A stretch of DNA of 64,000 nucleotides from Entophlyctis helioformis. Taxonomy: Eukaryota; Chytridiomycota; Chytridiomycetes; Chytridiales; Chytriomycetaceae. Both the position numbers and the translations under genes were made by a program. Each line of letters opens with the position of its first letter. Position 1 is the stretch's first letter. Below the pieces are notes generated by a model. That model was not told the origin of the DNA. It saw only the letters and a list, made by a program, of their open reading frames with translations, and did no database searches. The stretch lies in assembly GCA_025526915.1 (NCBI GenBank), contig JAHLKH010000016.1:1-64000 (forward strand). The letters run 5' to 3'. Below, in pieces: positions 1 to 64,000 of this stretch.

Positions 1-1136
1 CTGCGTGCCTGCTGCGTGCCTGTGCCAGCACGGACAGCTGCCTGACACGGGCGACGATGACGCGCAACAATCGCGTGCCGTCTGACGCGCTGGTGCTCGG
101 CGTGACGTGCGCGATGTGAATGCTCGGAGCGTCATGCTGGACGGCTGGCTGGATGACGGACGGCTGCTGACTGGCTGCATGATGGATGACTGGGCTGCCA
201 TGGGCGGGCTGGCTGCTGTGCCGGGCAGCAGACCCGACAGATGGCTCGCCAATGCTGCTGCTGCTGCTCGTACCGCCGCTTCTTCTTCTGCGTGGCACGT
301 ATTTGCTGCCAACAAGACGGACGGACAGCCCGTTGCTTCTGGTGCGACCTGACACGCTCTGTCATTGCAAGCATCAAGCAACGGCCAGCCAGCTGCTGTC
401 TGTGGGAAACCATCCTGTTGGTCCAATGAAGACCCAATGAAGATCCAGCGCACCGTCACTCTATCACGCCATCACCTTGTCCAGCGTGTCTTGTTGATAT
501 GCCGAGTGGCGTCTCTGCTCTCAAGACGGCGTCGCCTTCACCTGCCCAACACGCCCTGGCATCACTGCGCAGCAATGGCCGTGACGAGACAGCTCCTCGC
601 CCTCGATTCACGGCCCAATTCTTGTGGTTGGGATATTGTGGAAGCATCGTTGCAGCATGCGCATCGGTAGAAGGCGACTGCGTCACTCGTCTGTGGGATT
701 CTTGTAAACTCCAGTGCATCACGGACTTGCTCAGCAATCGCATCTGCGACATTGCTGCCATGGATGGACGAGGATGGCAAGCGCTCACCGTAGAATGGCC
801 ACATCCTCAGTTTTGACGAGATATAGCCGAGTGAGCTCAGAGCTGCTCCGACAGTGTGAGCGACAACGACGGATACGACGGTGGATTGGCTTGTATGGAT
901 CAGGCTGCATCATTCCAAGAGCTCGCATAGACTTGTTGGTAACAATCCCACTGAGTCCTCTGCCCTTCAGCGTGCTGCTTGTGTGCCAAGGGCTCTGACT
1001 GGATCAACCATGTGCACCACAGAATGCCGTGTTGGTGCATGTTCCACATTCTCGTGTGTTGCAACGGCTCTTGTTGGACGATCGCGTCGAGTGGATCTTG
1101 CCCTCACAGCCACAAAGCGAGCAAGCGGCTGTGACG
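1..1136. other. Left-edge region without a supported gene
   Basis: The first 100 bases are short direct repeats of a ctgcgtgcc unit. Most reading frames here are low-complexity Ala/Arg/Gln translations and look non-coding. One stretch around 640-810 (+) reads like a single WD40 blade (a G-D-C-x-T-R-L-W-D core followed by C-I-x-D-L-L), which could be the last exon or a relic of a WD40 protein entering from the left. No start, splice structure or further blades could be established, so no gene is called. Confidence 0.4.
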
Positions 1137-2336
1137 ATGCAGACGGAGCGACAGACGGCAGACAACGCCGACGCCGACGCAGCAGCAGCCAGTGACGACC
1201 AAGTGCACCGTCTGCAGAGCCAGCTGCAGAGCGCAGACGAGCAGCCGGCAGTGTTCGAGCAGGTCGTTGGAGCGAGTGGCAGCCAAGCCGTCGAGCCAGG
1301 ACAGCCAGCAGCAGCAGCGACCGCACAGCCAGGTGCGCCTCGCTATGTGGTGCCGCCAGCCACCGGCGACCTTGCATACGGCAGCAGCCACTGGGACGGC
1401 AAGCCCGCCGAGATCCACGCCATGATACTCAAGCACGCCGGCCCACTCACCCTCTTCGTTAACGGCATGCTCGGCGACACGGCCACACTCGACGAAGCGA
1501 CCAAGCTGGAGCTGTGGATCGATGCGTTCAAGATGGACTGGCAGGGCGATCTCGACCTGCTGCCTGATGTTAGGCTGACGGCCGACAACGGACTGCTCCT
1601 CGCACACTCTCGCTCGATGTACGATCGTCTCTGCAAGCACTCCCCTTGGAACACTGAGGGCATGCATGCGAACTCCGATGAGTGGAACAACAAGTATGCT
1701 ACACCGTTTGCTGCCGACAGCAGAGACGGCTCTCGTTTACTTCTCATTCCCATGCGCCACGGCTGGTACGACCTGGTCGACTTTACGTATCCGATCGCAC
1801 TTGCTCGCATGTCGATCCGCTTTGGATGCCTCGATCTGCTCAAGCATCTCGACAACAAGTACAACACACTCCAAGACTGGATGGCCAAACAAGCTGCGAC
1901 AAGCTCGTACTGGCACAGTGCAGTTGATCAAGCAGCCTGCTATGGGCATCTTGATGTCGTGCAGTTCTTGCTTGATCTCAGTGTGACGGGATGCACGGAG
2001 TGGGCCATGGACGGCGCGGCTTTCAACGGCCACCTGCATGTTGTCAAGTGGCTCCATGCCAACAGAACCGAGGGGTGTACGACCAATGCGATGGATTGGG
2101 CGGCTCGCAGTGGCCATCTTCATGTGGTTAAGTGGCTTCTTGCCAACCGCACCGAGGGCTTTACATACGAAGCGCTCATCGAGAGCAAGACGGACAACAT
2201 CGCCACCACCCTGATCAAGAGCCTGACACCGGAGCAACGAGCCAGCATGGCTGATGCGATTACTCGGGATCGTGTTGGCTACAACCAAATGCGCATTCCT
2301 CGCATACTCGCCTTGCTTGAGCAACCATCTGCTTGA
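1137..2336 (+). CDS. Ankyrin-repeat-like protein
   Basis: This intron-less frame encodes 399 aa from the ATG at 1137; the frame is open further upstream but has no earlier ATG. The first 75 residues are Gln/Ala-rich and probably disordered. The C-terminal part carries at least three degenerate ankyrin units with the pattern G-H-L-x-V-V-K-W-L-x-A-N-R-T-E-G (about residues 265-355). Proteins with this G-H-L-H-V-V-K-W-L signature form large families in chytrids, oomycetes and amoebae and are usually of unknown function; ankyrin repeats mediate protein-protein contacts. The middle region (residues about 85-230) is conserved-looking but not recognised. No transmembrane segment or catalytic motif is visible. 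Confidence 0.75.
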   Translation: MQTERQTADNADADAAAASDDQVHRLQSQLQSADEQPAVFEQVVGASGSQAVEPGQPAAAATAQPGAPRYVVPPATGDLAYGSSHWDGKPAEIHAMILKHAGPLTLFVNGMLGDTATLDEATKLELWIDAFKMDWQGDLDLLPDVRLTADNGLLLAHSRSMYDRLCKHSPWNTEGMHANSDEWNNKYATPFAADSRDGSRLLLIPMRHGWYDLVDFTYPIALARMSIRFGCLDLLKHLDNKYNTLQDWMAKQAATSSYWHSAVDQAACYGHLDVVQFLLDLSVTGCTEWAMDGAAFNGHLHVVKWLHANRTEGCTTNAMDWAARSGHLHVVKWLLANRTEGFTYEALIESKTDNIATTLIKSLTPEQRASMADAITRDRVGYNQMRIPRILALLEQPSA

Positions 2337-3044
2337 AAGCCACCAAATGACAACCATCTTCAGCCATTGTTGCAAGCACCATCCGATGATTGTCCAGCCT
2401 GCCATGGCGAGGCGTGTTGCATCTATTGACGCACGACCAAAGCCAAACCATTCTGCCTCCTGCTGGCGGCCAACTGGCAACTGTCTAGAATGGAACAGGA
2501 TGCTCCATTCTGATGAAGATGCCAAAGTGGACGAGCAGGACCCGAAGATGGAGTGGAAGATCCGGCCCGCAAGGCTGCGCAGACGGTCAAGCACGACTGC
2601 CAATCAACACACTTGGCTGGCTCTGGCTGTGCCTGTTATGGTCCGGCTGCAGTCGAGCTGTCTTTGTGTGTGTGTGTGGCAGCTGGTATGGTTCAGAGCG
2701 GCATGGCGCGGCAATGCAGAGACAAGGCAAGGCGTGATCGTTTGTTGGTTCTGGCACAAAACGGGAAGCACAAAGCAAGGTGGTGGATATTGCTCAGCAG
2801 CACCGTCATTGCACACGCAGCTGTGCAGTCAACCGTGGTCGTGCTCGAGTCGTGGAACTTGACGACTGCTTGTGAAGGCAGCCGAGCAGGACAGACAGGC
2901 CGTTCTCGAGCGCAGAGGGCAGAGTGATGCAGACGGCATGCAGCAAAAGCAAAAGCGATCCACGGGATGCACAGGAAGCCGTGGCGTGGCGTGGCTTGTC
3001 AGAGGGGCAAAAAGTGAAGCAAGGGAGTTCCAGGCAAAAGTGGA
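2337..3044. other. Intergenic region between ankyrin gene and tRNA
   Basis: No coding frame with recognisable similarity is seen here. A short (GT)n tract lies near 2665-2680. The sequence otherwise resembles the mixed-composition spacers elsewhere in the window. Confidence 0.5.
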
Positions 3045-3117
3045 TGCTCCGTACAGGGATCGAACCTGTGACCTTTGCGTTATTAGCACAACGCTCTACC
3101 GACTAAGCTAACGGAGC
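3045..3117 (-). tRNA. tRNA-Ile (anticodon AAT)
   Basis: The reverse strand folds as a complete 73-nt cloverleaf. The acceptor stem is GCTCCGT paired with ACGGAGC plus discriminator A. The D arm is GCTT...GAGC, the anticodon stem TTGTG/CGCAA encloses the loop CTAATAA with anticodon AAT, and the T arm has the TTCGATC loop between ACAGG and CCTGT. A34 would be read as inosine, giving the standard cytosolic tRNA-Ile that decodes ATT/ATC. There is no intron and no encoded CCA, as expected for a nuclear gene. Internal A- and B-box sequences are present within the D and T arms. Confidence 0.95.
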
Positions 3118-3339
3118 TTCCCACTTGGTGTCGAAATCTGCTTGTGCATACATATACATTGGCTACACAAAACCAACGATCAAACGAACAAACGATCAAA
3201 CGAAAACAAAAACGAACAATCGACATCGACGACAACAGCGACAATCCAGACACACCCAACAGGGCAGGGTGTCAAAGGCTGCATCGATGCAATCAAATGT
3301 GAAGTTGGTTGATGGATACAGATGGATACATTGCACATG

Positions 3340-4166
3340 TCAGGCAATCTCTTGAGAGTCGTCTTGGTCGTGAAACAGGTTCAGGTTGTCTGGGTTGGAC
3401 AGCCATCCCAGCTCGTCCGATCCCTGCATGAAAGCGTCGGTTGCTTCTGCTGCTGCTGCTGCTGCCAACGGCTGTCCATGCTGCTGCTGCTGTGCTGCTT
3501 GTTTCTGATACTCGCGCTCGAGATGCTGCAGTTCGTGTTCGTCTGGCCATGACGGCATTTCCAGATCATCAAACTCGTCCAGTTCACGCGATGCTGCCCG
3601 ATGGATGCCTGTGGCTGCATGTATCGCTTGTCCAGGCGGCAGTGTTGGTGATGGTTGGCGGGTAAGGCTGCGATCAAGCTGAACACGAGGTGGCGACAGT
3701 CGCGGCTGATCATTTCCAGTGACCGCAAACCGCGACAGGTTGATGGACGGTTTGCGCTTGATACCTCCACTACTGCCACTGCTGCTGTTTACGCTGCTGG
3801 GCTGTGAAGGTGCAGCCAAAGAAGTTGGTTCTGCGAGCACAGGCTGTTGCGCAGCAGACATGGCTGCGATTGTCGACGTTTGTAGCACATGCCTTACGGG
3901 AGACGTCGCCTCCCCATCTTGGATATCAGCAAGGTGTGCCGAGCTGCTTCGAGCGACCTGAACGGTTGCTGTGGTGGGCCGTGATGACTCTGTGATGTCG
4001 GCAGCCGCATGAGACATGACTGCAGGAGCATGAGGCTGATGCTCAAGTTGGAAATGCTTCTCGTTGCTGCCAGACGCAAGCGGTTGCGCCATCTGGTCGT
4101 CAAACATGTGTTCAACAATCGAGTCCACATCGACCTGAAAGAGAGCTGAGCTGCTGTCGTCGTCTC

Positions 4167-4204
<38 letters not shown>

Positions 4205-7200
4205 CGATTCTGCGCCTCCTCTCTGTCACGGTCAAGCTGCCGCTGCCGCTCTGCTAGTTGCTGCTGTTCCTTCAACAGCCGCTGTTTCTCCGCCTCGAGT
4301 GTCTCCCGCTTAAGACGTTGGACGCGCTCCTGTTCCAAACGCTCATGCTTGGCGCGCACAGCCTTTTGGTGCTCAATTCGTGCCTTGATCGCGCGTTCCT
4401 CGTCTCTCTTGCGGGCAGTTTCCTGGCATGCGGGGCTCGCGCGGTACTCGAAGAATTCCTTGAGCTTCGTCTCGGCGTCGTGCAGGTTAGACCACGGCTT
4501 CGTTCGAGTGCGGATCCACTTGGACAAACTGGAGATGCTCTTGCTGAATGCGAACCGCTGGTCGAGCAGAATGATGGATCCCCAGTCATTACGATGCCGA
4601 ATACACCGTCCCAGTGCTTGGTTCAATGCGCGGAACGCTTGGATCTCATACCTGTGCACGGGCCAGTCACACCTCAATGAACAATCCGCAAATGCCCATT
4701 GCATGCAAGAAACCCACCACTCATTGCCATTCAGCAGACCTGCGCGGGATCCCCACGTGGAGTTATAGTCGCGCTTCTCTTTCACACGCGTCTCCATCAG
4801 GTTTGGATATGGCAGTCCGACACAGATAACTCCGCGAGCACGGTGGTCTGCAAAGTCGATACCCTCGCTCATTTTGCCACGATACACGCACATTAGGGCT
4901 GCACCGGTGCCCTGTCGACACGCTGCATCGTAGTCGGCCATGATCTGCTCAAGGCTGTTCTTTCCTGACGCCTTGACTGTCCGAGGCTCGGAAAACAGCC
5001 GCTTGGTCTGCTGGAAATCTTGTACAGACCAGTCTGCGACCATCGTTTGACGAGCTTGTCCATCAGTCTGCCCCAGGCGGCGGCATGATGTCAGCACAGC
5101 GCATGTCCAATGCATGGCAACAAAAGATATCAAAGCTTACGAGTAGCTGGGGAAGAACAGAAGCAGCCCCTCTGGTATGATCTTGGCAAGACGCACCAAG
5201 CAGAGACCAAGCTGATCTTGGAATTCAAACGTCTCGACGTGCTTGTATGTGGCAAGGAGAGGAAGGCCGTTTGCGCCAGTAGGGAGCGCGCCAATGCACA
5301 CTTGGTCGTCGTGGATGACGTGGGGAGCCTCAATGGTATAGGCAAACTGGGTTGCCAGTTCACTTGAGAACGAGTTCAGTGGGCTGAGCGTGCCGCTGAC
5401 GAGAACAACGGCCCGCGCCTGTGAGGCGATGTCGCGGAAGATGACGGCCGGATTCAGGCACCAGAACGAGATCGAATACAACCAGTCCGGACCAGCTGTG
5501 GATACAACGTCAATCAACCGTTACAAAACAGCTGGCCAGCACACATCCGGCCGCTCAAGTGCAACAAACCTATCGGCAAAGTTTGATGGAGGTTCTGCTT
5601 CTTGATGAGCACAAGGCGGTAGTCTGGTATGCCATTGGTTAGAACATCTGCCAACTAACAAGGCAGCCAATCAGCACTTGTGTCCAGCACCATCTTTCCA
5701 ATACCTTTGGCGTGGTCATATGTTTCAGACAGGATTAACTGCAGCACCATGATGAGACCTGCACCAACGAGCATTCATGCCAGTCAGGATCTTGAGCACA
5801 CAGCGCACTCGGACCGATTCACGCATATTGCACATGCTCACGTACCAGAGACAACGTGGCGTGATCGACGAGAAAGAGTAATGGGCGTGTTTTTGTCCTT
5901 CTTGTCGTTTTTCTCTCTGTTTCTGTAGACAGTCTCGATACTCTTGAGGGCCTGCGCATAAAGCGAGACACTTCCAGGCTGGATCCCCATCTGCGCGAGT
6001 GTGCTAACAATATCGGCACCAGCCCAGACACGAAGCGACCGGTCAAACTCGTGGATCGTGAAGCCGTGCCGATTGCCCTCGAGGAACGTGACGAAGATCT
6101 TGAGCATGAATGCAAGCGTCCTGTAGTGCTCTTTGAGCATCGTATGGATCTGCAGCTCTTCCTCGTAGTACTCCTCTTCTTCCGTCTCGTCAACAGGCCC
6201 ATCATCGCCTATCTTCTTGCTTGGCCGTTTCTTGGATCTGATCTTTGGATTGGCGAACCGCGACAATTCGCCGTGCGAATCAGTCAACGACGCTTCCGAA
6301 AGCTCGAGACTGCCTGCTTCCATGCAGGTGTTCTCGATGTTGTGTGCTGAAATGAAATGTCAGCGCGCCAACTGCATGTGAGTTTGCGTAACAGCGGCCT
6401 CCCGCGACTGGCGACATACCTTCGTCAATGACAAGGATGTTGCCTTTCAGTACAACTTCTGACGAAGCGCGAATCTCTGTCGCAGTCACGGACGGCATTA
6501 TTTGCATCAGTCAGTCGCTCAAACGCGAGTAGTACTTCAACAAAAGGCACATACGCGGGTCCAGAATATAGTTGTACGGAGCAAACACGACTTGTGCAGA
6601 AGCCGCCATGGAACGAGAAGCGTAGTAAGGACACCGATGTGCCTTCTTTCCAGCCGTGACTAGGTCCTGGCCACGGCAACATAGGCACCGCGTTTGTTCA
6701 TAGGGTAAGTGATATTGACCGATGAGTCGCAAGCATGGCGCGAACTGACCTCAATGTCCCACACAGCGTGCCTATCGCCACTGGGAATCAGGCTTTGTGA
6801 AGACATGTCGCGAGAACGCTGGTGAAAGCTGCACGAATTTGCCTCAAGTTCAGCAACGCAGGCCTCGTTCTTGTCTGTCTGCTTTCGAACACGCGTATTG
6901 ATGCAGTAGTGTTCACGACTGCCGAGAATGGCCATTCGCGGGCGATACGGCATCTTGTTGCGCAGCTCGTTAACCATTTGCTGGATCTGCTTTTGGGTTC
7001 GGCTACGATGAAGCAGGTCAGCAGGCTATCCGGAAGTCTACATATCGGGAATGCCGATGGATTGTGTTGGTGTGTGTGTACCTTGCGATATAGATCTTTG
7101 GAAGGACTGGGACGGAGTTGGCATGAGCAGCATGGCTGGCCCCGATGGAGTCGGAGGATGCTGCCATGCTTGACGATGCGGCTGGTTGATGCCGTGATGC

Positions 7201-8351
7201 TTTTGCTTCGGTCGGCTTGCGATGGTGGATGCGGACCGAGCCTTGAAAGTCGTCATCGTCATCCTCAATAGCGTCGTAGAGCAGCTCAGATGAAGCTGCT
7301 GCTGGTGCACGCTTGGGCTCCTTGTACTTGAAGGCATCGAGGTTGATGCTGCTGGTGGGCTTTGGAGGATCGCATGCTTCTGGAGCCTGGGGCGGCTGCG
7401 CAGCTGCCATGTCGAATGCGAGCTTGGCTTCCAAGATGCGTGCCTTTTCTGCTTCCTGCCACGCGAACACGGCCGATAAGATGGTGAGAGTCTTGCCCGT
7501 TCCTGTAGGGCTCTCGAGCAACGCATTCTTGGACTCGTTGATGGCCTTGATGATCTGTGGCATGGCAGTCAGCAGCAGACTTTGGCGGCCACGCAGCATT
7601 GCGAGCGACGCACCATTCCAATCATGTCTTGCTAAAGCCGCAATGTTGCCCAGTCGGCCGGTCAGTGGGCCAGCCAGCGGATCTGTCAGTGGATCTGTCA
7701 TTGGTGCCAGGCAGCACGAGGCACGCACCTGCGACTTGTACGGCTGCAATGCACCAGCGCGCATGTCCATGGCAAGCGAGCGAGGAGTGTGGTGAGCGAG
7801 TGAGCGAACGACGAATATCGGACAAGTGGGGCAGTGGGGCAATGCGAGCGCACCTCGAACGGGAACTGCACGCGGATGCCCTCGATGTCGCAGACATGCG
7901 GCGCTCCCATCGGCGGCTGGTGTGCGGCCGCCTGGCGGGCAGCCTCGCGGGCAGCCTCGTGCGCCTGCTCGTCCAGCGGCGTGAAGCCAAGCTGCGTCTG
8001 CCGCCCCGCCCACACCGCCCGCGCCGTCCGCTGCGGCTTTTGGCCGGCCTGCCAGCTGGCCACGTCTTCGGCTTTCACTCGGCTGGGCCGGCTTCTGCTG
8101 CTGCCGTTGTTTGTGCCGTTGGTCGTGCCGTTGGTGGTGCCGTTGGTGGCGTGTGACGCCGCCTGCCCATCCGGCTGCCCATCTGGCTGCCCATCCGGCT
8201 GCCCATCCGGCTGCCTCCCTCGTCCGTGTCCGTGCCCTGGATCCATGTGTGCGTGTTCGTTGTCCAGACTAGTGTTGACGAACGTGCTCTGATTGGCTGC
8301 ATCGGCTGAGGAGTGCCAAGTCACGTGCTCACCACGTGATGTGGCAGCCAT
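3340..8351 (-). CDS. BRIP1: FANCJ/BRIP1-like XPD-family DNA helicase (one apparent frameshift)
   Basis: This is an iron-sulfur superfamily 2 helicase that unwinds DNA 5'-3' in crosslink and G-quadruplex repair. Twelve exons can be placed: 8351-7854, 7743-7729, 7554-7082, 7002-6750, 6666-6555, 6476-6420, 6346-5846, 5758-5705, 5623-5570, 5495-5141, 5067-4718 and 4651-3340. Walker A is ESPTGTGKT; motif Ia is RTQKQI; the Fe-S cysteines follow in exons 4-5 (HYC, NSC, RCPYY); the helicase box is IDEAHN across exons 6-7; motif V/VI includes SEGIDFAD and QALGRCIRH. The order and spacing match human FANCJ. The C-terminal 400 aa are coiled-coil, a Gln run and disorder. Exon 11 needs one extra base near 5020 (after the TGLY codons) to keep frame; with it the product is about 1,344 aa. 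RTEL1 is the main alternative, but the motif spacing favours FANCJ. Confidence 0.85.
4169..4203. repeat. CTG/CAG microsatellite in the FANCJ-like gene
   Basis: About eleven CTG triplets on the plus strand encode a polyglutamine run on the minus strand within the disordered C-terminal region of the helicase. Confidence 0.9.
8162..8214. repeat. 12-bp tandem repeat in exon 1 of the FANCJ-like gene
   Basis: About four copies of a ggctgcccatcc unit encode repeated Gln-Pro-Asp-Gly on the minus strand, in the disordered N-terminus before the helicase core. Length variation here would be in frame. Confidence 0.85.
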
Positions 8352-8497
8352 CCGACCATTTCCGCCATCAAAACATTGCACTAAAGGTCCCTCTCACGTC
8401 ACATTCCGGTAGGTGGCATGGCTGTGGATGTGCGCCGCCCCCTGGACGTCCGTGCTGGCTGCTGACTCTTTGGCCATGGCATGGCACGCTGGCCAAG

Positions 8498-9660
8498 ATG
8501 TCGCTGCTGTATCAGAGCCAGCAGAAGCCCAAGCGACGACAGGCCCGGCCCGAGTTGACGGACGAGCAAAAGCAAGAGATAAAGGAGGCCTTTGAGCTGT
8601 TTGACACGGACAAGGACAATGCTCTCGACTACCACGAGCTCAAGGTCAGTCTGCCGGTGTGCTGGTCTGCCGGTCTGACGCTCCGACGCTCCGACGGTCC
8701 GGCAGTCGCCTGCTGGCTGGTGTTGGCAGCCGAGCCGAGCCGAGCCGTGCATCTTGCAGCATCTGTGCTGTGCGGCTCGTGTGCGTCCGGCCAGGGCGGA
8801 CGAGCCGGCGGCGTCGGTGCTGCTGTGCAAGCAACGCCGGACAGACAGACGCAACGAACGCTGCAGGGGCAGCAGCACGCAGGCGGCGGGCAGGCGCCAG
8901 CGGCTCTTTCCCAGTGCATCGCACAGCGGGGGGGGGGGGGGGGGGGGGGGGGGGGTTTCTGCCAACACCACCCGTCCGTTTGTGGCTGGAAATCGTCTGG
9001 TGTCGGACTTGGACGCAGCGCGACGCTTGGCTCCTGCCGCTTGGAGGGTGCCAAGAGCCGCCGATGGATCAGTGGGCTAAACAGCGCTGCACATGCACAT
9101 GCACATGCAACAGGTTGCAATGAGAGCATTGGGCTTTGACGTCAAGAAACCAGAAGTGCTCAAGATCCTGCGAGACTACGACAAGGACGGCCAAGGGCTC
9201 ATTGACTTTGACGACTTTAACAAAGTCAGTAAGTACAGACCTGGATTGCATGCCAGCCATCACTGCCTGCCCGGCCGATCTTCTCCAGCCGTCTCACACG
9301 CCGAGCGACCACGCAGTGACGGAGCGTATCCTTGACCGCGACCCGCTCGAAGAGATCCGCAAGGCGTTCCAGCTGTTTGACGACGACGGGTCGGGCAAGA
9401 TCTCGCTGCGCAACCTCCGCCGCGTAGCCAAGGAGATTGGCGAGAACCTGGACGACGAAGAGCTGCAGGCCATGATTGACGAGTTTGATCTGGACCAGGA
9501 CGGCGAAAGTACGTTGTTCAGAGCGATCGTGTGTCTGTCTGTCTGTCCATCTGCCTGCCAGCCTTGCTGTTGGCCTGTGTCGTGCACATGTGCTGACTGC
9601 CGCCTGCCTCTAGTCAACGAGCAAGAGTTTATCAACATCATGACCGACGCCAACGAATGA
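8498..9660 (+). CDS. Centrin
   Basis: Centrins are EF-hand calcium-binding proteins of centrioles, basal bodies and, in fungi, spindle poles. Exons 8498-8644, 9114-9228, 9317-9508 and 9614-9660 join in frame to 166 aa, the usual centrin length. The N-terminus is basic and followed by [18 protein letters not shown]; four EF-hand loops are seen, starting [38 protein letters not shown] and DLDQDGEINEQE. Loops 1 and 4 keep the usual Asp/Glu ligands. Intron 1 (about 470 bp) is the longest in the neighbourhood and contains a 28-base G run. The gene starts 146 bp from the divergent FANCJ-like start codon, so the two share a short promoter region. Confidence 0.95.
8928..8955 (+). repeat. Poly-G run of 28 bases in centrin intron 1
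   Basis: An uninterrupted stretch of 28 G occurs inside intron 1. It could form G-quadruplex structures; its exact length is likely to be poorly determined by sequencing. Confidence 0.95.
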
Positions 9661-9778
9661 ATCTTCTTTTATAGTTCCTCCGTAGAGGTGGTGGTGGTGG
9701 TGGTGGCTGCAAGGGGGGTTACAAGGGGGTTGCAGTGCATGACGGCGTTTGTCCGACTGTTCACCATCCGCGTCCAAC

Positions 9779-12700
9779 ATGATCACGGCGCTGGACGCAG
9801 AAGCGGCTGAGCAGCGCGAGCTTCAGCAGCAGCAGCACCGGGAGCAGAGCAGGGGCGACAGAGCACGCAGCAGCACAGGCAGCCCGGCCAGCAGCCGCAG
9901 TGGCAGCCACAGTGGTAGTGGCAGCAGCGAGCGGCCGGCCGGCTCGTCGCAGCAGCAGCAGCAGCCGTCGCAGCCAGCACGCCCAGCCGTCCGACTGTCC
10001 AGCAGCCAGGCAGCGGCCGACGACGAGCCAGCCGTGCCGCGCCTGGTGATCTCCAAGATTGTGCAGCACAACTTCAAGTCGTACGCTGGCAAGGTCGAGA
10101 TTGGGCCCTTCCACAAGGTGCGTGTCTGACGTCTTGCTGCCCCGCTGCTTGTCTGCTCGTCTGGCCGGGAGCTCACACGCCCACTCGCACTGCCGACAGT
10201 CGTTCACGTCTGTTGTTGGCCCAAACGGCTCGGGCAAGTCCAATGTCATCGACTCGCTGCTCTTTGTGTTTGGCTTCAAGGCCAAGAAGATGCGCCAGGG
10301 CAAGCTGTCGGATCTCATCCACAACTCGAGCGCATTCCCGGATCTCCACTCGTGCTCGGTCGAAGTCCATTTCCAAGAGATCATCGACTTGGTAGGCTCT
10401 GCTTGCCCTCCAACGTACGCTCGATGGTCTCGCAGCTGACAGGCATTGCGTGCACGCTCGGCGCCGGCCGACAGCCAGGCCCTGATGCGTTCCAAGTTGT
10501 GCCCAACTCGCAGCTGACCGTGTCCCGCTCAGTCGAACGTTCGCACGGCGAAAAGAAGACCGAGAAGAGCTACTATTCCATCAACGGCCGCATGAGCAAC
10601 TACACTGAAGTCACGCAGCTGCTCAAGGGCAAGGGAATTGATTTGGACCACAAGCGTTTCCTCATCCTCCAGGTCAGCTAGCTCTCGACAACGTGACGCC
10701 CATGCCCTATCCCTCATTCATGCATGCGTTGTGCTGATACGCTGCTTTCAATTCGCTGCAAAGGGCGAGGTCGAGTCGATTGCGCTTATGAAGCCCAAGG
10801 CCCAGACCGAGCATGAAGACGGTCTCCTCGAGTACCTTGAAGACATTATCGGCACAACGCACTACAAGGAGGCGATTGAAGAGGCTGGCAAGCAGCTCGA
10901 AGAATGTAGCCAAGAACGCGAAGAGAAGCTGCAGCGACTCAAGATCATCCAGAACGAAAAGGCGGCGCTCGAAGAAAAGAAGCAGGAGGCTCTCGAGTAC
11001 ATCGAGACTGAAAACCAGATTGCGTTTTACAGAAACCAGCTGCTGCTGCGCGATATTACAGTCGGCGAGAAGTCTGTATTGGAAATGGAGGCTGAGCTGG
11101 TGAGATTATGTGTACATTCTGCCTGTTCATCTGCGCAATGTCCGGCACTGATGCATGAATGTGCAGGCGGCTGTCAAGAAGGCGCGTCAGGATGAAGACA
11201 AGGCATTTGAAGCGCAGACATCCGAGGTCGAGGCTTTGGAAAAGTCGTTCAAGCAGTGCCAAGCAGAATGCAAGGTACGCGTGCTGATGGCTGCCAGACG
11301 AGTGCAACGTCACTGATACTGGTTGCGATGGCTGCTTAGCAACTGGAAATGGAGGCCAAGGATGCCAAGGCGGACTTGCAAAAGTTTGACCGCGCAGAAA
11401 TCGAGATGAAGGAAAAGGAAAAGTACCAGAGGCTTAAACTCAAAAAGGTTGCAAAGGCACTTGAGCAGGTCAGTGAATCCTTGCCGGATAGGCTATGTCC
11501 AGGAGGCTGGCACGCTAACGTTGATGGCTTTGGCAGGACAAGCACAAGATGTCCGAGGACGAGACGTGGATCAGCAATTTTGCCGCTGACGTGCAGAAAG
11601 CAGAGACAGAGCTGCAAGGCCTCGAGTCGCGCCTGGAGGCGGAGCAAGCCGAGCTGGAAACCATTCGTCAGAGCCTGCAAGGTCTGTTAGCTTTGCTGCA
11701 GCAATGCTGCCAAAAGTGAGCAGAACACTCACTCGCATATGCATACAATGGCACTGCATCAATCAGGCAAAACGGAGGTGTTCCAGCAACAAATTGAGGA
11801 GCAGCAGCATCTCCTTGCTCCTTGGACCGAGAAGATCAATGCGACACGAACGCAGATCAACGTGGCGCGTGCAGAACTGGAGCTTCTTGCGAGCAAAATG
11901 AGCGAGGGCAAGCGTGTCTTTGAGGCAGCTCAGGCAGCCGTCTCTGGCTTGCAGCAGACGCTCGGCTCAAAGCAGAGCGAGGTGCGCGACATTCAGCAGC
12001 ATGCTGCCGTTGCCCAGGCGAATGCAGCAGCGAGCGAGGCCAAGTTGGAGCGTGCCCGTATGGACCACGATGCTGCCAAGGCTGCTCTTGATGCTGCGCG
12101 GCAAAAGTATGACGAGATGGGCCGTGCACTGCAGGCGCTGCAAACACGCGGCAAGATCCATTCCAGTCTGATGCACGAGACAAGCAGTGGACGGATTCCT
12201 GGAATTTGTGTAAGCCGATGCGCATTGCAAGCTGATTTGTCTGCGTCACCTCACAACGCAATGCCATGCCATTCTGCGTTTTACAGGGCCGTCTGGGAGA
12301 TTTGGGTATCATAGACGACAAGTACGATGTCGCAATCACAACGGCATGCGGCGCACTCGACTCGATTCTCGTCGAGACCGTCGAGACTGCCCAGCAGTGC
12401 ATCGATCACTTGCGCAAAAACAACCTCGGCAAAGCTACATTCATTTGTCTCAACAAACTGCGCTCGGAGAACATGTCGCGTATCCGCACACCAGAAAACG
12501 TGCCGCGTCTCTTTGACCTCGTCAAGCCTGCCGAGGACCGGTTTGCGCCTGCCTTTTACCAGGCTCTGACCGACACGCTGGTGGCTGAGAACATGGAGCA
12601 AGCCAACAGGATCGCGTATGGAAAGCAGCGATTCCGTGTTGTGACGCTCCAGGGCCAGCTGGTTGACAAATCGGGTACCATGACGGGCGGCGGATCCAGA

Positions 12701-14627
12701 CCACAGCGTGGAGGCATGTCGTCCAAGTTTGCACGTGCTGATGCAAAGGAGGTGTCGCCGGCCAAGTTGGAAGAGTGCAAACACGCCCGCGATGCTGCTG
12801 CAGACGCTGTGCACAACGCCTCGGTGCTCGTGGCCAAGCTTGAGAGACAGCTGGCAGATGACCAGCGCGCTGTACAGGAGCTCGAAGTTCTGCAGTCCAA
12901 GCTGGCTATTGATGTCGGATCGCTCAAGAGCCAGTACGCTGATGCGGAGGAGCATTTTGATTCATCAAAGTAGGTCATCGCTAGGCCGTCTGGCTTTGAT
13001 GATTGCAGATGCTGACGTCTCACAAACGTCGTTATTGCTGACTGATTTGCAGGAACATCCAAGGCCCAGATCCGGCCGATGCCAAGCGTGCAGACGAGCT
13101 TGAGAGGCTGCTAGAGAAACTCGAGCCTGTTCTTGGCAAGCAAGAGGCAGCCGCCGCCGCCATCCAAGCCAAGATTGCTGCGTTGCAGGAGAAGATTCTC
13201 GAAATCGGCGGTGTCAAGCTGCGCAGCCAGAATGCCAAGGTGGACGGCATCAAGGAACAGATCCACGACATGCACGCCAAGGTCACTCGCTTGCGCGCCG
13301 AGAAACGTACTCGCGAGGTATCGCTCGGCAAGATGGCCAAGAGCATCGCCAGACTCGAGGTCGAGACGGCCGAAATCCACGAGGCGCTGGAGCAACTGCA
13401 GACGGTGTTTGAAACCCAGTCGCAGGCGGCGTCCACGGTAAGGAAGCGAGTCAAGGAGGCACAGGCGTTCTTGGACAGCAAGCAGGAGGAGTTTGAGAAG
13501 ATGAAGGCCACGCGCGATGAGCAGTCTGCCGCGCTCAACTCGAGCCGCAGCAAGCAGCTGGAGCTCAAGACGCGGCAGGCTGAGCTTGGCCAGAAAGTTT
13601 CTGCGCGCCAGCGGCACATCAGAGCTGCCAAGGACAGTCTGGCCAAGCTGCAGCTGCAGCTGACGGGACTCGAGGGTCCCGACGACCTTACCCAGCTGCC
13701 CGTGTATACGCCGGAAGAGCTTGACGAGCTGGATTTCGAGCAAGGGGCCGCCGAGCTGTCTGCTCTCGAGTCGCACCTCAAAAAGCTGCGACCCAACATG
13801 GGCGTCATCAACGAGTTCCGGCAGAAGATGGAGCTGTACATGAGCCGCACGGCCGACCTCACGGCGATCACGGAGAAGCGCGACGAGATCAAGGAGCGCT
13901 TTGACGAGCTGCGCAAGAACAGGCTCCGGGAGTTCATGGCCGGGTTCACGGCCATCTCGCTCAAGCTCAAGGAGATGTACCAGCTCATCACCATGGGCGG
14001 CAATGCAGAGCTTGAACTCGTTGACAGTCTGGATCCGTTCTCTGAAGGCGTGCTGTTCTCTGTGATGCCGCCCAAGAAGAGCTGGAAGAACATTGCCAAT
14101 CTGTCTGGCGGCGAGAAGGTGAGATCTCTGCATGCCGGCAATGCGAAAGGCGACACGCCTCGGGTCGGGTGCACCACTGACACAGCGTGTTCGTGTGTTG
14201 TCAGACGCTCAGCTCGCTCGCGCTGGTGTTTGCGCTGCACCATTTCAAGCCAACGCCGCTGTACGTCATGGACGAGATTGACGCGGCACTCGACTACCGC
14301 AACGTGTCCATTGTGGCCAACTACATCAAGCAGCGCACCAAGAACGCGCAGTTTGTGATTATCAGTCTGCGCAACAACATGTTTGAGCTTGCGGATCGGC
14401 TTGTAGGCGTGTACAAGGTGAGCCTGTTTGCTCTTGTGTGTGTCTGTGTGTGTCTGTGTGTCTATGGCTGACTAGCTGACTGGCTGGCTGGCTGGCGGCG
14501 ACAGACCAACGATGCGTCCAAGAGCGTGACGATCGACCCGCGCGGCATCCAGCTGCATGCTGTGTCTGCCACACAAGCACCAACAGCCCGCCCCCCGCCC
14601 CGCGCTGTGCCGCTGTCGCAGGCATAG
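9779..14627 (+). CDS. SMC4: Condensin subunit SMC4
   Basis: SMC4 pairs with SMC2 as the ATPase core of condensin in mitotic chromosome compaction. Twelve exons join in frame to 1,324 aa: 9779-10117, 10200-10391, 10475-10672, 10764-11099, 11167-11274, 11340-11468, 11537-11681, 11767-12209, 12287-12969, 13053-14118, 14205-14417 and 14505-14627. The first 95 residues are Ser/Gln-rich. Walker A is GPNGSGKSN; the SMC4-typical RFLILQGEVE segment follows. Long coiled coils surround a hinge beginning GRLGDLGIIDDKYDVAIT. The C-terminal head has the signature LSGGEK and Walker B YVMDEIDAALD. All motifs are intact. Its product acts in the nucleus with the other chromosome-biology genes nearby only by proximity; no operon is implied. 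Confidence 0.97.
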
Positions 14628-14673
14628 CATCCCACTCCTGTCTCCGCTGGCCCACCGCATGTGCACCGTCTGA

Positions 14674-17600
14674 ATGAAGTCAACCTTCCACCTGCGCGAG
14701 CAACCGTTGAAGATCATGGACGTGAGGCGTCGGCAGCAGCAGCAGCAGCAGCAACACACACAACCGACCGGTGCCAGCACCAGCACCAGCACCGACACCG
14801 GCGCCAGCACCAAAGCAAGCAGCAGCCGCATGCCCAAGCCTCTTCCGGCGTCTCTGGCGCTCGAGCTGCAGCAGTGGGCACACTCGCTCGGCTTCGGCAT
14901 CGAGCCCAGCATCCTTCCGACTGCCCGCAACAGGCTCCTGGACAAGGACGCCGCCGAACAGTGCGTCCCGCCAGCAGCGCTCCCGCCCTCTGTCTCTCCT
15001 CTACTGGCACTGACGCCTGCTGACGCCCGTTGATGCCCGCTCTGGACCGCTGCCGACGCCAGGCTCTGCAAGCAGCAGCTCAACTCTGTGTGGTCGTTTC
15101 TCATCCGGCGCGTCCGGTCCAACCAGTTGCGTCCATCGCACCTTGTCCGTCTGTGCGTCCGTGCGTCTGTCCACTCACACTGGCCCGTCGCTTCTGCTCT
15201 CGCCACAGAGACGCCCAAGAGATCCGACTGCAGCTGCAACAGTACGTCGCACGGCGTGTGGCATGCGACGTGTGGCGCATACTTTACGGCCTTGAGTGTT
15301 GTTGGGCATGCTGACATGAGCGTGCGTGTAGGTTCCGAGCATTTGTTCAGCAAGACTCGTCAGGCAGGTTCGATCAGCATGCACACCTTTTTGAGGGTCT
15401 AGGCAGCACGGCTCGGGCAATCAGCAGCGAGCTGGCGCACGCTGAGATGCGTCGGGACGCTCTAGCGGCCGAGATCGAGGCCGAAGAACGCCTGCAACAG
15501 CAGCTCAAGACGCGTATAGACGAGATGGGTGAGGGAGAAGATGCGTTGTCTTGCGTTGCCGGATACATCTACACACGCGACTGATGACCAACTGGGGGCA
15601 TATGCTGTGGATTGCATGGGATTGCATGGGATTGGATCGGCCAGGCTTCCAGGTGTCACAGATGCGTGCCAAGGTGTCGGAGAAACAGCGGAAGCTGCTT
15701 GTGGTCGAAGCGCATGCGAGGCGGATCGTGGAGACGAGCGCGCTGCTGCTGGCTGACGAGGAAAGGCTTTCGACTGCGATGGCCGAGGATCGGGGCGCGT
15801 TGCTGAAACGGCGTAGTACGCTCTCTGGGATAGGAGTGCCGGCCGGAATGCCGAGCGACGAGGAGCAGCTTGTTGATGAGATTGGCCGGATGATCAAGGA
15901 ATCTGTCGAGTGTCCGGATGCAGAGCCAGTGTCAGACGAGCAGATGGCGATGTGCAGGTATTCTGCCACGTTTGGTCTGCTTGCTGAAGGATGAAGACAT
16001 CTCGCTGACAAGGCTGCACTGATCACAGGAACGTGCAATAGCTGTAGACCGAGGACGACTGGTCGCGCTCATGCACCGATCCGCAGAGTCACACACGACC
16101 ACTCTCGCCCGAGTGTTGGCCTCCGCCGACTCGTCACCCAAAGTCAATCCTGCCAGTTTGGTTGCTGTGCGTCTTTGCAGCGCGTTGCGAGTGTTCTGTG
16201 TGTGTACGCTGACTTGCACGTGCCTGGCAGAGGGTCGCGAAACGGCATGCGTTGCGGTTTGTGCGCGCCACGGCAGTCGAAGAGCAGAACAAGGAGATGG
16301 AGGCCGAAATTGCAGATGCCATCGATCGGCTTGCCGTTCGAGTCGAGCAGCTTGGTCTTGGCGGCCCACAGTCAAGTGTCATGCAAGTCTCTCGACACTC
16401 TTTTGCTGTCGGCTAGCCCTTTCAATTTCCGGCTGACTGGCTGGATTGTTCTTGTATTGGCTGCAGCGATCGTGTACTGCAGGTGGCGGATAGCGAGGCA
16501 ACGCAGGAAACACTGGAGCAAGCAGAAAACTATGCGCGGAGACTCCAGAGCCAGGTCGACGAGTTTCCGTCGCGTATGCCTGACGGCCGGCTTGCAGAGG
16601 AACACGAGCACGAGAGTATCTTGCAAGACCTGGTCGGTTACTTTCTTTGTACACGCCGCTCACTGTGTGTTGCGCTGATCCCGATTCTATGTGCAGATCA
16701 ACTGCCAGACAGTGTTGGATGGGCTCGTGTCGTCTGTGCAAGAACTGATCGAATCGGAACGAGCGACGCTTGCTGCGGTAATAGCCGCTGTCTCCCTGGC
16801 ACGCATGTAAAGCGCCGCCCATCTCACCTTGCGATGTGACAGAACACGGACACGTGTCGCGCAGTATCTGACGACCAGATTGCGCGCGAGCTCAGCCGTG
16901 CCATGACGACGCTGAAACAGTCTGGCACGCGGCTGCATGAAGGGTTCAAGCAAATGTCCATTGGCCGGGCCATGGCTACCACTGTTCTCGGGTAAGAGTC
17001 CGGCCGGCTGAGTGAGACACACGGTCGATGGTGTTGACATGGCCGGATGGACAGACGGCAGGTTCCTACCAACGACTGGCGGTGGGCAAACGACGAGCTT
17101 ATGTTGCGGCTACGCAAAGAGTCCATGTGCCGGATGTCCAATGTAAGAGCGCTGTTTATCCGCCGGAATGCATGCCGCAAGTGTTGCTGACCCTCTACAT
17201 GCTCAGTCATTTGACACTGTACTTGCCGAGCTGGCAAGACGAAGGAGCGAAGGTACGCATGCGATGCGTTGCATTGATCGGTGGTGCTGCGCTGCTGATT
17301 GGCGCATCTTACACGGCCTGCCAGTTGATGCCTACAAGGACATGTCCAAGCGGATGCTCAGGCTACGCCAGCAAGCTGAATCGTCCATCGCAACAGGGGC
17401 ACGGCAGGTTGAAGATGCACGCGAATCCGTCAAAGCTGTGTCGCAGGAATACAACAGCCGCATCATACCGCGGCTTCGTCATTGCATGGACCTTGTCGAG
17501 CAATCGCACCAGCTCCTGGGTTCCACCCGTGAGATTGTCAACGAATGGTGCGTGCCTCTGTCTGCCATGTTGTCACGACAGCCCAGCTGACCTGCCGACT

Positions 17601-17703
17601 GTGTGTCTGCAGGACCTGGTTTGTGCATAAACGCGACGATCCATTTGCGAGTGGTGGTGTACTGGAGACGTACCGGCCAGTGAGCCCCGACCTTGACGAC
17701 TAA
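14674..17703 (+). CDS. Coiled-coil protein, probable HAUS5-like augmin subunit
   Basis: Augmin branches microtubules by recruiting gamma-tubulin to spindle microtubules. Fourteen exons can be placed between 14674 and 17703, encoding about 668 aa, close to the size of animal HAUS5. The N-terminus has a small helical domain (LELQQWAHSLGF, then a segment resembling the HAUS5 'ADIWAYIIQHV' block: SVWSFLIRRVRS). The rest is long alpha-helical coiled coil, ending in a Trp-containing tail (VNEWTWFVHKR). The join between exon 5 and exon 6 is uncertain: the strong donor at 15958 with the acceptor before 16029 breaks the frame, whereas a weaker donor after 15974 with the acceptor before 16048 keeps it. 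The family call rests on architecture and two short similarities, so other coiled-coil families remain possible. It begins 47 bp after SMC4 ends. Confidence 0.5.
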
Positions 17704-17799
17704 TCCCTTGCTCAGGTCGCGCTATTACTTTGCCGACACTCTGCTACACGAAATATATTTTGCAGTTTGGATGCACCATCGCATGCTACGCCAACGCAT

Positions 17800-21948
<4,149 letters not shown>

Positions 21949-22005
21949 CGTCAAGTATGCAAACGTTGCAAATTCGTTACTTTGCCCTTTACCAGAAACT
22001 GCAAA

Positions 22006-22728
22006 ATGACTTCGGCGTTCAGCAGACTGTCGACCAAGTTCAGCTTCCCGGCAGAGCCGCTCTTCCCGCTCGCCATCATTGCGCTGGTGACGCTTGGCAC
22101 GGCAGCGGCCATCAAGGGCGTGCAGCGCTGGGAGAACGACGGCAAGGTGCGTGCCAGGCCTCTTGTCTCTCGTCTCACGCACGGACGCACGTTCTCTCTG
22201 CACCAGCAGCAACTAGCAGCAGCCAGCCAGCAGCCAGCAGCCAGCAGCCAGCAGCGACCAGATGCATCTTGTTGTGACGCCCGCAGCAACGCTTGCAGCA
22301 ACGCTTGCAGCAACGCTTGCAGAACGCTTGCAGCAACGCTTGCAGCAACGCTGCAAACGCTCGCAGTGTCGAGTGGGCAGCAAGGGGTGGTTGCAGTGAC
22401 ACTCCACAAGGCAGCGTTGGGGCAGCTGGCAGAGGCAGTCTGTGGGCTGGGCGAGGCTAAGCAAGGCCGGCGTGGCCCTGCTGGCTGGACGGCATTGGCT
22501 GGACGGTTCTAACGCTCATGCTCTGGCGACCACATTGGCTGCATCTACACTGGCTGACTGGCTGGCTTAACGGACGGACCGACTGACGGATGGACGTATA
22601 GCCCCGTCGCTGGAACGTGGATCGCTGGGACCGCCGCATGATGGAGCGAGACTCGCGCATGACGGGCAACGTCAACAGGCAGCAGGTGCGTGCGAGTGCC
22701 GAATGGCCGAATGCACGGAATGGTGCTT

Positions 22729-22765
<37 letters not shown>

Positions 22766-22876
22766 GATGCGCAGACTGGCTGACGCAGCTTGCCTTGAAT
22801 GCAACAGGCCGAGGTCGAGGCGCCCGTGCAGTTTACGCGCAACAGCGCCTGGGAGCTCGAGCCCCGCCTGATCTAG
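22006..22876 (+). CDS. NDUFA1: Complex I accessory subunit NDUFA1 (MWFE)
   Basis: Exons 22006-22146, 22602-22685 and 22808-22876 join to 97 aa. The protein has one N-terminal transmembrane helix (about residues 18-38, LFPLAIIALVTLGTAAAIKG) followed by a charged region with WDRRMMERDSRMTGN, the hallmark of the fungal NDUFA1 family (animals: LMERDRRISG). NDUFA1 sits in the membrane arm of NADH:ubiquinone oxidoreductase in the inner mitochondrial membrane. The start codon lies 57 bp from the divergent ARMH1-like start. Intron 1 is long (455 bp) and filled with tandem repeats. A polyadenylation-like AATAAA lies 109 bp after the stop. Confidence 0.85.
22283..22352. repeat. 12-bp tandem repeat in NDUFA1 intron 1
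   Basis: About six copies of a gcttgcagcaac unit, one of them missing bases, lie in the first intron. Confidence 0.9.
22731..22761. repeat. (CA)n microsatellite in NDUFA1 intron 2
   Basis: About fifteen CA dinucleotides lie between the exon 2 donor and the exon 3 acceptor. Confidence 0.95.
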
Positions 22877-22984
22877 GGGCCGCATCGCATACATGCATGC
22901 ATGCACTGGCTTGCGTGGCTGGCCTGCACTGGCTCGCTGGCTCTCGCTGGCTCGCTGGCTCGCTGGCTGGCTCTGCAGACGGAC

Positions 22985-22990
22985 AATAAA
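22985..22990 (+). promoter_or_regulatory. Polyadenylation-like signal downstream of NDUFA1
   Basis: AATAAA occurs 109 bp after the NDUFA1 stop, in the AT-richer spacer before the convergent Fanzor gene. Confidence 0.5.
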
Positions 22991-23244
22991 AACGTTCCTT
23001 CTGGCGAGGGGTGGGCAATAGGGCGAGGGAATGCCGGCAAACCGCGGGCAAATGGCCCGACATTCAAACAATTACCAAGCGTTTTGGAATTGGATTCGAC
23101 CCGAGAAGCGTCGAACGCAAGCAAGCACATCACACGAGGGAAGGTTCGAGTCAGCAACGAGCATGCGACGACAGGTGGGCGAGGCACACCAACCAGAGGC
23201 TTACCTTTCATTATTATTGAAATAATGATGTGATAAGTGACCCG
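22991..23244 (-). other. 3' flank of the Fanzor gene with potential hairpins
   Basis: This spacer separates NDUFA1 from the convergent Fanzor stop codon. Read on the minus strand it starts with a hairpin of nine pairs (one G-U) around a four-base loop at about 23209-23231, then a CGGGC/GCCCG stem near 23053-23067. Another six-pair stem, ATCGGG/CCCGAT, overlaps the last codons of the Fanzor frame near 23252-23270. In TnpB and Fanzor loci the guide RNA is made from the 3' end of the nuclease gene and its flank, so this is the place to look for one. No RNA family could be assigned from sequence alone. Confidence 0.35.
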
Positions 23245-26200
23245 TTAGGTCGATCGGGAGGTGCCCCGATTCAAAGTGTTGGTGGTTGTGCTGGAAGTCA
23301 GAGCACGTGGAGTGGCACTTGACTTGCTGGCACGCTGTCTGCGTGTTGGACGCTGCTGGTCGACAGGCGGATCCGGTGCTGGAGGCAGCTGGACGACAGG
23401 CGGATCCGGTGCTGGACGCCGCTTGATGGCACGTCTTGGGCGCTGCTGGTCGACCGTCGGATCTGGTTCTAGACGTCGCTTGATGGCGTGTCTAGAACGC
23501 TGCTGGACGACAGGCGGATCGACTGGCGTGTGCGTCAAGTAGAGCGGCCGGTGTCCAAAGAGCAGATGCTCCAGTGCAACCATCCCGATGTTGGTGGCTC
23601 CAAGCACGTCTCGGTGGTAGACGGTCTCGCAGTCTGTGCACTCGTAGCGTCGCAGGTTGGTGCGGTTCTCGTATGGGATCCGCTGCTTGCACTGCGGGCA
23701 CATCTGGCTGGTCAGGTTCTCGTTGCAGCGGTAGATCTGTGTGTGTGTGCATGATCGTGTGTCAGTTGGTGCACAGATGGATGGACAGCATGGCATCAGA
23801 CGCACATAGGCATATCCAGACGACCGCAGATGCCTGATGAGAAACTTCTCAAACACAGCGTGCCGGCCACCTTGGCCTGTAAAGTCGATGCCAAATGCCC
23901 AGACAACGGGAATGTCCTTCTCTGGGTTGCTGACAGGGAGGCCTTGAGATGCACAAGATGCGCGATATCTAGTGGTCGATCCTGCCAGCTTCATGATGCC
24001 CTCAAGAGCCTGTCCGCGATCAGACATGCGCTTGCAGCGCATGGCAAACCGCTTGTCCTTGACCTTCTGTGGAATGCCATGCCATGCCATGCCATCCAGT
24101 GCAATCAGCAGGCGATCAAGCAGTATGGCGGTCATGGCAATGGGCATCCAGAAACAGAGAAAACGTACCCGTGCATTCAGGAATGGCGTGCAGTACGCAT
24201 GGCAGCGCAGATCCCAAAAGGCTCTCTCGCCAGGCTTGATGTCTGGATCGGCATGCTTTGCTGTCTTGAATGCAATGGCCTCATGGACGTCGGTTGCCTT
24301 GGCATATCGATTGTTGAGCCTGGCACAAGAGGCAGGCACTGTGAGTTGATCTGGTCAAGAGTGCGCGTGGCAGAGTCATTGCATGCATACCACCGCTGAA
24401 GGTCACGCTCAGCATGAAATACGCCAGAGGAGAGCACGTAGTTGGCCTCGAGCGTGTATGTCTCCTCCTTGACATTGACAAGCATGCTGGACGCGCCAAA
24501 CAGGTACCTTTCGCCCCAATCAAAGCTGACAACGCGAACAAAGTCCTTGTCGGCGAGCAGCTTGTTGGCATCAGCAGCATCGGGCAGTCGCTGCGAGGCG
24601 TAAAAGTTGCACTTGACCTGTCATGCCATGGCATGAGTGAGGAATGTGCAATGCATGTGCACCAATGCGCGAGGTTGGCATGCAAGTGGCTTACAGGATT
24701 GGGCGTGTATGGCTTGGTGGCTGATGGGTCGCCTGGATTGGCGGCTGTGGATGGCATGTCAGTCGGTGTGGACAACAAGTGTGCGCCTGGATTGGCACAG
24801 CAACTCACATTCGCCATCCAAGCCATCATCCAAGTCATCGTCATCCAAGTCATCATCCAAGTCATCGTCAGAATCAGAGTCATCAGCATCCTCAACATGA
24901 CTGAACTGCTCGTCTGAAGTCGCCGCATTGGGACCTGCAGAGCAAGGCAGTGGTCAGAATCAATGCGTGCACCACAGCATCCAAGCATGGCACATACTGC
25001 GAGGTGACTTTGGACGGTTTGTGCGAAACTCCAGAACAGTTTGAAAGACACTCTTCCCGTCGGTCTTGATGCTGCCAAATCTGACCGACTTGGTTGGTAG
25101 CACTTGAGGAAGAGCATCAACCTTGGCCTTGATCAAGTCCGCCGACTGCTTGTCGTCCAGTTGAAGATTGTCAGCCTTGGCTTCTTGTGTCACATCAGGA
25201 GTTGCTCTGGCCTCTTCCACGGTGTCGGCTGGGTCAATCTGCAACTTGGCCTGTGCTGGCGTTTGATAGCGCCGTGTATCGGAGGCGAGTCCAGGGAGGA
25301 GGAGATCCATGACGCACAGCTCGTCACTTGAACTGAACGCCTTGTCGATGGCTTTGTTGCGCAACGCAAGCTCCGAGTCTTTCCAGTTAAGCTCTTTGAG
25401 AAGCCAGCCAGGCTCTTTGAGACGAGTGGATTGTTAGCATCAAATCATAAAAAGATGGCATAGACAGGCAGTGTGACTGACTTATGGCAGCAAGAAGCTC
25501 CAGTCTCAATGCTCGCAAGACAGGATCTTGTGACTTGCTGGTGCGATCCCTTTTCAGCCCCATAACCGCCCAGAAGAGGACGGTCTCGGTGATAAGAACA
25601 AAGGGATCACGACTTGCCGCTTGAGGACAGAGCTTGATGCTCTCTCTTCCAGCGAGATCGCGCAGCTGCTTGAAGCGTCCAACAGTCGACAGCGACATGT
25701 TGCGTATGATGGCCACAAGCTTGTGCAATGCTGGCGGGGTCACCACAGCGCTCTTTTTCCCTGCGGCGTCCTTGGCGGCCGGCTTCTTGCCGCGTGCCTT
25801 CTTCGCGCCGCTCTTGTCAGTGGCCGACGATGAGCCTGACTGGCCTCTCTTGTTGCTTGGCGCAGGAAGGGTGGTGTCAAGATCGGCCGACGATGGGTTT
25901 GGCGCTGCACTCTTGCGCCTTGCTCTCTTGGGTTTCGTTGGGCTTGACGCGGCGTCCTCAGTGCTTGACGCCGCACTCGTTTGTCTCCCTCTCTTGGCGG
26001 CCGATGGTCTTGGCGCGGTGTCCTTGGCAGCAGCAGCCTTGGCGGCATCGGCTTCCTTGAACAGGGATTGGACCAACTCTTTCGCCTGCTCACGAGACAT
26101 TCCGGGAGCAAGCTTGATGGCTGCACCAACCGCCAGGTCGAATTGACTTCCAATGTAGTGCCGCGCGAGTATGGTGCACACCTCTCTGGCGAGGTTGTTG

Positions 26201-27223
26201 AAGATGTCGCTAGTTGCGCTCCCGCAGAGAGTGTTGTCCAGGCGGTATGGTAGAGCTGCCTGATACGTGACGTCCTCCTGCATGTCCGTCTGGATTGTGT
26301 CGGCCTGCTGCGCACCATTCTTGTCCGCGTACATCTTGTCCGCACTGGCCTGCACCATCCCGCGCGTCCATGCGCGGTGGATCATCAACTGCATGACAGT
26401 GACGACCCATGCATTGATCGTGTCCATGTCATGCTGCGGCTTGGCCATCTCCTTGCCGGTGAAAATGTTTGAAAGGTGGCGAAAGATGCAGGCCACAGTT
26501 GTCTCGCCACCCGAGGTGCTGTTGATGAGTGCCGTGAACAGCTGGTTGGATGTCGGCACTCTTGGTGCTGCTGCTGAAGGCTGATCAGGCTGCTGAGGCT
26601 CGTCAGGTTGCTCGTGATGTCAGGCTGCTCGTGAATGTCGGCATCCTCGGCATCCTCGGCATCCTCGGCGTCCTCGGCGTCCTCGTGCTGCTCTGCGTCC
26701 TTTGACTCCTCGGCTGTCTTGGGCTTCTCGACCTTCTCAAACATAATGCGCTCGAGTCTTGTACCCGTCGCCAGTTGCACCGGATGCCCATACCGAGGCT
26801 TCTTACTCTTGTGATTGTACAAACTGAGCCGTACATGAGGCGGGCAGTGATGTCCTTTCCGAGGGTGAATCGACCCGAGAAGAGCTCCGCCTTGGTCACG
26901 CCGCCGAGGCCGTCGATGCTGGCATGGTCGCCGAGGTTGTCGATGCCCTTGAAGTCCAGGTCCAAGAAACAATACCGCGTCGTCTTGCCATCGATCCACT
27001 TGTACACGTGGTACTTGGGCGGGAGCGGGGAATCCGGGACAAGATCGAGCATCTCTTCGACGATGGCGCCAATCACGACGAACCCAGCATGCCGAAGACC
27101 GACGATGAATGAGTACACCTTTGCGAATGTGTCCTCGATGATCAGACGCCGCGTCCATATCTTTGGCGTCTTCCTGGCTTCAATGCCATAGACCTTGGCG
27201 CTTCCTGGATTGCCCGACAACAT
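23245..27223 (-). CDS. Fanzor-type RuvC nuclease (eukaryotic TnpB homologue)
   Basis: Fanzors are RNA-guided DNA endonucleases descended from transposon TnpB. The C-terminal exons show a RuvC-I-like VSFDWGERYLFG (Asp codon 24519-24521) and a candidate RuvC-II segment VWAFGIDFTGQGG followed by VFEKFL (Glu codon 23848-23850). The TnpB-type ribbon then follows: C-P-Q-C (codons 23698-23700, 23689-23691), C-T-D-C (23638-23640, 23629-23631), then YHRDVLGATNIG with the RuvC-III Asp at 23608-23610. Upstream exons encode a Lys-rich linker with likely nuclear-localisation patches (25750-26050) and an acidic Asp-rich stretch (24820-24900). At least seven short introns are inferred. A one-base gap near 26825 and another near 26575 (or one 250-bp intron covering both) are needed to keep the frame. 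The start is unsure: ATG at 27223, or further upstream, since 27251-27670 also looks coding. All expected catalytic residues are present. Confidence 0.8.
26638..26684. repeat. 9-bp tandem repeat in the Fanzor gene
   Basis: Five copies of a gcatcctcg-type unit encode Glu-Asp-Ala repeats on the minus strand. This lies within the stretch whose exon or intron status is unresolved. Confidence 0.85.
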
Positions 27224-27250
27224 TTTCTGCGCACCACGCCAACCTCTGAG

Positions 27251-27676
27251 TCAGTCCATGCAAAGCCATGCATGCAGGCAGAATGGCGATCCTAAATCGT
27301 ACCTTAAGCGCCACTCTCGCGCCACGATGATCAGGTCATCCACGGCAGGCTGATCTGGCGCATCCACAGCAGGTTGATTGGTTGCTTGCTCTGCCGTTTG
27401 TTGATCATTGCTGCCGATGGCCGCAGAGAGCGACATGAGTGGCCCTGTAACAGTGCGACCCAGCTTTCGAATCAGCAGATGTAGTGCCCATCGTGAGCGA
27501 AGCACGATTCTGCCAAAACACGCATGTCAGCAAGAGTACTCAAGGCAAATGGCACAGCATACATCACTTACCCATGTCTTGTGCCAGCAGGCAAACTACT
27601 GCGGGCAAACCGGCTCGACTTTCCCTTGTTGGCCTTGATGGCCTTCAGTGTCGCGGCCTTTGCAGCTTGCAATGTG
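27251..27676 (-). other. Coding-like stretch between the XPG-like and Fanzor genes
   Basis: Two blocks read as protein on the minus strand: a Lys/Ala-rich helix (LQAAKAATLKAIKANKGK) ending in a donor near 27570, and LRSRWALHLLIRKLGRTV through VAREWRLR, ending in a donor at about 27302. The first block would join the upstream XPG-like gene if two bases were added near 27678. The second would join the Fanzor frame at 27223 if the AAAA run there had one more A. It may therefore be the true N-terminus of Fanzor or a linker joining both proteins. Confidence 0.4.
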
Positions 27677-30428
27677 CTATCTCTTCATGAGCGCGGCCTC
27701 CTGCTTCTTTGTGAATTGAAGTCGTGGCTGTGGAGGTTGGATGCAGCATGAGCAATGCATTCCGAGTGCACACAATGCATACGCAAGCGCCAATGGTACA
27801 TCAGAACTAACCGTCGTCTTGGTGTCTAAATGTCGATTGAGAGAAAAGACCACGGGCTGTGCTTCTTCCACCTGAGCGTCAACAGATGGCTGTGGTCGCT
27901 TACGCCGCTTGTGCCGCTTTCTAGATGGAGCCGCCTGCCAATTGGAGAAATGAGTGATCGCACCAAGTCATTGCATGCGCACACAGACAGTCAAGATGAA
28001 GACGCACCGAGGGTTGATTGATGATCAAAAATAGCATCTCGGTGGCCTCTTTCAGCTGCTTGACAAGCGTCACTGATTGGTCATCCATGATGCGTCCCAG
28101 GGCCTTGAGCTTTTTTCTGGCCTTTTTGCGGTTCTTGGCCGAGAATTCATGGAGATCAGCTTGGTTGATGACCTTGCCTTGCTGCTTGGGCTTTTGCTTG
28201 ACTTGCTGCATGCCTGGCTGCGGTTTTGGTTCTGGAATAGCACATTCGGCAAAAGGCTGCTGTCAGTACATGGCGTCGAGTCATTCCAATGCAAGCCAAA
28301 CGTACGCGGTGTTGACAGATTCTGGAAGGATGAACCTTTAGGATCCAGAATCTTGCCCAACTGATTCGTCATCCTCCGAGCGGCGCCCTGTCCAACGGGC
28401 AGTGGATTGAGTTAGACACTTCAAGGTGAGAAATGCACATGCATCCAAGTCATGCCATAACGTACATGTGTGTCCCAAACAAACCGATCAAGTCGACCAA
28501 GCTCTGCGCGCACTACCGCTACTTGAGACTTCTCGCGGGCAATCTCTAAAAGTTGCAAACTTGCCGTCCTGCTGATCGTCGCCAGAATGTCACGGCCTGC
28601 GACTCCATCGGGGTTGCGAGCGAGGTAACCTGGCACGTGCCTGACAATGCAGTCGAATGCAATCGGACATCGCTTGACATTGAGAAAGGTAGCATCCATT
28701 TGCCTTGTCTTGACAATCTTCTTGATGTGCCAGTCGATATCCTTCTGCGTCAGGTGCACAATGTTGGGATCGGGGTTGCCTTGCTGCGACTTGGGGTGGA
28801 TCAGGAGGCACCAGCATGTAGCTGGCAGCTGCATCGTGATCCAACAATGACATCAAAGACAGGAATGATGAATCAGTCATGCGAGAACACCAAGAGATCA
28901 CATGCGTGCATGCATACCTTGCTTGACCCGTGGCAGTCGCGTCAACAGCCGTGCTGTTGTCATTGCCATGTTGCGATGGATGGTCAGTATGGCGCTATGC
29001 ATGCAAACGCGTCCATGCCACCATCCCATAGCCAGTCACGCAATAACTTGCCTATGCACTGGCACGTTGCCAGATGGGCTGCTGGAGCCAGTTGGAGGTT
29101 TGAACGCATTGGCCAATGCCCCCGACTCGTCGTGGTACACGAAAACGGAGAAGGCGTTAAGGAACGACTTTGCAAGGTCCTCGCCTCCGATCGTCCACAT
29201 CTCCTCGGCGTAAGCATTTCGAACGTATTTCTTGAAATTCTTTGCAATCCTTGGTTTGTGCAGTAGGATGCAGAACTCCTCCGGCGAGATATTCCGCTTG
29301 CTTGCCGCCTCCTCGACGTACTTGTTGGTGGTGTTGACGGCCGTGCGATGGCCTTCCAGGCAATGTGAATGGCAACGTGAGTTAGTCGGCATTGTAGCAT
29401 GGATGGCAATACAAGCATCAAGACAGGAATCGCACGCACCACGGCCGTAACAATCATGATAGTCGGTCTTGCCAAACGAAGCCACAAACTGGCAAACATC
29501 AGGGAAGACATAGACGTCAAGGGCCGACGCAACGGACGCGATACCTGGATGGTTAAAAGACCGCAGGCTTTTGGCCTCCCCCTTCCGCTTAGACGTCATG
29601 ATGACCGGGCAGCGTCCAGCGCAGTGCGCAATGAGATCCGAGTCGTTACAAATGACGGCCATGGGAATGCCGCTGATGCGAGACAAAGACTGTTAGACGT
29701 CAATCATAGCAGACAGATGTCATGGCAATCTATACCTTGGCTCGCTTGCATGGAGGGCTGCGCGGCGGGCAATACAGACGTCGGCCTCATGATTACACCA
29801 ACAGACCTTGTGTCGAGACCCAGAGCCAAGGATCTCCGCAATCGCCTCTTTGATGAGCCTCTTGTCATCGTGTGTGATGGTGAACGAAAGTCGCAGTGCA
29901 CGCTTCTCTTTCCTGGATCGTCAACCAAATGTTAGAATCGCCACATGGAGGCACAAAGAAGTGTACGTACCGCTTCAAGTGCCAAGATCCCTTGCCTATG
30001 CACCGTCTGTAAAGGCAGCGCAGAATAGTGCCCACTGAACGCAGGACTTGCAGGGCACGGCCCTTGTGAGCGGACTTGATACCGGTATCGCCGTACTTGC
30101 CGTCAACGTGAAAGATATAGGCGTGCTCAGCACCGTACTCGGCAATGAACGATGTGATGACGGGCTTGAGGATCGGTATCCACCCAGCTGTGGATACTGG
30201 GTAATCGGGCCCTGCTGCCCCCGAGAAGTGCGGAAAGAACACGCTCATCACATCGACATGAAGAATGCCAGGGTTGCTTGGTGTGGCCGTGTTGGCATCG
30301 CTTGGATCTCGTGACGGCCATGCGCTGTCAAGCACAAGCCTCACGAACGTGGACACAAGCATACCGATCAAGAGTACACAGCTGCCGCCATGCTTCCCCA
30401 ACCACGAAACAAGCATAGGGAGCCCCAT
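27677..30428 (-). CDS. FEN1/XPG-like structure-specific nuclease, 3' part uncertain
   Basis: The ATG at 30428 gives the family's characteristic MGL start. Exons 30428-29971, 29912-29736, 29672-29440 and from about 29352 join in frame. Seven acidic residues align with the FEN1 metal ligands: D59 (HVDV), D109 (FHVDG), E195 and D197 (HEADVCIA), D222 and D224 (CNDSD) and D282 (FGKTDY). Their spacing is close to FEN1 D34, D86, E158/160, D179/181 and D233. A helix-hairpin-like segment follows. FEN1/XPG enzymes cut flap and bubble DNA. A GC-AG intron (donor at 29051) probably ends this part. Beyond it lies a frame starting at ATG 28834 with a Lys-rich tail ending at a stop at 27677-27679. That frame may be the C-terminus of this protein, a separate small gene, or the start of the Fanzor protein. 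Confidence 0.65.
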
Positions 30429-32173
30429 GTCGTGCGATTGTGTCTGCGATCGTGCGGTCTCGCCTGCGTGCCCGTGCCTGCGCGTCCGTGTGTGACCGTT
30501 TGTTTGTTTGTTTGTGCGATTGTGCGATTGTGCGTGCTCGTGCGATCGTGCCTGCGAGCGATTGTGTGTGCGGTCGTGGCCGTGCCTGTGTGCCTACGAT
30601 CTTGCGCTCGTGCGATCCTGTGATCCTGCGATCCTGCGAGCAATCCTGCGTGTCCGTGCAGTCTTGCCTGCGATCGTGCCTGCGATCCTGCGTGCGATCC
30701 TGCGTGCAATCCTGCAATCCTGCGATCCTGCGATCGTGCCTGCGATCCTGCCTGCGATCCTGCCTGCGATCCTGCGATCCTGCGTGACCGTGCGTGTCCG
30801 TGCGTGTCCGTGCGTGTCCGTGCGTGTCCGTGTGTGTCCGTGCGTGTCCGTGCGTGTCCGTGCGTGTCCGTGCGTGTCCGTGCGTGTCCGTGCCTGCGTG
30901 TGATCGTGCCCCGTGCGTGCCCGTGCGTCGAGTGATTGGGTGGTGCTTGTCTCTTACCTTCAGTGACCTGAGCAAAACTCTGCAAACGAATACTCGCCTT
31001 TTATTGCTTGACCAAACAGCCAACCAATCAGAAGTCTATGAAAAGGTCAACAATGCCGCCTCTTCCACCAGTACAGCCATGTTTGTTGTGGATCTCGTGG
31101 CATGGATCTGTCACGAGGCGTGTGTTCTCGTCCACGACCGTGCACATGCCGCTGACTGGCTGGCTGGCTCGCATTGACTTTTGTTCAGGTTGACGCCTTT
31201 CAACTTCATTCTTCTTGGTTGGATTGGCATGCCACTCTGAGCAGCGATGCTGTTGATGCAGATCGTCTCCACATTGAGGCTGGCACGCAGCCCGTCTTGG
31301 AGGTGGCGGCTTGATGGCCACTCGGTGGCACACCAAGGGCACTCCTGCCTGTGGCAGTCTCAACTGGCACCTGTTTGCATTGAGCCGGCACTCTTCTGCG
31401 TGCTGCAGAGACAACCATGCCACAGCAGACCTGGACGCCTTGGTTGAATGGGCAACCAAAGACTTGCTTGATGCTCAACGGGGTTTGGATGCTGGCATGG
31501 CAGCCACAGCACTGGTTGCCCATCCAGCCTTGTTCATAGGGTCCATGCCGCAGTTGGAATCACCAAGTGCACATGGAATTGCTAGATCTCATCCATGTGA
31601 ATACCTCCAACCTGATGCCCAGCCCTCCTTTGTGCTCTGAGCAGTACTGAGATGCGCCGTATCGCTATCTGGCTCCTTGGAACAGAGATTGCCAACCAAC
31701 ACCATGACAACCCTCCAATCTTTGACCGAGTTGTCATCCCAGATCTCACAAATGTGTCACTCTTTCTTGTGATGATGGTGCAAGGCGAGTTTCTCCTTGG
31801 GCACAGTGTCTTCATTGCCGACTTTGGATGCTGTTGACTTCAGTCGCCAGCAGGTCTGAGACGACTTGTTCTTTGCAACCTGCAGTCGATCAGCCCTTTG
31901 TTGTTGACCGAGACTGTGCATGCTGCTCGTCATTGCATTCGCGGGCATGCTGACAAGCCAGGTGGGCGTGGCTGTTGGCTGTGGATGACGGGGTGCGACG
32001 GCATCGTGCCTTGAATGCAAGACTTGCTGATTATCTGCGCTGCTGGCTGTTGCAAAGACACTCGTCGCTGTGACCTTGCTGTGTACACAAAGGCAGCCAG
32101 GACAGAGGTTGACATGAGTGAGCAGGATTGCCGCAGGCATTCTGTGTGTATCGCCTCGACAGTTCTCAAAGTC
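30429..32173. other. Gene-poor region with tandem repeats and degenerate fragments
   Basis: The first 500 bp upstream of the XPG-like start are short tandem repeats. From 31000 to 32170 no frame is convincingly coding. Short minus-strand stretches at 31750-31930 and 31030-31350 have protein-like composition (Lys/Gln-rich, and Cys/His-rich without a recognisable zinc-finger spacing), interrupted by stops. They may be decayed exons of a mobile element or of a gene whose splicing could not be resolved. Confidence 0.4.
30590..30890. repeat. Tandem repeats of about 10 bp
   Basis: From 30781 to 30890 there are eleven near-perfect copies of a tgcgtgtccg unit. From about 30590 to 30780 there is a less regular array built on tgcgatcctgcc-type units. 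All six frames stay open for long stretches because of the repeat period, which explains the long Arg/Thr/His or Cys/Val-rich translations here. Confidence 0.9.
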
Positions 32174-32701
32174 AGACTAATCCAAGCGCGAGGCCTTACA
32201 GCAGCTCGAGGAGACGCGGCAGCTCAACAATACGCCGAGTGATCCATCCATGACCTTGTTGGTGAGCTCGTCTGCCTCTTGTGCGATGGCTGTCAACAGT
32301 TGCGACTCTGTTGACACTGTGTGCCTTGACAAGCTCGACGACGGCAAGTACCTTGCGGACGAGCATGGACAGCCAACCGTTGCTGCAGCTGCCACGCCAA
32401 CAGCCAGCCGCCAAAGAGCGTCAAGCAAGCGGAAGAGAGCAGCAGCAGCTGATGCCAGTGAGTCTGTGCTGGCTGTGACGTCGCCGTTCGGACATTGCAG
32501 CAGGCAGCCCCAGCAGCACGCACAAGAGCGCCGACTGGACGCAGAGGGCCAACAGCTGCAACAGGCAGTCGCACGACAGTTCTTCGTGACACTACCAACA
32601 CGCAACCAACTGCTGCCCCTGGGACAGGCTCGGCAGTCCACAAGCCAGCGTCAAAGCGACGACGACTTGAGAAGGCATCGGCTGCAGACCGCTCAGAGTG
32701 A
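32174..32701 (+). CDS. Hypothetical short nuclear protein (tentative)
   Basis: A charged helix (REALQQLEETRQLNNTPSDP, about 32187-32250) may splice at the donor near 32260. A second block (KLDDGKYLADEHGQPTV to about 32458) and a third (about 32505-32701) ending in a bipartite-like basic patch (SKRKR ... SKRRRLEK) follow. Donor and acceptor consensus exist between the blocks. No start codon or domain is recognised, so this may be part of a longer gene or not a gene at all. It ends 186 bp before the Atg22-like start. Confidence 0.25.
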
Positions 32702-32887
32702 CTGGGGAATTCCGGACAAGAATATGAAATTGGATTCAAAAAGATTGGAAATTGGATGCCAAATTGAACAAAATTCGAGGCAAACCAGCCGACCAATCAG
32801 GTGCCGGCACAGGGTGCTCTATGGGGAAACACAGAATTGCCTGCCCCTCTGGAGAAGCGGCCACTTCATCTTGGCCAAATTCCAAAA

Positions 32888-35296
32888 ATGTCCGCCGCCA
32901 CCGAGCCGGCCAAGGCTGTTGAACCCGAGACCCATGGCGAGATCCTTGACCAGCCAGAGACCACCAGGGACGAGCTGCGCGGCTTCTGGCTGTACAACTC
33001 GGCGCTGTCTGCAACCGGCGGCATCGGCCGTCTGCTGTCGCTGCTCCTGCTCAACGACCTCGCCCGCGGCGCCGGCATCTACGAGTTCACCAAGTGAGTG
33101 CGGCAAGCCTCATTGACGTCCTCCACCGAGCTGTGCACCAGGCCGTGCAAGCCGCTGTGCACCGCTGTGCTGGCTGCTCGCTGGCTGGCTGCTCTCCGCT
33201 GTCGCTAGGTGGTGCACTGTCTGCAAACCCAGACAGACCCCAGATGCCAGCAGATATGCCCGCCCTTGTCTGTCGGCACTCGGTCCGTCGCAGCAACGTC
33301 CATCGCCAAACGCCGCCTCCGCCATGGACAGTGTCGGCATCGCGCGGATAATCCTCACGAATGCTGACTCTCGATCACCTGTCCACTTGCAGCATCTCGT
33401 GCACAGAGCCGTACGTGCCGCCCGCCCCGAGAAACGGGACTGCGACAAACGGCACCATCAAGGCATCCATCACGACAGGCAACGCAGCGTCGCCCGTCGA
33501 GCCAAACTGCGTGCTGCCCATCGCCGGATCGTATCTCAACGTCGTGTCGTACGTCTCGTTCGTCTCGACCCTTGCCGTCATCGTCCAGGTCCTCCTGTTC
33601 ATCTCCATCTCGTCGTTTGCCGACTACGGCGAGTACCGCCGTCTGCTGCTTATCATCACCGGTGTCGTTGGCTCGCTGTCGTGCATGCTGCTTCCGCTGG
33701 CATACAACCCCTGTAAGTCCTGTCGATCGCGTCCACTCGTGTGATCGCCATACAATGCCATTCTGTCGCATCTGACGCCACTCTTGGCGCGGCATCCAAC
33801 AGCACTCTACTGGCTCGCCGGTCTTCTCGTGATCCTGCTGTCCATCTTCCAGTCCGTCTCGTTTGTCTTTATCGATGCGTACTTTCCGATCCTCGTCAGA
33901 AACGACCCCGTCGTCAAGTACCACCACCAGCATCGCCGCGACACCATCAAGCGTCGGTCCATGCCAGTCACTGCCGAGCCTGCTGAGCACCCGGACACCG
34001 ACGCCGCCCAGTCGGTATTGCCGCGCGACAGCACCGTGTCGAGCGCAACCGCCGCCGATCTGATCTCGGCTGGAGAGGGCACTCACCGCCAGCTGTCGAT
34101 CGACGGTTACATTGTCGAGAAGACGGCCATCAAGACTCAGTCATACGACGATCGTGCCAACTGGGTGCAAAAGTACAACAACATTATTGGCTTCTCGACC
34201 AACTTCATGTCGCTCGCTCTTGGTGCGATTGCCATTGTGTTCCTTGGCGGCGGCTATCTCGCGCTCGAGGTCATCATTGCCGCTTCAGGCGTCTACTGGC
34301 TCGCCCTGGGCATCGTCGCGTGGCGCAAACTCAAGGCGCGTCCGGGTCCTCCTATTCCCAAGGGCGTCAACTACATTGTGTTCTCCTGGCTCTCGGGTAG
34401 GTTGCCGCACTCTGCATCTCAATGGCACCGCGTCTGCTGGCGCACACAGCGCACTCACTCACCCCCACACTTGAACGGCAGTCTTCAAGTCGATCAAAAA
34501 GGCCAGACAGCTGCCCAACACGTTCATTTACCTGCTCGCCTTCTTCTTCTACGGCGACGGCATGAACACGCTTGGTTTCGCCGTTGTGCTCTTCACCCGC
34601 GACAAGCTCAAAATGTCCAACTTTGAGGCACTCGTCGTCGCGGGTCTGTTCCCCGTCTTTGCCATCGTCGGCTCGTTCGCGCTCGCGTCGATGCAGTCGT
34701 ACTTCCGCATTGCCACCAAGAACATGCTCATTGCATGCGTGTGCGGATTCATTTTCGTGCCCGTCTATGCGCTCATTGGCGCTTTCAACACCACGTTTGG
34801 TCTCATCTACCCGGCAGAGGCGTTCGTCGTAACGCTCTGGGGCGGCTTCTTCTTTGGTGGCGCCGTTTCATTTGGCAAGGTGCTGTTCTCGGAGCTCATT
34901 CCGCCCGGCATGGAGGGCGAGTTCTTTGGTCTGGCCGCCATTGCCGACCGTGGATCGTCGTGGATCGGTGCGCTCATGGTCGGAGTCATTTCCAACACCT
35001 GGGACCTGCGCTTCGGTCTCGTCTCTCTCGTGCTGCTGTTCCTGATCTCGATCCCGCTGCTGTTCATGATTGACGTGCAGCAAGGATTCCGCGATGCGCG
35101 TCTCATGGCCGTAGGAGCACACGAGGACATTATCGTGCTTGACGACAACCACGAGTTTGATGCCGAAGAGTCGGGCTCAGACCTTGGCCCAGGTGCCCGC
35201 CGCTCCACTGCTTGTCCTCCAGAGCATCAGATGCCGGAACGTTGGCTGGATCGAATGCCGGCAACACGACATGGGGGTCGCTCAAGCGGTCAGTGA
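32888..35296 (+). CDS. Atg22-like major facilitator transporter
   Basis: Exons 32888-33093, 33393-33712, 33803-34396 and from 34482 join in frame. The protein shows about twelve hydrophobic segments and family features such as YNSALSATGGIGRLLSLLLL near the N-terminus, SFVFIDAYFPILVR, and YLLAFFFYGDGMNTLGF, which is typical of Atg22. Yeast Atg22 is a vacuolar amino-acid effluxer working after autophagy. A 75-residue hydrophilic loop with Ser/Thr/Asp lies between two halves of the domain. The last hydrophobic segment ends near 35075. Continuing in the same frame the stop is at 35294-35296; a one-base shift near 35195 would instead give a Ser/Thr/Ala-rich tail to a stop at 35512-35514, which reads more like a natural disordered C-terminus. 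Confidence 0.8.
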
Positions 35297-35635
35297 CGCG
35301 CTCGTCGGCCACCTCCATCCCTGTTGCCACTGCGACTGCGACTGTCCCTCGCTCGCCATTGTCCGCCGATGCGACAGTGCACGCAGCGTCTGCACCTTCC
35401 GGCCTGTCATCTGCCGCTGCAACCACGGCATCGTCGCCCGTGCAACAGCCTGCTCCTGTTCTCGTGGCCGATGAGTCCCCGGCACTTCCGCCGCGCCGCA
35501 AGACGACCACGTAACAAGCATGCCATCAGCAAAATGCCCTTCATTTCACATCCTCGCATCTGTCTTTTTTAGTCCGCTCAATGTGTACTACCATCAGCCA
35601 TGAACTATCACATGTATCACCATTCTCACTTGCCA

Positions 35636-36613
35636 TCACATGGAGTATCCCTCATAGCCAGGCATCGGCTTTCCAGCCGCAGACGCAACACCACCATCCT
35701 GCGAGTTGGAAGCTGATGCAGGTGGCGGCGGCTCAATGTACACGGGCACCATCTCGTCAAGCGGAACACTCTTGCCCAGAAACTCTTCGTAGTCTTCAAC
35801 TTCAAACGCCGACGTCACCACAACCCAGAACCCAGGCCGCGGCACAAACATGCCGTTCTCCAGATCGGCGTCCCTCACAACCGGCCGCCAATGCGCCTCG
35901 TCGTACATGCGTCGGCCGCCGCGCTGCATGACGGTGTGTGCAGGAAACCGCGTCTCGTCGGTGAACCGCTTCAGGAAATCTGCAGCAGAGTCGCTCATGC
36001 GGATGACAAGAGTGCGGCCGTGTTTGAGGGCCGCAACAAGAATGGTCCGCATGTCTTCCATGGCGTCGTCGTGCGACATGCGTTTGAGGATGAGCGTCTC
36101 GACCACGTATTTCTTGGCTTCGAGAAAGAGTCCTGCGTAGTCGCCCGAGTAGGTGAAGAAGATGTCGATGCGAGACGACGGATCGATGATCAGCGGTGTG
36201 TATGGACGGGTCGGGTGCTCCAGGATGGGCTGGATCGTGTCAACGAGGGCCTTGATTGGGATGCGTTTGAGGCTGCGATCAAGCGGCGCAGGCGGTTCTG
36301 TCGGTCGATCAGCACCGTCTGGTGCTGCTGTCTGTGGCGCTGCTGCTGCTATAGCAGGCTGCTCTGCCGGCGTGGCTTCTGCGACTGCACGGGCATCTGG
36401 TTTTGGCTCTGCCTTGGTCTGGGCTGCCGATCCGACGTCCTTGATGCTCGGTCGGTGTTTGGCTGGCGCGGGACCAGGAGCAGGCAGCTGCGAAGGCGTC
36501 TTGCGTGGTGCCAGTGAATGCGGTGCACACGTCTTTGGCGGGTGCTGACTGTGCTTGTCCTTGTCCTTGTTCATGTCCTTGGCGGGAACGGCCTTTGCGC
36601 CTCTGCTGCTCAT
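35636..36613 (-). CDS. Hypothetical protein, possibly IQANK1-like C-terminal domain
   Basis: A single exon encodes 325 aa from the ATG at 36613; the frame extends upstream but without another ATG. The first 115 residues are Pro/Ala/Lys-rich and disordered. Residues about 120-300 look globular: PLIIDPSSRIDIFFTYSGD, then MRTILVAALKHGRTLVIRMS and a C-terminal segment with MQRGGRRMYDEAHWRPVV. This recalls the domain that follows the ankyrin repeats in IQANK1-type proteins (an IDPS...F motif, then a GxP/GxTLV strand), but no ankyrin or IQ motif is present here and the match is weak. No function is proposed. It starts about 200 bp from the divergent first GST gene. Confidence 0.6.
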   Translation of the reverse strand: MSSRGAKAVPAKDMNKDKDKHSQHPPKTCAPHSLAPRKTPSQLPAPGPAPAKHRPSIKDVGSAAQTKAEPKPDARAVAEATPAEQPAIAAAAPQTAAPDGADRPTEPPAPLDRSLKRIPIKALVDTIQPILEHPTRPYTPLIIDPSSRIDIFFTYSGDYAGLFLEAKKYVVETLILKRMSHDDAMEDMRTILVAALKHGRTLVIRMSDSAADFLKRFTDETRFPAHTVMQRGGRRMYDEAHWRPVVRDADLENGMFVPRPGFWVVVTSAFEVEDYEEFLGKSVPLDEMVPVYIEPPPPASASNSQDGGVASAAGKPMPGYEGYSM

Positions 36614-36815
36614 ACTTGTTGTCAAGATCGCCGCTGGCCAAACCACAAAACAAACAGCAATGTGCGGCTTCCACAGCCACACCAGATCCGGTTTGCTGGA
36701 TCTTGAGCGGAACTACTCGCATTTTCTCCGCCCAAGATCTGTCTTGGGTTTCGCCGCACGTGGCCATGTCGTCATCGGCCGACGGCCAGCACGGTTGCCG
36801 CAGCATACCACAACC

Positions 36816-37817
36816 ATGTCTGGCGAGCTCACTCTGTACACCGTCGGTGCGTGTGCCCGTCTCTGCTCTCGCCTGCCTGCCCAGCCTATGCCGCCTGCCA
36901 CGCTGCTGACGTCCCGCCTGCAGGCACGCCCAACGGCTGGAAGGCCTCCATCATCTCGAGGAGCTCGGCCTGACGTACAAGGTCCACACCATCTCGTTCG
37001 CGGCCATGGAGCAGAAGGAGGGCAAGTTGCCGCAGGCGTTGATGTCCGACCATGTCCGCTGGGCTGACAGCGCTCCTTCATCCATCGCCCACAGAGTGGT
37101 TCCTGAAGCTCAACCCCAACGGCCGCATCCCGACGCTCGTTGATGGCCGCCGCAACGACTTTGCCGTCTTTGAGAGCGGTGCGATCCTGCTGTACCTGGC
37201 CGAGCACTACGACCACGAGCACAAGCTGCTCTCCGAGGACCCCAACCTCCGCAGCCAGGCCATCCAGTGGGTCATGTGGCAGATGGGCGGTCTTGGCCCC
37301 ATGATGGTGCGTCACTCCTCTTGTTCTGCCATGCCACGGCCAGATCTGTCTCCGACATCAGGTTGCATGGGCTGACTGTTTCGACATCGTCTGCTCCTGA
37401 CGTCTGCAGGGCCAAGCCAACCACTTTTACAGATACGCACCCGAGAAGATCCCGTACGGCATCAAGCGCTACCAGGACGAGTCGACCCGTCTTCTCCAGG
37501 TTCTTGAGCGCCAGCTGTCCGATGGCCGCGAGTACCTTGTTGGCGACTACTCGATCGCCGACATTGCCTGCTTCAGCTGGGCCGCCTTCTACGACTACCC
37601 GGGCCTCTCCCTCGAGACGTGCCCTCACGTCGAGAAGTGGCTGCACCGCATCGGTGCTCGCCCTGCCGTGCGCCGTGGTGCCAACGTGCCCACTCCGTCC
37701 ACGCTCATTGAGGACAACTTCAAGTTCGCGTCGGCCAAGGCCGATGAGATGGTCAAGGAGGGCCAGAAGTGGATCCAGCAGTCTGTCAAGCCTGCCGAGG
37801 CCAAGCCTTCGTCGTAG
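36816..37817 (+). CDS. Ure2p-like glutathione transferase, copy A (one-base frameshift)
   Basis: The gene has four exons (36816-36846, 36924-37021, 37095-37306, 37410-37817) encoding a thioredoxin-fold plus helical GST of the Ure2p/YfcG type. Markers are [41 protein letters not shown] and [20 protein letters not shown]. Such enzymes use glutathione for disulfide or peroxide reduction. Exon 2 reads ATCATCTCGAGG where copy C has ATCATCCTCGAGG: one C is missing at about 36955 and the frame breaks. Everything else is intact. The second intron has a GC donor (GCAAGT at 37022). Exons 3-4 and the intron between them are almost identical to copy C. Confidence 0.85.
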
Positions 37818-37837
37818 TGCGTCGCACTCGCACAGAC

Positions 37838-37843
37838 AATAAA
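37838..37843 (+). promoter_or_regulatory. Polyadenylation-like signal after GST copy A
   Basis: AATAAA occurs 21 bp after the stop codon of GST copy A. Confidence 0.5.
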
Positions 37844-37992
37844 GCCGGCCGTGTGTCCCACATCGATTCAATCTCGAGTCGAGTGCCAATGTCAGACTGG
37901 CAAAACGTTAGTGATGAGGAAAACCGCGTCTTCCTTCCAACTTCTCCCGTTGTTTTACCTTGCCATCCACCACCTCGATTCTACTGCAAACA

Positions 37993-39088
37993 ATGGGAGA
38001 TATCACGCTCTACACCGTCGGTAAGCCCCCGAGTCTGTAACCCTTCCATGCATTGTTGCCGAGAACGAGATTCAGCGACGCCGCGGCCTTGCTATTGTCT
38101 GACGCAGACCATCTGCTTGCTATCTGGCACATCGTCCACGCCGCGTTCCATGCTGAAAGGCCACACGCCAAACAGCTGGAAGTCGACCATCATGCTCGAG
38201 GAGCTCGGCATTCCGTACACCATCCGCACGCTCTCATTCAAGGATATGGAGCATAAGCAAGGTGTCTACCGTAGCCTTTCTTTGGTGTTTGGTCTAGGCC
38301 GTGGCATGAGGCCGGTACGTGTTTTGTGACGAGCTGACGGATTGTTGACCATCATTTGGCCTCAAGAGTGGTTTTGAAGCTCAACCCCAACGGCCGCATC
38401 CCAACCATTGTCGACGGCCGCCGCAACGACTTTGTGGTGTTTGAGAGCGGCGCTATCCTGCTCTATCTCGCCGAGCACTACGACCACGAGCACAAGCTGC
38501 TGTCGACAGACCCCAACCTCCGCAGCCAGACCATCCAGTGGGTGTTTTGGCAGGTCGGCGGTCTGGGTCCCATGATGGTGAGTCATCAGAATCCACTATC
38601 TGAGCTGGCATACCCCTCGCCATCACCGTCATTCAATAACGTGTTATATGCATGAAATGCACGAAACGTGACTCAAGGGCCAGGCGAGCCACTTTTACAG
38701 GTACACCCCTGACAAGATCCCGTATGCGATCAAGCGCTACCAGGACGAGTCGCTGCGTCTTCTCCAGGTCATGGAGCGCCAGCTGGCCGACGGCCGCGAG
38801 TACATGGTTGGCGACTACTCGATCGCCGACATTGCCTGCTATGGCTGGGCTTCGTTCTTTGACTACGCGGGCGTGACGCTCGAGACGTGCCCTCATGTCG
38901 AGAAGTGGCTGCACCGCATGGCTGCCCGTCCCGCAGTCCGTCGCGGCGTAAATGTGCCAACGCCTAGCACGCTCATCGAGGACAACTTCAAGTTCCGCGA
39001 GAGCAAGGTCACGGCCATGGTCGACGACGGGCAAAAGTGGATCTTCCAGTCTGTCAAGCCCGCCAGTCCTCAGGCGTGCCTGCCCTGA
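37993..39088 (+). CDS. Ure2p-like glutathione transferase, copy B (one-base frameshift)
   Basis: Exons 37993-38020, 38160-38261, 38367-38577 and 38678-39088 have the same layout as copies A and C. Motifs [24 protein letters not shown] and [16 protein letters not shown] are present. At the start of exon 3 the sequence is AGTGGTTTTGAAGCTC, one base shorter than in the paralogues (W-F-L-K-L). A fifth T in the T-run near 38373 would restore the frame. Unlike the other copies its second intron has a normal GT donor. It is the most diverged copy in the helical domain and ends in a distinct tail. Confidence 0.82.
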
Positions 39089-39421
39089 TCGTCATTCACA
39101 ATGAAATCCCGCGCCCGTCCTTTCCGCGTTCTGTGGAAGGACCGTGATATTCGTAGCAGCGTAATGTTCCAGCCAATGGCCGCCAGATCCGCTGCAGCTC
39201 TGGGAAGAACAGCCGCCAGCCGCATACAAGCAGTGGCGCCCGCGGCTCGAGCGGCACCTCTGGCGCTGCTCCAGCGGCAGTATTGCAGCGTCGACGCGCT
39301 TGGCAGTTCTGTTTATGCGCTCGGCTCGGCGATGGCGCAATCCGCCGGACAAACCGATCGCTCGCCGCCTACTTATTGTGCTCGCGGCCGCCCTCGCTTC
39401 CACCACAACCGCATCTCGCAC

Positions 39422-40609
39422 ATGTCTTCTGGCGATATCACTCTCTACACTGTCGGTGCGTGCAGACCTGTCCGCCTGCTCGCCTTCTGCCACTCTGCCT
39501 GCCACTCTGCCTGTCGCTCTGCCTGCCACTCTGCCTGTCGTTCTGCGAGTCTGCTGCAATGGACGCGGCGGTGCTCGGCCACTTGGCCTGCACGCTGACT
39601 CTGCCGCCCTGGCTGCTGACGTCCCGCCTGCAGGCACGCCCAACGGCTGGAAGGCCTCCATCATCCTCGAGGAGCTCGGCCTGACGTACAAGGTCCACAC
39701 CATCTCCTTCAAGGAGAACGAGCAGAAGCAAGGCAAGTAGTGTTCCCGCTGCCGTCGCTTGCTTGGTGTCGCCACGGCCGTCGTGACCCGGTTCATGCTG
39801 CCGTCGGAGCCGCGGATCTGGCGGCCGCCACCGCGGCCGATCGCGGCCGACCATGTCCACTGGGCTGACAGCGCTCCTTCATCCATCGCCCACAGAGTGG
39901 TTCCTCAAGCTCAACCCCAACGGCCGCATCCCGACGCTCGTTGATGGCCGCCGCAACGACTTTGCCGTCTTTGAGAGCGGTGCGATCCTGCTGTACCTGG
40001 CCGAGCACTACGACCACGAGCACAAGCTGCTCTCCGAGGACCCCAACCTCCGCAGCCAGGCCATCCAGTGGGTCATGTGGCAGATGGGCGGTCTTGGCCC
40101 CATGATGGTGCGTCACTCCTCTTGTTCTGCCATGCCACGGCCAGATCTGTCTCCGACATCAGGTTGCATGGGCTGACTGTTTCGACATCGTCTGCTCCTG
40201 ACGTCTGCAGGGCCAAGCCAACCACTTTTACAGATACGCACCCGAGAAGATCCCGTACGGCATCAAGCGCTACCAGGACGAGTCGACCCGTCTTCTCCAG
40301 GTTCTTGAGCGCCAGCTGTCCGACGGCCGCGAGTACCTCGTTGGCGACTACTCGATCGCCGACATTGCCTGCTTCGGCTGGGTCGCCTGCTACTCGTACG
40401 CCGGTCTCTCCCTCGAGACGTGCCCCAACCTTGAAAAGTGGCTGCACCGCGTCGGTGCTCGCCCTGCCGTGCGCAAGGGCACCAACGTGCCCACTCCGTC
40501 CACGCTCATTGACGATGGCTTCAAGATCAAGGAGGAGCGTGCACAGCAGGTCGCCGCCACTGCCCAGAAGTGGATCAACGACCAGAAGGAGAAGGAGGAG
40601 GCAAAGTAA
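39422..40609 (+). CDS. Ure2p-like glutathione transferase, copy C
   Basis: Four exons (39422-39455, 39634-39732, 39896-40107, 40211-40609) join in frame to 247 aa. Intron 2 has a GC donor (GCAAGT at 39733). The tract from exon 3 into exon 4, including intron 3, is essentially identical to copy A, whereas the last 80 codons differ, ending in a Lys/Glu-rich tail. An in-frame upstream ATG at 39101 would add 107 residues rich in Ala/Arg/Ser without acidic residues near its second Met (MFQPMAARSAAALGRTAASR). It contains ALLQRQYCS, which looks like a mitochondrial targeting peptide with its cleavage site. The locus may therefore make both cytosolic and mitochondrial forms. Confidence 0.92.
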
Positions 40610-40853
40610 CGCGTGATCTGACTCGCATCCCACAACCCCAATGAACATCATGTCATCGCCATCATGCATCATGCATCATCTGCCAGTTGTTCCGGCTGCC
40701 TTTCATGCGTATCCGTCTGAACGGATTATGTCGGATTATCTCTGCAATGATCCGGCCAGCCAATCGGATGCTGCGACGCGCCAGATCCGTTCTGCAGGCT
40801 CTGTGGCACACTTGCCCACTCGACCAACTCACTAGTCAACCCGGCCAGCCAAC

Positions 40854-41734
40854 ATGTCAACGCCTGGCGAAATCACCCTGTACCTTGCCGGCACGCCCAA
40901 CGGATGGAAGCCGGCCATCATGCTCGAGGAGCTCGGCCTGCCGTACAAGGTGCACCCCATCACGCTCTCGTCGCTGGAGCAGAAGCAAGGCAAGCAAACC
41001 GTGTATTAGCTTGGCATTCAACACGCATTCGGCTGACATTGACCCACAGAGTGGTATCTGAAGCTCAACCCCAACGGCCGCATCCCAACCATTGTCGACG
41101 GCCGCCGCAACGACTTTGTTGTGTTTGAGAGCGGCGCTATCCTGCTGTACCTCGCCGAGCACTACGACCCCGAGCACAAGCTGCTGTCGACAGACCCCAA
41201 CCTCCGCAGCCAGACCATCCAGTGGGTGTTTTGGCAGGTCGGCGGTCTTGGCCCCATGATGGTGAGTCACCCCGTTCATATCTTGCCAGCTTGGAATAGC
41301 ATCGTTCGATGACTGACAGCCGCTGACGACGCGACGACATCAAGGGCCAAGCCAACCACTTTGTCAAGTATGCTCCCGAGAAGATCCCCTACGGCATCAA
41401 GCGCTACCAGGACGAGTCGCTGCGTCTTCTCCAGGTCATGGAACGTCAGCTGGCCGATGGTCGCGAGTACCTCGTTGGCGACTACTCGATCGCCGACATT
41501 GCCTGTTTCGGCTGGGTCGCCTTCTACGACTACGCGGGTCTGTCGCTCGAAACGTGCCCCAACCTTGACAAATGGCTGCACCGCATGGCCGCCCGTCCCG
41601 CAGTCCGCAAGGGCATCAACGTGCCTACTCCGTCCACGCTCATCGAGGACGACTTCAAGTTTGGCGAGCACAAGACGGCGTCGATGGCCAAGGAGGGCCA
41701 GCAGTGGATCCAGCAGTCAGCCAAGCCCCAGTAA
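40854..41734 (+). CDS. Ure2p-like glutathione transferase, copy D
   Basis: Three exons (40854-40989, 41050-41261, 41345-41734) encode 245 aa. The intron that separates the first ten residues from TPNGWK in the other copies is absent here, a clean intron loss. The remaining introns are at the same positions; the first has a GC donor (GCAAGC at 40990). Domain motifs are intact: [41 protein letters not shown] and [21 protein letters not shown] polyadenylation-like AATAAA follows at 41828, only 25 bp before the CCDC40 start codon. Confidence 0.95.
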
Positions 41735-41827
41735 ACCCCTGCTGGCTCTCTCGCTTGTTCACTGAAGCCTGCCTCGCATTGCAGTCGTTGCATCCCTTTG
41801 GACGTGTTTTGGAGTTCCATCTGATGC

Positions 41828-41833
41828 AATAAA
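41828..41833 (+). promoter_or_regulatory. Polyadenylation-like signal after GST copy D
   Basis: AATAAA lies 94 bp after the GST-D stop and 25 bp before the CCDC40 start codon, so the two transcription units are nearly abutting. Confidence 0.5.
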
Positions 41834-41857
41834 TACTATCGCAGCAAGCAGCATACA

Positions 41858-44800
41858 ATGTCAGACCCGGACGAGATGGACGAAGCCCAGCCGGACGAGC
41901 AGCACGACGACACGGGCAGCTACGGCTCGCATGACATGCTGTCGGGCGGCGACGCCGGCGGCCAGGACTACGACCACACAGGCTACGAGGGCGGAGTCGC
42001 GGCCGGCGACGGCGACGGCGACGGCGATGCGGCGGGCAGCCCGGGTGCTGGCATCAACGACATGGGCGACGGCGACGGCGCGAGTGGCGAGCAGCACGAC
42101 TCGAACGCGTCGGGCGACGCGGGTGCCGATGCGTTTGGAGATGCAGACGACGGCGCAGGCGTCCCGTCCATGCCGCTGCTGCCGCCCTTGCCGTCCGACG
42201 GCAACAACGCCAAGGCCAGCATGGCATCGACCAGCCGTCGTGCGGGCAGTGGCGGCGCAGGTTCATATGCCCGCGCAGGCAGCGGCAGTGGCAGCAGAGG
42301 AGCGGGCTCGTCGTTCCTGGGCAACCCATACGGCGACGACTATGCGTTGGTGCGTGGCGAGACCATTTTGGACGCCATGGAGCAGCAGGGCGGCGGTCGT
42401 GCCTTGCTCGATATGGACGACGACATTCGCGGGTCGGGCGGGTCGCTCCACGACGGCATCAACGCAGGCATCGGAGCCGGTGTCGCTGCCGTTCCTGGCT
42501 CAAGCCCGTCGCGTCAGGCTCGCAACACGGTCGATGGCGACGACCTGGCGATTCTGCAAGACGATGGTGAAGAGGACGAGGAGGAAGACACGGCCGTGAT
42601 GGATGCTTCGCATGCAAGTGCATCTTCCGCTTTACTGCTCATCTGCCTGCATCTGCCACTGACATGCCCTCCTTGCCTGCCGGTCTGCGCCATCTTGCAA
42701 ACGGCGCACAACGGCCTTTGCAACACGCGTCTGCTTGGTCATGCTCCTCCAGCCTCTGATGAAGCGCGTCCAAGACGCCATCTCCGTCCAGCTCAAGAAG
42801 CACATGCAGAAGCTTGAGCTCGAGATTCGCGAAAAGGCAGGCAGCATCCCATGAGCGCGCACAGATACCCATGCGTGAGGATCGCTGACAGTGTGCAACG
42901 CGCCACAATCAACAGGAGGAGATGTGCCGCAAAGAGACCAAGCACCGCGAAGAGGCTGGTGTCGAGCTGTACACGCTGCAACAGCAGCTTGCGCGCTTGC
43001 AGGCGATGCTCGAAGGATCCGAAGACAACTTTGCCATCATCCGCGGTCTGCGTGAAGAGGCCGATCGCAACCTCAAGCACACGTCGGCCGAGTACAAGCG
43101 CGAGCAAGAAAAGCTGCAGCAGCACACAAAGAACCGCAAGTATTGGCTGCGATCTTGTCGTTCTGTTTTGGCCATCGCTTCGAGGTGCTGGCGCTAACTC
43201 ATGGCTCACTGTCGCTTGTCTCTGGGAATGCGACGCCACAACAGTCGACCAGCACAAGCTCGAGCTGGAAAAGATATCGCGCACGCTCAAGCAAGTCGAC
43301 CTGTACAACGAAGAGCTGCGATCGCGCATCCTGGTCGCCAAGCGCACGACACTCAAAGCCGAAGAAGACATTATCAAGCAGGAGATGGAGAAGCGGCGCC
43401 AAGACTACTTTATTGACCACTTGACAGAGCAGTTGCGTCGGCTGCAGGAGCGTCGGGCCATCTACGAGACGCAGCTGCAGGCACAGCAGAGAGAGACCAA
43501 GGCTGCCGTCGAGACGCTGCAGGATGCTGCGACGGAGATGGAGGCGATCCAGTTTGAGAAGCGGCAGCTGCTGAACCAGTGGAAGAGCAGTCTGATCGGG
43601 CTGCAGCGCCGCGATGACGTGCTGCTGCAGATCGAAAAGGCTATCGAGTTGAGTGCCGAGTGTCAAGCAATGTATTGGGATGACGTGTGACGGCATGCAA
43701 GTGTTCTGACGCTCTTTGGCGAACAGGAAAAACAACGAGGCGCTGGCGAGCATGAACCGCGAGATTGGCGGCTTCCGTCGTGCCCACCACCGCGCGCAGG
43801 AAGAGGGCGAGACGCTCACCATGATTCTCAACAAGCTTGAGAACGAGATTGACTATCTCAAGCGCCAGATCGGCACCATCAACGACCAAAAGGACAAGCT
43901 CAAGGAGACGTACGCCATGTACATGAAGAGTCTGAACCAGGCCGAGCAAGAGCTGAACCAGCTGCAGCAGGCGAGTGCAGTGTGCGGTGATCTGCTGAGC
44001 ATGCCTTGGTTTCGGCAGATGGGCTGACACGCATCCACGCCATGATCACCCTCAACGCCACAGGAGCGCCAAGCCGTGCAGCTGGAAATCAACGCAGTGC
44101 AGAAAGCCACCGCCCAAAACAGCCTTGCCGTACAGAAACTCGAGCGCGATATCGGCGACAGACTGCAGGCCCAGCTCTCGCTCGAAAAGGGAGCCCAGGG
44201 CACGAAGCGCGACGGCTCGCGTCTGCGGGCGACGATCCACGAAAAAGAGTCGACGATTGCCAATATCCAGAACGAGCTGAGCGGCATCCGGCTCGAGGCG
44301 CTCAACATTGGCGGCAAGATCAAGTCGATGAAGGATCTCGTGCGGCAGATTGACGGCGAGATGGAAGAGAAGAACGTGTTGATTGAAAAGTACGAGCAGG
44401 AGATTCGGCGTCGGAACGACGAGCTGAGCAAGAAGGCGTCCGAGATGGATCTGCTCAACAAAAAGTACGACCAAGTGACGGGCGGCAACGAGGTGGGGGG
44501 ACTGTTTTTGCGATGCGGACGGTTGCCATGTGCGGTGGATCGAGTGCTCACACAGCGTGGGTGTGTGTGTACTGGCAGGAGGAGCACATGGGACCGCTTG
44601 AGGCGACGATCCACAATATCAGCAAGCTGGTGCGGACCAAGGAGCAAGAATGCACACAGCTGCAGCAGTTCTGGCTGCGTGCCCAGAACGAGCTGGTTGC
44701 CATGACAAAGAAATCCCTCGAGATTACCGACGAGACGCAGTCGCTCAAGATGCGTCTGACCGTCCTCAACCGCAAGAAGATGGTCGTCAACAGTGAGTCG

Positions 44801-46201
44801 AGAGCCGAGCCACAGCTGGATGGATGGATGAATGTTGTTTTGTCTAACGAGTGGGCTGGCATTGGCAGATGCGTTCGAGACAGAGGAAAAGGAGATTCGC
44901 GAGCACAACCGAAACATCCGGCAGCTGCAGAACGACATGGTCAAGATCAACACGCTGCTGTCCAAGCAGACCAATGTGTATGGGCAGCTGGAAGAAGTCA
45001 ACCTGGAGCTCGAGCAAGAGTTCCGTGCCACTCTCAAGGTAAGAGCAGTGCATGGTCTCGGCCATGGCATCGTGTGGACACTGCTGACATGGCGATCACA
45101 CGGCACGGTACACAGCAAGCAGAGATCGAGTCGATCCACATGGAGACCCAGCTCGAGGAGCTCAAGGAGGAAAAGAGCCGCGCGCTAACAGGTCTTGTCG
45201 AAGCCGAGTGAGTGTCATCCGCAAGGTCATCCGCACACTGTTGCGCCACGCACGGCTGACATGCATGGCCTGAAGACGCCAGATGATGCTCTGGGAGAAG
45301 AAGATCCAGCTGGCAAAGGAAACGCAGTCGGCCCTCGACCCCAATATCGGCGCGACAGAGATCCGCGAGATGAGTCTCGAGATCCATCGCATGAAGCTGC
45401 GGTACGCAAGCATGCTCAAGCTGCAAGAGAAGATGATCAGCGAGATGGAGAAGAGCGTGTACCGTCGCGAGAGTATTGCCAATCGGTGGGTTTGGCCATG
45501 GATCGCCGTGGACAGGCGGCCGGCCCTGACTGACGACTGTGTGTGTGTGACTGTGTGTGGACAGCGGAAAGGCAAAGGGCAAAGGCTCGAGCCAGATATC
45601 GCTGCAAAAGGCCATCGGCGAGCTGACCAAGAAGATCAAGCAGACGATCCAGGACGTGCAGGACTGCGAGCAAGGTGGGCATGCCCTGTTGCCAGCATCG
45701 CCCAGCCAGCCGGAGACCCGCCTGCTCACCCAATGCTGCATGCTGATGGTGCAGATATCCTGGCGCTGGAGCGGTCGCAGGACACCATTTCGCGACAGAT
45801 CCAAGAGGCCAAGGAGTCGTGCAACAGTCTCGAAGACCGGGAGATGGCGCTGCATGCCGAGATCGAGGACCGCCAGGCATCCAAGATTGTGGTGCGTGCA
45901 ATGTCCAGCGCGGCTGTGCAGCGTGGCTGGCAGATGCTGACACTCGCGCCGACAGATGTCGAGCGACACGCTGCTCCAGCAGCGCCATTACAGGAGATAC
46001 CAGGACCTGCGCGACAACAAGTACGTGTTCTTGTCGCGTGACGACGACTCGCGTGCACTCGAGGGCACGCGGGCGATGGAGCGGTTGGACCGCATTCAGG
46101 GTCTGGTGGGCGGGCTGCTGGAGAACCTGGTGCCGGCAGCCAAGCCGGTGGTGTCGCGGCTGTCCGAGTTCCTTGACATGCACATTGCGTCGTTCCAGTG
46201 A
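41858..46201 (+). CDS. CCDC40: CCDC40 axonemal coiled-coil protein
   Basis: CCDC40 with CCDC39 forms the 96-nm molecular ruler that positions inner dynein arms and nexin-dynein regulators in motile cilia. Thirteen exons join in frame to 1,104 aa: 41858-42613, 42753-42836, 42916-43135, 43245-43647, 43727-43970, 44064-44492, 44579-44792, 44869-45038, 45116-45207, 45276-45485, 45565-45674, 45755-45891 and 45956-46201. The first 250 residues are Gly/Asp/Ser-rich and acidic. The family signature [12 protein letters not shown] opens the coiled coil, followed by [18 protein letters not shown]. The rest is continuous coiled coil and the length matches human CCDC40 (1,142 aa). Four of the twelve introns have GC donors (42614, 42837, 43136, 43971). 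Confidence 0.93.
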
Positions 46202-46302
46202 CTCTTGTGTCGCTCAGTATCAGTACCAGTATCAATGCTTCCAGAATGAACAGACACTCGCAACAGGACGGTCCAGTCGGCATCAAGCTCTATTAAGTGT
46301 GA

Positions 46303-47340
46303 TCATGGGATCCAGTGCAGAGGGTATGTGTTTCCATCAAGGACCAGTGTGCCCGAGTCCATGTCGAGGCCGTCGGCAAGCCGCGAGAGAACGAGCGACG
46401 ACTTGATGAGCCCGAGCGGCGGATGGATGGCGGCATAGAGGGTAGCCGTCGGCAGCAGTGCACCGTCAGGCAGCGGGTGGTACAGCCGACCCGACGACCG
46501 CGACACATGCACACGCGACGGATCAAAGCCGCAGGTCATGGTGCCGGCAAACACGAGCAGGTGCTGCTGGCCGGCGGCTCGCTGGGCGAGATCAGATCGT
46601 GGAACACGACGGGTGCTGGCATGTCAGGGCAGGGCCGTGTGAGCACAGGCGGCTGTCCGCAGAAGCAGATCCACGACAGACGGTGCGCAGAGTGGGCCCA
46701 CCATCGGCTGCCTGCACGTAGTTCATCTCGCGGCCGCACGGGCTGACGTACTCGTAGCTGCGAGCATAGTGCGGATCCGCGGGCACGTTGGCACGCAGCC
46801 GCTGGAAGAAGAAGTCGAGAAACCGCCGGTCCTTGAAGCCTGGGCCCGCACGGCTGGATAAGCAACAGGCGGCAGAGCTGCCAGCACGCAGCCGTCGATG
46901 CACTCACAGCTCGTGAGGTTCTTGGGCTCGGTCTCTTGCAGGAACAGCTGGCCGTGGACGTCAATGACATAGAAGTACTCTCGCACAGGCGGCCGTTGCG
47001 GCGGAGTGGTCGAGTGCCGCCGCAACGCCAAGGCTGCCGATGCTGCTGGCAGGAGTGTGGGAAGCACGCACGTCAGCGACGCCCTCGTGATGCTGCGGTT
47101 GTTAGTGGCAGCCGGCAGCCATCTGCCTGCTGGCACACGACCCGTCGCACACGGCCAGCCCGACGCGATGATGAGCTGGCAGCCGCGCATGGCAAGGCTG
47201 GTGCGTGTGAGTAGCGAGATCCGTCCGATGACGGCTGGAACGTGGGAAAGGTTCGCACGCGCCGTCAGTAGCAGGCAGACGCGCAATAAGCACCGCGACT
47301 GCAGCCGCCGCATAAAAGGCCGGTGCACATCCCGCTGCAT
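46303..47340 (-). CDS. UPF0598 family protein (C8orf82 homologue), one apparent frameshift
   Basis: The N-terminus (from ATG 47340 or 47313) is Arg/Ser/Leu-rich and looks like a mitochondrial presequence. The conserved core then reads YFYVIDVHGQLFLQETEPKN, a spliced TSCFKDRRFLDFFFQRL (exon 1 ends 46908, exon 2 starts 46839), and SYEYVSPCGREMNYV. After a further intron come PVVFHDLIS and SGRLYHPLPDG. This order is that of animal UPF0598/C8orf82, a mitochondrial protein of unknown function. Between PVVFHDLIS and HLLVFAGTMTCGF the frame shifts by one base near 46590, in a GCCGGCC context; one missing base explains it. The last residues are LHWIP with the stop at 46303-46305. The gene converges with CCDC40, 101 bp apart. 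Confidence 0.8.
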
Positions 47341-47519
47341 CCAGCCACCAACAACGATCGCCACGCGACCGCTCCCCCCTCCGCCCCCTTGCCGCCGTCG
47401 TCGACTTACACTCCCGGCAGCACACGTCTAGCCATCCAGTCTCTCTCTTTGTCCTCGCTCTTCTCGCCCTCTCGCAGACCCCGTTGTTCAACACCCCCGA
47501 TCCGCGACCGGCACGCAGC

Positions 47520-47707
47520 ATGTCGTCGTCGGAGCAGCAGAAAAGAGGAGGCCACAAGGGCAGCAGCCAACCGTCGCCAGGTGCCCAAGAACAGCCGGGC
47601 GGCGGCCCACAGCTGAGCCAGCAAGAGCAGCAGCAGCAGCAAGAACGCCAACGCGCTCAGCAGGCTCAACGTCCGCCTTCTGGCACCGAGCAAGCCGGCC
47701 AGCAACC

Positions 47708-47738
<31 letters not shown>

Positions 47739-49567
47739 GAGGGCCAGGGCCAGCCTGAACAGCAGCAACAACAGCAACAGCAACAGCAGGGCGGCAGATT
47801 CGTCAGCATGGAGGAATGGCGCAAGTCGATGGTGCCGCCGATCCCGCCCGCGCATCTGCCCATGGCATCGCGTTCAGCCTGGGTCGACCGCCACCTGCGC
47901 AACACGGAGCTGCGTCTCGAGAACCACGTGAGTGCTCCCCCTTCCATCGAGCAGACCCTGTATGCCCCTGCATGCCACATCGCTGACCAACGACTCACGG
48001 ATGACGGCCGCCAGCTGCGCGATCTGGTGCTGGATCTGAGCACCAAGCTCGACAGCCTGGACGGCGAGTACGTCGAGAAGGTGACCGCGTCGATCGCGTC
48101 GCGGGACCCCGAGGTGTACCAGGCGCTCGAAGCCATCTCGCAGCAGCAGCTCCAGCAGCAGCAGCAGATGCAGCAGCCGTTTGGCGGGCTAGGTGCTGCG
48201 GGCATGGGCATGGGCATGGGCATGTATCCTGGCGCTGCCGGCTCGCCGTTCAACCCGCTGTACGCCATGCAAGGACTCGGATTCGCAGGTCTCGGCGGTG
48301 CCGGCATGGACGCGATGCAGCAACAGCGCCAGCAGCAACAGCAGCAGCAGCAGGTCACGATGCAGCAGCGGGCGATCCAGCAGCAAGCCATGGCGGGCGA
48401 CCCGCTCGCGGTGCGCGCACTGCAGGCGCTGCAGACCGTGTCGCAGCCGCTGGACCGGTCGCTCACGCACGAGGCGCTGCTGTCGCAGGTGATTGCGCGC
48501 CAGGGCCGCGAGGACCAGCGGTACCTGTTCCTGTACGACCTCTTGACGCGTCTGAGCGCGCTGGTGGGCCAGACGCAGATGGGCCGCATGGCGTTCCAGC
48601 GTGTCGAGGCCAACGAGCGGCTGGTGCGGCTGCAGTCGATCATCACGGACGTGGTGCGCGAGATGAAGACGCTCGAGATTGACGAGACGGCGCGCAGACG
48701 CGATGCGATGATGCGCGAGTGTATCGCCACGATCGTCAAGACGCGCCAGGATATGGCTCAGGCGGTGGGTGCTTGCTGGCTTGCTGGCTTGCCGGTGGTG
48801 CACGCACGCGTTTCGTGGCTGACTGACTGACTGGCTGCGGCGTGCGGCATCGTGCACAGATTGCCGAGATGTTCTATGGCGTGCAGCAGACACCGTTTAT
48901 GGCTGGTCTCAGCCAGCCGTTTGCCCAGGCCCAGCAGTTCCCACAGACGCGCGGCGCAACGGGCGGTCTGGCAGGCGGCCTCGGTGGTCCGACAGCCGCA
49001 GGCACATGCGCTCCAGGAGCAGCCACTGCTGCAGCCGGCGCCATCCCACAGCCGGCACGCTTCGGCGCTTCGGGCATGCAGCCCGGCACAGGTCTCGGCT
49101 TTGGCAGCGGTGCAGGCAGCATGGGTGCTCGCCAGGCCGGCACGGGCATGCAGGGCAGATCGCTGTTTGGCTCAATCGAGAGCCAGCTCCCATCGGCAGC
49201 CGGTCTCATGCGTCCGGACACGTCCATCAACCCAGGCGACTGGCAGCCGCCCGTCGACGTGTACGATGCAGGCGACTCGATCCGCGTCATCATCGCTCTG
49301 CCGGGCGTCAACAAGGAGCAGGTGCAGCTCAACATCGAGGACACGGGCGACCGCGTGGTCATCTCGGGCGAGGCTCCCGTGGCGCGCGAGCAGCGCGAGG
49401 CCATGTCGTGGGCTCCCATCCGCCGCGAGCGCGACGCCGGCCGGTTCTCGCGCGCCATCCACCTGCCGTGCGCAGTCGACTCGGGCCGTGCACAGGCCAC
49501 ATACGACAATGGCATCCTCGAGCTGACGCTCGGCAAGCTGCACGGTCGCCGCATCAACGTGTCGTGA
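47520..49567 (+). CDS. Gln-rich protein with C-terminal Hsp20/alpha-crystallin domain
   Basis: Exons 47520-47927, 48015-48764 and 48860-49567 give 621 aa. Residues 1-100 are Gln-rich. Residues about 100-400 form helices with two further Gln runs and a Met/Gly-rich stretch, including RSAWVDRHLRNTELRLENH and a helical bundle-like region around HEALLSQVIARQ. A Gly/Ala/Gln linker leads to the C-terminal alpha-crystallin domain (about residues 525-621): VDVYDAGDSIRVIIALPGVN, GDRVVISGEAP and the strand motif ATYDNGILELTLGK. Small heat-shock proteins are holdase chaperones, usually 150-250 aa, so the 500-residue N-terminal extension is exceptional. The intron at 47928-48014 is in phase and could be retained. 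Confidence 0.8.
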
Positions 49568-49744
49568 TCGTTTTGCTCATCTGCTGCCTTGCTGTCTCCT
49601 TGCCTCATCTCCCACTCTCACTCCCACTCTCTTGCCCAGAATGCCCAACCTCGATGCGTGCAGTGCACTGCCTGAATCGCAAACAGAATGAACCCATGTC
49701 CATCTTATGAATCCAGTCCTTTATCAAAATATACATGGCAGGCA

Positions 49745-50939
49745 CTAGAAGCCTGCAGCAAAGCGGTTGAATGTACCGCGCACCAGAAAGTTGCCCTGGT
49801 TCTCTGTGGACTTGCCGTCCTTGTCCCTCTTGACGTACAGGCTCTTTACTGCGTCAGAGGCAGCGCGGCTCGATGCTGCGAGCTCGCCGAGATCCGGCAG
49901 CGACATGTTGATGTTCTGGGCGACGGCATTCGTGCGTTTGGCGGATGTTGCAGCAGCACCATCCGACTCGTGTTTGCGCTTCTTGTCCTTATTCTTCTTC
50001 TTTGATGCCGTCGTTGCAGCAGCAGCAGCCGTGGCGTCCTCATCGCTGCCACTCGTGCCAATCAGGGCTGCAGAGGCAGCAGTGTCTGCCGGTCCAGCCT
50101 TTGCAGCCTTCTTGGCGTCCTTGAGCGCATCCTTTTCGGCCTTTTTGGCGCGCTTCCGCTCTGCCTCGGCCGCGCGCATGGCCTCGACGCGGCCATATGC
50201 AGCCGCCAGCTCATCCTCGCTGGCGGGATTGATGAGAACCACGTCGGCCGGCGAGAACGGCTTGGAGCACACGAGGCAGGCGGTGGACGAGACCTGCTTG
50301 AGCGCCTGCTCCGAGAGTACGCAGCCGCACGTGCCGAGATACACGAACCGGGTCTTGCCGTTCATCTCCTTTTGTGTGATCGGGCAGCAGAACTGGGCGG
50401 CCGTCAGGGTGTTTTGGAAGCTGCCGAGGATGGCCGTCGTCCGCTTGTCGGCGGCGTCTGCGCCGAACGACGCCGGGTTTCTGGCGAGCGCCAGCGTCGT
50501 GACGTCCTGCTCGACGCGAGCGTCAGCACGAACAGCACAAGCAGACGCACAAGCAGACGCACAAGCAGACGCACAAGCAGCAGCAGCACAGGCAGCACAG
50601 ACAGACGCACCTTGAGCGAGGCAATGTGCGAGCAGATGACGTCGCCGTCGCCGTACGACGAGCGGTCGACCAGGAACTCGAGCACGGCCGTCTTGTTGTA
50701 CAGCTTGCCCAGGCCGCACGAGACGACGGGCTCCTGCAGCGGCTGCTTGGACAGCGCGCAGTGGAACCACGCCGCCAGCGTCTGCGAGGCGGCGTCGGGC
50801 CGCTCGGCGGCCTTTTTGGTCTTGACGAGCTCGTCGCGCTTGGGGATGGTTCCGCCGTCACTGTCAGCGTGTCAGCGTCGTCTGCCCACGGCCCACAGGC
50901 ATCGCCACGCATTCGACTGTCGCTGCCTTACCAGCCCAT
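49745..50939 (-). CDS. RTF2: RTF2 replication termination factor
   Basis: RTF2 proteins act at stalled or terminating replication forks and carry two RING-like Cys/His units. Exon 1 is only 8 nt (50939-50932, coding Met-Gly and part of Cys), exon 2 is 50860-50611 and exon 3 is 50506-49745. The product begins MGCDGGTIPKRDELVK, the diagnostic family start. It continues with ALSKQPLQEPVVSCGLGKLY and FCCPITQKEMNG ... YLGTCGCVLSEQAL ... CLVCSKPF, then a Lys/Ala-rich coiled coil and a basic region. The C-terminus (GTFNRFAAGF) is also shared with the family. About 336 aa in total. Confidence 0.93.
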
Positions 50940-51377
50940 TGAGGAGTCCGACTGTCGGCCAGCGGCCCATGACAGCGCCCGTTGGTCAGCAGCCTGCATC
51001 GACGGCCAGTGGGCACAACACGCACAAGCATGCACATGCTCAAACGCTACCTACAAGTGTGCGACTTGAAGTGTCGATCGTAAGGATTGCGAATCATCGA
51101 TCAATGTCGGGAATTGGCTGCGTGGAAGTCGGGTCACGTGAGGCGGCACGTGACTGGATGGCATCATGCAAAGATGCCGCGATGCTGGTCGCTGACATCC
51201 ACGTCTGCCTCCAAGGGGCATTGGCGCGGCATCCATCCACCAACGCACGCGCAGTGTGGATGCTGACCGAGCAGCCAATCGTTCACGCGCGGGAGCGTGG
51301 GGCCGCAGTGTGGATACTGGCAGAGTGCCTATGGAGCCAAGTGCAGGTGCGTGGAGACGCGCAGTGCACCGCACGAC

Positions 51378-51384
51378 TATAAAA
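51378..51384 (+). promoter_or_regulatory. TATA box of the DUF3455 gene
   Basis: TATAAAA lies 55 bp upstream of the start codon at 51439, a plausible position for a TATA-driven, inducible promoter. The rest of the 500-bp spacer to the divergent RTF2 gene shows no gene. Confidence 0.55.
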
Positions 51385-51438
51385 CGCTGGGCATGCCCCG
51401 GCGTCTCTCCACACACATCATTATCATCTCAGCCAATC

Positions 51439-52079
51439 ATGCAACTGCTCGCCATCTTCTCGCTCCTTGCTGCCTCTGCCGCCTCGGTCGCTGCCAGAAA
51501 GCCCAGAGTGGCCAACCCAGCCTTTGTGGATTCGGTCGGCCTGTCCCCAACTGCACAGCTCCTGGACAACGTCTATGCCGAGGGAGACCAGATCTACAGT
51601 GCGTTGAGCCTTGATGGTCGCTGATCGTCGTGTTGTTTGAGTGCTGACCAGTCGATGATCGCTGCTCCTCACTCTCCCACCACTCGATGCCTGCAGCCTG
51701 CACAAACGGCGCCTATGTCAACACGGCCGCTGCCAAGCTCTACTGTAGTTCCGGCCGTGCGGACACGTCGCTGGGCACGCACTACTTTGTGGGCGGGTTC
51801 CCGCAGTGGAAGTTCTCGAGAGACGGCCGCGAGGTGCTCATCAGCGGCAAGAAGCTCAACGTCAATGCGACCGTTGCCGGCGCAGGCAACATCCCGTGGG
51901 TGCTGCTCCAGGTCACCAACCTGGTCAACACCGACAAGGTGTCCAAGGCGACCGGCTCGACCCACATTGTGCGCGCCAAGACGGTCGGCGGCACCAACCC
52001 CAACGCGGCCGTGCCGTGCACGGAGGGCTCCGTGGCGACCAGCGCGTACATGGCCATGTACTACTTTTACAAGGCGTGA
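51439..52079 (+). CDS. Secreted DUF3455 protein
   Basis: Exons 51439-51598 and 51697-52079 encode 180 aa. The N-terminus is a clear signal peptide (MQLLAIFSLLAASAASVAA). The mature part has the DUF3455 pattern: GDQIYTC, an AKLYCSSG strand, GTHYFVGGFPQW, GNIPWVLLQV, VRAKTVGGTNPN and a terminal Ala-Tyr-x-Ala-x-Tyr-Tyr-Phe-Tyr-like strand. DUF3455 proteins are secreted by many fungi and some bacteria; their function is not established. Three cysteines in the mature chain (in IYTC, LYCSS and PCTEG) could include a disulfide. No transmembrane segment follows. Confidence 0.87.
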
Positions 52080-52200
52080 GCTGGGCCGGCCTGGCTTGAC
52101 TGCGACAGTGCCTGCGACTGCGACTGTGCCTGTGCTTGTATGTTTGACATGCCGTTGGCGGCCATAGAGTGGAATGAACGCGATCCAACAGCCGCATCCG

Positions 52201-52275
52201 CGTGTGTCTGCGTGTGTCTGTGTGTGTCTGCGTGTGTCTGCGTGTGTCTGCGTGTGTCTGCGTGTGTCTGCGTGC
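52201..52275. repeat. 10-bp tandem repeat
   Basis: Seven copies of a cgtgtgtctg unit lie between the DUF3455 and GNAT genes. Confidence 0.95.
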
Positions 52276-52348
52276 GATCTGGTTGTGCGTCGCCATTGTC
52301 GCCATCGTCGCCATCGTCGTCGTGTGACGTGCTTTGCGACACAACAGG

Positions 52349-53171
52349 ATGAACAAGGCACGCCGCTTGCTTGGTGCCTGCTGCTGCTGCCAAGTGCCTG
52401 CTGCTGCCTACAACTGCTGCCTACTGACACGCACGCAACCCTAAACCACCACCACCACCACCACCGCACAGACCGACGCACAGACCAGCGGCGGGCCGCG
52501 AGTCCGCTACGTCGTGCAGGACGCCGCAGTGGCCGATGCCGAGGCCATGACCCGCATCATCAACGCCGCCTACCGGGGCAGCGGCGGCTGGACCACCGAG
52601 CAGCACCGTGCGTGCGCCTGCCTTGCCGTGCCTTGCCATGCCTTGCCTTGCCATGCCTTGCCGTGCTTCCTATACGCCAACTGACGCTTTGAGTTGTTTG
52701 TCTGCCTGTTCCGACACGCACGCAGTCGTCGCCGAGAACCGCATCGACACGGACGAGCTCGTCGACACCATCACCGGCGGCGTGATCCAGGTGCTGTCGC
52801 TCAAGGACGCCGACACGGGCGCCGTGCTCGGCACCATCGAGATCGAGGCCTACGACGAGGCCGCCAAGGAGCCGGTGCACACGCCCGGCGCCGGCGCCGC
52901 CCACTCCGGCGTGCTGCTCGGCCTGTTTGCCGTCGAGCCGGCCTTCCAGTCGCGCGGCGCCGGCTCGTTCCTGGTCAAGGCCGCGCTCGACCGTGCACGG
53001 GCCGCCGGCAAGACCAACGCGTACATGTGGGTCATCCACTCGCGCTCAGAGCTCCTCGCCTGGTACAAGCGCCTCGGCTTCAAGCCCACGGGCCACACCG
53101 TGCCCTTCCCGTCCCCCGAGCGCCTCAAGATCGCCGACGGCCACTTTGACGAGCTCGTCTATGCGTTATAG
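52349..53171 (+). CDS. GNAT-family N-acetyltransferase
   Basis: Exons 52349-52393, 52472-52607 and 52726-53171 join to 208 aa. The fold markers are the first helix region (AEAMTRIINAAYRGSGGWTT), the central strands (VLGTIEIEAY and LLGLFAVEPAFQSRGAG) with the acetyl-CoA pyrophosphate loop Q-S-R-G-A-G (motif A), and the C-terminal WYKRLGFKPTG (motif B). The substrate cannot be told; the closest architecture is that of stand-alone small-molecule or amino-acid acetyltransferases. The first exon is short and Cys-rich and its start is the least certain part. A start at an internal Met in exon 2 would remove the first strand, which is why the upstream ATG is preferred. Confidence 0.85.
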
Positions 53172-53511
53172 TCCGTCTGCGTATCTGCGTATCTTCGTAT
53201 CTGCGTATCTGCCCGTGATCCCACCCCACCTAATGAAGCCTGCTGGAAGCACCTGGAAGCACGTCCAACTGCGTGTGCCGCCTTGTCTGGCGTGCGAGCA
53301 TCAGCATCAGCATCAGCAGCAGCAGCAGATGCGCCGGCTGGATCTGCAGAGCACACGCTCCCACAGACACGCCTTTTACAGGCGATGCTCGCAGTCGCTC
53401 ACAGTCGCTCGCAGTCGCTCGTCGTCGCTCGCCGTGCTTGGCCGCCAACCCGCCAACAACCACAAACGCGCCGCGTGTCCGGACGCAGCGACTCCCGCAA
53501 CGACCTCGGCC
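53172..53511. other. Spacer between GNAT and sirtuin genes
   Basis: The spacer contains short direct repeats (a gtatctgcgtatct motif just after the GNAT stop, and a cagtcgctcg motif near 53390-53430). No separate gene is seen; it presumably holds the sirtuin promoter and 5' leader. Confidence 0.5.
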
Positions 53512-56500
53512 ATGGCTGCACCACCACCAGAACCACAACCACGGCCCACGGACGCTGGCGCAGGCGTAGGCGCAGACGCTGGCGGCGACGCTCCCGCCGT
53601 GTGCATGGTGCGGCTGCTCATGTCTGGGGCCACCACCACCACCACCACCACCACCAACGCTGCGTCGACGTCGCCGTCCAACACCAACACCAACGCCGAC
53701 TGGCAGCGGATCGCCCGCGCCGTCTTCCAGGCCAAGCGCTGCGTGCTGGTCACCGGCGCCGGCGTCTCGGTCAGCGCTGGCATCCCTGTGAGTCGTCTGT
53801 CTGTCTGTCTATCCGCCTGTCTATACGCCTGCCTGCCTATCAGACAAGCCGCCTGTCCAGCCGCCTTTACCGTCTGCCTTGTGGTCGTTTCCGTCCGATG
53901 CTCACACCTGCCAACACGACCACCACGACGACCACCGCGACGACCACTACGACGACCCGCCAGGACTTCCGCTCAGAGGACGGCCTCTACAACCTCGTCA
54001 AGGAAAAGTACCCAGACGTGGTCGTCAAGGGCCGCGACCTCTTCGACGCCACGCTGTTCAGAGACTCGCTCTCGACGCAGCTCTTCTACACGTTCATGTG
54101 CGAGCTGCGTCTGCTGACCGCCCAGGCCTCGCCCACCCGCACCCACTCGTTCATCAAGGATCTGGCCGACTCGGGCCGCATGCTCCGCTGCTACACGCAG
54201 AACATCGATGGCCTCGAGGCACGCGCCGGCCTGTGTGTCGACATGAAGCCGCCGGCCAAGCCGTCGCTGCCGCGTTCGTCGTCGGTCGCTTCTGCGTCTG
54301 GATCTACTACTGGATCTGCCTCTGGATCTGCTCTGCCCCCGATGCCTCCGATGCCTCCGATGCCTGCAGGCAGCGCTTCGGCCGCCTCGACTCGCGACGA
54401 CTCGCCATCGTCTCCCTCCTCTCCGCCGAAATCGCCGTCCGTGTCGCAGTCGCAGCAACACTCGTCTGCGTCTCTGAGCCAGGCCTCGGCCGCGTCAGCT
54501 GCATCCAATCCAACAAGCCCGGCAAAGACGCAGGTCGTGCTGCTGCACGGCGACTTGTCCACGGTCGTCTGCTCGCTCTGCCAGGCCGTCAATGACTTTA
54601 CAGACGCAATGGCTGGAGTGTTTGCGACTGGCAAGCCGCCCGCGTGCCCAACTTGCATACACACGCAGGCCGTCAGAGCCGCGCAGGGAAAGCGGGAAAC
54701 ATCAATCGGTCTCTTACGCCCAAACATTGTGCTCTACAACGAGCACCATCGTCAGGGTATGGCCCCCGCTGTCTGCACAGCCTGTCTTTGAAAATGCCGG
54801 CCGGCCCTGCTAACGCCATATGCAGGCGACCAGATCGCAAACATCCAATCGACAGACATGAAGAAACGCCCCGACCTGCTCATTGTCATGGGCACGTCTC
54901 TCAAGGTCGTTGGCGTCAAGCGGCTGGTCAAGGACTTTGCCAAGGCTGTGCACGCCACCAAGAACGGCATCTGCATCTTCATCAACGCAACAGACGTCCA
55001 GCTCAAGGAGTGGGAGTCTGTCTTTGACTACCACATTGTCGGCAAGGCGGACGAGGTTGTTGAGCGGCTCTGGGCCATGGTCGCGGTTTTGGATGACGAG
55101 GCCGAGAGGCGCCGTCTGAAGCGCGAGGCGGACAAGGCCCGACGCGAGAGAAAGGCTGCGCTCGAAGCTGCTGCGGTCACGCCCATCGACTCGATCCTGC
55201 GCAAGACCAAGTCCACGTCGTCCATGTCTTCGCCCCTGTCGTCGTCCTTGTCGTCCTCGTCTGGCTCCTCAGCGTCGTCGCTGTCTGTGTCGTCGTCGCC
55301 CTTGTCGCCGTCGCCTGCCATGTCCAAACCAGGAACGCCGTCAAAGAAGCGATCTCCATTGAAACAGCAGCAGCAGCCGCCCTCTGCCCTCCTGTCGTCC
55401 TCGGCGTCGCAACAGCAGGCCCAGGCACGCTCTCGCAAAGTCCAGCAAGCCCAACAGCTCATCCAGGAACAGCAGCAACAGCAGCAGCAATCTGCCGTGC
55501 AAAAGCCAGCCGTGTCGCGCTCTGCTGCACATGGCAAGCCGCCGCTTCTGACAACGACATCCACTTTTGCAGCAGTTGCTTCAAGCAGCGCGACTGCATC
55601 GTCTGCACCTCACACGCCTCGTTCGCGTCGGGTTGCTGCGCGACAACAAGCAGCCGCTACCCAACCGTTGTCTCCAGCCACAGTCCTGTTCCCCGAGCCT
55701 GGCGCGGCCGCCAAGGCCAAGCAGTCTGCCAAGCAGCCTGCCAAGCCCAGCACGACAGCCAAGACGCCAGAGGACAACAAGGGTGCGTTCCATTGGACGC
55801 CTGCGTTTGTCTTGCCATCATCACCATCACCCCTGCTCGCGTCCACACCACCCATGCCCATACCTATGCCCATGCCCATCTCCATCGCCTATACCTCTGC
55901 TGCTGCTTCTGCTGCTGCTTCTGCTGCTGCTGCTGCTGCCGCCGCCATGACACCCGCTGTCGGCCATGCATCGCAATCCGGCGTGTCTGCCGGAGAGCTG
56001 CATGCACTGGCACTGGGCATCACGCTCCCGCCATCATCGCCGACGCCGTCGCCCACGTCGTCCGAGGAGGGCAGCACCAGAGTGTATCACCGCGCAATAG
56101 ACCGGCTGTTTGTGCAGCCGCGTCTGGGTGTGTCGCTGGCCGTTGGCGGGCATGATGGGCTGGGTGAAGGTGATGGTGACGATGACGGCTACGGTTATCG
56201 TGGTAGTGGTGGTGGTGGTGGTGGTGGTGGTGGTGATGATGGCGGGCAGCCTGGCCATGGATGGACCGGCGGCACCCCTATCAGGCAGCAAGGATGCGAT
56301 CTGTCTCCTTCGCGCTCATCGTCTCCTGCGCCGCTCTTTTCCCTGTCGCCCCGCTCGTCGAATGATGCCGCTGGCCCACGACACTCACACACGCATGACA
56401 CCGCGTCGGCACCTGATGATGTCGACATGGATGCCGACATGGATGCCGATCTGGATCTGGACATGGGCATGGACACGCTGGATTCGCCGTCACTACGACC

Positions 56501-56660
56501 GCAATCGCTGACTGCGTACCATACGTCCACCATGGATACTGCGTCGGCCGTGATGGATCTGCAACCCACCATGTACACGTACCAAATCTGCGATGACGAC
56601 GACGATGACAACGACGACAACGACGGGTTGATGATACGGCCGCATCCGATGCACACCTAA
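53512..56660 (+). CDS. Hst3/Hst4-type sirtuin (NAD-dependent deacetylase)
   Basis: Exons 53512-53787, 53964-54756 and 54826-56660 join to 967 aa. Sirtuin motifs are GAGVSVSAGIP spliced to DFRSEDGLY, TQNIDGLE, the catalytic His in LLHGDLS, the zinc cysteines C-S-L-C and C-P-T-C, RPNIVLYNE, and MGTSLKVVGVK. The SEDGLY and KGRDLFDATLFRD features resemble yeast Hst3/Hst4, which remove H3 K56 acetylation after replication. Two features are unusual: a Ser/Pro-rich insertion of about 100 residues between TQNIDGLE and the catalytic His, and a tail of some 560 residues, low-complexity with Gln, Ala, Gly and Asp runs and Ser/Pro clusters. Nuclear location is inferred. Confidence 0.92.
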
Positions 56661-57490
56661 CTGGCCATGCCGCATTGTATATTCTATTTATTCTGTACTT
56701 GTACGGGTTGGGGCTGCTGGCTGCTGGCTGGAATCGCGGGCGTGATTAGAAAACGATGGTGTGAGAATGACTGGCCATGATGATGGCACCGAGAGCCTGA
56801 CACGCCGGATTGGTAAAACGCGGATTACGGATGCTGGCTCTGGCGCTTCTGGCGTTGACGTTGGGGTTGGTGGTCGTACTCGGTCGGCGCGATTGACGAG
56901 ATCGGCTTCTGCGGCTGCTGCTGCCGCTGCGGCTGCTGTTGGTCGTGGTGGTGTGTCTACTTGAAGGACGTTATAATGAATGTCGGGCTGGCGCAAAGCG
57001 ATCAAGTGTGGGTTTTGTGGATGGAGACCATCCGGGTTTTATTGGCTGTTGTATCAGTCTTGTTGTAGCTGCTGTTGTTGTTGTTGCAGTCTTGGTGGAT
57101 GAGAGTGCCGTCTTGTGTGGCTTGGTTGGTGGTGGATGAGAGCATGAGAAGAAAGGAGACGGACAGATTGCGCTTTGCAGAAGCATCACAAAGCAGATCA
57201 GAAGAGGGCGAGAAGAGCGAGGAGTGTGTGTGGCCAGATGCCAATGCCTGGCCATCACAGCATGGACCACCAGACAGACGGCCGCAGGTGTGCCAACGCA
57301 TTGTGCCATCCTGGTCCGTCTCTCTCGCAGACAGACGCAGACCACCGACTGGCGATGCCAGCTTGCCACAGCCTGCCCATCTGGCATCGCAAGCGAGTGA
57401 CGACACGCTGTAAAACGGCACCACAACACAGCAAGCACCACATCCCAGACCCTTCATTCAGCGCTGTCGGGCTGATCGTCACCGACAGCA
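56661..57490. other. Convergent intergenic region
   Basis: This is the 830-bp spacer between the sirtuin and the convergent IMPACT gene. It contains simple-sequence stretches (gctgctgc near 56910-56940, gttgttgtt near 57070) but no recognisable gene. Confidence 0.5.
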
Positions 57491-58550
57491 TCACTTGCCA
57501 TGAAGGAACCCACGCTCCTGCAGCAGCTGTCGCGCGCAGTTGTTGATGAGCTTGAACCGCAGAGGACCGAGCTGCACGCCACCGTACCAGCGACTGACCA
57601 CCACGTAGACGTTGCGGCAGCCAGACAGCTCGAGCAGATGCAGCAGGCGTCCACCGGCAGCAGTCTCGCCATCGTCATCGCAGTCTTGGCGCACGACGCC
57701 ATTCGACTCGACGATCCTGAATGCAGCAATGTTGTGAGTGGCTCGAGCAATGCGTCTGTTGGACAGATGGATGGAGTGTCAGCCAGATCTGATGCATGCA
57801 CGACTATACAGACAGCCTGACAGACTGACAGACAGCCAACCGCACTCACTTGTTGGACAGCAGCGCCTGCTTGACCAGCTGCACTTGGGCCACACTCGTC
57901 ACGGCCGCCACATGCGCCACAAACACACTGCGACGCTCGACAAGCGGCTGCGACGACACGATGGCCGGACAGCCCGCCGGCATCACAAACCCAGCGTCGT
58001 TGGCACCAGCGTCGGTCTCGATCGCAGCAGGATCCACAGCCCCACGGCCGGCATCCTCGTCGTCGTCGTACTCGTCGTCGTCATCGCTGTCGTTGTTGGC
58101 AGGGAGAGCCGCCACAGCCGCTGCAACGGCCACCGCAGCCGTGGTGCCGACCACAGGCCCGTACCACTTCTCGATGACGCCCTTGAGCCAGTCGACCCAC
58201 GAGAAGACGACGGGCTCGCCCGGCACAAACAGCCGCACCAGCTCGGCATCGACGTAGCCGCGGAACTCGTCCTCGGTCGTCACGGCACCGGCCGTCAGCT
58301 CGCCCGCACGGCCCGGGAACGGCGAGCGGAAGCTGTTGAGTCGCAGCACATAAAACGGCGGCTGCGAGGCGGGATAGCCCGGGCTGGCCAGGTGCACCTC
58401 GAGAGCGCACCCAAAACCGAGGTTGAAGTCGAGCGAGCCGGGCGAGTCGGCGTTGATGGTCATGGGTGCATCGTCGGTGTCTGTGCCGTCACCCAGGTAG
58501 ATGGCGCAGAGCGACTCGAGCTCTTCCTGGGCTGCCTGGTCGATGCTCAT
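57491..58550 (-). CDS. YIH1: IMPACT/YIH1 homologue (RWD plus Impact domain)
   Basis: IMPACT/YIH1 binds GCN1 and restrains activation of the eIF2-alpha kinase GCN2. Exon 1 (58550-57850) encodes an N-terminal RWD domain (EELESLCAIYLGD, then YPASQPPFYVLRL) followed by a long acidic linker. Exon 2 (57755-57491) carries the Impact domain with its signature KRIARATHNIAAFRI, QDCDDDGETAAGGRLLHLLE, VVVSRWYGGVQLGP and FKLINNCARQLL. The product is 321 aa, near the usual 260-320. The ATG at 58550 is chosen because it directly precedes the RWD domain. Confidence 0.95.
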
Positions 58551-59079
58551 GTCGAAGATGCTTCCCAAAAAAGGAAACCCGTTGAGTCCACAGATCACGC
58601 TGCAAGGTTTTTTGTGGTTCTCTGGGTTAGAGAGTAACAGATAAACCCCGCAAGCATCCGATCGACAAGCAGCGAGATGCGAGTGACGATAAACGCATGC
58701 AATCCATGCGACACACCACGATCTCAACGGTCATGGCATCCCATCGACATCCCTTGAGAACGCTTGCCTTCAAGGTCGAATCGGCCAGTCATCAAGATCG
58801 ACCAGAGCTCATCGCAGTGTTCATTGCAGTTGCCTGCCCCTCCTCGACACTGCTCCAATCACGGCAGAGACGCTGTGCATGTGCCGTCGGAGTTCGGCCT
58901 ATGGCGGGAAAGCATCGGCATGTGTGCCAGATCGGGACCAATCAGACGGTGAGCGCCACGCACGCGTCTCAGATGGCATGGGTTGCGGATAAATCCGGCT
59001 GGACATTCGCATCGCATTCAAATGTGGGCCGACCCCAGCTAGCTTTCCGACCCAGATATCCCCTCTTTGCAGAACAGTC
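58551..59079. other. Divergent promoter region
   Basis: This 530-bp spacer lies between the IMPACT and TLC-domain start codons. No gene or clear core-promoter element was recognised. Confidence 0.5.
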
Positions 59080-59905
59080 ATGAAGGTCCAGCCGCTGCCC
59101 GAGTCGCACTACCAGACACTGGCCCAAGTGGCCACCAATCCCAGCATCCTCATAGCATTTGCAACGTCGTTCCTTGCCTTTGTCGCACTTTTCCACATCA
59201 CCGTTGCAGCTCTGCCGGCAGCCTTTCCGACCACAAAGCAAAAGTCGTGGGTGCTGAGCCTTGCTGCGTCCACGGCAATCGTTCTGGGCGGACTCCCGCT
59301 GTTTGTCGAGTTCCTGAGTCTGTCCTCGACGCAGACCATCCATGACCTGCCGGGCCGTGACTCGCAGTGGGCAAACAACCTCGCCATGGTGTTTGTCGGC
59401 TTCCTTGCCGCCGACCTCGTCGTCGGACGTGCGCAATACCCTGACCAAATCGGACTCTTGACCGGCTGGGTGCATCACATGGCGTACGTGCTCGTGGTGA
59501 TCAACTGCATCAAGTACGAGATTGTCGGCGGGTTTCTCTGCTTTGCAAGCATTCTAGAAATGCCGACCATTGTGCTTGCTCTCGGCCACCTCCACAAGCC
59601 ATGGCGCCGTGACCTGCTGTTTGGGTTCCTGTAAGTCTGTGTTGCTTGCACCAGCCTCTTGCTAGTCGGCCGTGCGTGTGGCAAGTGTCGATCTGCGGAC
59701 TGACGCTCAGCGGCCCAACTCGGACAGGTTCTTTGTGAGCCGCATCGCGCTGCACGCGTACGTCATCTACCACGTGCACGCCACGTACGAGTCCAACTTC
59801 TGGATCGTGACTGCGTTGCCTTTCCCCGTGCACGTCATGTGGTTTCTGCAGTGGTGCCAGCAGCAGTCGCGCCGCACGCGCTCAACGACGTTGGCATTGC
59901 AGACC

Positions 59906-59957
<52 letters not shown>

Positions 59958-60073
59958 CTGGCCACAGCACGGCAACGACAACCACAACAGCAATGGCGAT
60001 CGTGTCGTCGCACCCGCTCCTCAGCGAGCACACGCCTCTCCTGCACAGACCACAGCAGGCGGCGTCTGTTTGA
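59080..60073 (+). CDS. TLC-domain membrane protein
   Basis: Exons 59080-59630 and 59728-60073 encode 298 aa with about six hydrophobic segments. The arrangement fits the TLC (TRAM-LAG1-CLN8) fold of the TLCD4/TMEM56 type: W-V-H-H-M-A-Y-V near the centre (conserved His), FLCFASILEMPTIVLALGHL, and a final helix followed by a cytosolic tail. TLC proteins act in sphingolipid synthesis or membrane lipid composition; the TLCD group influences phospholipid make-up. The tail is unusual in having about sixteen consecutive Gln from a CAG run. The start gives a short N-terminal lead before the first membrane helix. Confidence 0.75.
59908..59956. repeat. CAG microsatellite in the TLC-domain gene
   Basis: About sixteen CAG triplets encode a polyglutamine run in the C-terminal tail. 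Confidence 0.95.
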
Positions 60074-60154
60074 CGCTCCTTGGCCCCCCTCTTGTGGCCG
60101 TCTCCATCTTTGGCACCTCAATATAGGTTCTGCTCCTTGCCCAAAAATCTCGCC

Positions 60155-61008
60155 ATGCTCAGACTGATCGCGCCGCAGCTGCACACGGCGGCCGCACTCC
60201 AGCCCGCAGCGACGCTGACTGTAGCAGCCGCCTCGGCCAGCCGCCTCCTTTCCCTCACATCCGCCGCCAGCCGCCAGTCTCTGGCAGCAACAGCAGCAGC
60301 AGCGACCGCTCACCAGTCGCCCCTCACACAGACCCGCTCGTTCTCCAGCACGCCGAGCGCCCGCGGGCTCGAAGACTTTTTCGATTCCGGGTCGTCTGGG
60401 TGGGTGTGGACCGAGACGGAGCTGCCGACGGGACGGGCATGGACGGCGGCCGAGCTGCGCAACAAGTCGTTTGACGACCTGCACAAGCTGTGGTGGGTGT
60501 GCGCCAAGGAGCAGAACAAGCTGTACTCGCAGGTCGCCGAGGCCCGGCGGTTCCAGCTCTACTTTCCGCACAAGGACCGTCTTGTCCAGGTGCGTCCAAG
60601 TGATCACACCGCTTGGCTTGTAAAGACTTGCAGTGACTGGCTTGCTGGGACGGCTTGCTGGGACGGCTTGAATGCGGTGCATGGACGCACAGGCTGACGC
60701 ACGGATGCTTGCACCCGCAGGTCAGGCTCACGATGAACAGGATAAAGATGGTCGTGTGGGAGCGCCGCACGGCCTGGATGCAGGCACAGGCGCTGCTCAA
60801 GGTCGAGCAGGCGCGCGCCGAGCTGAAGGCGACGGGCCAGCTGACGGACATGGAGATCGAGGCCAAGCTGCTGCAGATGTTCCCCAAGCCGATCGAGGCG
60901 GCCGGCGAGGCGGCCGAGCGCAAGCGCTTCACGGCCAAGACGTCGCGCACGCAAAGGTACACGCGCAAGAACCCAAAGGCCAAGCCGTCGATCTGGACCG
61001 TGGTTTAG
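60155..61008 (+). CDS. Mitochondrial large-subunit ribosomal protein uL29m (MRPL47)
   Basis: Exons 60155-60589 and 60721-61008 encode 240 aa. The first 70 residues are an Ala/Ser/Arg presequence ending in a SFSSTPSARGLEDFF stretch typical of fungal MRPL4/MRPL47. The L29 domain follows: GRAWTAAELRNKSFDDLHKLWWVCAKEQNKL with the spliced block VRLTMNRIKMVVWERR. The C-terminal extension is shared with the mitochondrial family. It belongs to the mitoribosome and is the second mitochondrial gene in this stretch beside SDHAF4. Confidence 0.93.
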
Positions 61009-61150
61009 GCGTGCGGCGTGCACAGGCGCTCGCCGCGTTCTTGTCGGCACCTGCTGCCTGTCTGCTGCTGCTGTTTTCCAACATGGATGCAATTCATCAC
61101 ATATCCCGAGCAGTTTTCTTTTATTGTGCAAGCGACCCTTAGCGACTGGC

Positions 61151-62245
61151 TTATTTGCAGAACTGTAGCGCAGGGCCAGACGGTCAGATGCTGTGGTGGA
61201 CAACAGACGCGCAGCAAACAAACGCCATCCCACCTTGTCGCTCTTGGTCTTGCTGCGCCGAATGACAAGCTCTTCGTTGAGCGTGCCTTGTTTCTTGGCC
61301 GCCAGCAGCCGCTCCAGATCCACCGGCACGCCTGCCGATCGGCCGCCAGGGCCTTGAAACCGCCTCATCTGCTCCACCTCGTGCGACACGATCCCGAGCA
61401 GGCCGCTGTCCTCGCCAGCGCCAGTCCCCTTTCCACTGCTGCTGCTGCCACGGCCGTCGCCGCGCCGAGCAGACACCTTGTTCTGCGCCTGGCACTTGAC
61501 GCGGAACGTCTCGCAGAAGCCGACCGACTCGGCATCGGCACGCAGCCGGCCGGACGCCGTGTCGACCGAGAGGAACTTGCCAAACACGCTCATGAACGCG
61601 ATGCCGTCGTCGCGGACCACGGCCTCCCACTCCTCGGCCGGACCCGCGGCCTCGAACTCGGCGGCCACGACGCCAAACTTGTCCGACGCCAGGTACTTGT
61701 CGTGCACCGTCTTGAACGTGATCTTGGTGGACGCGGGCAGCCGCTTGGCGAGCAGCACCTGCGTCGCCTGCAGCGGCTCGATGGTCGCCAGGGTCGTGAT
61801 GATGGCCGGCGCGTCGTCGTCATTGTCGCCGTCGATGTCGTCGCCGTCGTTGCCGTGAGCGGGTCGCTCGTGCTGGGCAGCGACGGGCTTGAGCGTCAGC
61901 TGCGTGGGCTGCGCGTCGTCGACCCGCACGAGCGTCGGCGGGTCGGTGGCAGCCGTTGCAATGACCACGGGGCCGTTGATGTCGTCGACGGTGTCGCAGA
62001 ACAGCCAGCCGTCCGTCGGCGAGTCGGCCGCCGCCTTGGGCTTCTTGGCCGCACTGCTGCCGCTCTTCTTGGGCTTCTTGGTCTTTCTGCAGGGGCCACG
62101 GCGGTCAGCCACGGGCACATATGGGCACTTATAGGCACCTATAGGCGCCTGCAGGCAGCCACAGACATGAGCACGCACACACGCACTTCTTGACGGCGGC
62201 CTCGTCGCCCTTGAACGACAGCCGGCCCGTGCGCACTCGATCCAT
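61151..62245 (-). CDS. FRG1: FRG1 homologue
   Basis: FRG1 is an actin-binding nuclear/nucleolar protein with a beta-trefoil (fascin-like) fold, linked to RNA processing. Exons 62245-62187, 62086-61234 and 61162-61151 join to 307 aa. Features include a Lys-rich N-terminal region after VKKKTKKPKK, GPVVIATA, the conserved KYLASDKFGVVAA and ESVGFCETFRVK segments, and the terminal RRSKTKSDKFCK. The last exon is only 12 nt (Phe-Cys-Lys-stop), a splice fitting the family ending SDRYCK. An acidic Asp-rich loop (about residues 88-110) is larger than in animals. The start codon overlaps that of an upstream in-frame ATG of SDHAF4 on the other strand. Confidence 0.92.
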
Positions 62246-62285
62246 GGCGGCTCGTGAACGTTTGCCTGCAGCCGACAAACTCGCG

Positions 62286-62729
62286 ATGCCGCTGCTGCCA
62301 CGCACACGCTCACGCACATTGGCATCGGCGCTGGCATCGGCGCTGGCCCGCCCCTTTAGCACAGGCCGCAGCCTGCTACGCTCGGCGTCACAGCCGCAGC
62401 AGCCGCCCAAGCCCGCACCGCCTGCATCCGCATCCGCATCCGCATCCGCATCTGCACCGTCTGCATCGTCGTTTGCCAGCCGGCCCGGCCCGATGCCGCT
62501 GGGCAACAAGAAGGACCAGGACGAGTTCGAGACGCTGGTGCGCAAGGCCGAGGCGTCCGTCGAGGCCGACCTCGCCATGGGCCACCGCCACCCGGACGCC
62601 GAGCGCGAGCCGCTGCAGGCGTTTGACGGCGATCGCAACCCGCGCACGGGCGAGGTCGGCGGTCCCAAGGGCGCCGAGCCGACCCGCTACGGCGACTGGG
62701 AGCGCAAGGGCCGTGTGTTTGACTTTTGA
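62286..62729 (+). CDS. SDHAF4: Succinate dehydrogenase assembly factor 4 (SDHAF4, DUF1674)
   Basis: SDHAF4 binds flavinylated SdhA and helps assemble complex II. The C-terminal 70 residues match DUF1674: DQDEFETLVRKAE lead, then GDRNPRTGEVGGPKGAEPTR and YGDWERKGRVFDF, which is the invariant end of the family. The N-terminus from ATG 62286 is basic and Ser/Leu-rich (RTRSRTLASAL, RPFSTGRSLLRS), fitting a mitochondrial presequence. Another in-frame ATG exists at 62244, inside the FRG1 start codon region. The start at 62286 is preferred because it opens directly into the presequence and avoids overlap. Confidence 0.93.
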   Translation: MPLLPRTRSRTLASALASALARPFSTGRSLLRSASQPQQPPKPAPPASASASASASAPSASSFASRPGPMPLGNKKDQDEFETLVRKAEASVEADLAMGHRHPDAEREPLQAFDGDRNPRTGEVGGPKGAEPTRYGDWERKGRVFDF

Positions 62730-62794
62730 TGCGTCGTATTTGCCTTGTGCACGCCAATGAATTGTTACATTTTCCGCACTTTCAACAAGCGGCC

Positions 62795-63697
62795 ATGAGC
62801 ACGAGGGAATCCGCTGCCGCTGCCGCAGAGAGCCGTCGGCGCAAGACGGCTGGCAAGCCGGCCAAGACGGCTGCTTCTGCGTCAGCATCTGCGTCAGCAT
62901 CAACGTCAGCATCTGCGTCACCGGCGCCAGGCTCCAAAAAGACCAAGCCCATCGCCATCGCGGCAGCAGGCAAAGGCCTGAGCGACATTCGCTCCATCGG
63001 CGACGACCTTGCAGCCCTCGTTGCGGCACACTCGCTGGCAGCCTACACCACGCCGCTTGTCTACCCAGACGCAGACGCAGACGCAGACACAGACGCAGAC
63101 GCAGACCAGCACAAGGCACAGCACACGGCCGCTGCGCTGCGTCCGGACCTCAACAAGCCGCTGTTTGGCTACGAGGAGATGCTGCTCAAGCTGCTGATCC
63201 GGCTCGACGGCGTCGACGTGCAGGCCATGGACATTCTGCGCGAGGCCCGCAAGGCCATGATCCGCAACGTGCAGAGCGAGCTGGACAAGGTCGATGCGCG
63301 CAAGCAGGGCAGAGAGGTGCCCGTCGACACGGCGGCGCTGCTGGCTGCGCAGGTGGCGGTCCGGCCGGACATGAGCGTGGATGCCGTGCGATCGGTTGTG
63401 CACAGCAACGGCGAGACTGCAACAGCAACAGAAGCGGTGGCGGGCACCAAGGACAAGAGCAAGGACAAGAAGAGCGGCAAGAAGGCTGCTGGCAAGACGG
63501 GCGGCCGCAAGTCGGGCTTCAACACCATCATCAAGATCGTCGCTGCGGCTGTTGTGGTTGCGGCTGTGGGTGCTGGCATCTATGCAGGTAGGCCACGCCA
63601 CGACTGATCTGCACCGCTCGCATGCCATCTGGCGAGACGCTGACCCACATGCATGCATCGCCCGACAGCCATGGACTCGTCAAAGACCCGATACTAA
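62795..63697 (+). CDS. BAG-domain protein with C-terminal membrane anchor
   Basis: BAG domains bind the Hsp70 ATPase domain and promote nucleotide exchange. The BAG region lies around residues 125-175: YEEMLLKLLIRLDGVD then LREARKAMIRNVQSELDKVD. It is preceded by a Ser/Ala and Asp-Ala repeat linker and followed by a Lys/Gly-rich segment and one hydrophobic helix (TIIKIVAAAVVVAAVGAGIY). The unspliced frame stops at 63605-63607. A donor at 63587 and the acceptor before 63668 would replace the end by AMDSSKTRY with the stop at 63695-63697, which looks more natural. A membrane-anchored BAG protein recalls yeast Snl1, although there the anchor is N-terminal. Confidence 0.75.
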
Positions 63698-63799
63698 GTT
63701 ACAATACAAAACGACTTTAGTCATACGATGCGGATGAGGAGGAACAACGTGTAGAAATGGTGGTGTGGAGCCCGGTGGCTAGGAGAGATGGAGGGAGGA

Positions 63800-64000
63800 T
63801 TATACAGCATAGAGGAACGAGCACGACACCGCGACCAGCGCCAGTTGCAGGATCCACAACGACGCGCCGCCAGACCGCGAGGCCGCGTTCTTGGTCAGCG
63901 GCTGTTGCGGCGGGTTGACGTTTTGTGCGCCGCCGACACTCTCCGCCGACGCGGTGCCGTTGGGCGACATGTTGGACGTGGCGGTGACGAGCTCGGGGGT
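63800..64000 (-). CDS. C-terminus of a probable GPI-anchored surface protein (partial)
   Basis: The minus strand is open from the window edge to a stop at 63800-63802. The translation is Ser/Thr/Asn/Gly-rich, then ends with a hydrophobic segment (SLWILQLALVAVSCSFLYAV) directly at the stop, preceded by small residues (SRSGGA). This is the pattern of a GPI-attachment signal on fungal cell-wall or surface proteins. The rest of the gene lies outside the window, so the enzyme or adhesin class cannot be told. Confidence 0.55.
   Translation of the reverse strand, partial: TPELVTATSNMSPNGTASAESVGGAQNVNPPQQPLTKNAASRSGGASLWILQLALVAVSCSFLYAV

What the first reader, a model, noticed from the sequence alone, without database searches (positions are those of the whole stretch)
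23245..30428. FEN1/XPG-like nuclease gene directly upstream of a Fanzor nuclease
The sequence shows two co-oriented genes, one with a full set of FEN1-type acidic residues in correct spacing, the other with RuvC motifs and the Cys4 ribbon of TnpB/Fanzor. Fanzors are established as RNA-guided nucleases carried by transposons. I know of no described Fanzor locus with a structure-specific flap nuclease as partner. A flap nuclease could process the R-loop or cut ends, or help integration or repair; that role is inference.
Basis: partly seen in the sequence, partly recalled or inferred. Interest (0 to 1): 0.92.

Follow-up and report, generated by a model that had tools for sequence, protein, structure and literature searches.

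The report
Transposon with FEN-like–Fanzor fusion nuclease
In this chytrid-fungus genome an abundant 9.8-kb jumping element carries a Fanzor (the eukaryotic relative of CRISPR nucleases) that seems to be read in one frame with a FEN1-like DNA nuclease, which would be a new kind of two-nuclease machine for spreading DNA.

Summary
It lies in an abundant ~9.8-kb element (window 23006-32849, minus strand) with ~14-bp inverted repeats and 9-bp target duplications. From capped hit lists, 153 XPG-like and 162 Fanzor loci were found genome-wide. Of 101 XPG-like loci with a listed Fanzor within 12 kb, 98 are co-oriented, all 98 with the XPG-like part upstream.

Main revision: it looks like one gene, not two. 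Conserved introns join XPG-like and Fanzor exons in one frame; two copies, themselves broken elsewhere, read without a stop from the end of exon 4 into the first Fanzor exon. The window copy is frameshifted.

The XPG-like part keeps seven acidic residues in 9 of 11 copies, with dN/dS 0.14-0.46 over 13 pairs. But no profile significantly matched FEN1, and structure prediction could not be run. The Fanzor part is secure (TNB domain, published motif). No MULE transposase match was found. The only relative found elsewhere was one hypothetical Entophlyctis helioformis protein.

Mechanism (inferred): RNA-guided cutting by the Fanzor part and flap or R-loop trimming by the FEN-like part promote copying of the element.

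The parts
23006..32849 (-). Whole mobile element (window copy), 9.84 kb, sense on the minus strand
   Evidence: blastn boundaries against copies on C108, C112, C264, end alignments; 23 of 38 paired ends genome-wide are 9-11 kb apart, the doubled C108 end counted twice
32836..32849 (-). 5' terminal inverted repeat GAGGGGCAGGCAAT (12 of 14 match to the 3' repeat)
23006..23019 (-). 3' terminal inverted repeat; the 27-nt terminus has 82 matches genome-wide (up to 3 mismatches) against 0 for the reversed control
31287..32825 (-). Conserved 5' region of 1.5 kb, 93-96% identical between the window copy and C103, whose XPG-like part is far more divergent; no clear coding periodicity, no significant Pfam match in four long frames scanned
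30522..30928 (.). Minisatellite tract just upstream of the XPG-like start codon
29971..30428 (-). XPG/FEN-like exon 1 (MGLPMLVSWL; first acidic residue in HVDVM, second in HVDGK)
29736..29912 (-). XPG/FEN-like exon 2 (HEADV: two acidic residues)
29440..29672 (-). XPG/FEN-like exon 3 (NDSDL and KTDYH: three acidic residues)
29052..29352 (-). XPG/FEN-like exon 4 (ends at a conserved GC-AG type splice donor AG|GCAAG)
28918..28953 (-). Exon 5 (36 nt)
28466..28828 (-). Exon 6 (conserved NPDPNIVHLTQKD...; included in the XPG-part dN/dS of 0.14-0.46)
27303..28387 (-). Exons 7-11: linker joining the XPG-like part to the Fanzor part in one frame (introns inside)
   Evidence: length differences to C103 in exons 8 and 9 are 12 and 9 nt
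25482..27226 (-). First Fanzor exon (N-terminal half; KMLSGNPGSAKVYGIEARK onward)
24169..25414 (-). Middle Fanzor exons including the RuvC-I aspartate (VVSFDWGERYL)
23245..24066 (-). Fanzor last two exons: NENLTSQMCPQC...CTDC...HRD (alternative glutamate, TNB zinc ribbon, last RuvC aspartate)
   Evidence: Pfam PF07282
23006..23244 (-). Conserved non-coding 3' region between the Fanzor stop and the 3' terminus: candidate guide-RNA scaffold; hairpin TGCCGGC-loop-GCCGGCA (window 23032-23050, one mismatch in the window copy)

Best explanation
A high-copy TIR transposon family of a chytrid fungus encodes one large spliced protein (~1,900 aa in the model): an XPG/FEN-like nuclease module at the N-terminus, a fast-evolving linker, and a Fanzor1-type RNA-guided nuclease at the C-terminus. 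The RNA made from the conserved 3' region, reading through the 3' terminus into the flank, would serve as guide. The Fanzor part would cut matching sites that lack the element (empty or sister sites), so that repair copies the element in, as proposed for TnpB. The tethered FEN-like part would trim the 5' flaps or R-loop strands left by staggered RuvC cutting or during integration and repair. Shown here: element anatomy, 9-bp duplications in some copies, order and orientation, conservation of both active-site motifs, purifying selection on both parts, one continuous frame across the junction in two copies. Inferred: that one polypeptide is made, that the N-terminal module has a FEN fold and flap activity, that the 3' region is a guide RNA, and the transposition role. 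No MULE-type transposase match was found in the genome, so the enzyme that made the 9-bp duplications is unknown.
For: Order and orientation: 98 of 98 among co-oriented neighbours. Ends: 82 matches to the 3' terminus and 80 to a 5' motif against 0 for reversed controls; 23 of 38 end pairs 9-11 kb apart. Exact 9-bp TSD in 4 of 15 copies examined, 7 of 9 bases at the terminus in 3 more. Seven acidic residues invariant in the 5 aligned sequences, complete in 9 of 11 copies; 0 of 200,000 shuffles of P0001 fit a FEN-like order and spacing pattern (written after seeing the motifs) that 4 of 5 members and P. furiosus FEN1 fit. dN/dS 0.14-0.46 over 13 XPG pairs and 0.32-0.52 over 4 Fanzor pairs; pairs share copies and are not independent. 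From the end of exon 4 through exons 5-11, 0 stops in C108 and C264, frame continuing into the first Fanzor exon; exons 1-4 (window lengths) plus 5-11 (C108 lengths) sum to 2361 nt, exactly 787 codons. TNB domain and Fanzor motif. 3' region conserved in the 10 of 27 sequences where the terminus was found, fold z = -2.1 in the one copy tested. Precedents: the S. punctatus Fanzor RNA lies between stop codon and 3' repeat (PMC10432273, passages); Fanzor1 elements with 9-bp TSDs and no transposase in fungi (PMC3627910, passages).
Against: No full-length open copy was seen in the five copies read whole; each has frameshifts, and C264, C108 and C112 carry insertions of about 270, 190 and 230 bp in exon 1, exon 4 and the Fanzor part, so the two read-through copies are broken upstream. 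Linker exons 7-11 evolve almost freely (dN/dS 0.83-0.88; exon 8 about 1.5). Exon by exon, some short Fanzor comparisons exceed 1 (up to 2.98 for one exon, in which XPG exons 3 and 4 were read in a wrong frame and are superseded). The only annotated homologue, P0001 (349 aa), stops where I read a GC-AG donor. hhalign against FEN1 gave probabilities of 0.1 and 0.2%. Pfam XPG_I_2 is only E=0.038, no better than hits of frames I take as non-coding (E=0.034, 0.036), and an alpha-kinase model scores better though below its cut-off (E=0.0029-0.014). 52 of 153 XPG-like and 60 of 162 Fanzor loci had no listed partner; 28 of 82 3' termini had no listed Fanzor within 4 kb. 8 of 15 copies show no TSD at the terminus, the window copy among them. 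No compensatory changes in the 3' fold. No transcript, protein or activity data.
Confidence: 0.55

Rival explanations
1. Two separate genes in one element: a stand-alone FEN-like nuclease (ending near the stop after exon 4 or in exons 6-8) and a Fanzor with its own start codon, carried together as in the first reader's view.
For: The annotated homologue ends at RQVLA followed by its stop, and other copies have RQVIA at that place; linker exons evolve almost freely; the XPG half diverges as a unit, with a break near window 28040.
Against: In C144 and C121 the stop codon after exon 4 is absent, and AG|GCAAG is kept in 12 of 12 copies aligned. In C108 and C264 exon 6 is open only in the frame that continues exon 4 via exon 5; in C112 and C103 the ATG at the exon 6 acceptor is not in that frame (by eye). 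Phases of exons 4-11 fit one frame into the Fanzor.
Confidence: 0.25
2. A non-autonomous MULE-like or otherwise trans-mobilised element in which both nucleases are passengers; mobility comes from an unseen DDE transposase, and the nucleases only help retention or are decaying.
For: 9-bp TSDs as in MuDR-type Fanzor1 elements of Mucoromycota that lack a transposase (PMC3627910, passages); no transposase domain in the frames of the element scanned with Pfam; short derivatives of 2.3-2.4 kb keep both ends.
Against: No MULE match in the genome, in a six-frame search that does not allow for introns; other transposase families were not sought. Both coding parts are under purifying selection.
Confidence: 0.35
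3. The N-terminal module is not an XPG/FEN nuclease but another acidic-site protein whose motifs only resemble FEN1.
For: No significant profile or sequence match to FEN1/XPG; the best weak Pfam hit is an alpha-kinase model, below cut-off.
Against: Seven invariant acids in FEN order with E-x-D and D-x-D spacing; two of the four families listed for A1 at E up to 1 are FEN-superfamily models, though at background strength; the best local hhalign segments fall on the corresponding motifs.
Confidence: 0.2
4. Chance adjacency of an XPG-like gene and a Fanzor.
For: None found.
Against: 98 of 98 same order among co-oriented neighbours.
Confidence: 0.01

Closest known systems
Fanzor1 elements of the chytrid Spizellomyces punctatus (Spu-1 / SpuFz1)
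   Same: Fanzor1-type protein in a TIR element of a chytrid, many copies, no transposase found between the repeats, RNA region between stop codon and 3' repeat (PMC10432273, PMC3627910; passages)
   Different: SPu-1 is ~2.1 kb with one 633-aa ORF and putative TA duplications; here 9.8 kb, 9-bp duplications, a multi-exon gene and a FEN-like module in frame
MuDR-type Fanzor1 elements ROr-4, PBl-3, MCi-4 of Mucoromycota
   Same: Fanzor1 with 9-bp TSDs and no MuDR transposase (PMC3627910, passage)
   Different: Their repeats resemble confirmed MuDR elements; here repeats are ~14 bp and no MULE match was found in the genome; no FEN-like module is mentioned for them in the passages read
PpFz1 with the RuvC-insertion (FRI) domain, Parasitella parasitica
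   Same: A Fanzor1 with an added domain (PMC11423790, passages)
   Different: FRI is a ~100-aa insertion that binds cyclophilin; here an N-terminal nuclease-like module
PGv-1, a Mariner-type Fanzor1 element with a GIY-YIG nuclease gene
   Same: Fanzor and a second nuclease in one transposon (PMC3627910, passages)
   Different: There the second nuclease is of another family, is a separate protein, and a Mariner-like transposase is present
Academ transposons with an XPG nuclease (recalled, not confirmed by any search here)
   Same: An XPG nuclease carried by a eukaryotic DNA transposon
   Different: Academ carries its own transposase; I recall no Fanzor in it; the passage read names only a RecQ helicase for Academ, and the listings showed no such paper

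Membership tests
Fanzor (type 1) | D-x(125,275)-[TS][TS]-xx-C4 zinc finger-x(5,50)-RD (PMC3627910) | tested here: met
   gap 188, TSQMC, C4, RD; the ten motif residues are present in the 5 of 5 copies where the Fanzor was read exon by exon
Fanzor (type 1) | TNB / OrfB zinc-ribbon domain | tested here: met
   PF07282 E=9.7e-11, above cut-off; NCBIfam guided_TnpB E=1.9e-6, below its cut-off
Fanzor (type 1) | Carried by a eukaryotic transposable element | tested here: met
   ends, TSDs in part of the copies, copy number
Fanzor (type 1) | Detectable sequence similarity to solved Fanzors | tested here: not met
   no PDB hit for the joined model but a spurious one at E=0.92; none of 3629 word-sharing candidates of similar length reached E<=0.001 for the C-terminal part. 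A detection limit rather than a defining trait
Fanzor (type 1) | Guide RNA from the 3' end and RNA-guided DNA cleavage | not testable with these tools
   Only conservation and folding of the 3' region
XPG/FEN1 nucleases | Seven metal-binding acidic residues in conserved order and spacing | tested here: met
   the assignment of each residue to FEN1 is by eye
XPG/FEN1 nucleases | Significant match to XPG/FEN profiles | tested here: not met
   Pfam best XPG-type E=0.038, at background level; none; hhalign probability 0.1 and 0.2%
XPG/FEN1 nucleases | FEN fold (SAM-like core, helical arch, H3TH) | not tested
   AlphaFold queue full at every attempt (25 attempts, first, last)
XPG/FEN1 nucleases | Flap or bubble cleavage | not testable with these tools
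   No biochemistry available
MuDR/MULE transposons | Target-site duplication of about 9 bp | tested here: met
   9 bp exact in 4 of 15, 7 of 9 at the terminus in 3 of 15, none at the terminus in 8 of 15
MuDR/MULE transposons | MULE transposase in the element or in the genome | tested here: not met
   0 matches to PF10551 in a six-frame search without introns; the same search rang in 3 of 14 control genomes, all three prokaryotes

The most novel reading that the evidence does not exclude
A single ~1,900-aa protein joins a FEN-like structure-specific nuclease to an RNA-guided Fanzor nuclease and is, with its guide RNA, the whole spreading machinery of the element: the Fanzor part makes a guided cut, the FEN-like part processes the resulting strand ends so that the element is copied or inserted with a 9-bp duplication, without any DDE transposase. 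Its N-terminal nuclease modules are exchanged between copies like cassettes.
Probability: 0.2. Interest if true: 0.93.

Novelty: new variant of a known kind. Interest (0 to 1): 0.72.

Why it matters
Why eukaryotic transposons of many kinds keep Fanzors is an open question. A family in which a Fanzor has been joined to a strand-processing nuclease, in about a hundred paired copies of one 30-Mb genome, gives a direct handle: the partner activity would say what happens after the guided cut. It would also be a natural model for coupling an RNA-guided cutter to end processing, which genome editors try to do by design.

Tried and rejected
Chance adjacency: rejected by genome-wide order. A MULE partner: no match; other transposase families were not sought genome-wide. 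A third gene in the conserved 5' region: some long frames on either strand, but no clear codon periodicity and unshared one-base indels, and no significant Pfam match in four frames, so I do not claim one. Stop codon after exon 4 as the true end of the XPG-like gene: absent in C144 and C121. TAM consensus: looked at by eye in the few flanks with a TSD, nothing clear; the only bias is AG as first two bases of the 3' flank in 9 of 19. Viral relatives: 22 and 41 pattern stretches, none confirmed. Literature, listings only: 'Fanzor' with 'XPG' 0 papers; three of TnpB/Fanzor/FEN1/flap endonuclease one review on gene integration; the broader searches (141, 525, 415 and 83 papers, 20, 20, 15 and 12 listed) showed no title on such a fusion. 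The library holds open-licence papers only.

Limits: 150 rows were listed and used in each (153, 156, 159 and 151 matches), so all counts are lower bounds. Species: the best pieces of P0001 match this genome at 88-99% in separate places, so it is Entophlyctis helioformis or very near it; not proven.


Full report
What is in the window. The Fanzor part has a Pfam Cas12f1-like_TNB domain at E=9.7e-11 and fits the published Fanzor/TnpB motif (motif from PMC3627910, passages read). The upstream part is not recognised by Pfam above cut-off, but five divergent sequences of the family share seven invariant acidic residues in the FEN1 order: D in VD, D in HVDG, E-x-D in HEAD, D-x-D in DSD, and a last D.

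It is a repeat family. Six-frame searches of the window's own genome (29.57 Mb, 482 contigs) with four coding stretches gave 153, 156, 159 and 151 matches, of which 150 each were listed. Clustered, the listed hits make 153 XPG-like and 162 Fanzor loci; 101 XPG-like loci have a listed Fanzor locus within 12 kb, 98 of the 101 on the same strand, and in 98 of those 98 the XPG-like part is upstream; 3 are on the opposite strand; 52 XPG-like and 60 Fanzor loci have no listed partner. Some of the latter lie at contig ends and the lists are capped, so true lone copies cannot be counted.

Element anatomy. Comparison with copies on contigs C108, C112 and C264 shows shared sequence from 23003-23007 to 32825-32849 and no match beyond in the stretches compared. 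The ends are GAGGGGTGGGCAAT... and ...ATTGCCTGCCCCTC, matching 12 of 14 as inverted repeats in the window copy. The 27-nt 3' terminus has 82 matches with up to 3 mismatches, the reversed control 0 (C108 counts twice); a 36-nt 5' motif has 80, control 0. Of 38 end pairs in correct orientation within 30 kb, 23 are 9-11 kb apart; 54 of 82 3' termini have a listed Fanzor within 4 kb inside, and 47 of 80 5' motifs a listed XPG-like locus within 4.5 kb. Of 15 copies with both flanks in hand, 4 have an exact 9-bp duplication at the termini (C108, C264, C121, C178), 3 more match at 7 of 9 (C13, C15, C331), and 8 show none at the terminus, the window copy included. The genome has no six-frame match to the MULE transposase family; other transposase families were not searched.

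One gene, not two. Exon 4 of the XPG-like part ends at AG|GCAAG, kept in 12 of 12 copies aligned; the stop codon just behind it is missing in C144 and C121, so it is not needed as the gene's end. Exons 5 to 11 have conserved splice sites in the five full copies and lead into the exon that begins KMLSGNPGSAKVYGIEARK of the Fanzor in the window copy. In C108 and C264 the frame from the last 92 nt of exon 4 through exons 5-11 has no stop and runs on into the first Fanzor exon, where each copy then has its own frameshift; C112 and C103 have the same exon phases with a frameshift in exon 6 and, in C103, another in exon 11. C264 and C108 are not intact either: insertions of about 270 and 190 bp break their exons 1 and 4. 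In the window copy exons 1-4 read in one frame. Exons 1-4 (window) and 5-11 (C108) sum to 2361 nt, exactly 787 codons. Length differences to C103 in linker exons 8 and 9 are 12 and 9 nt. The window copy has at least five one-base frameshifts against its sisters. One junction (intron 7) had two possible donors: my first choice broke the frame; the canonical GTACGT, used, keeps it.

Selection. Over 13 pairs of copies the XPG-like exons give dN/dS of 0.14-0.46, down to 54% amino-acid identity; over 4 pairs the Fanzor gives 0.32-0.52; the pairs share copies. All seven acids are present in 9 of 11 copies; C39 and C398 each differ at one. Exon by exon the picture is noisier: one short Fanzor exon gives 1.15-2.98 in four distant comparisons (XPG exons 3 and 4 of that call were in a wrong frame). 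Linker exons 7-11 give 0.83-0.88, so the linker is free to vary.

Modular exchange. Between the window copy and C103, the 5' 1.5 kb is 93-96% identical, the XPG-like half 71-84%, then the Fanzor half and 3' end 88-98%. Synonymous change shows the same step (XPG dS 0.57, Fanzor 0.23). XPG-like modules of different ages therefore sit on nearly the same element, most simply by recombination between copies.

Candidate guide RNA. About 240 nt between the Fanzor stop and the 3' terminus are conserved in 10 copies; the terminus was found in 10 of the 27 sequences scanned, several of which do not reach it. A hairpin TGCCGGC-GGTTT-GCCGGCA stands near the terminus, perfect or nearly so in the 10. The fold of one copy has z = -2.1, with 6 of 200 shuffles as stable, and the consensus fold has no compensatory changes. 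In S. punctatus the Fanzor RNA lies in the same place (PMC10432273, passages). This is a resemblance, not a test.

FEN kinship. Against: PDB searches by sequence and profile gave only unrelated weak hits; hhalign with one and with four archaeal FEN1 sequences gave probabilities of 0.1 and 0.2%; the best weak Pfam hit is an alpha-kinase model below its cut-off, and XPG_I_2 at E=0.038 is no better than hits of frames that I take as non-coding. For: the motif order; 0 of 200,000 shuffles of P0001 and 0 of 98 long frames of the window match a pattern that four of five members and P. furiosus FEN1 match (the pattern was written after seeing the motifs, so this is descriptive); the best local hhalign segments lie on the corresponding motifs. 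AlphaFold could not be run (25 attempts).

Distribution. In a library of 5.8 billion proteins the XPG-like part found one relative, hypothetical protein BC831DRAFT_438485 of Entophlyctis helioformis (about 8000 candidates scored); the Fanzor C-terminal part none (3629 candidates). Viral contigs: none. The organism is Entophlyctis helioformis or close to it; P0001 matches this genome only in pieces.

How it most likely works. Inference from known systems: TnpB cuts sites lacking the element so that repair copies it in, and the same is suggested for Fanzor (discussion of PMC10432273, passages). RuvC cutting is staggered and leaves single-stranded ends and an R-loop (general knowledge). A tethered FEN-like nuclease is fit to remove 5' flaps or R-loop strands. 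I give fusion about 0.75, FEN fold about 0.75, Fanzor identity about 0.95, and this mechanism about 0.45 given the others.

Verdict. A new variant of a known kind: a Fanzor1 transposon with a FEN-like nuclease in frame. Known Fanzor add-ons in the passages read are the FRI insertion of PpFz1 (PMC11423790) and a separate GIY-YIG nuclease gene in PGv-1 (PMC3627910). No paper in the held library names both Fanzor and XPG.

Noticed in passing
window 28040-30440 against 23006-28000: Sharp step in divergence between the window copy and C103: the XPG-like half is 71-84% identical while the 5' end and the Fanzor half are 88-98% identical, suggesting cassette-like exchange of the nuclease module.
   Followed up: partly
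genome contigs C89 (55242-57567) and C40 (2651-5051): Short 2.3-2.4 kb elements with both ends kept; C89 still holds the Fanzor C-terminus. Possible counterparts of the 'ghost' elements of S. punctatus.
   Followed up: no
3' flanks of 19 insertions: The flank starts with AG in 9 of 19 cases, a possible target preference.
   Followed up: no
L072 (C108), 3' terminus: The terminal 19 bp are present twice in tandem, inside an exact 9-bp duplication.
   Followed up: no
window 32826-32849: Two variants of the last ~24 bp of the 5' end exist: one in the window copy and C108, another in the other copies whose 5' end was read (C112 lacks the last bases).
   Followed up: no
window 31287-32825: A 1.5-kb 5' region more conserved than the XPG-like part, without clear coding periodicity; function unknown.
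   Followed up: partly
window 3343-5136 (-), 12236-12970 (+), 33745-35293 (+), 62723-63604 (+): Ordinary host genes around the element: a Helicase_C_2 helicase, an SMC hinge protein, an ATG22-like transporter, a BAG-domain protein.
   Followed up: no
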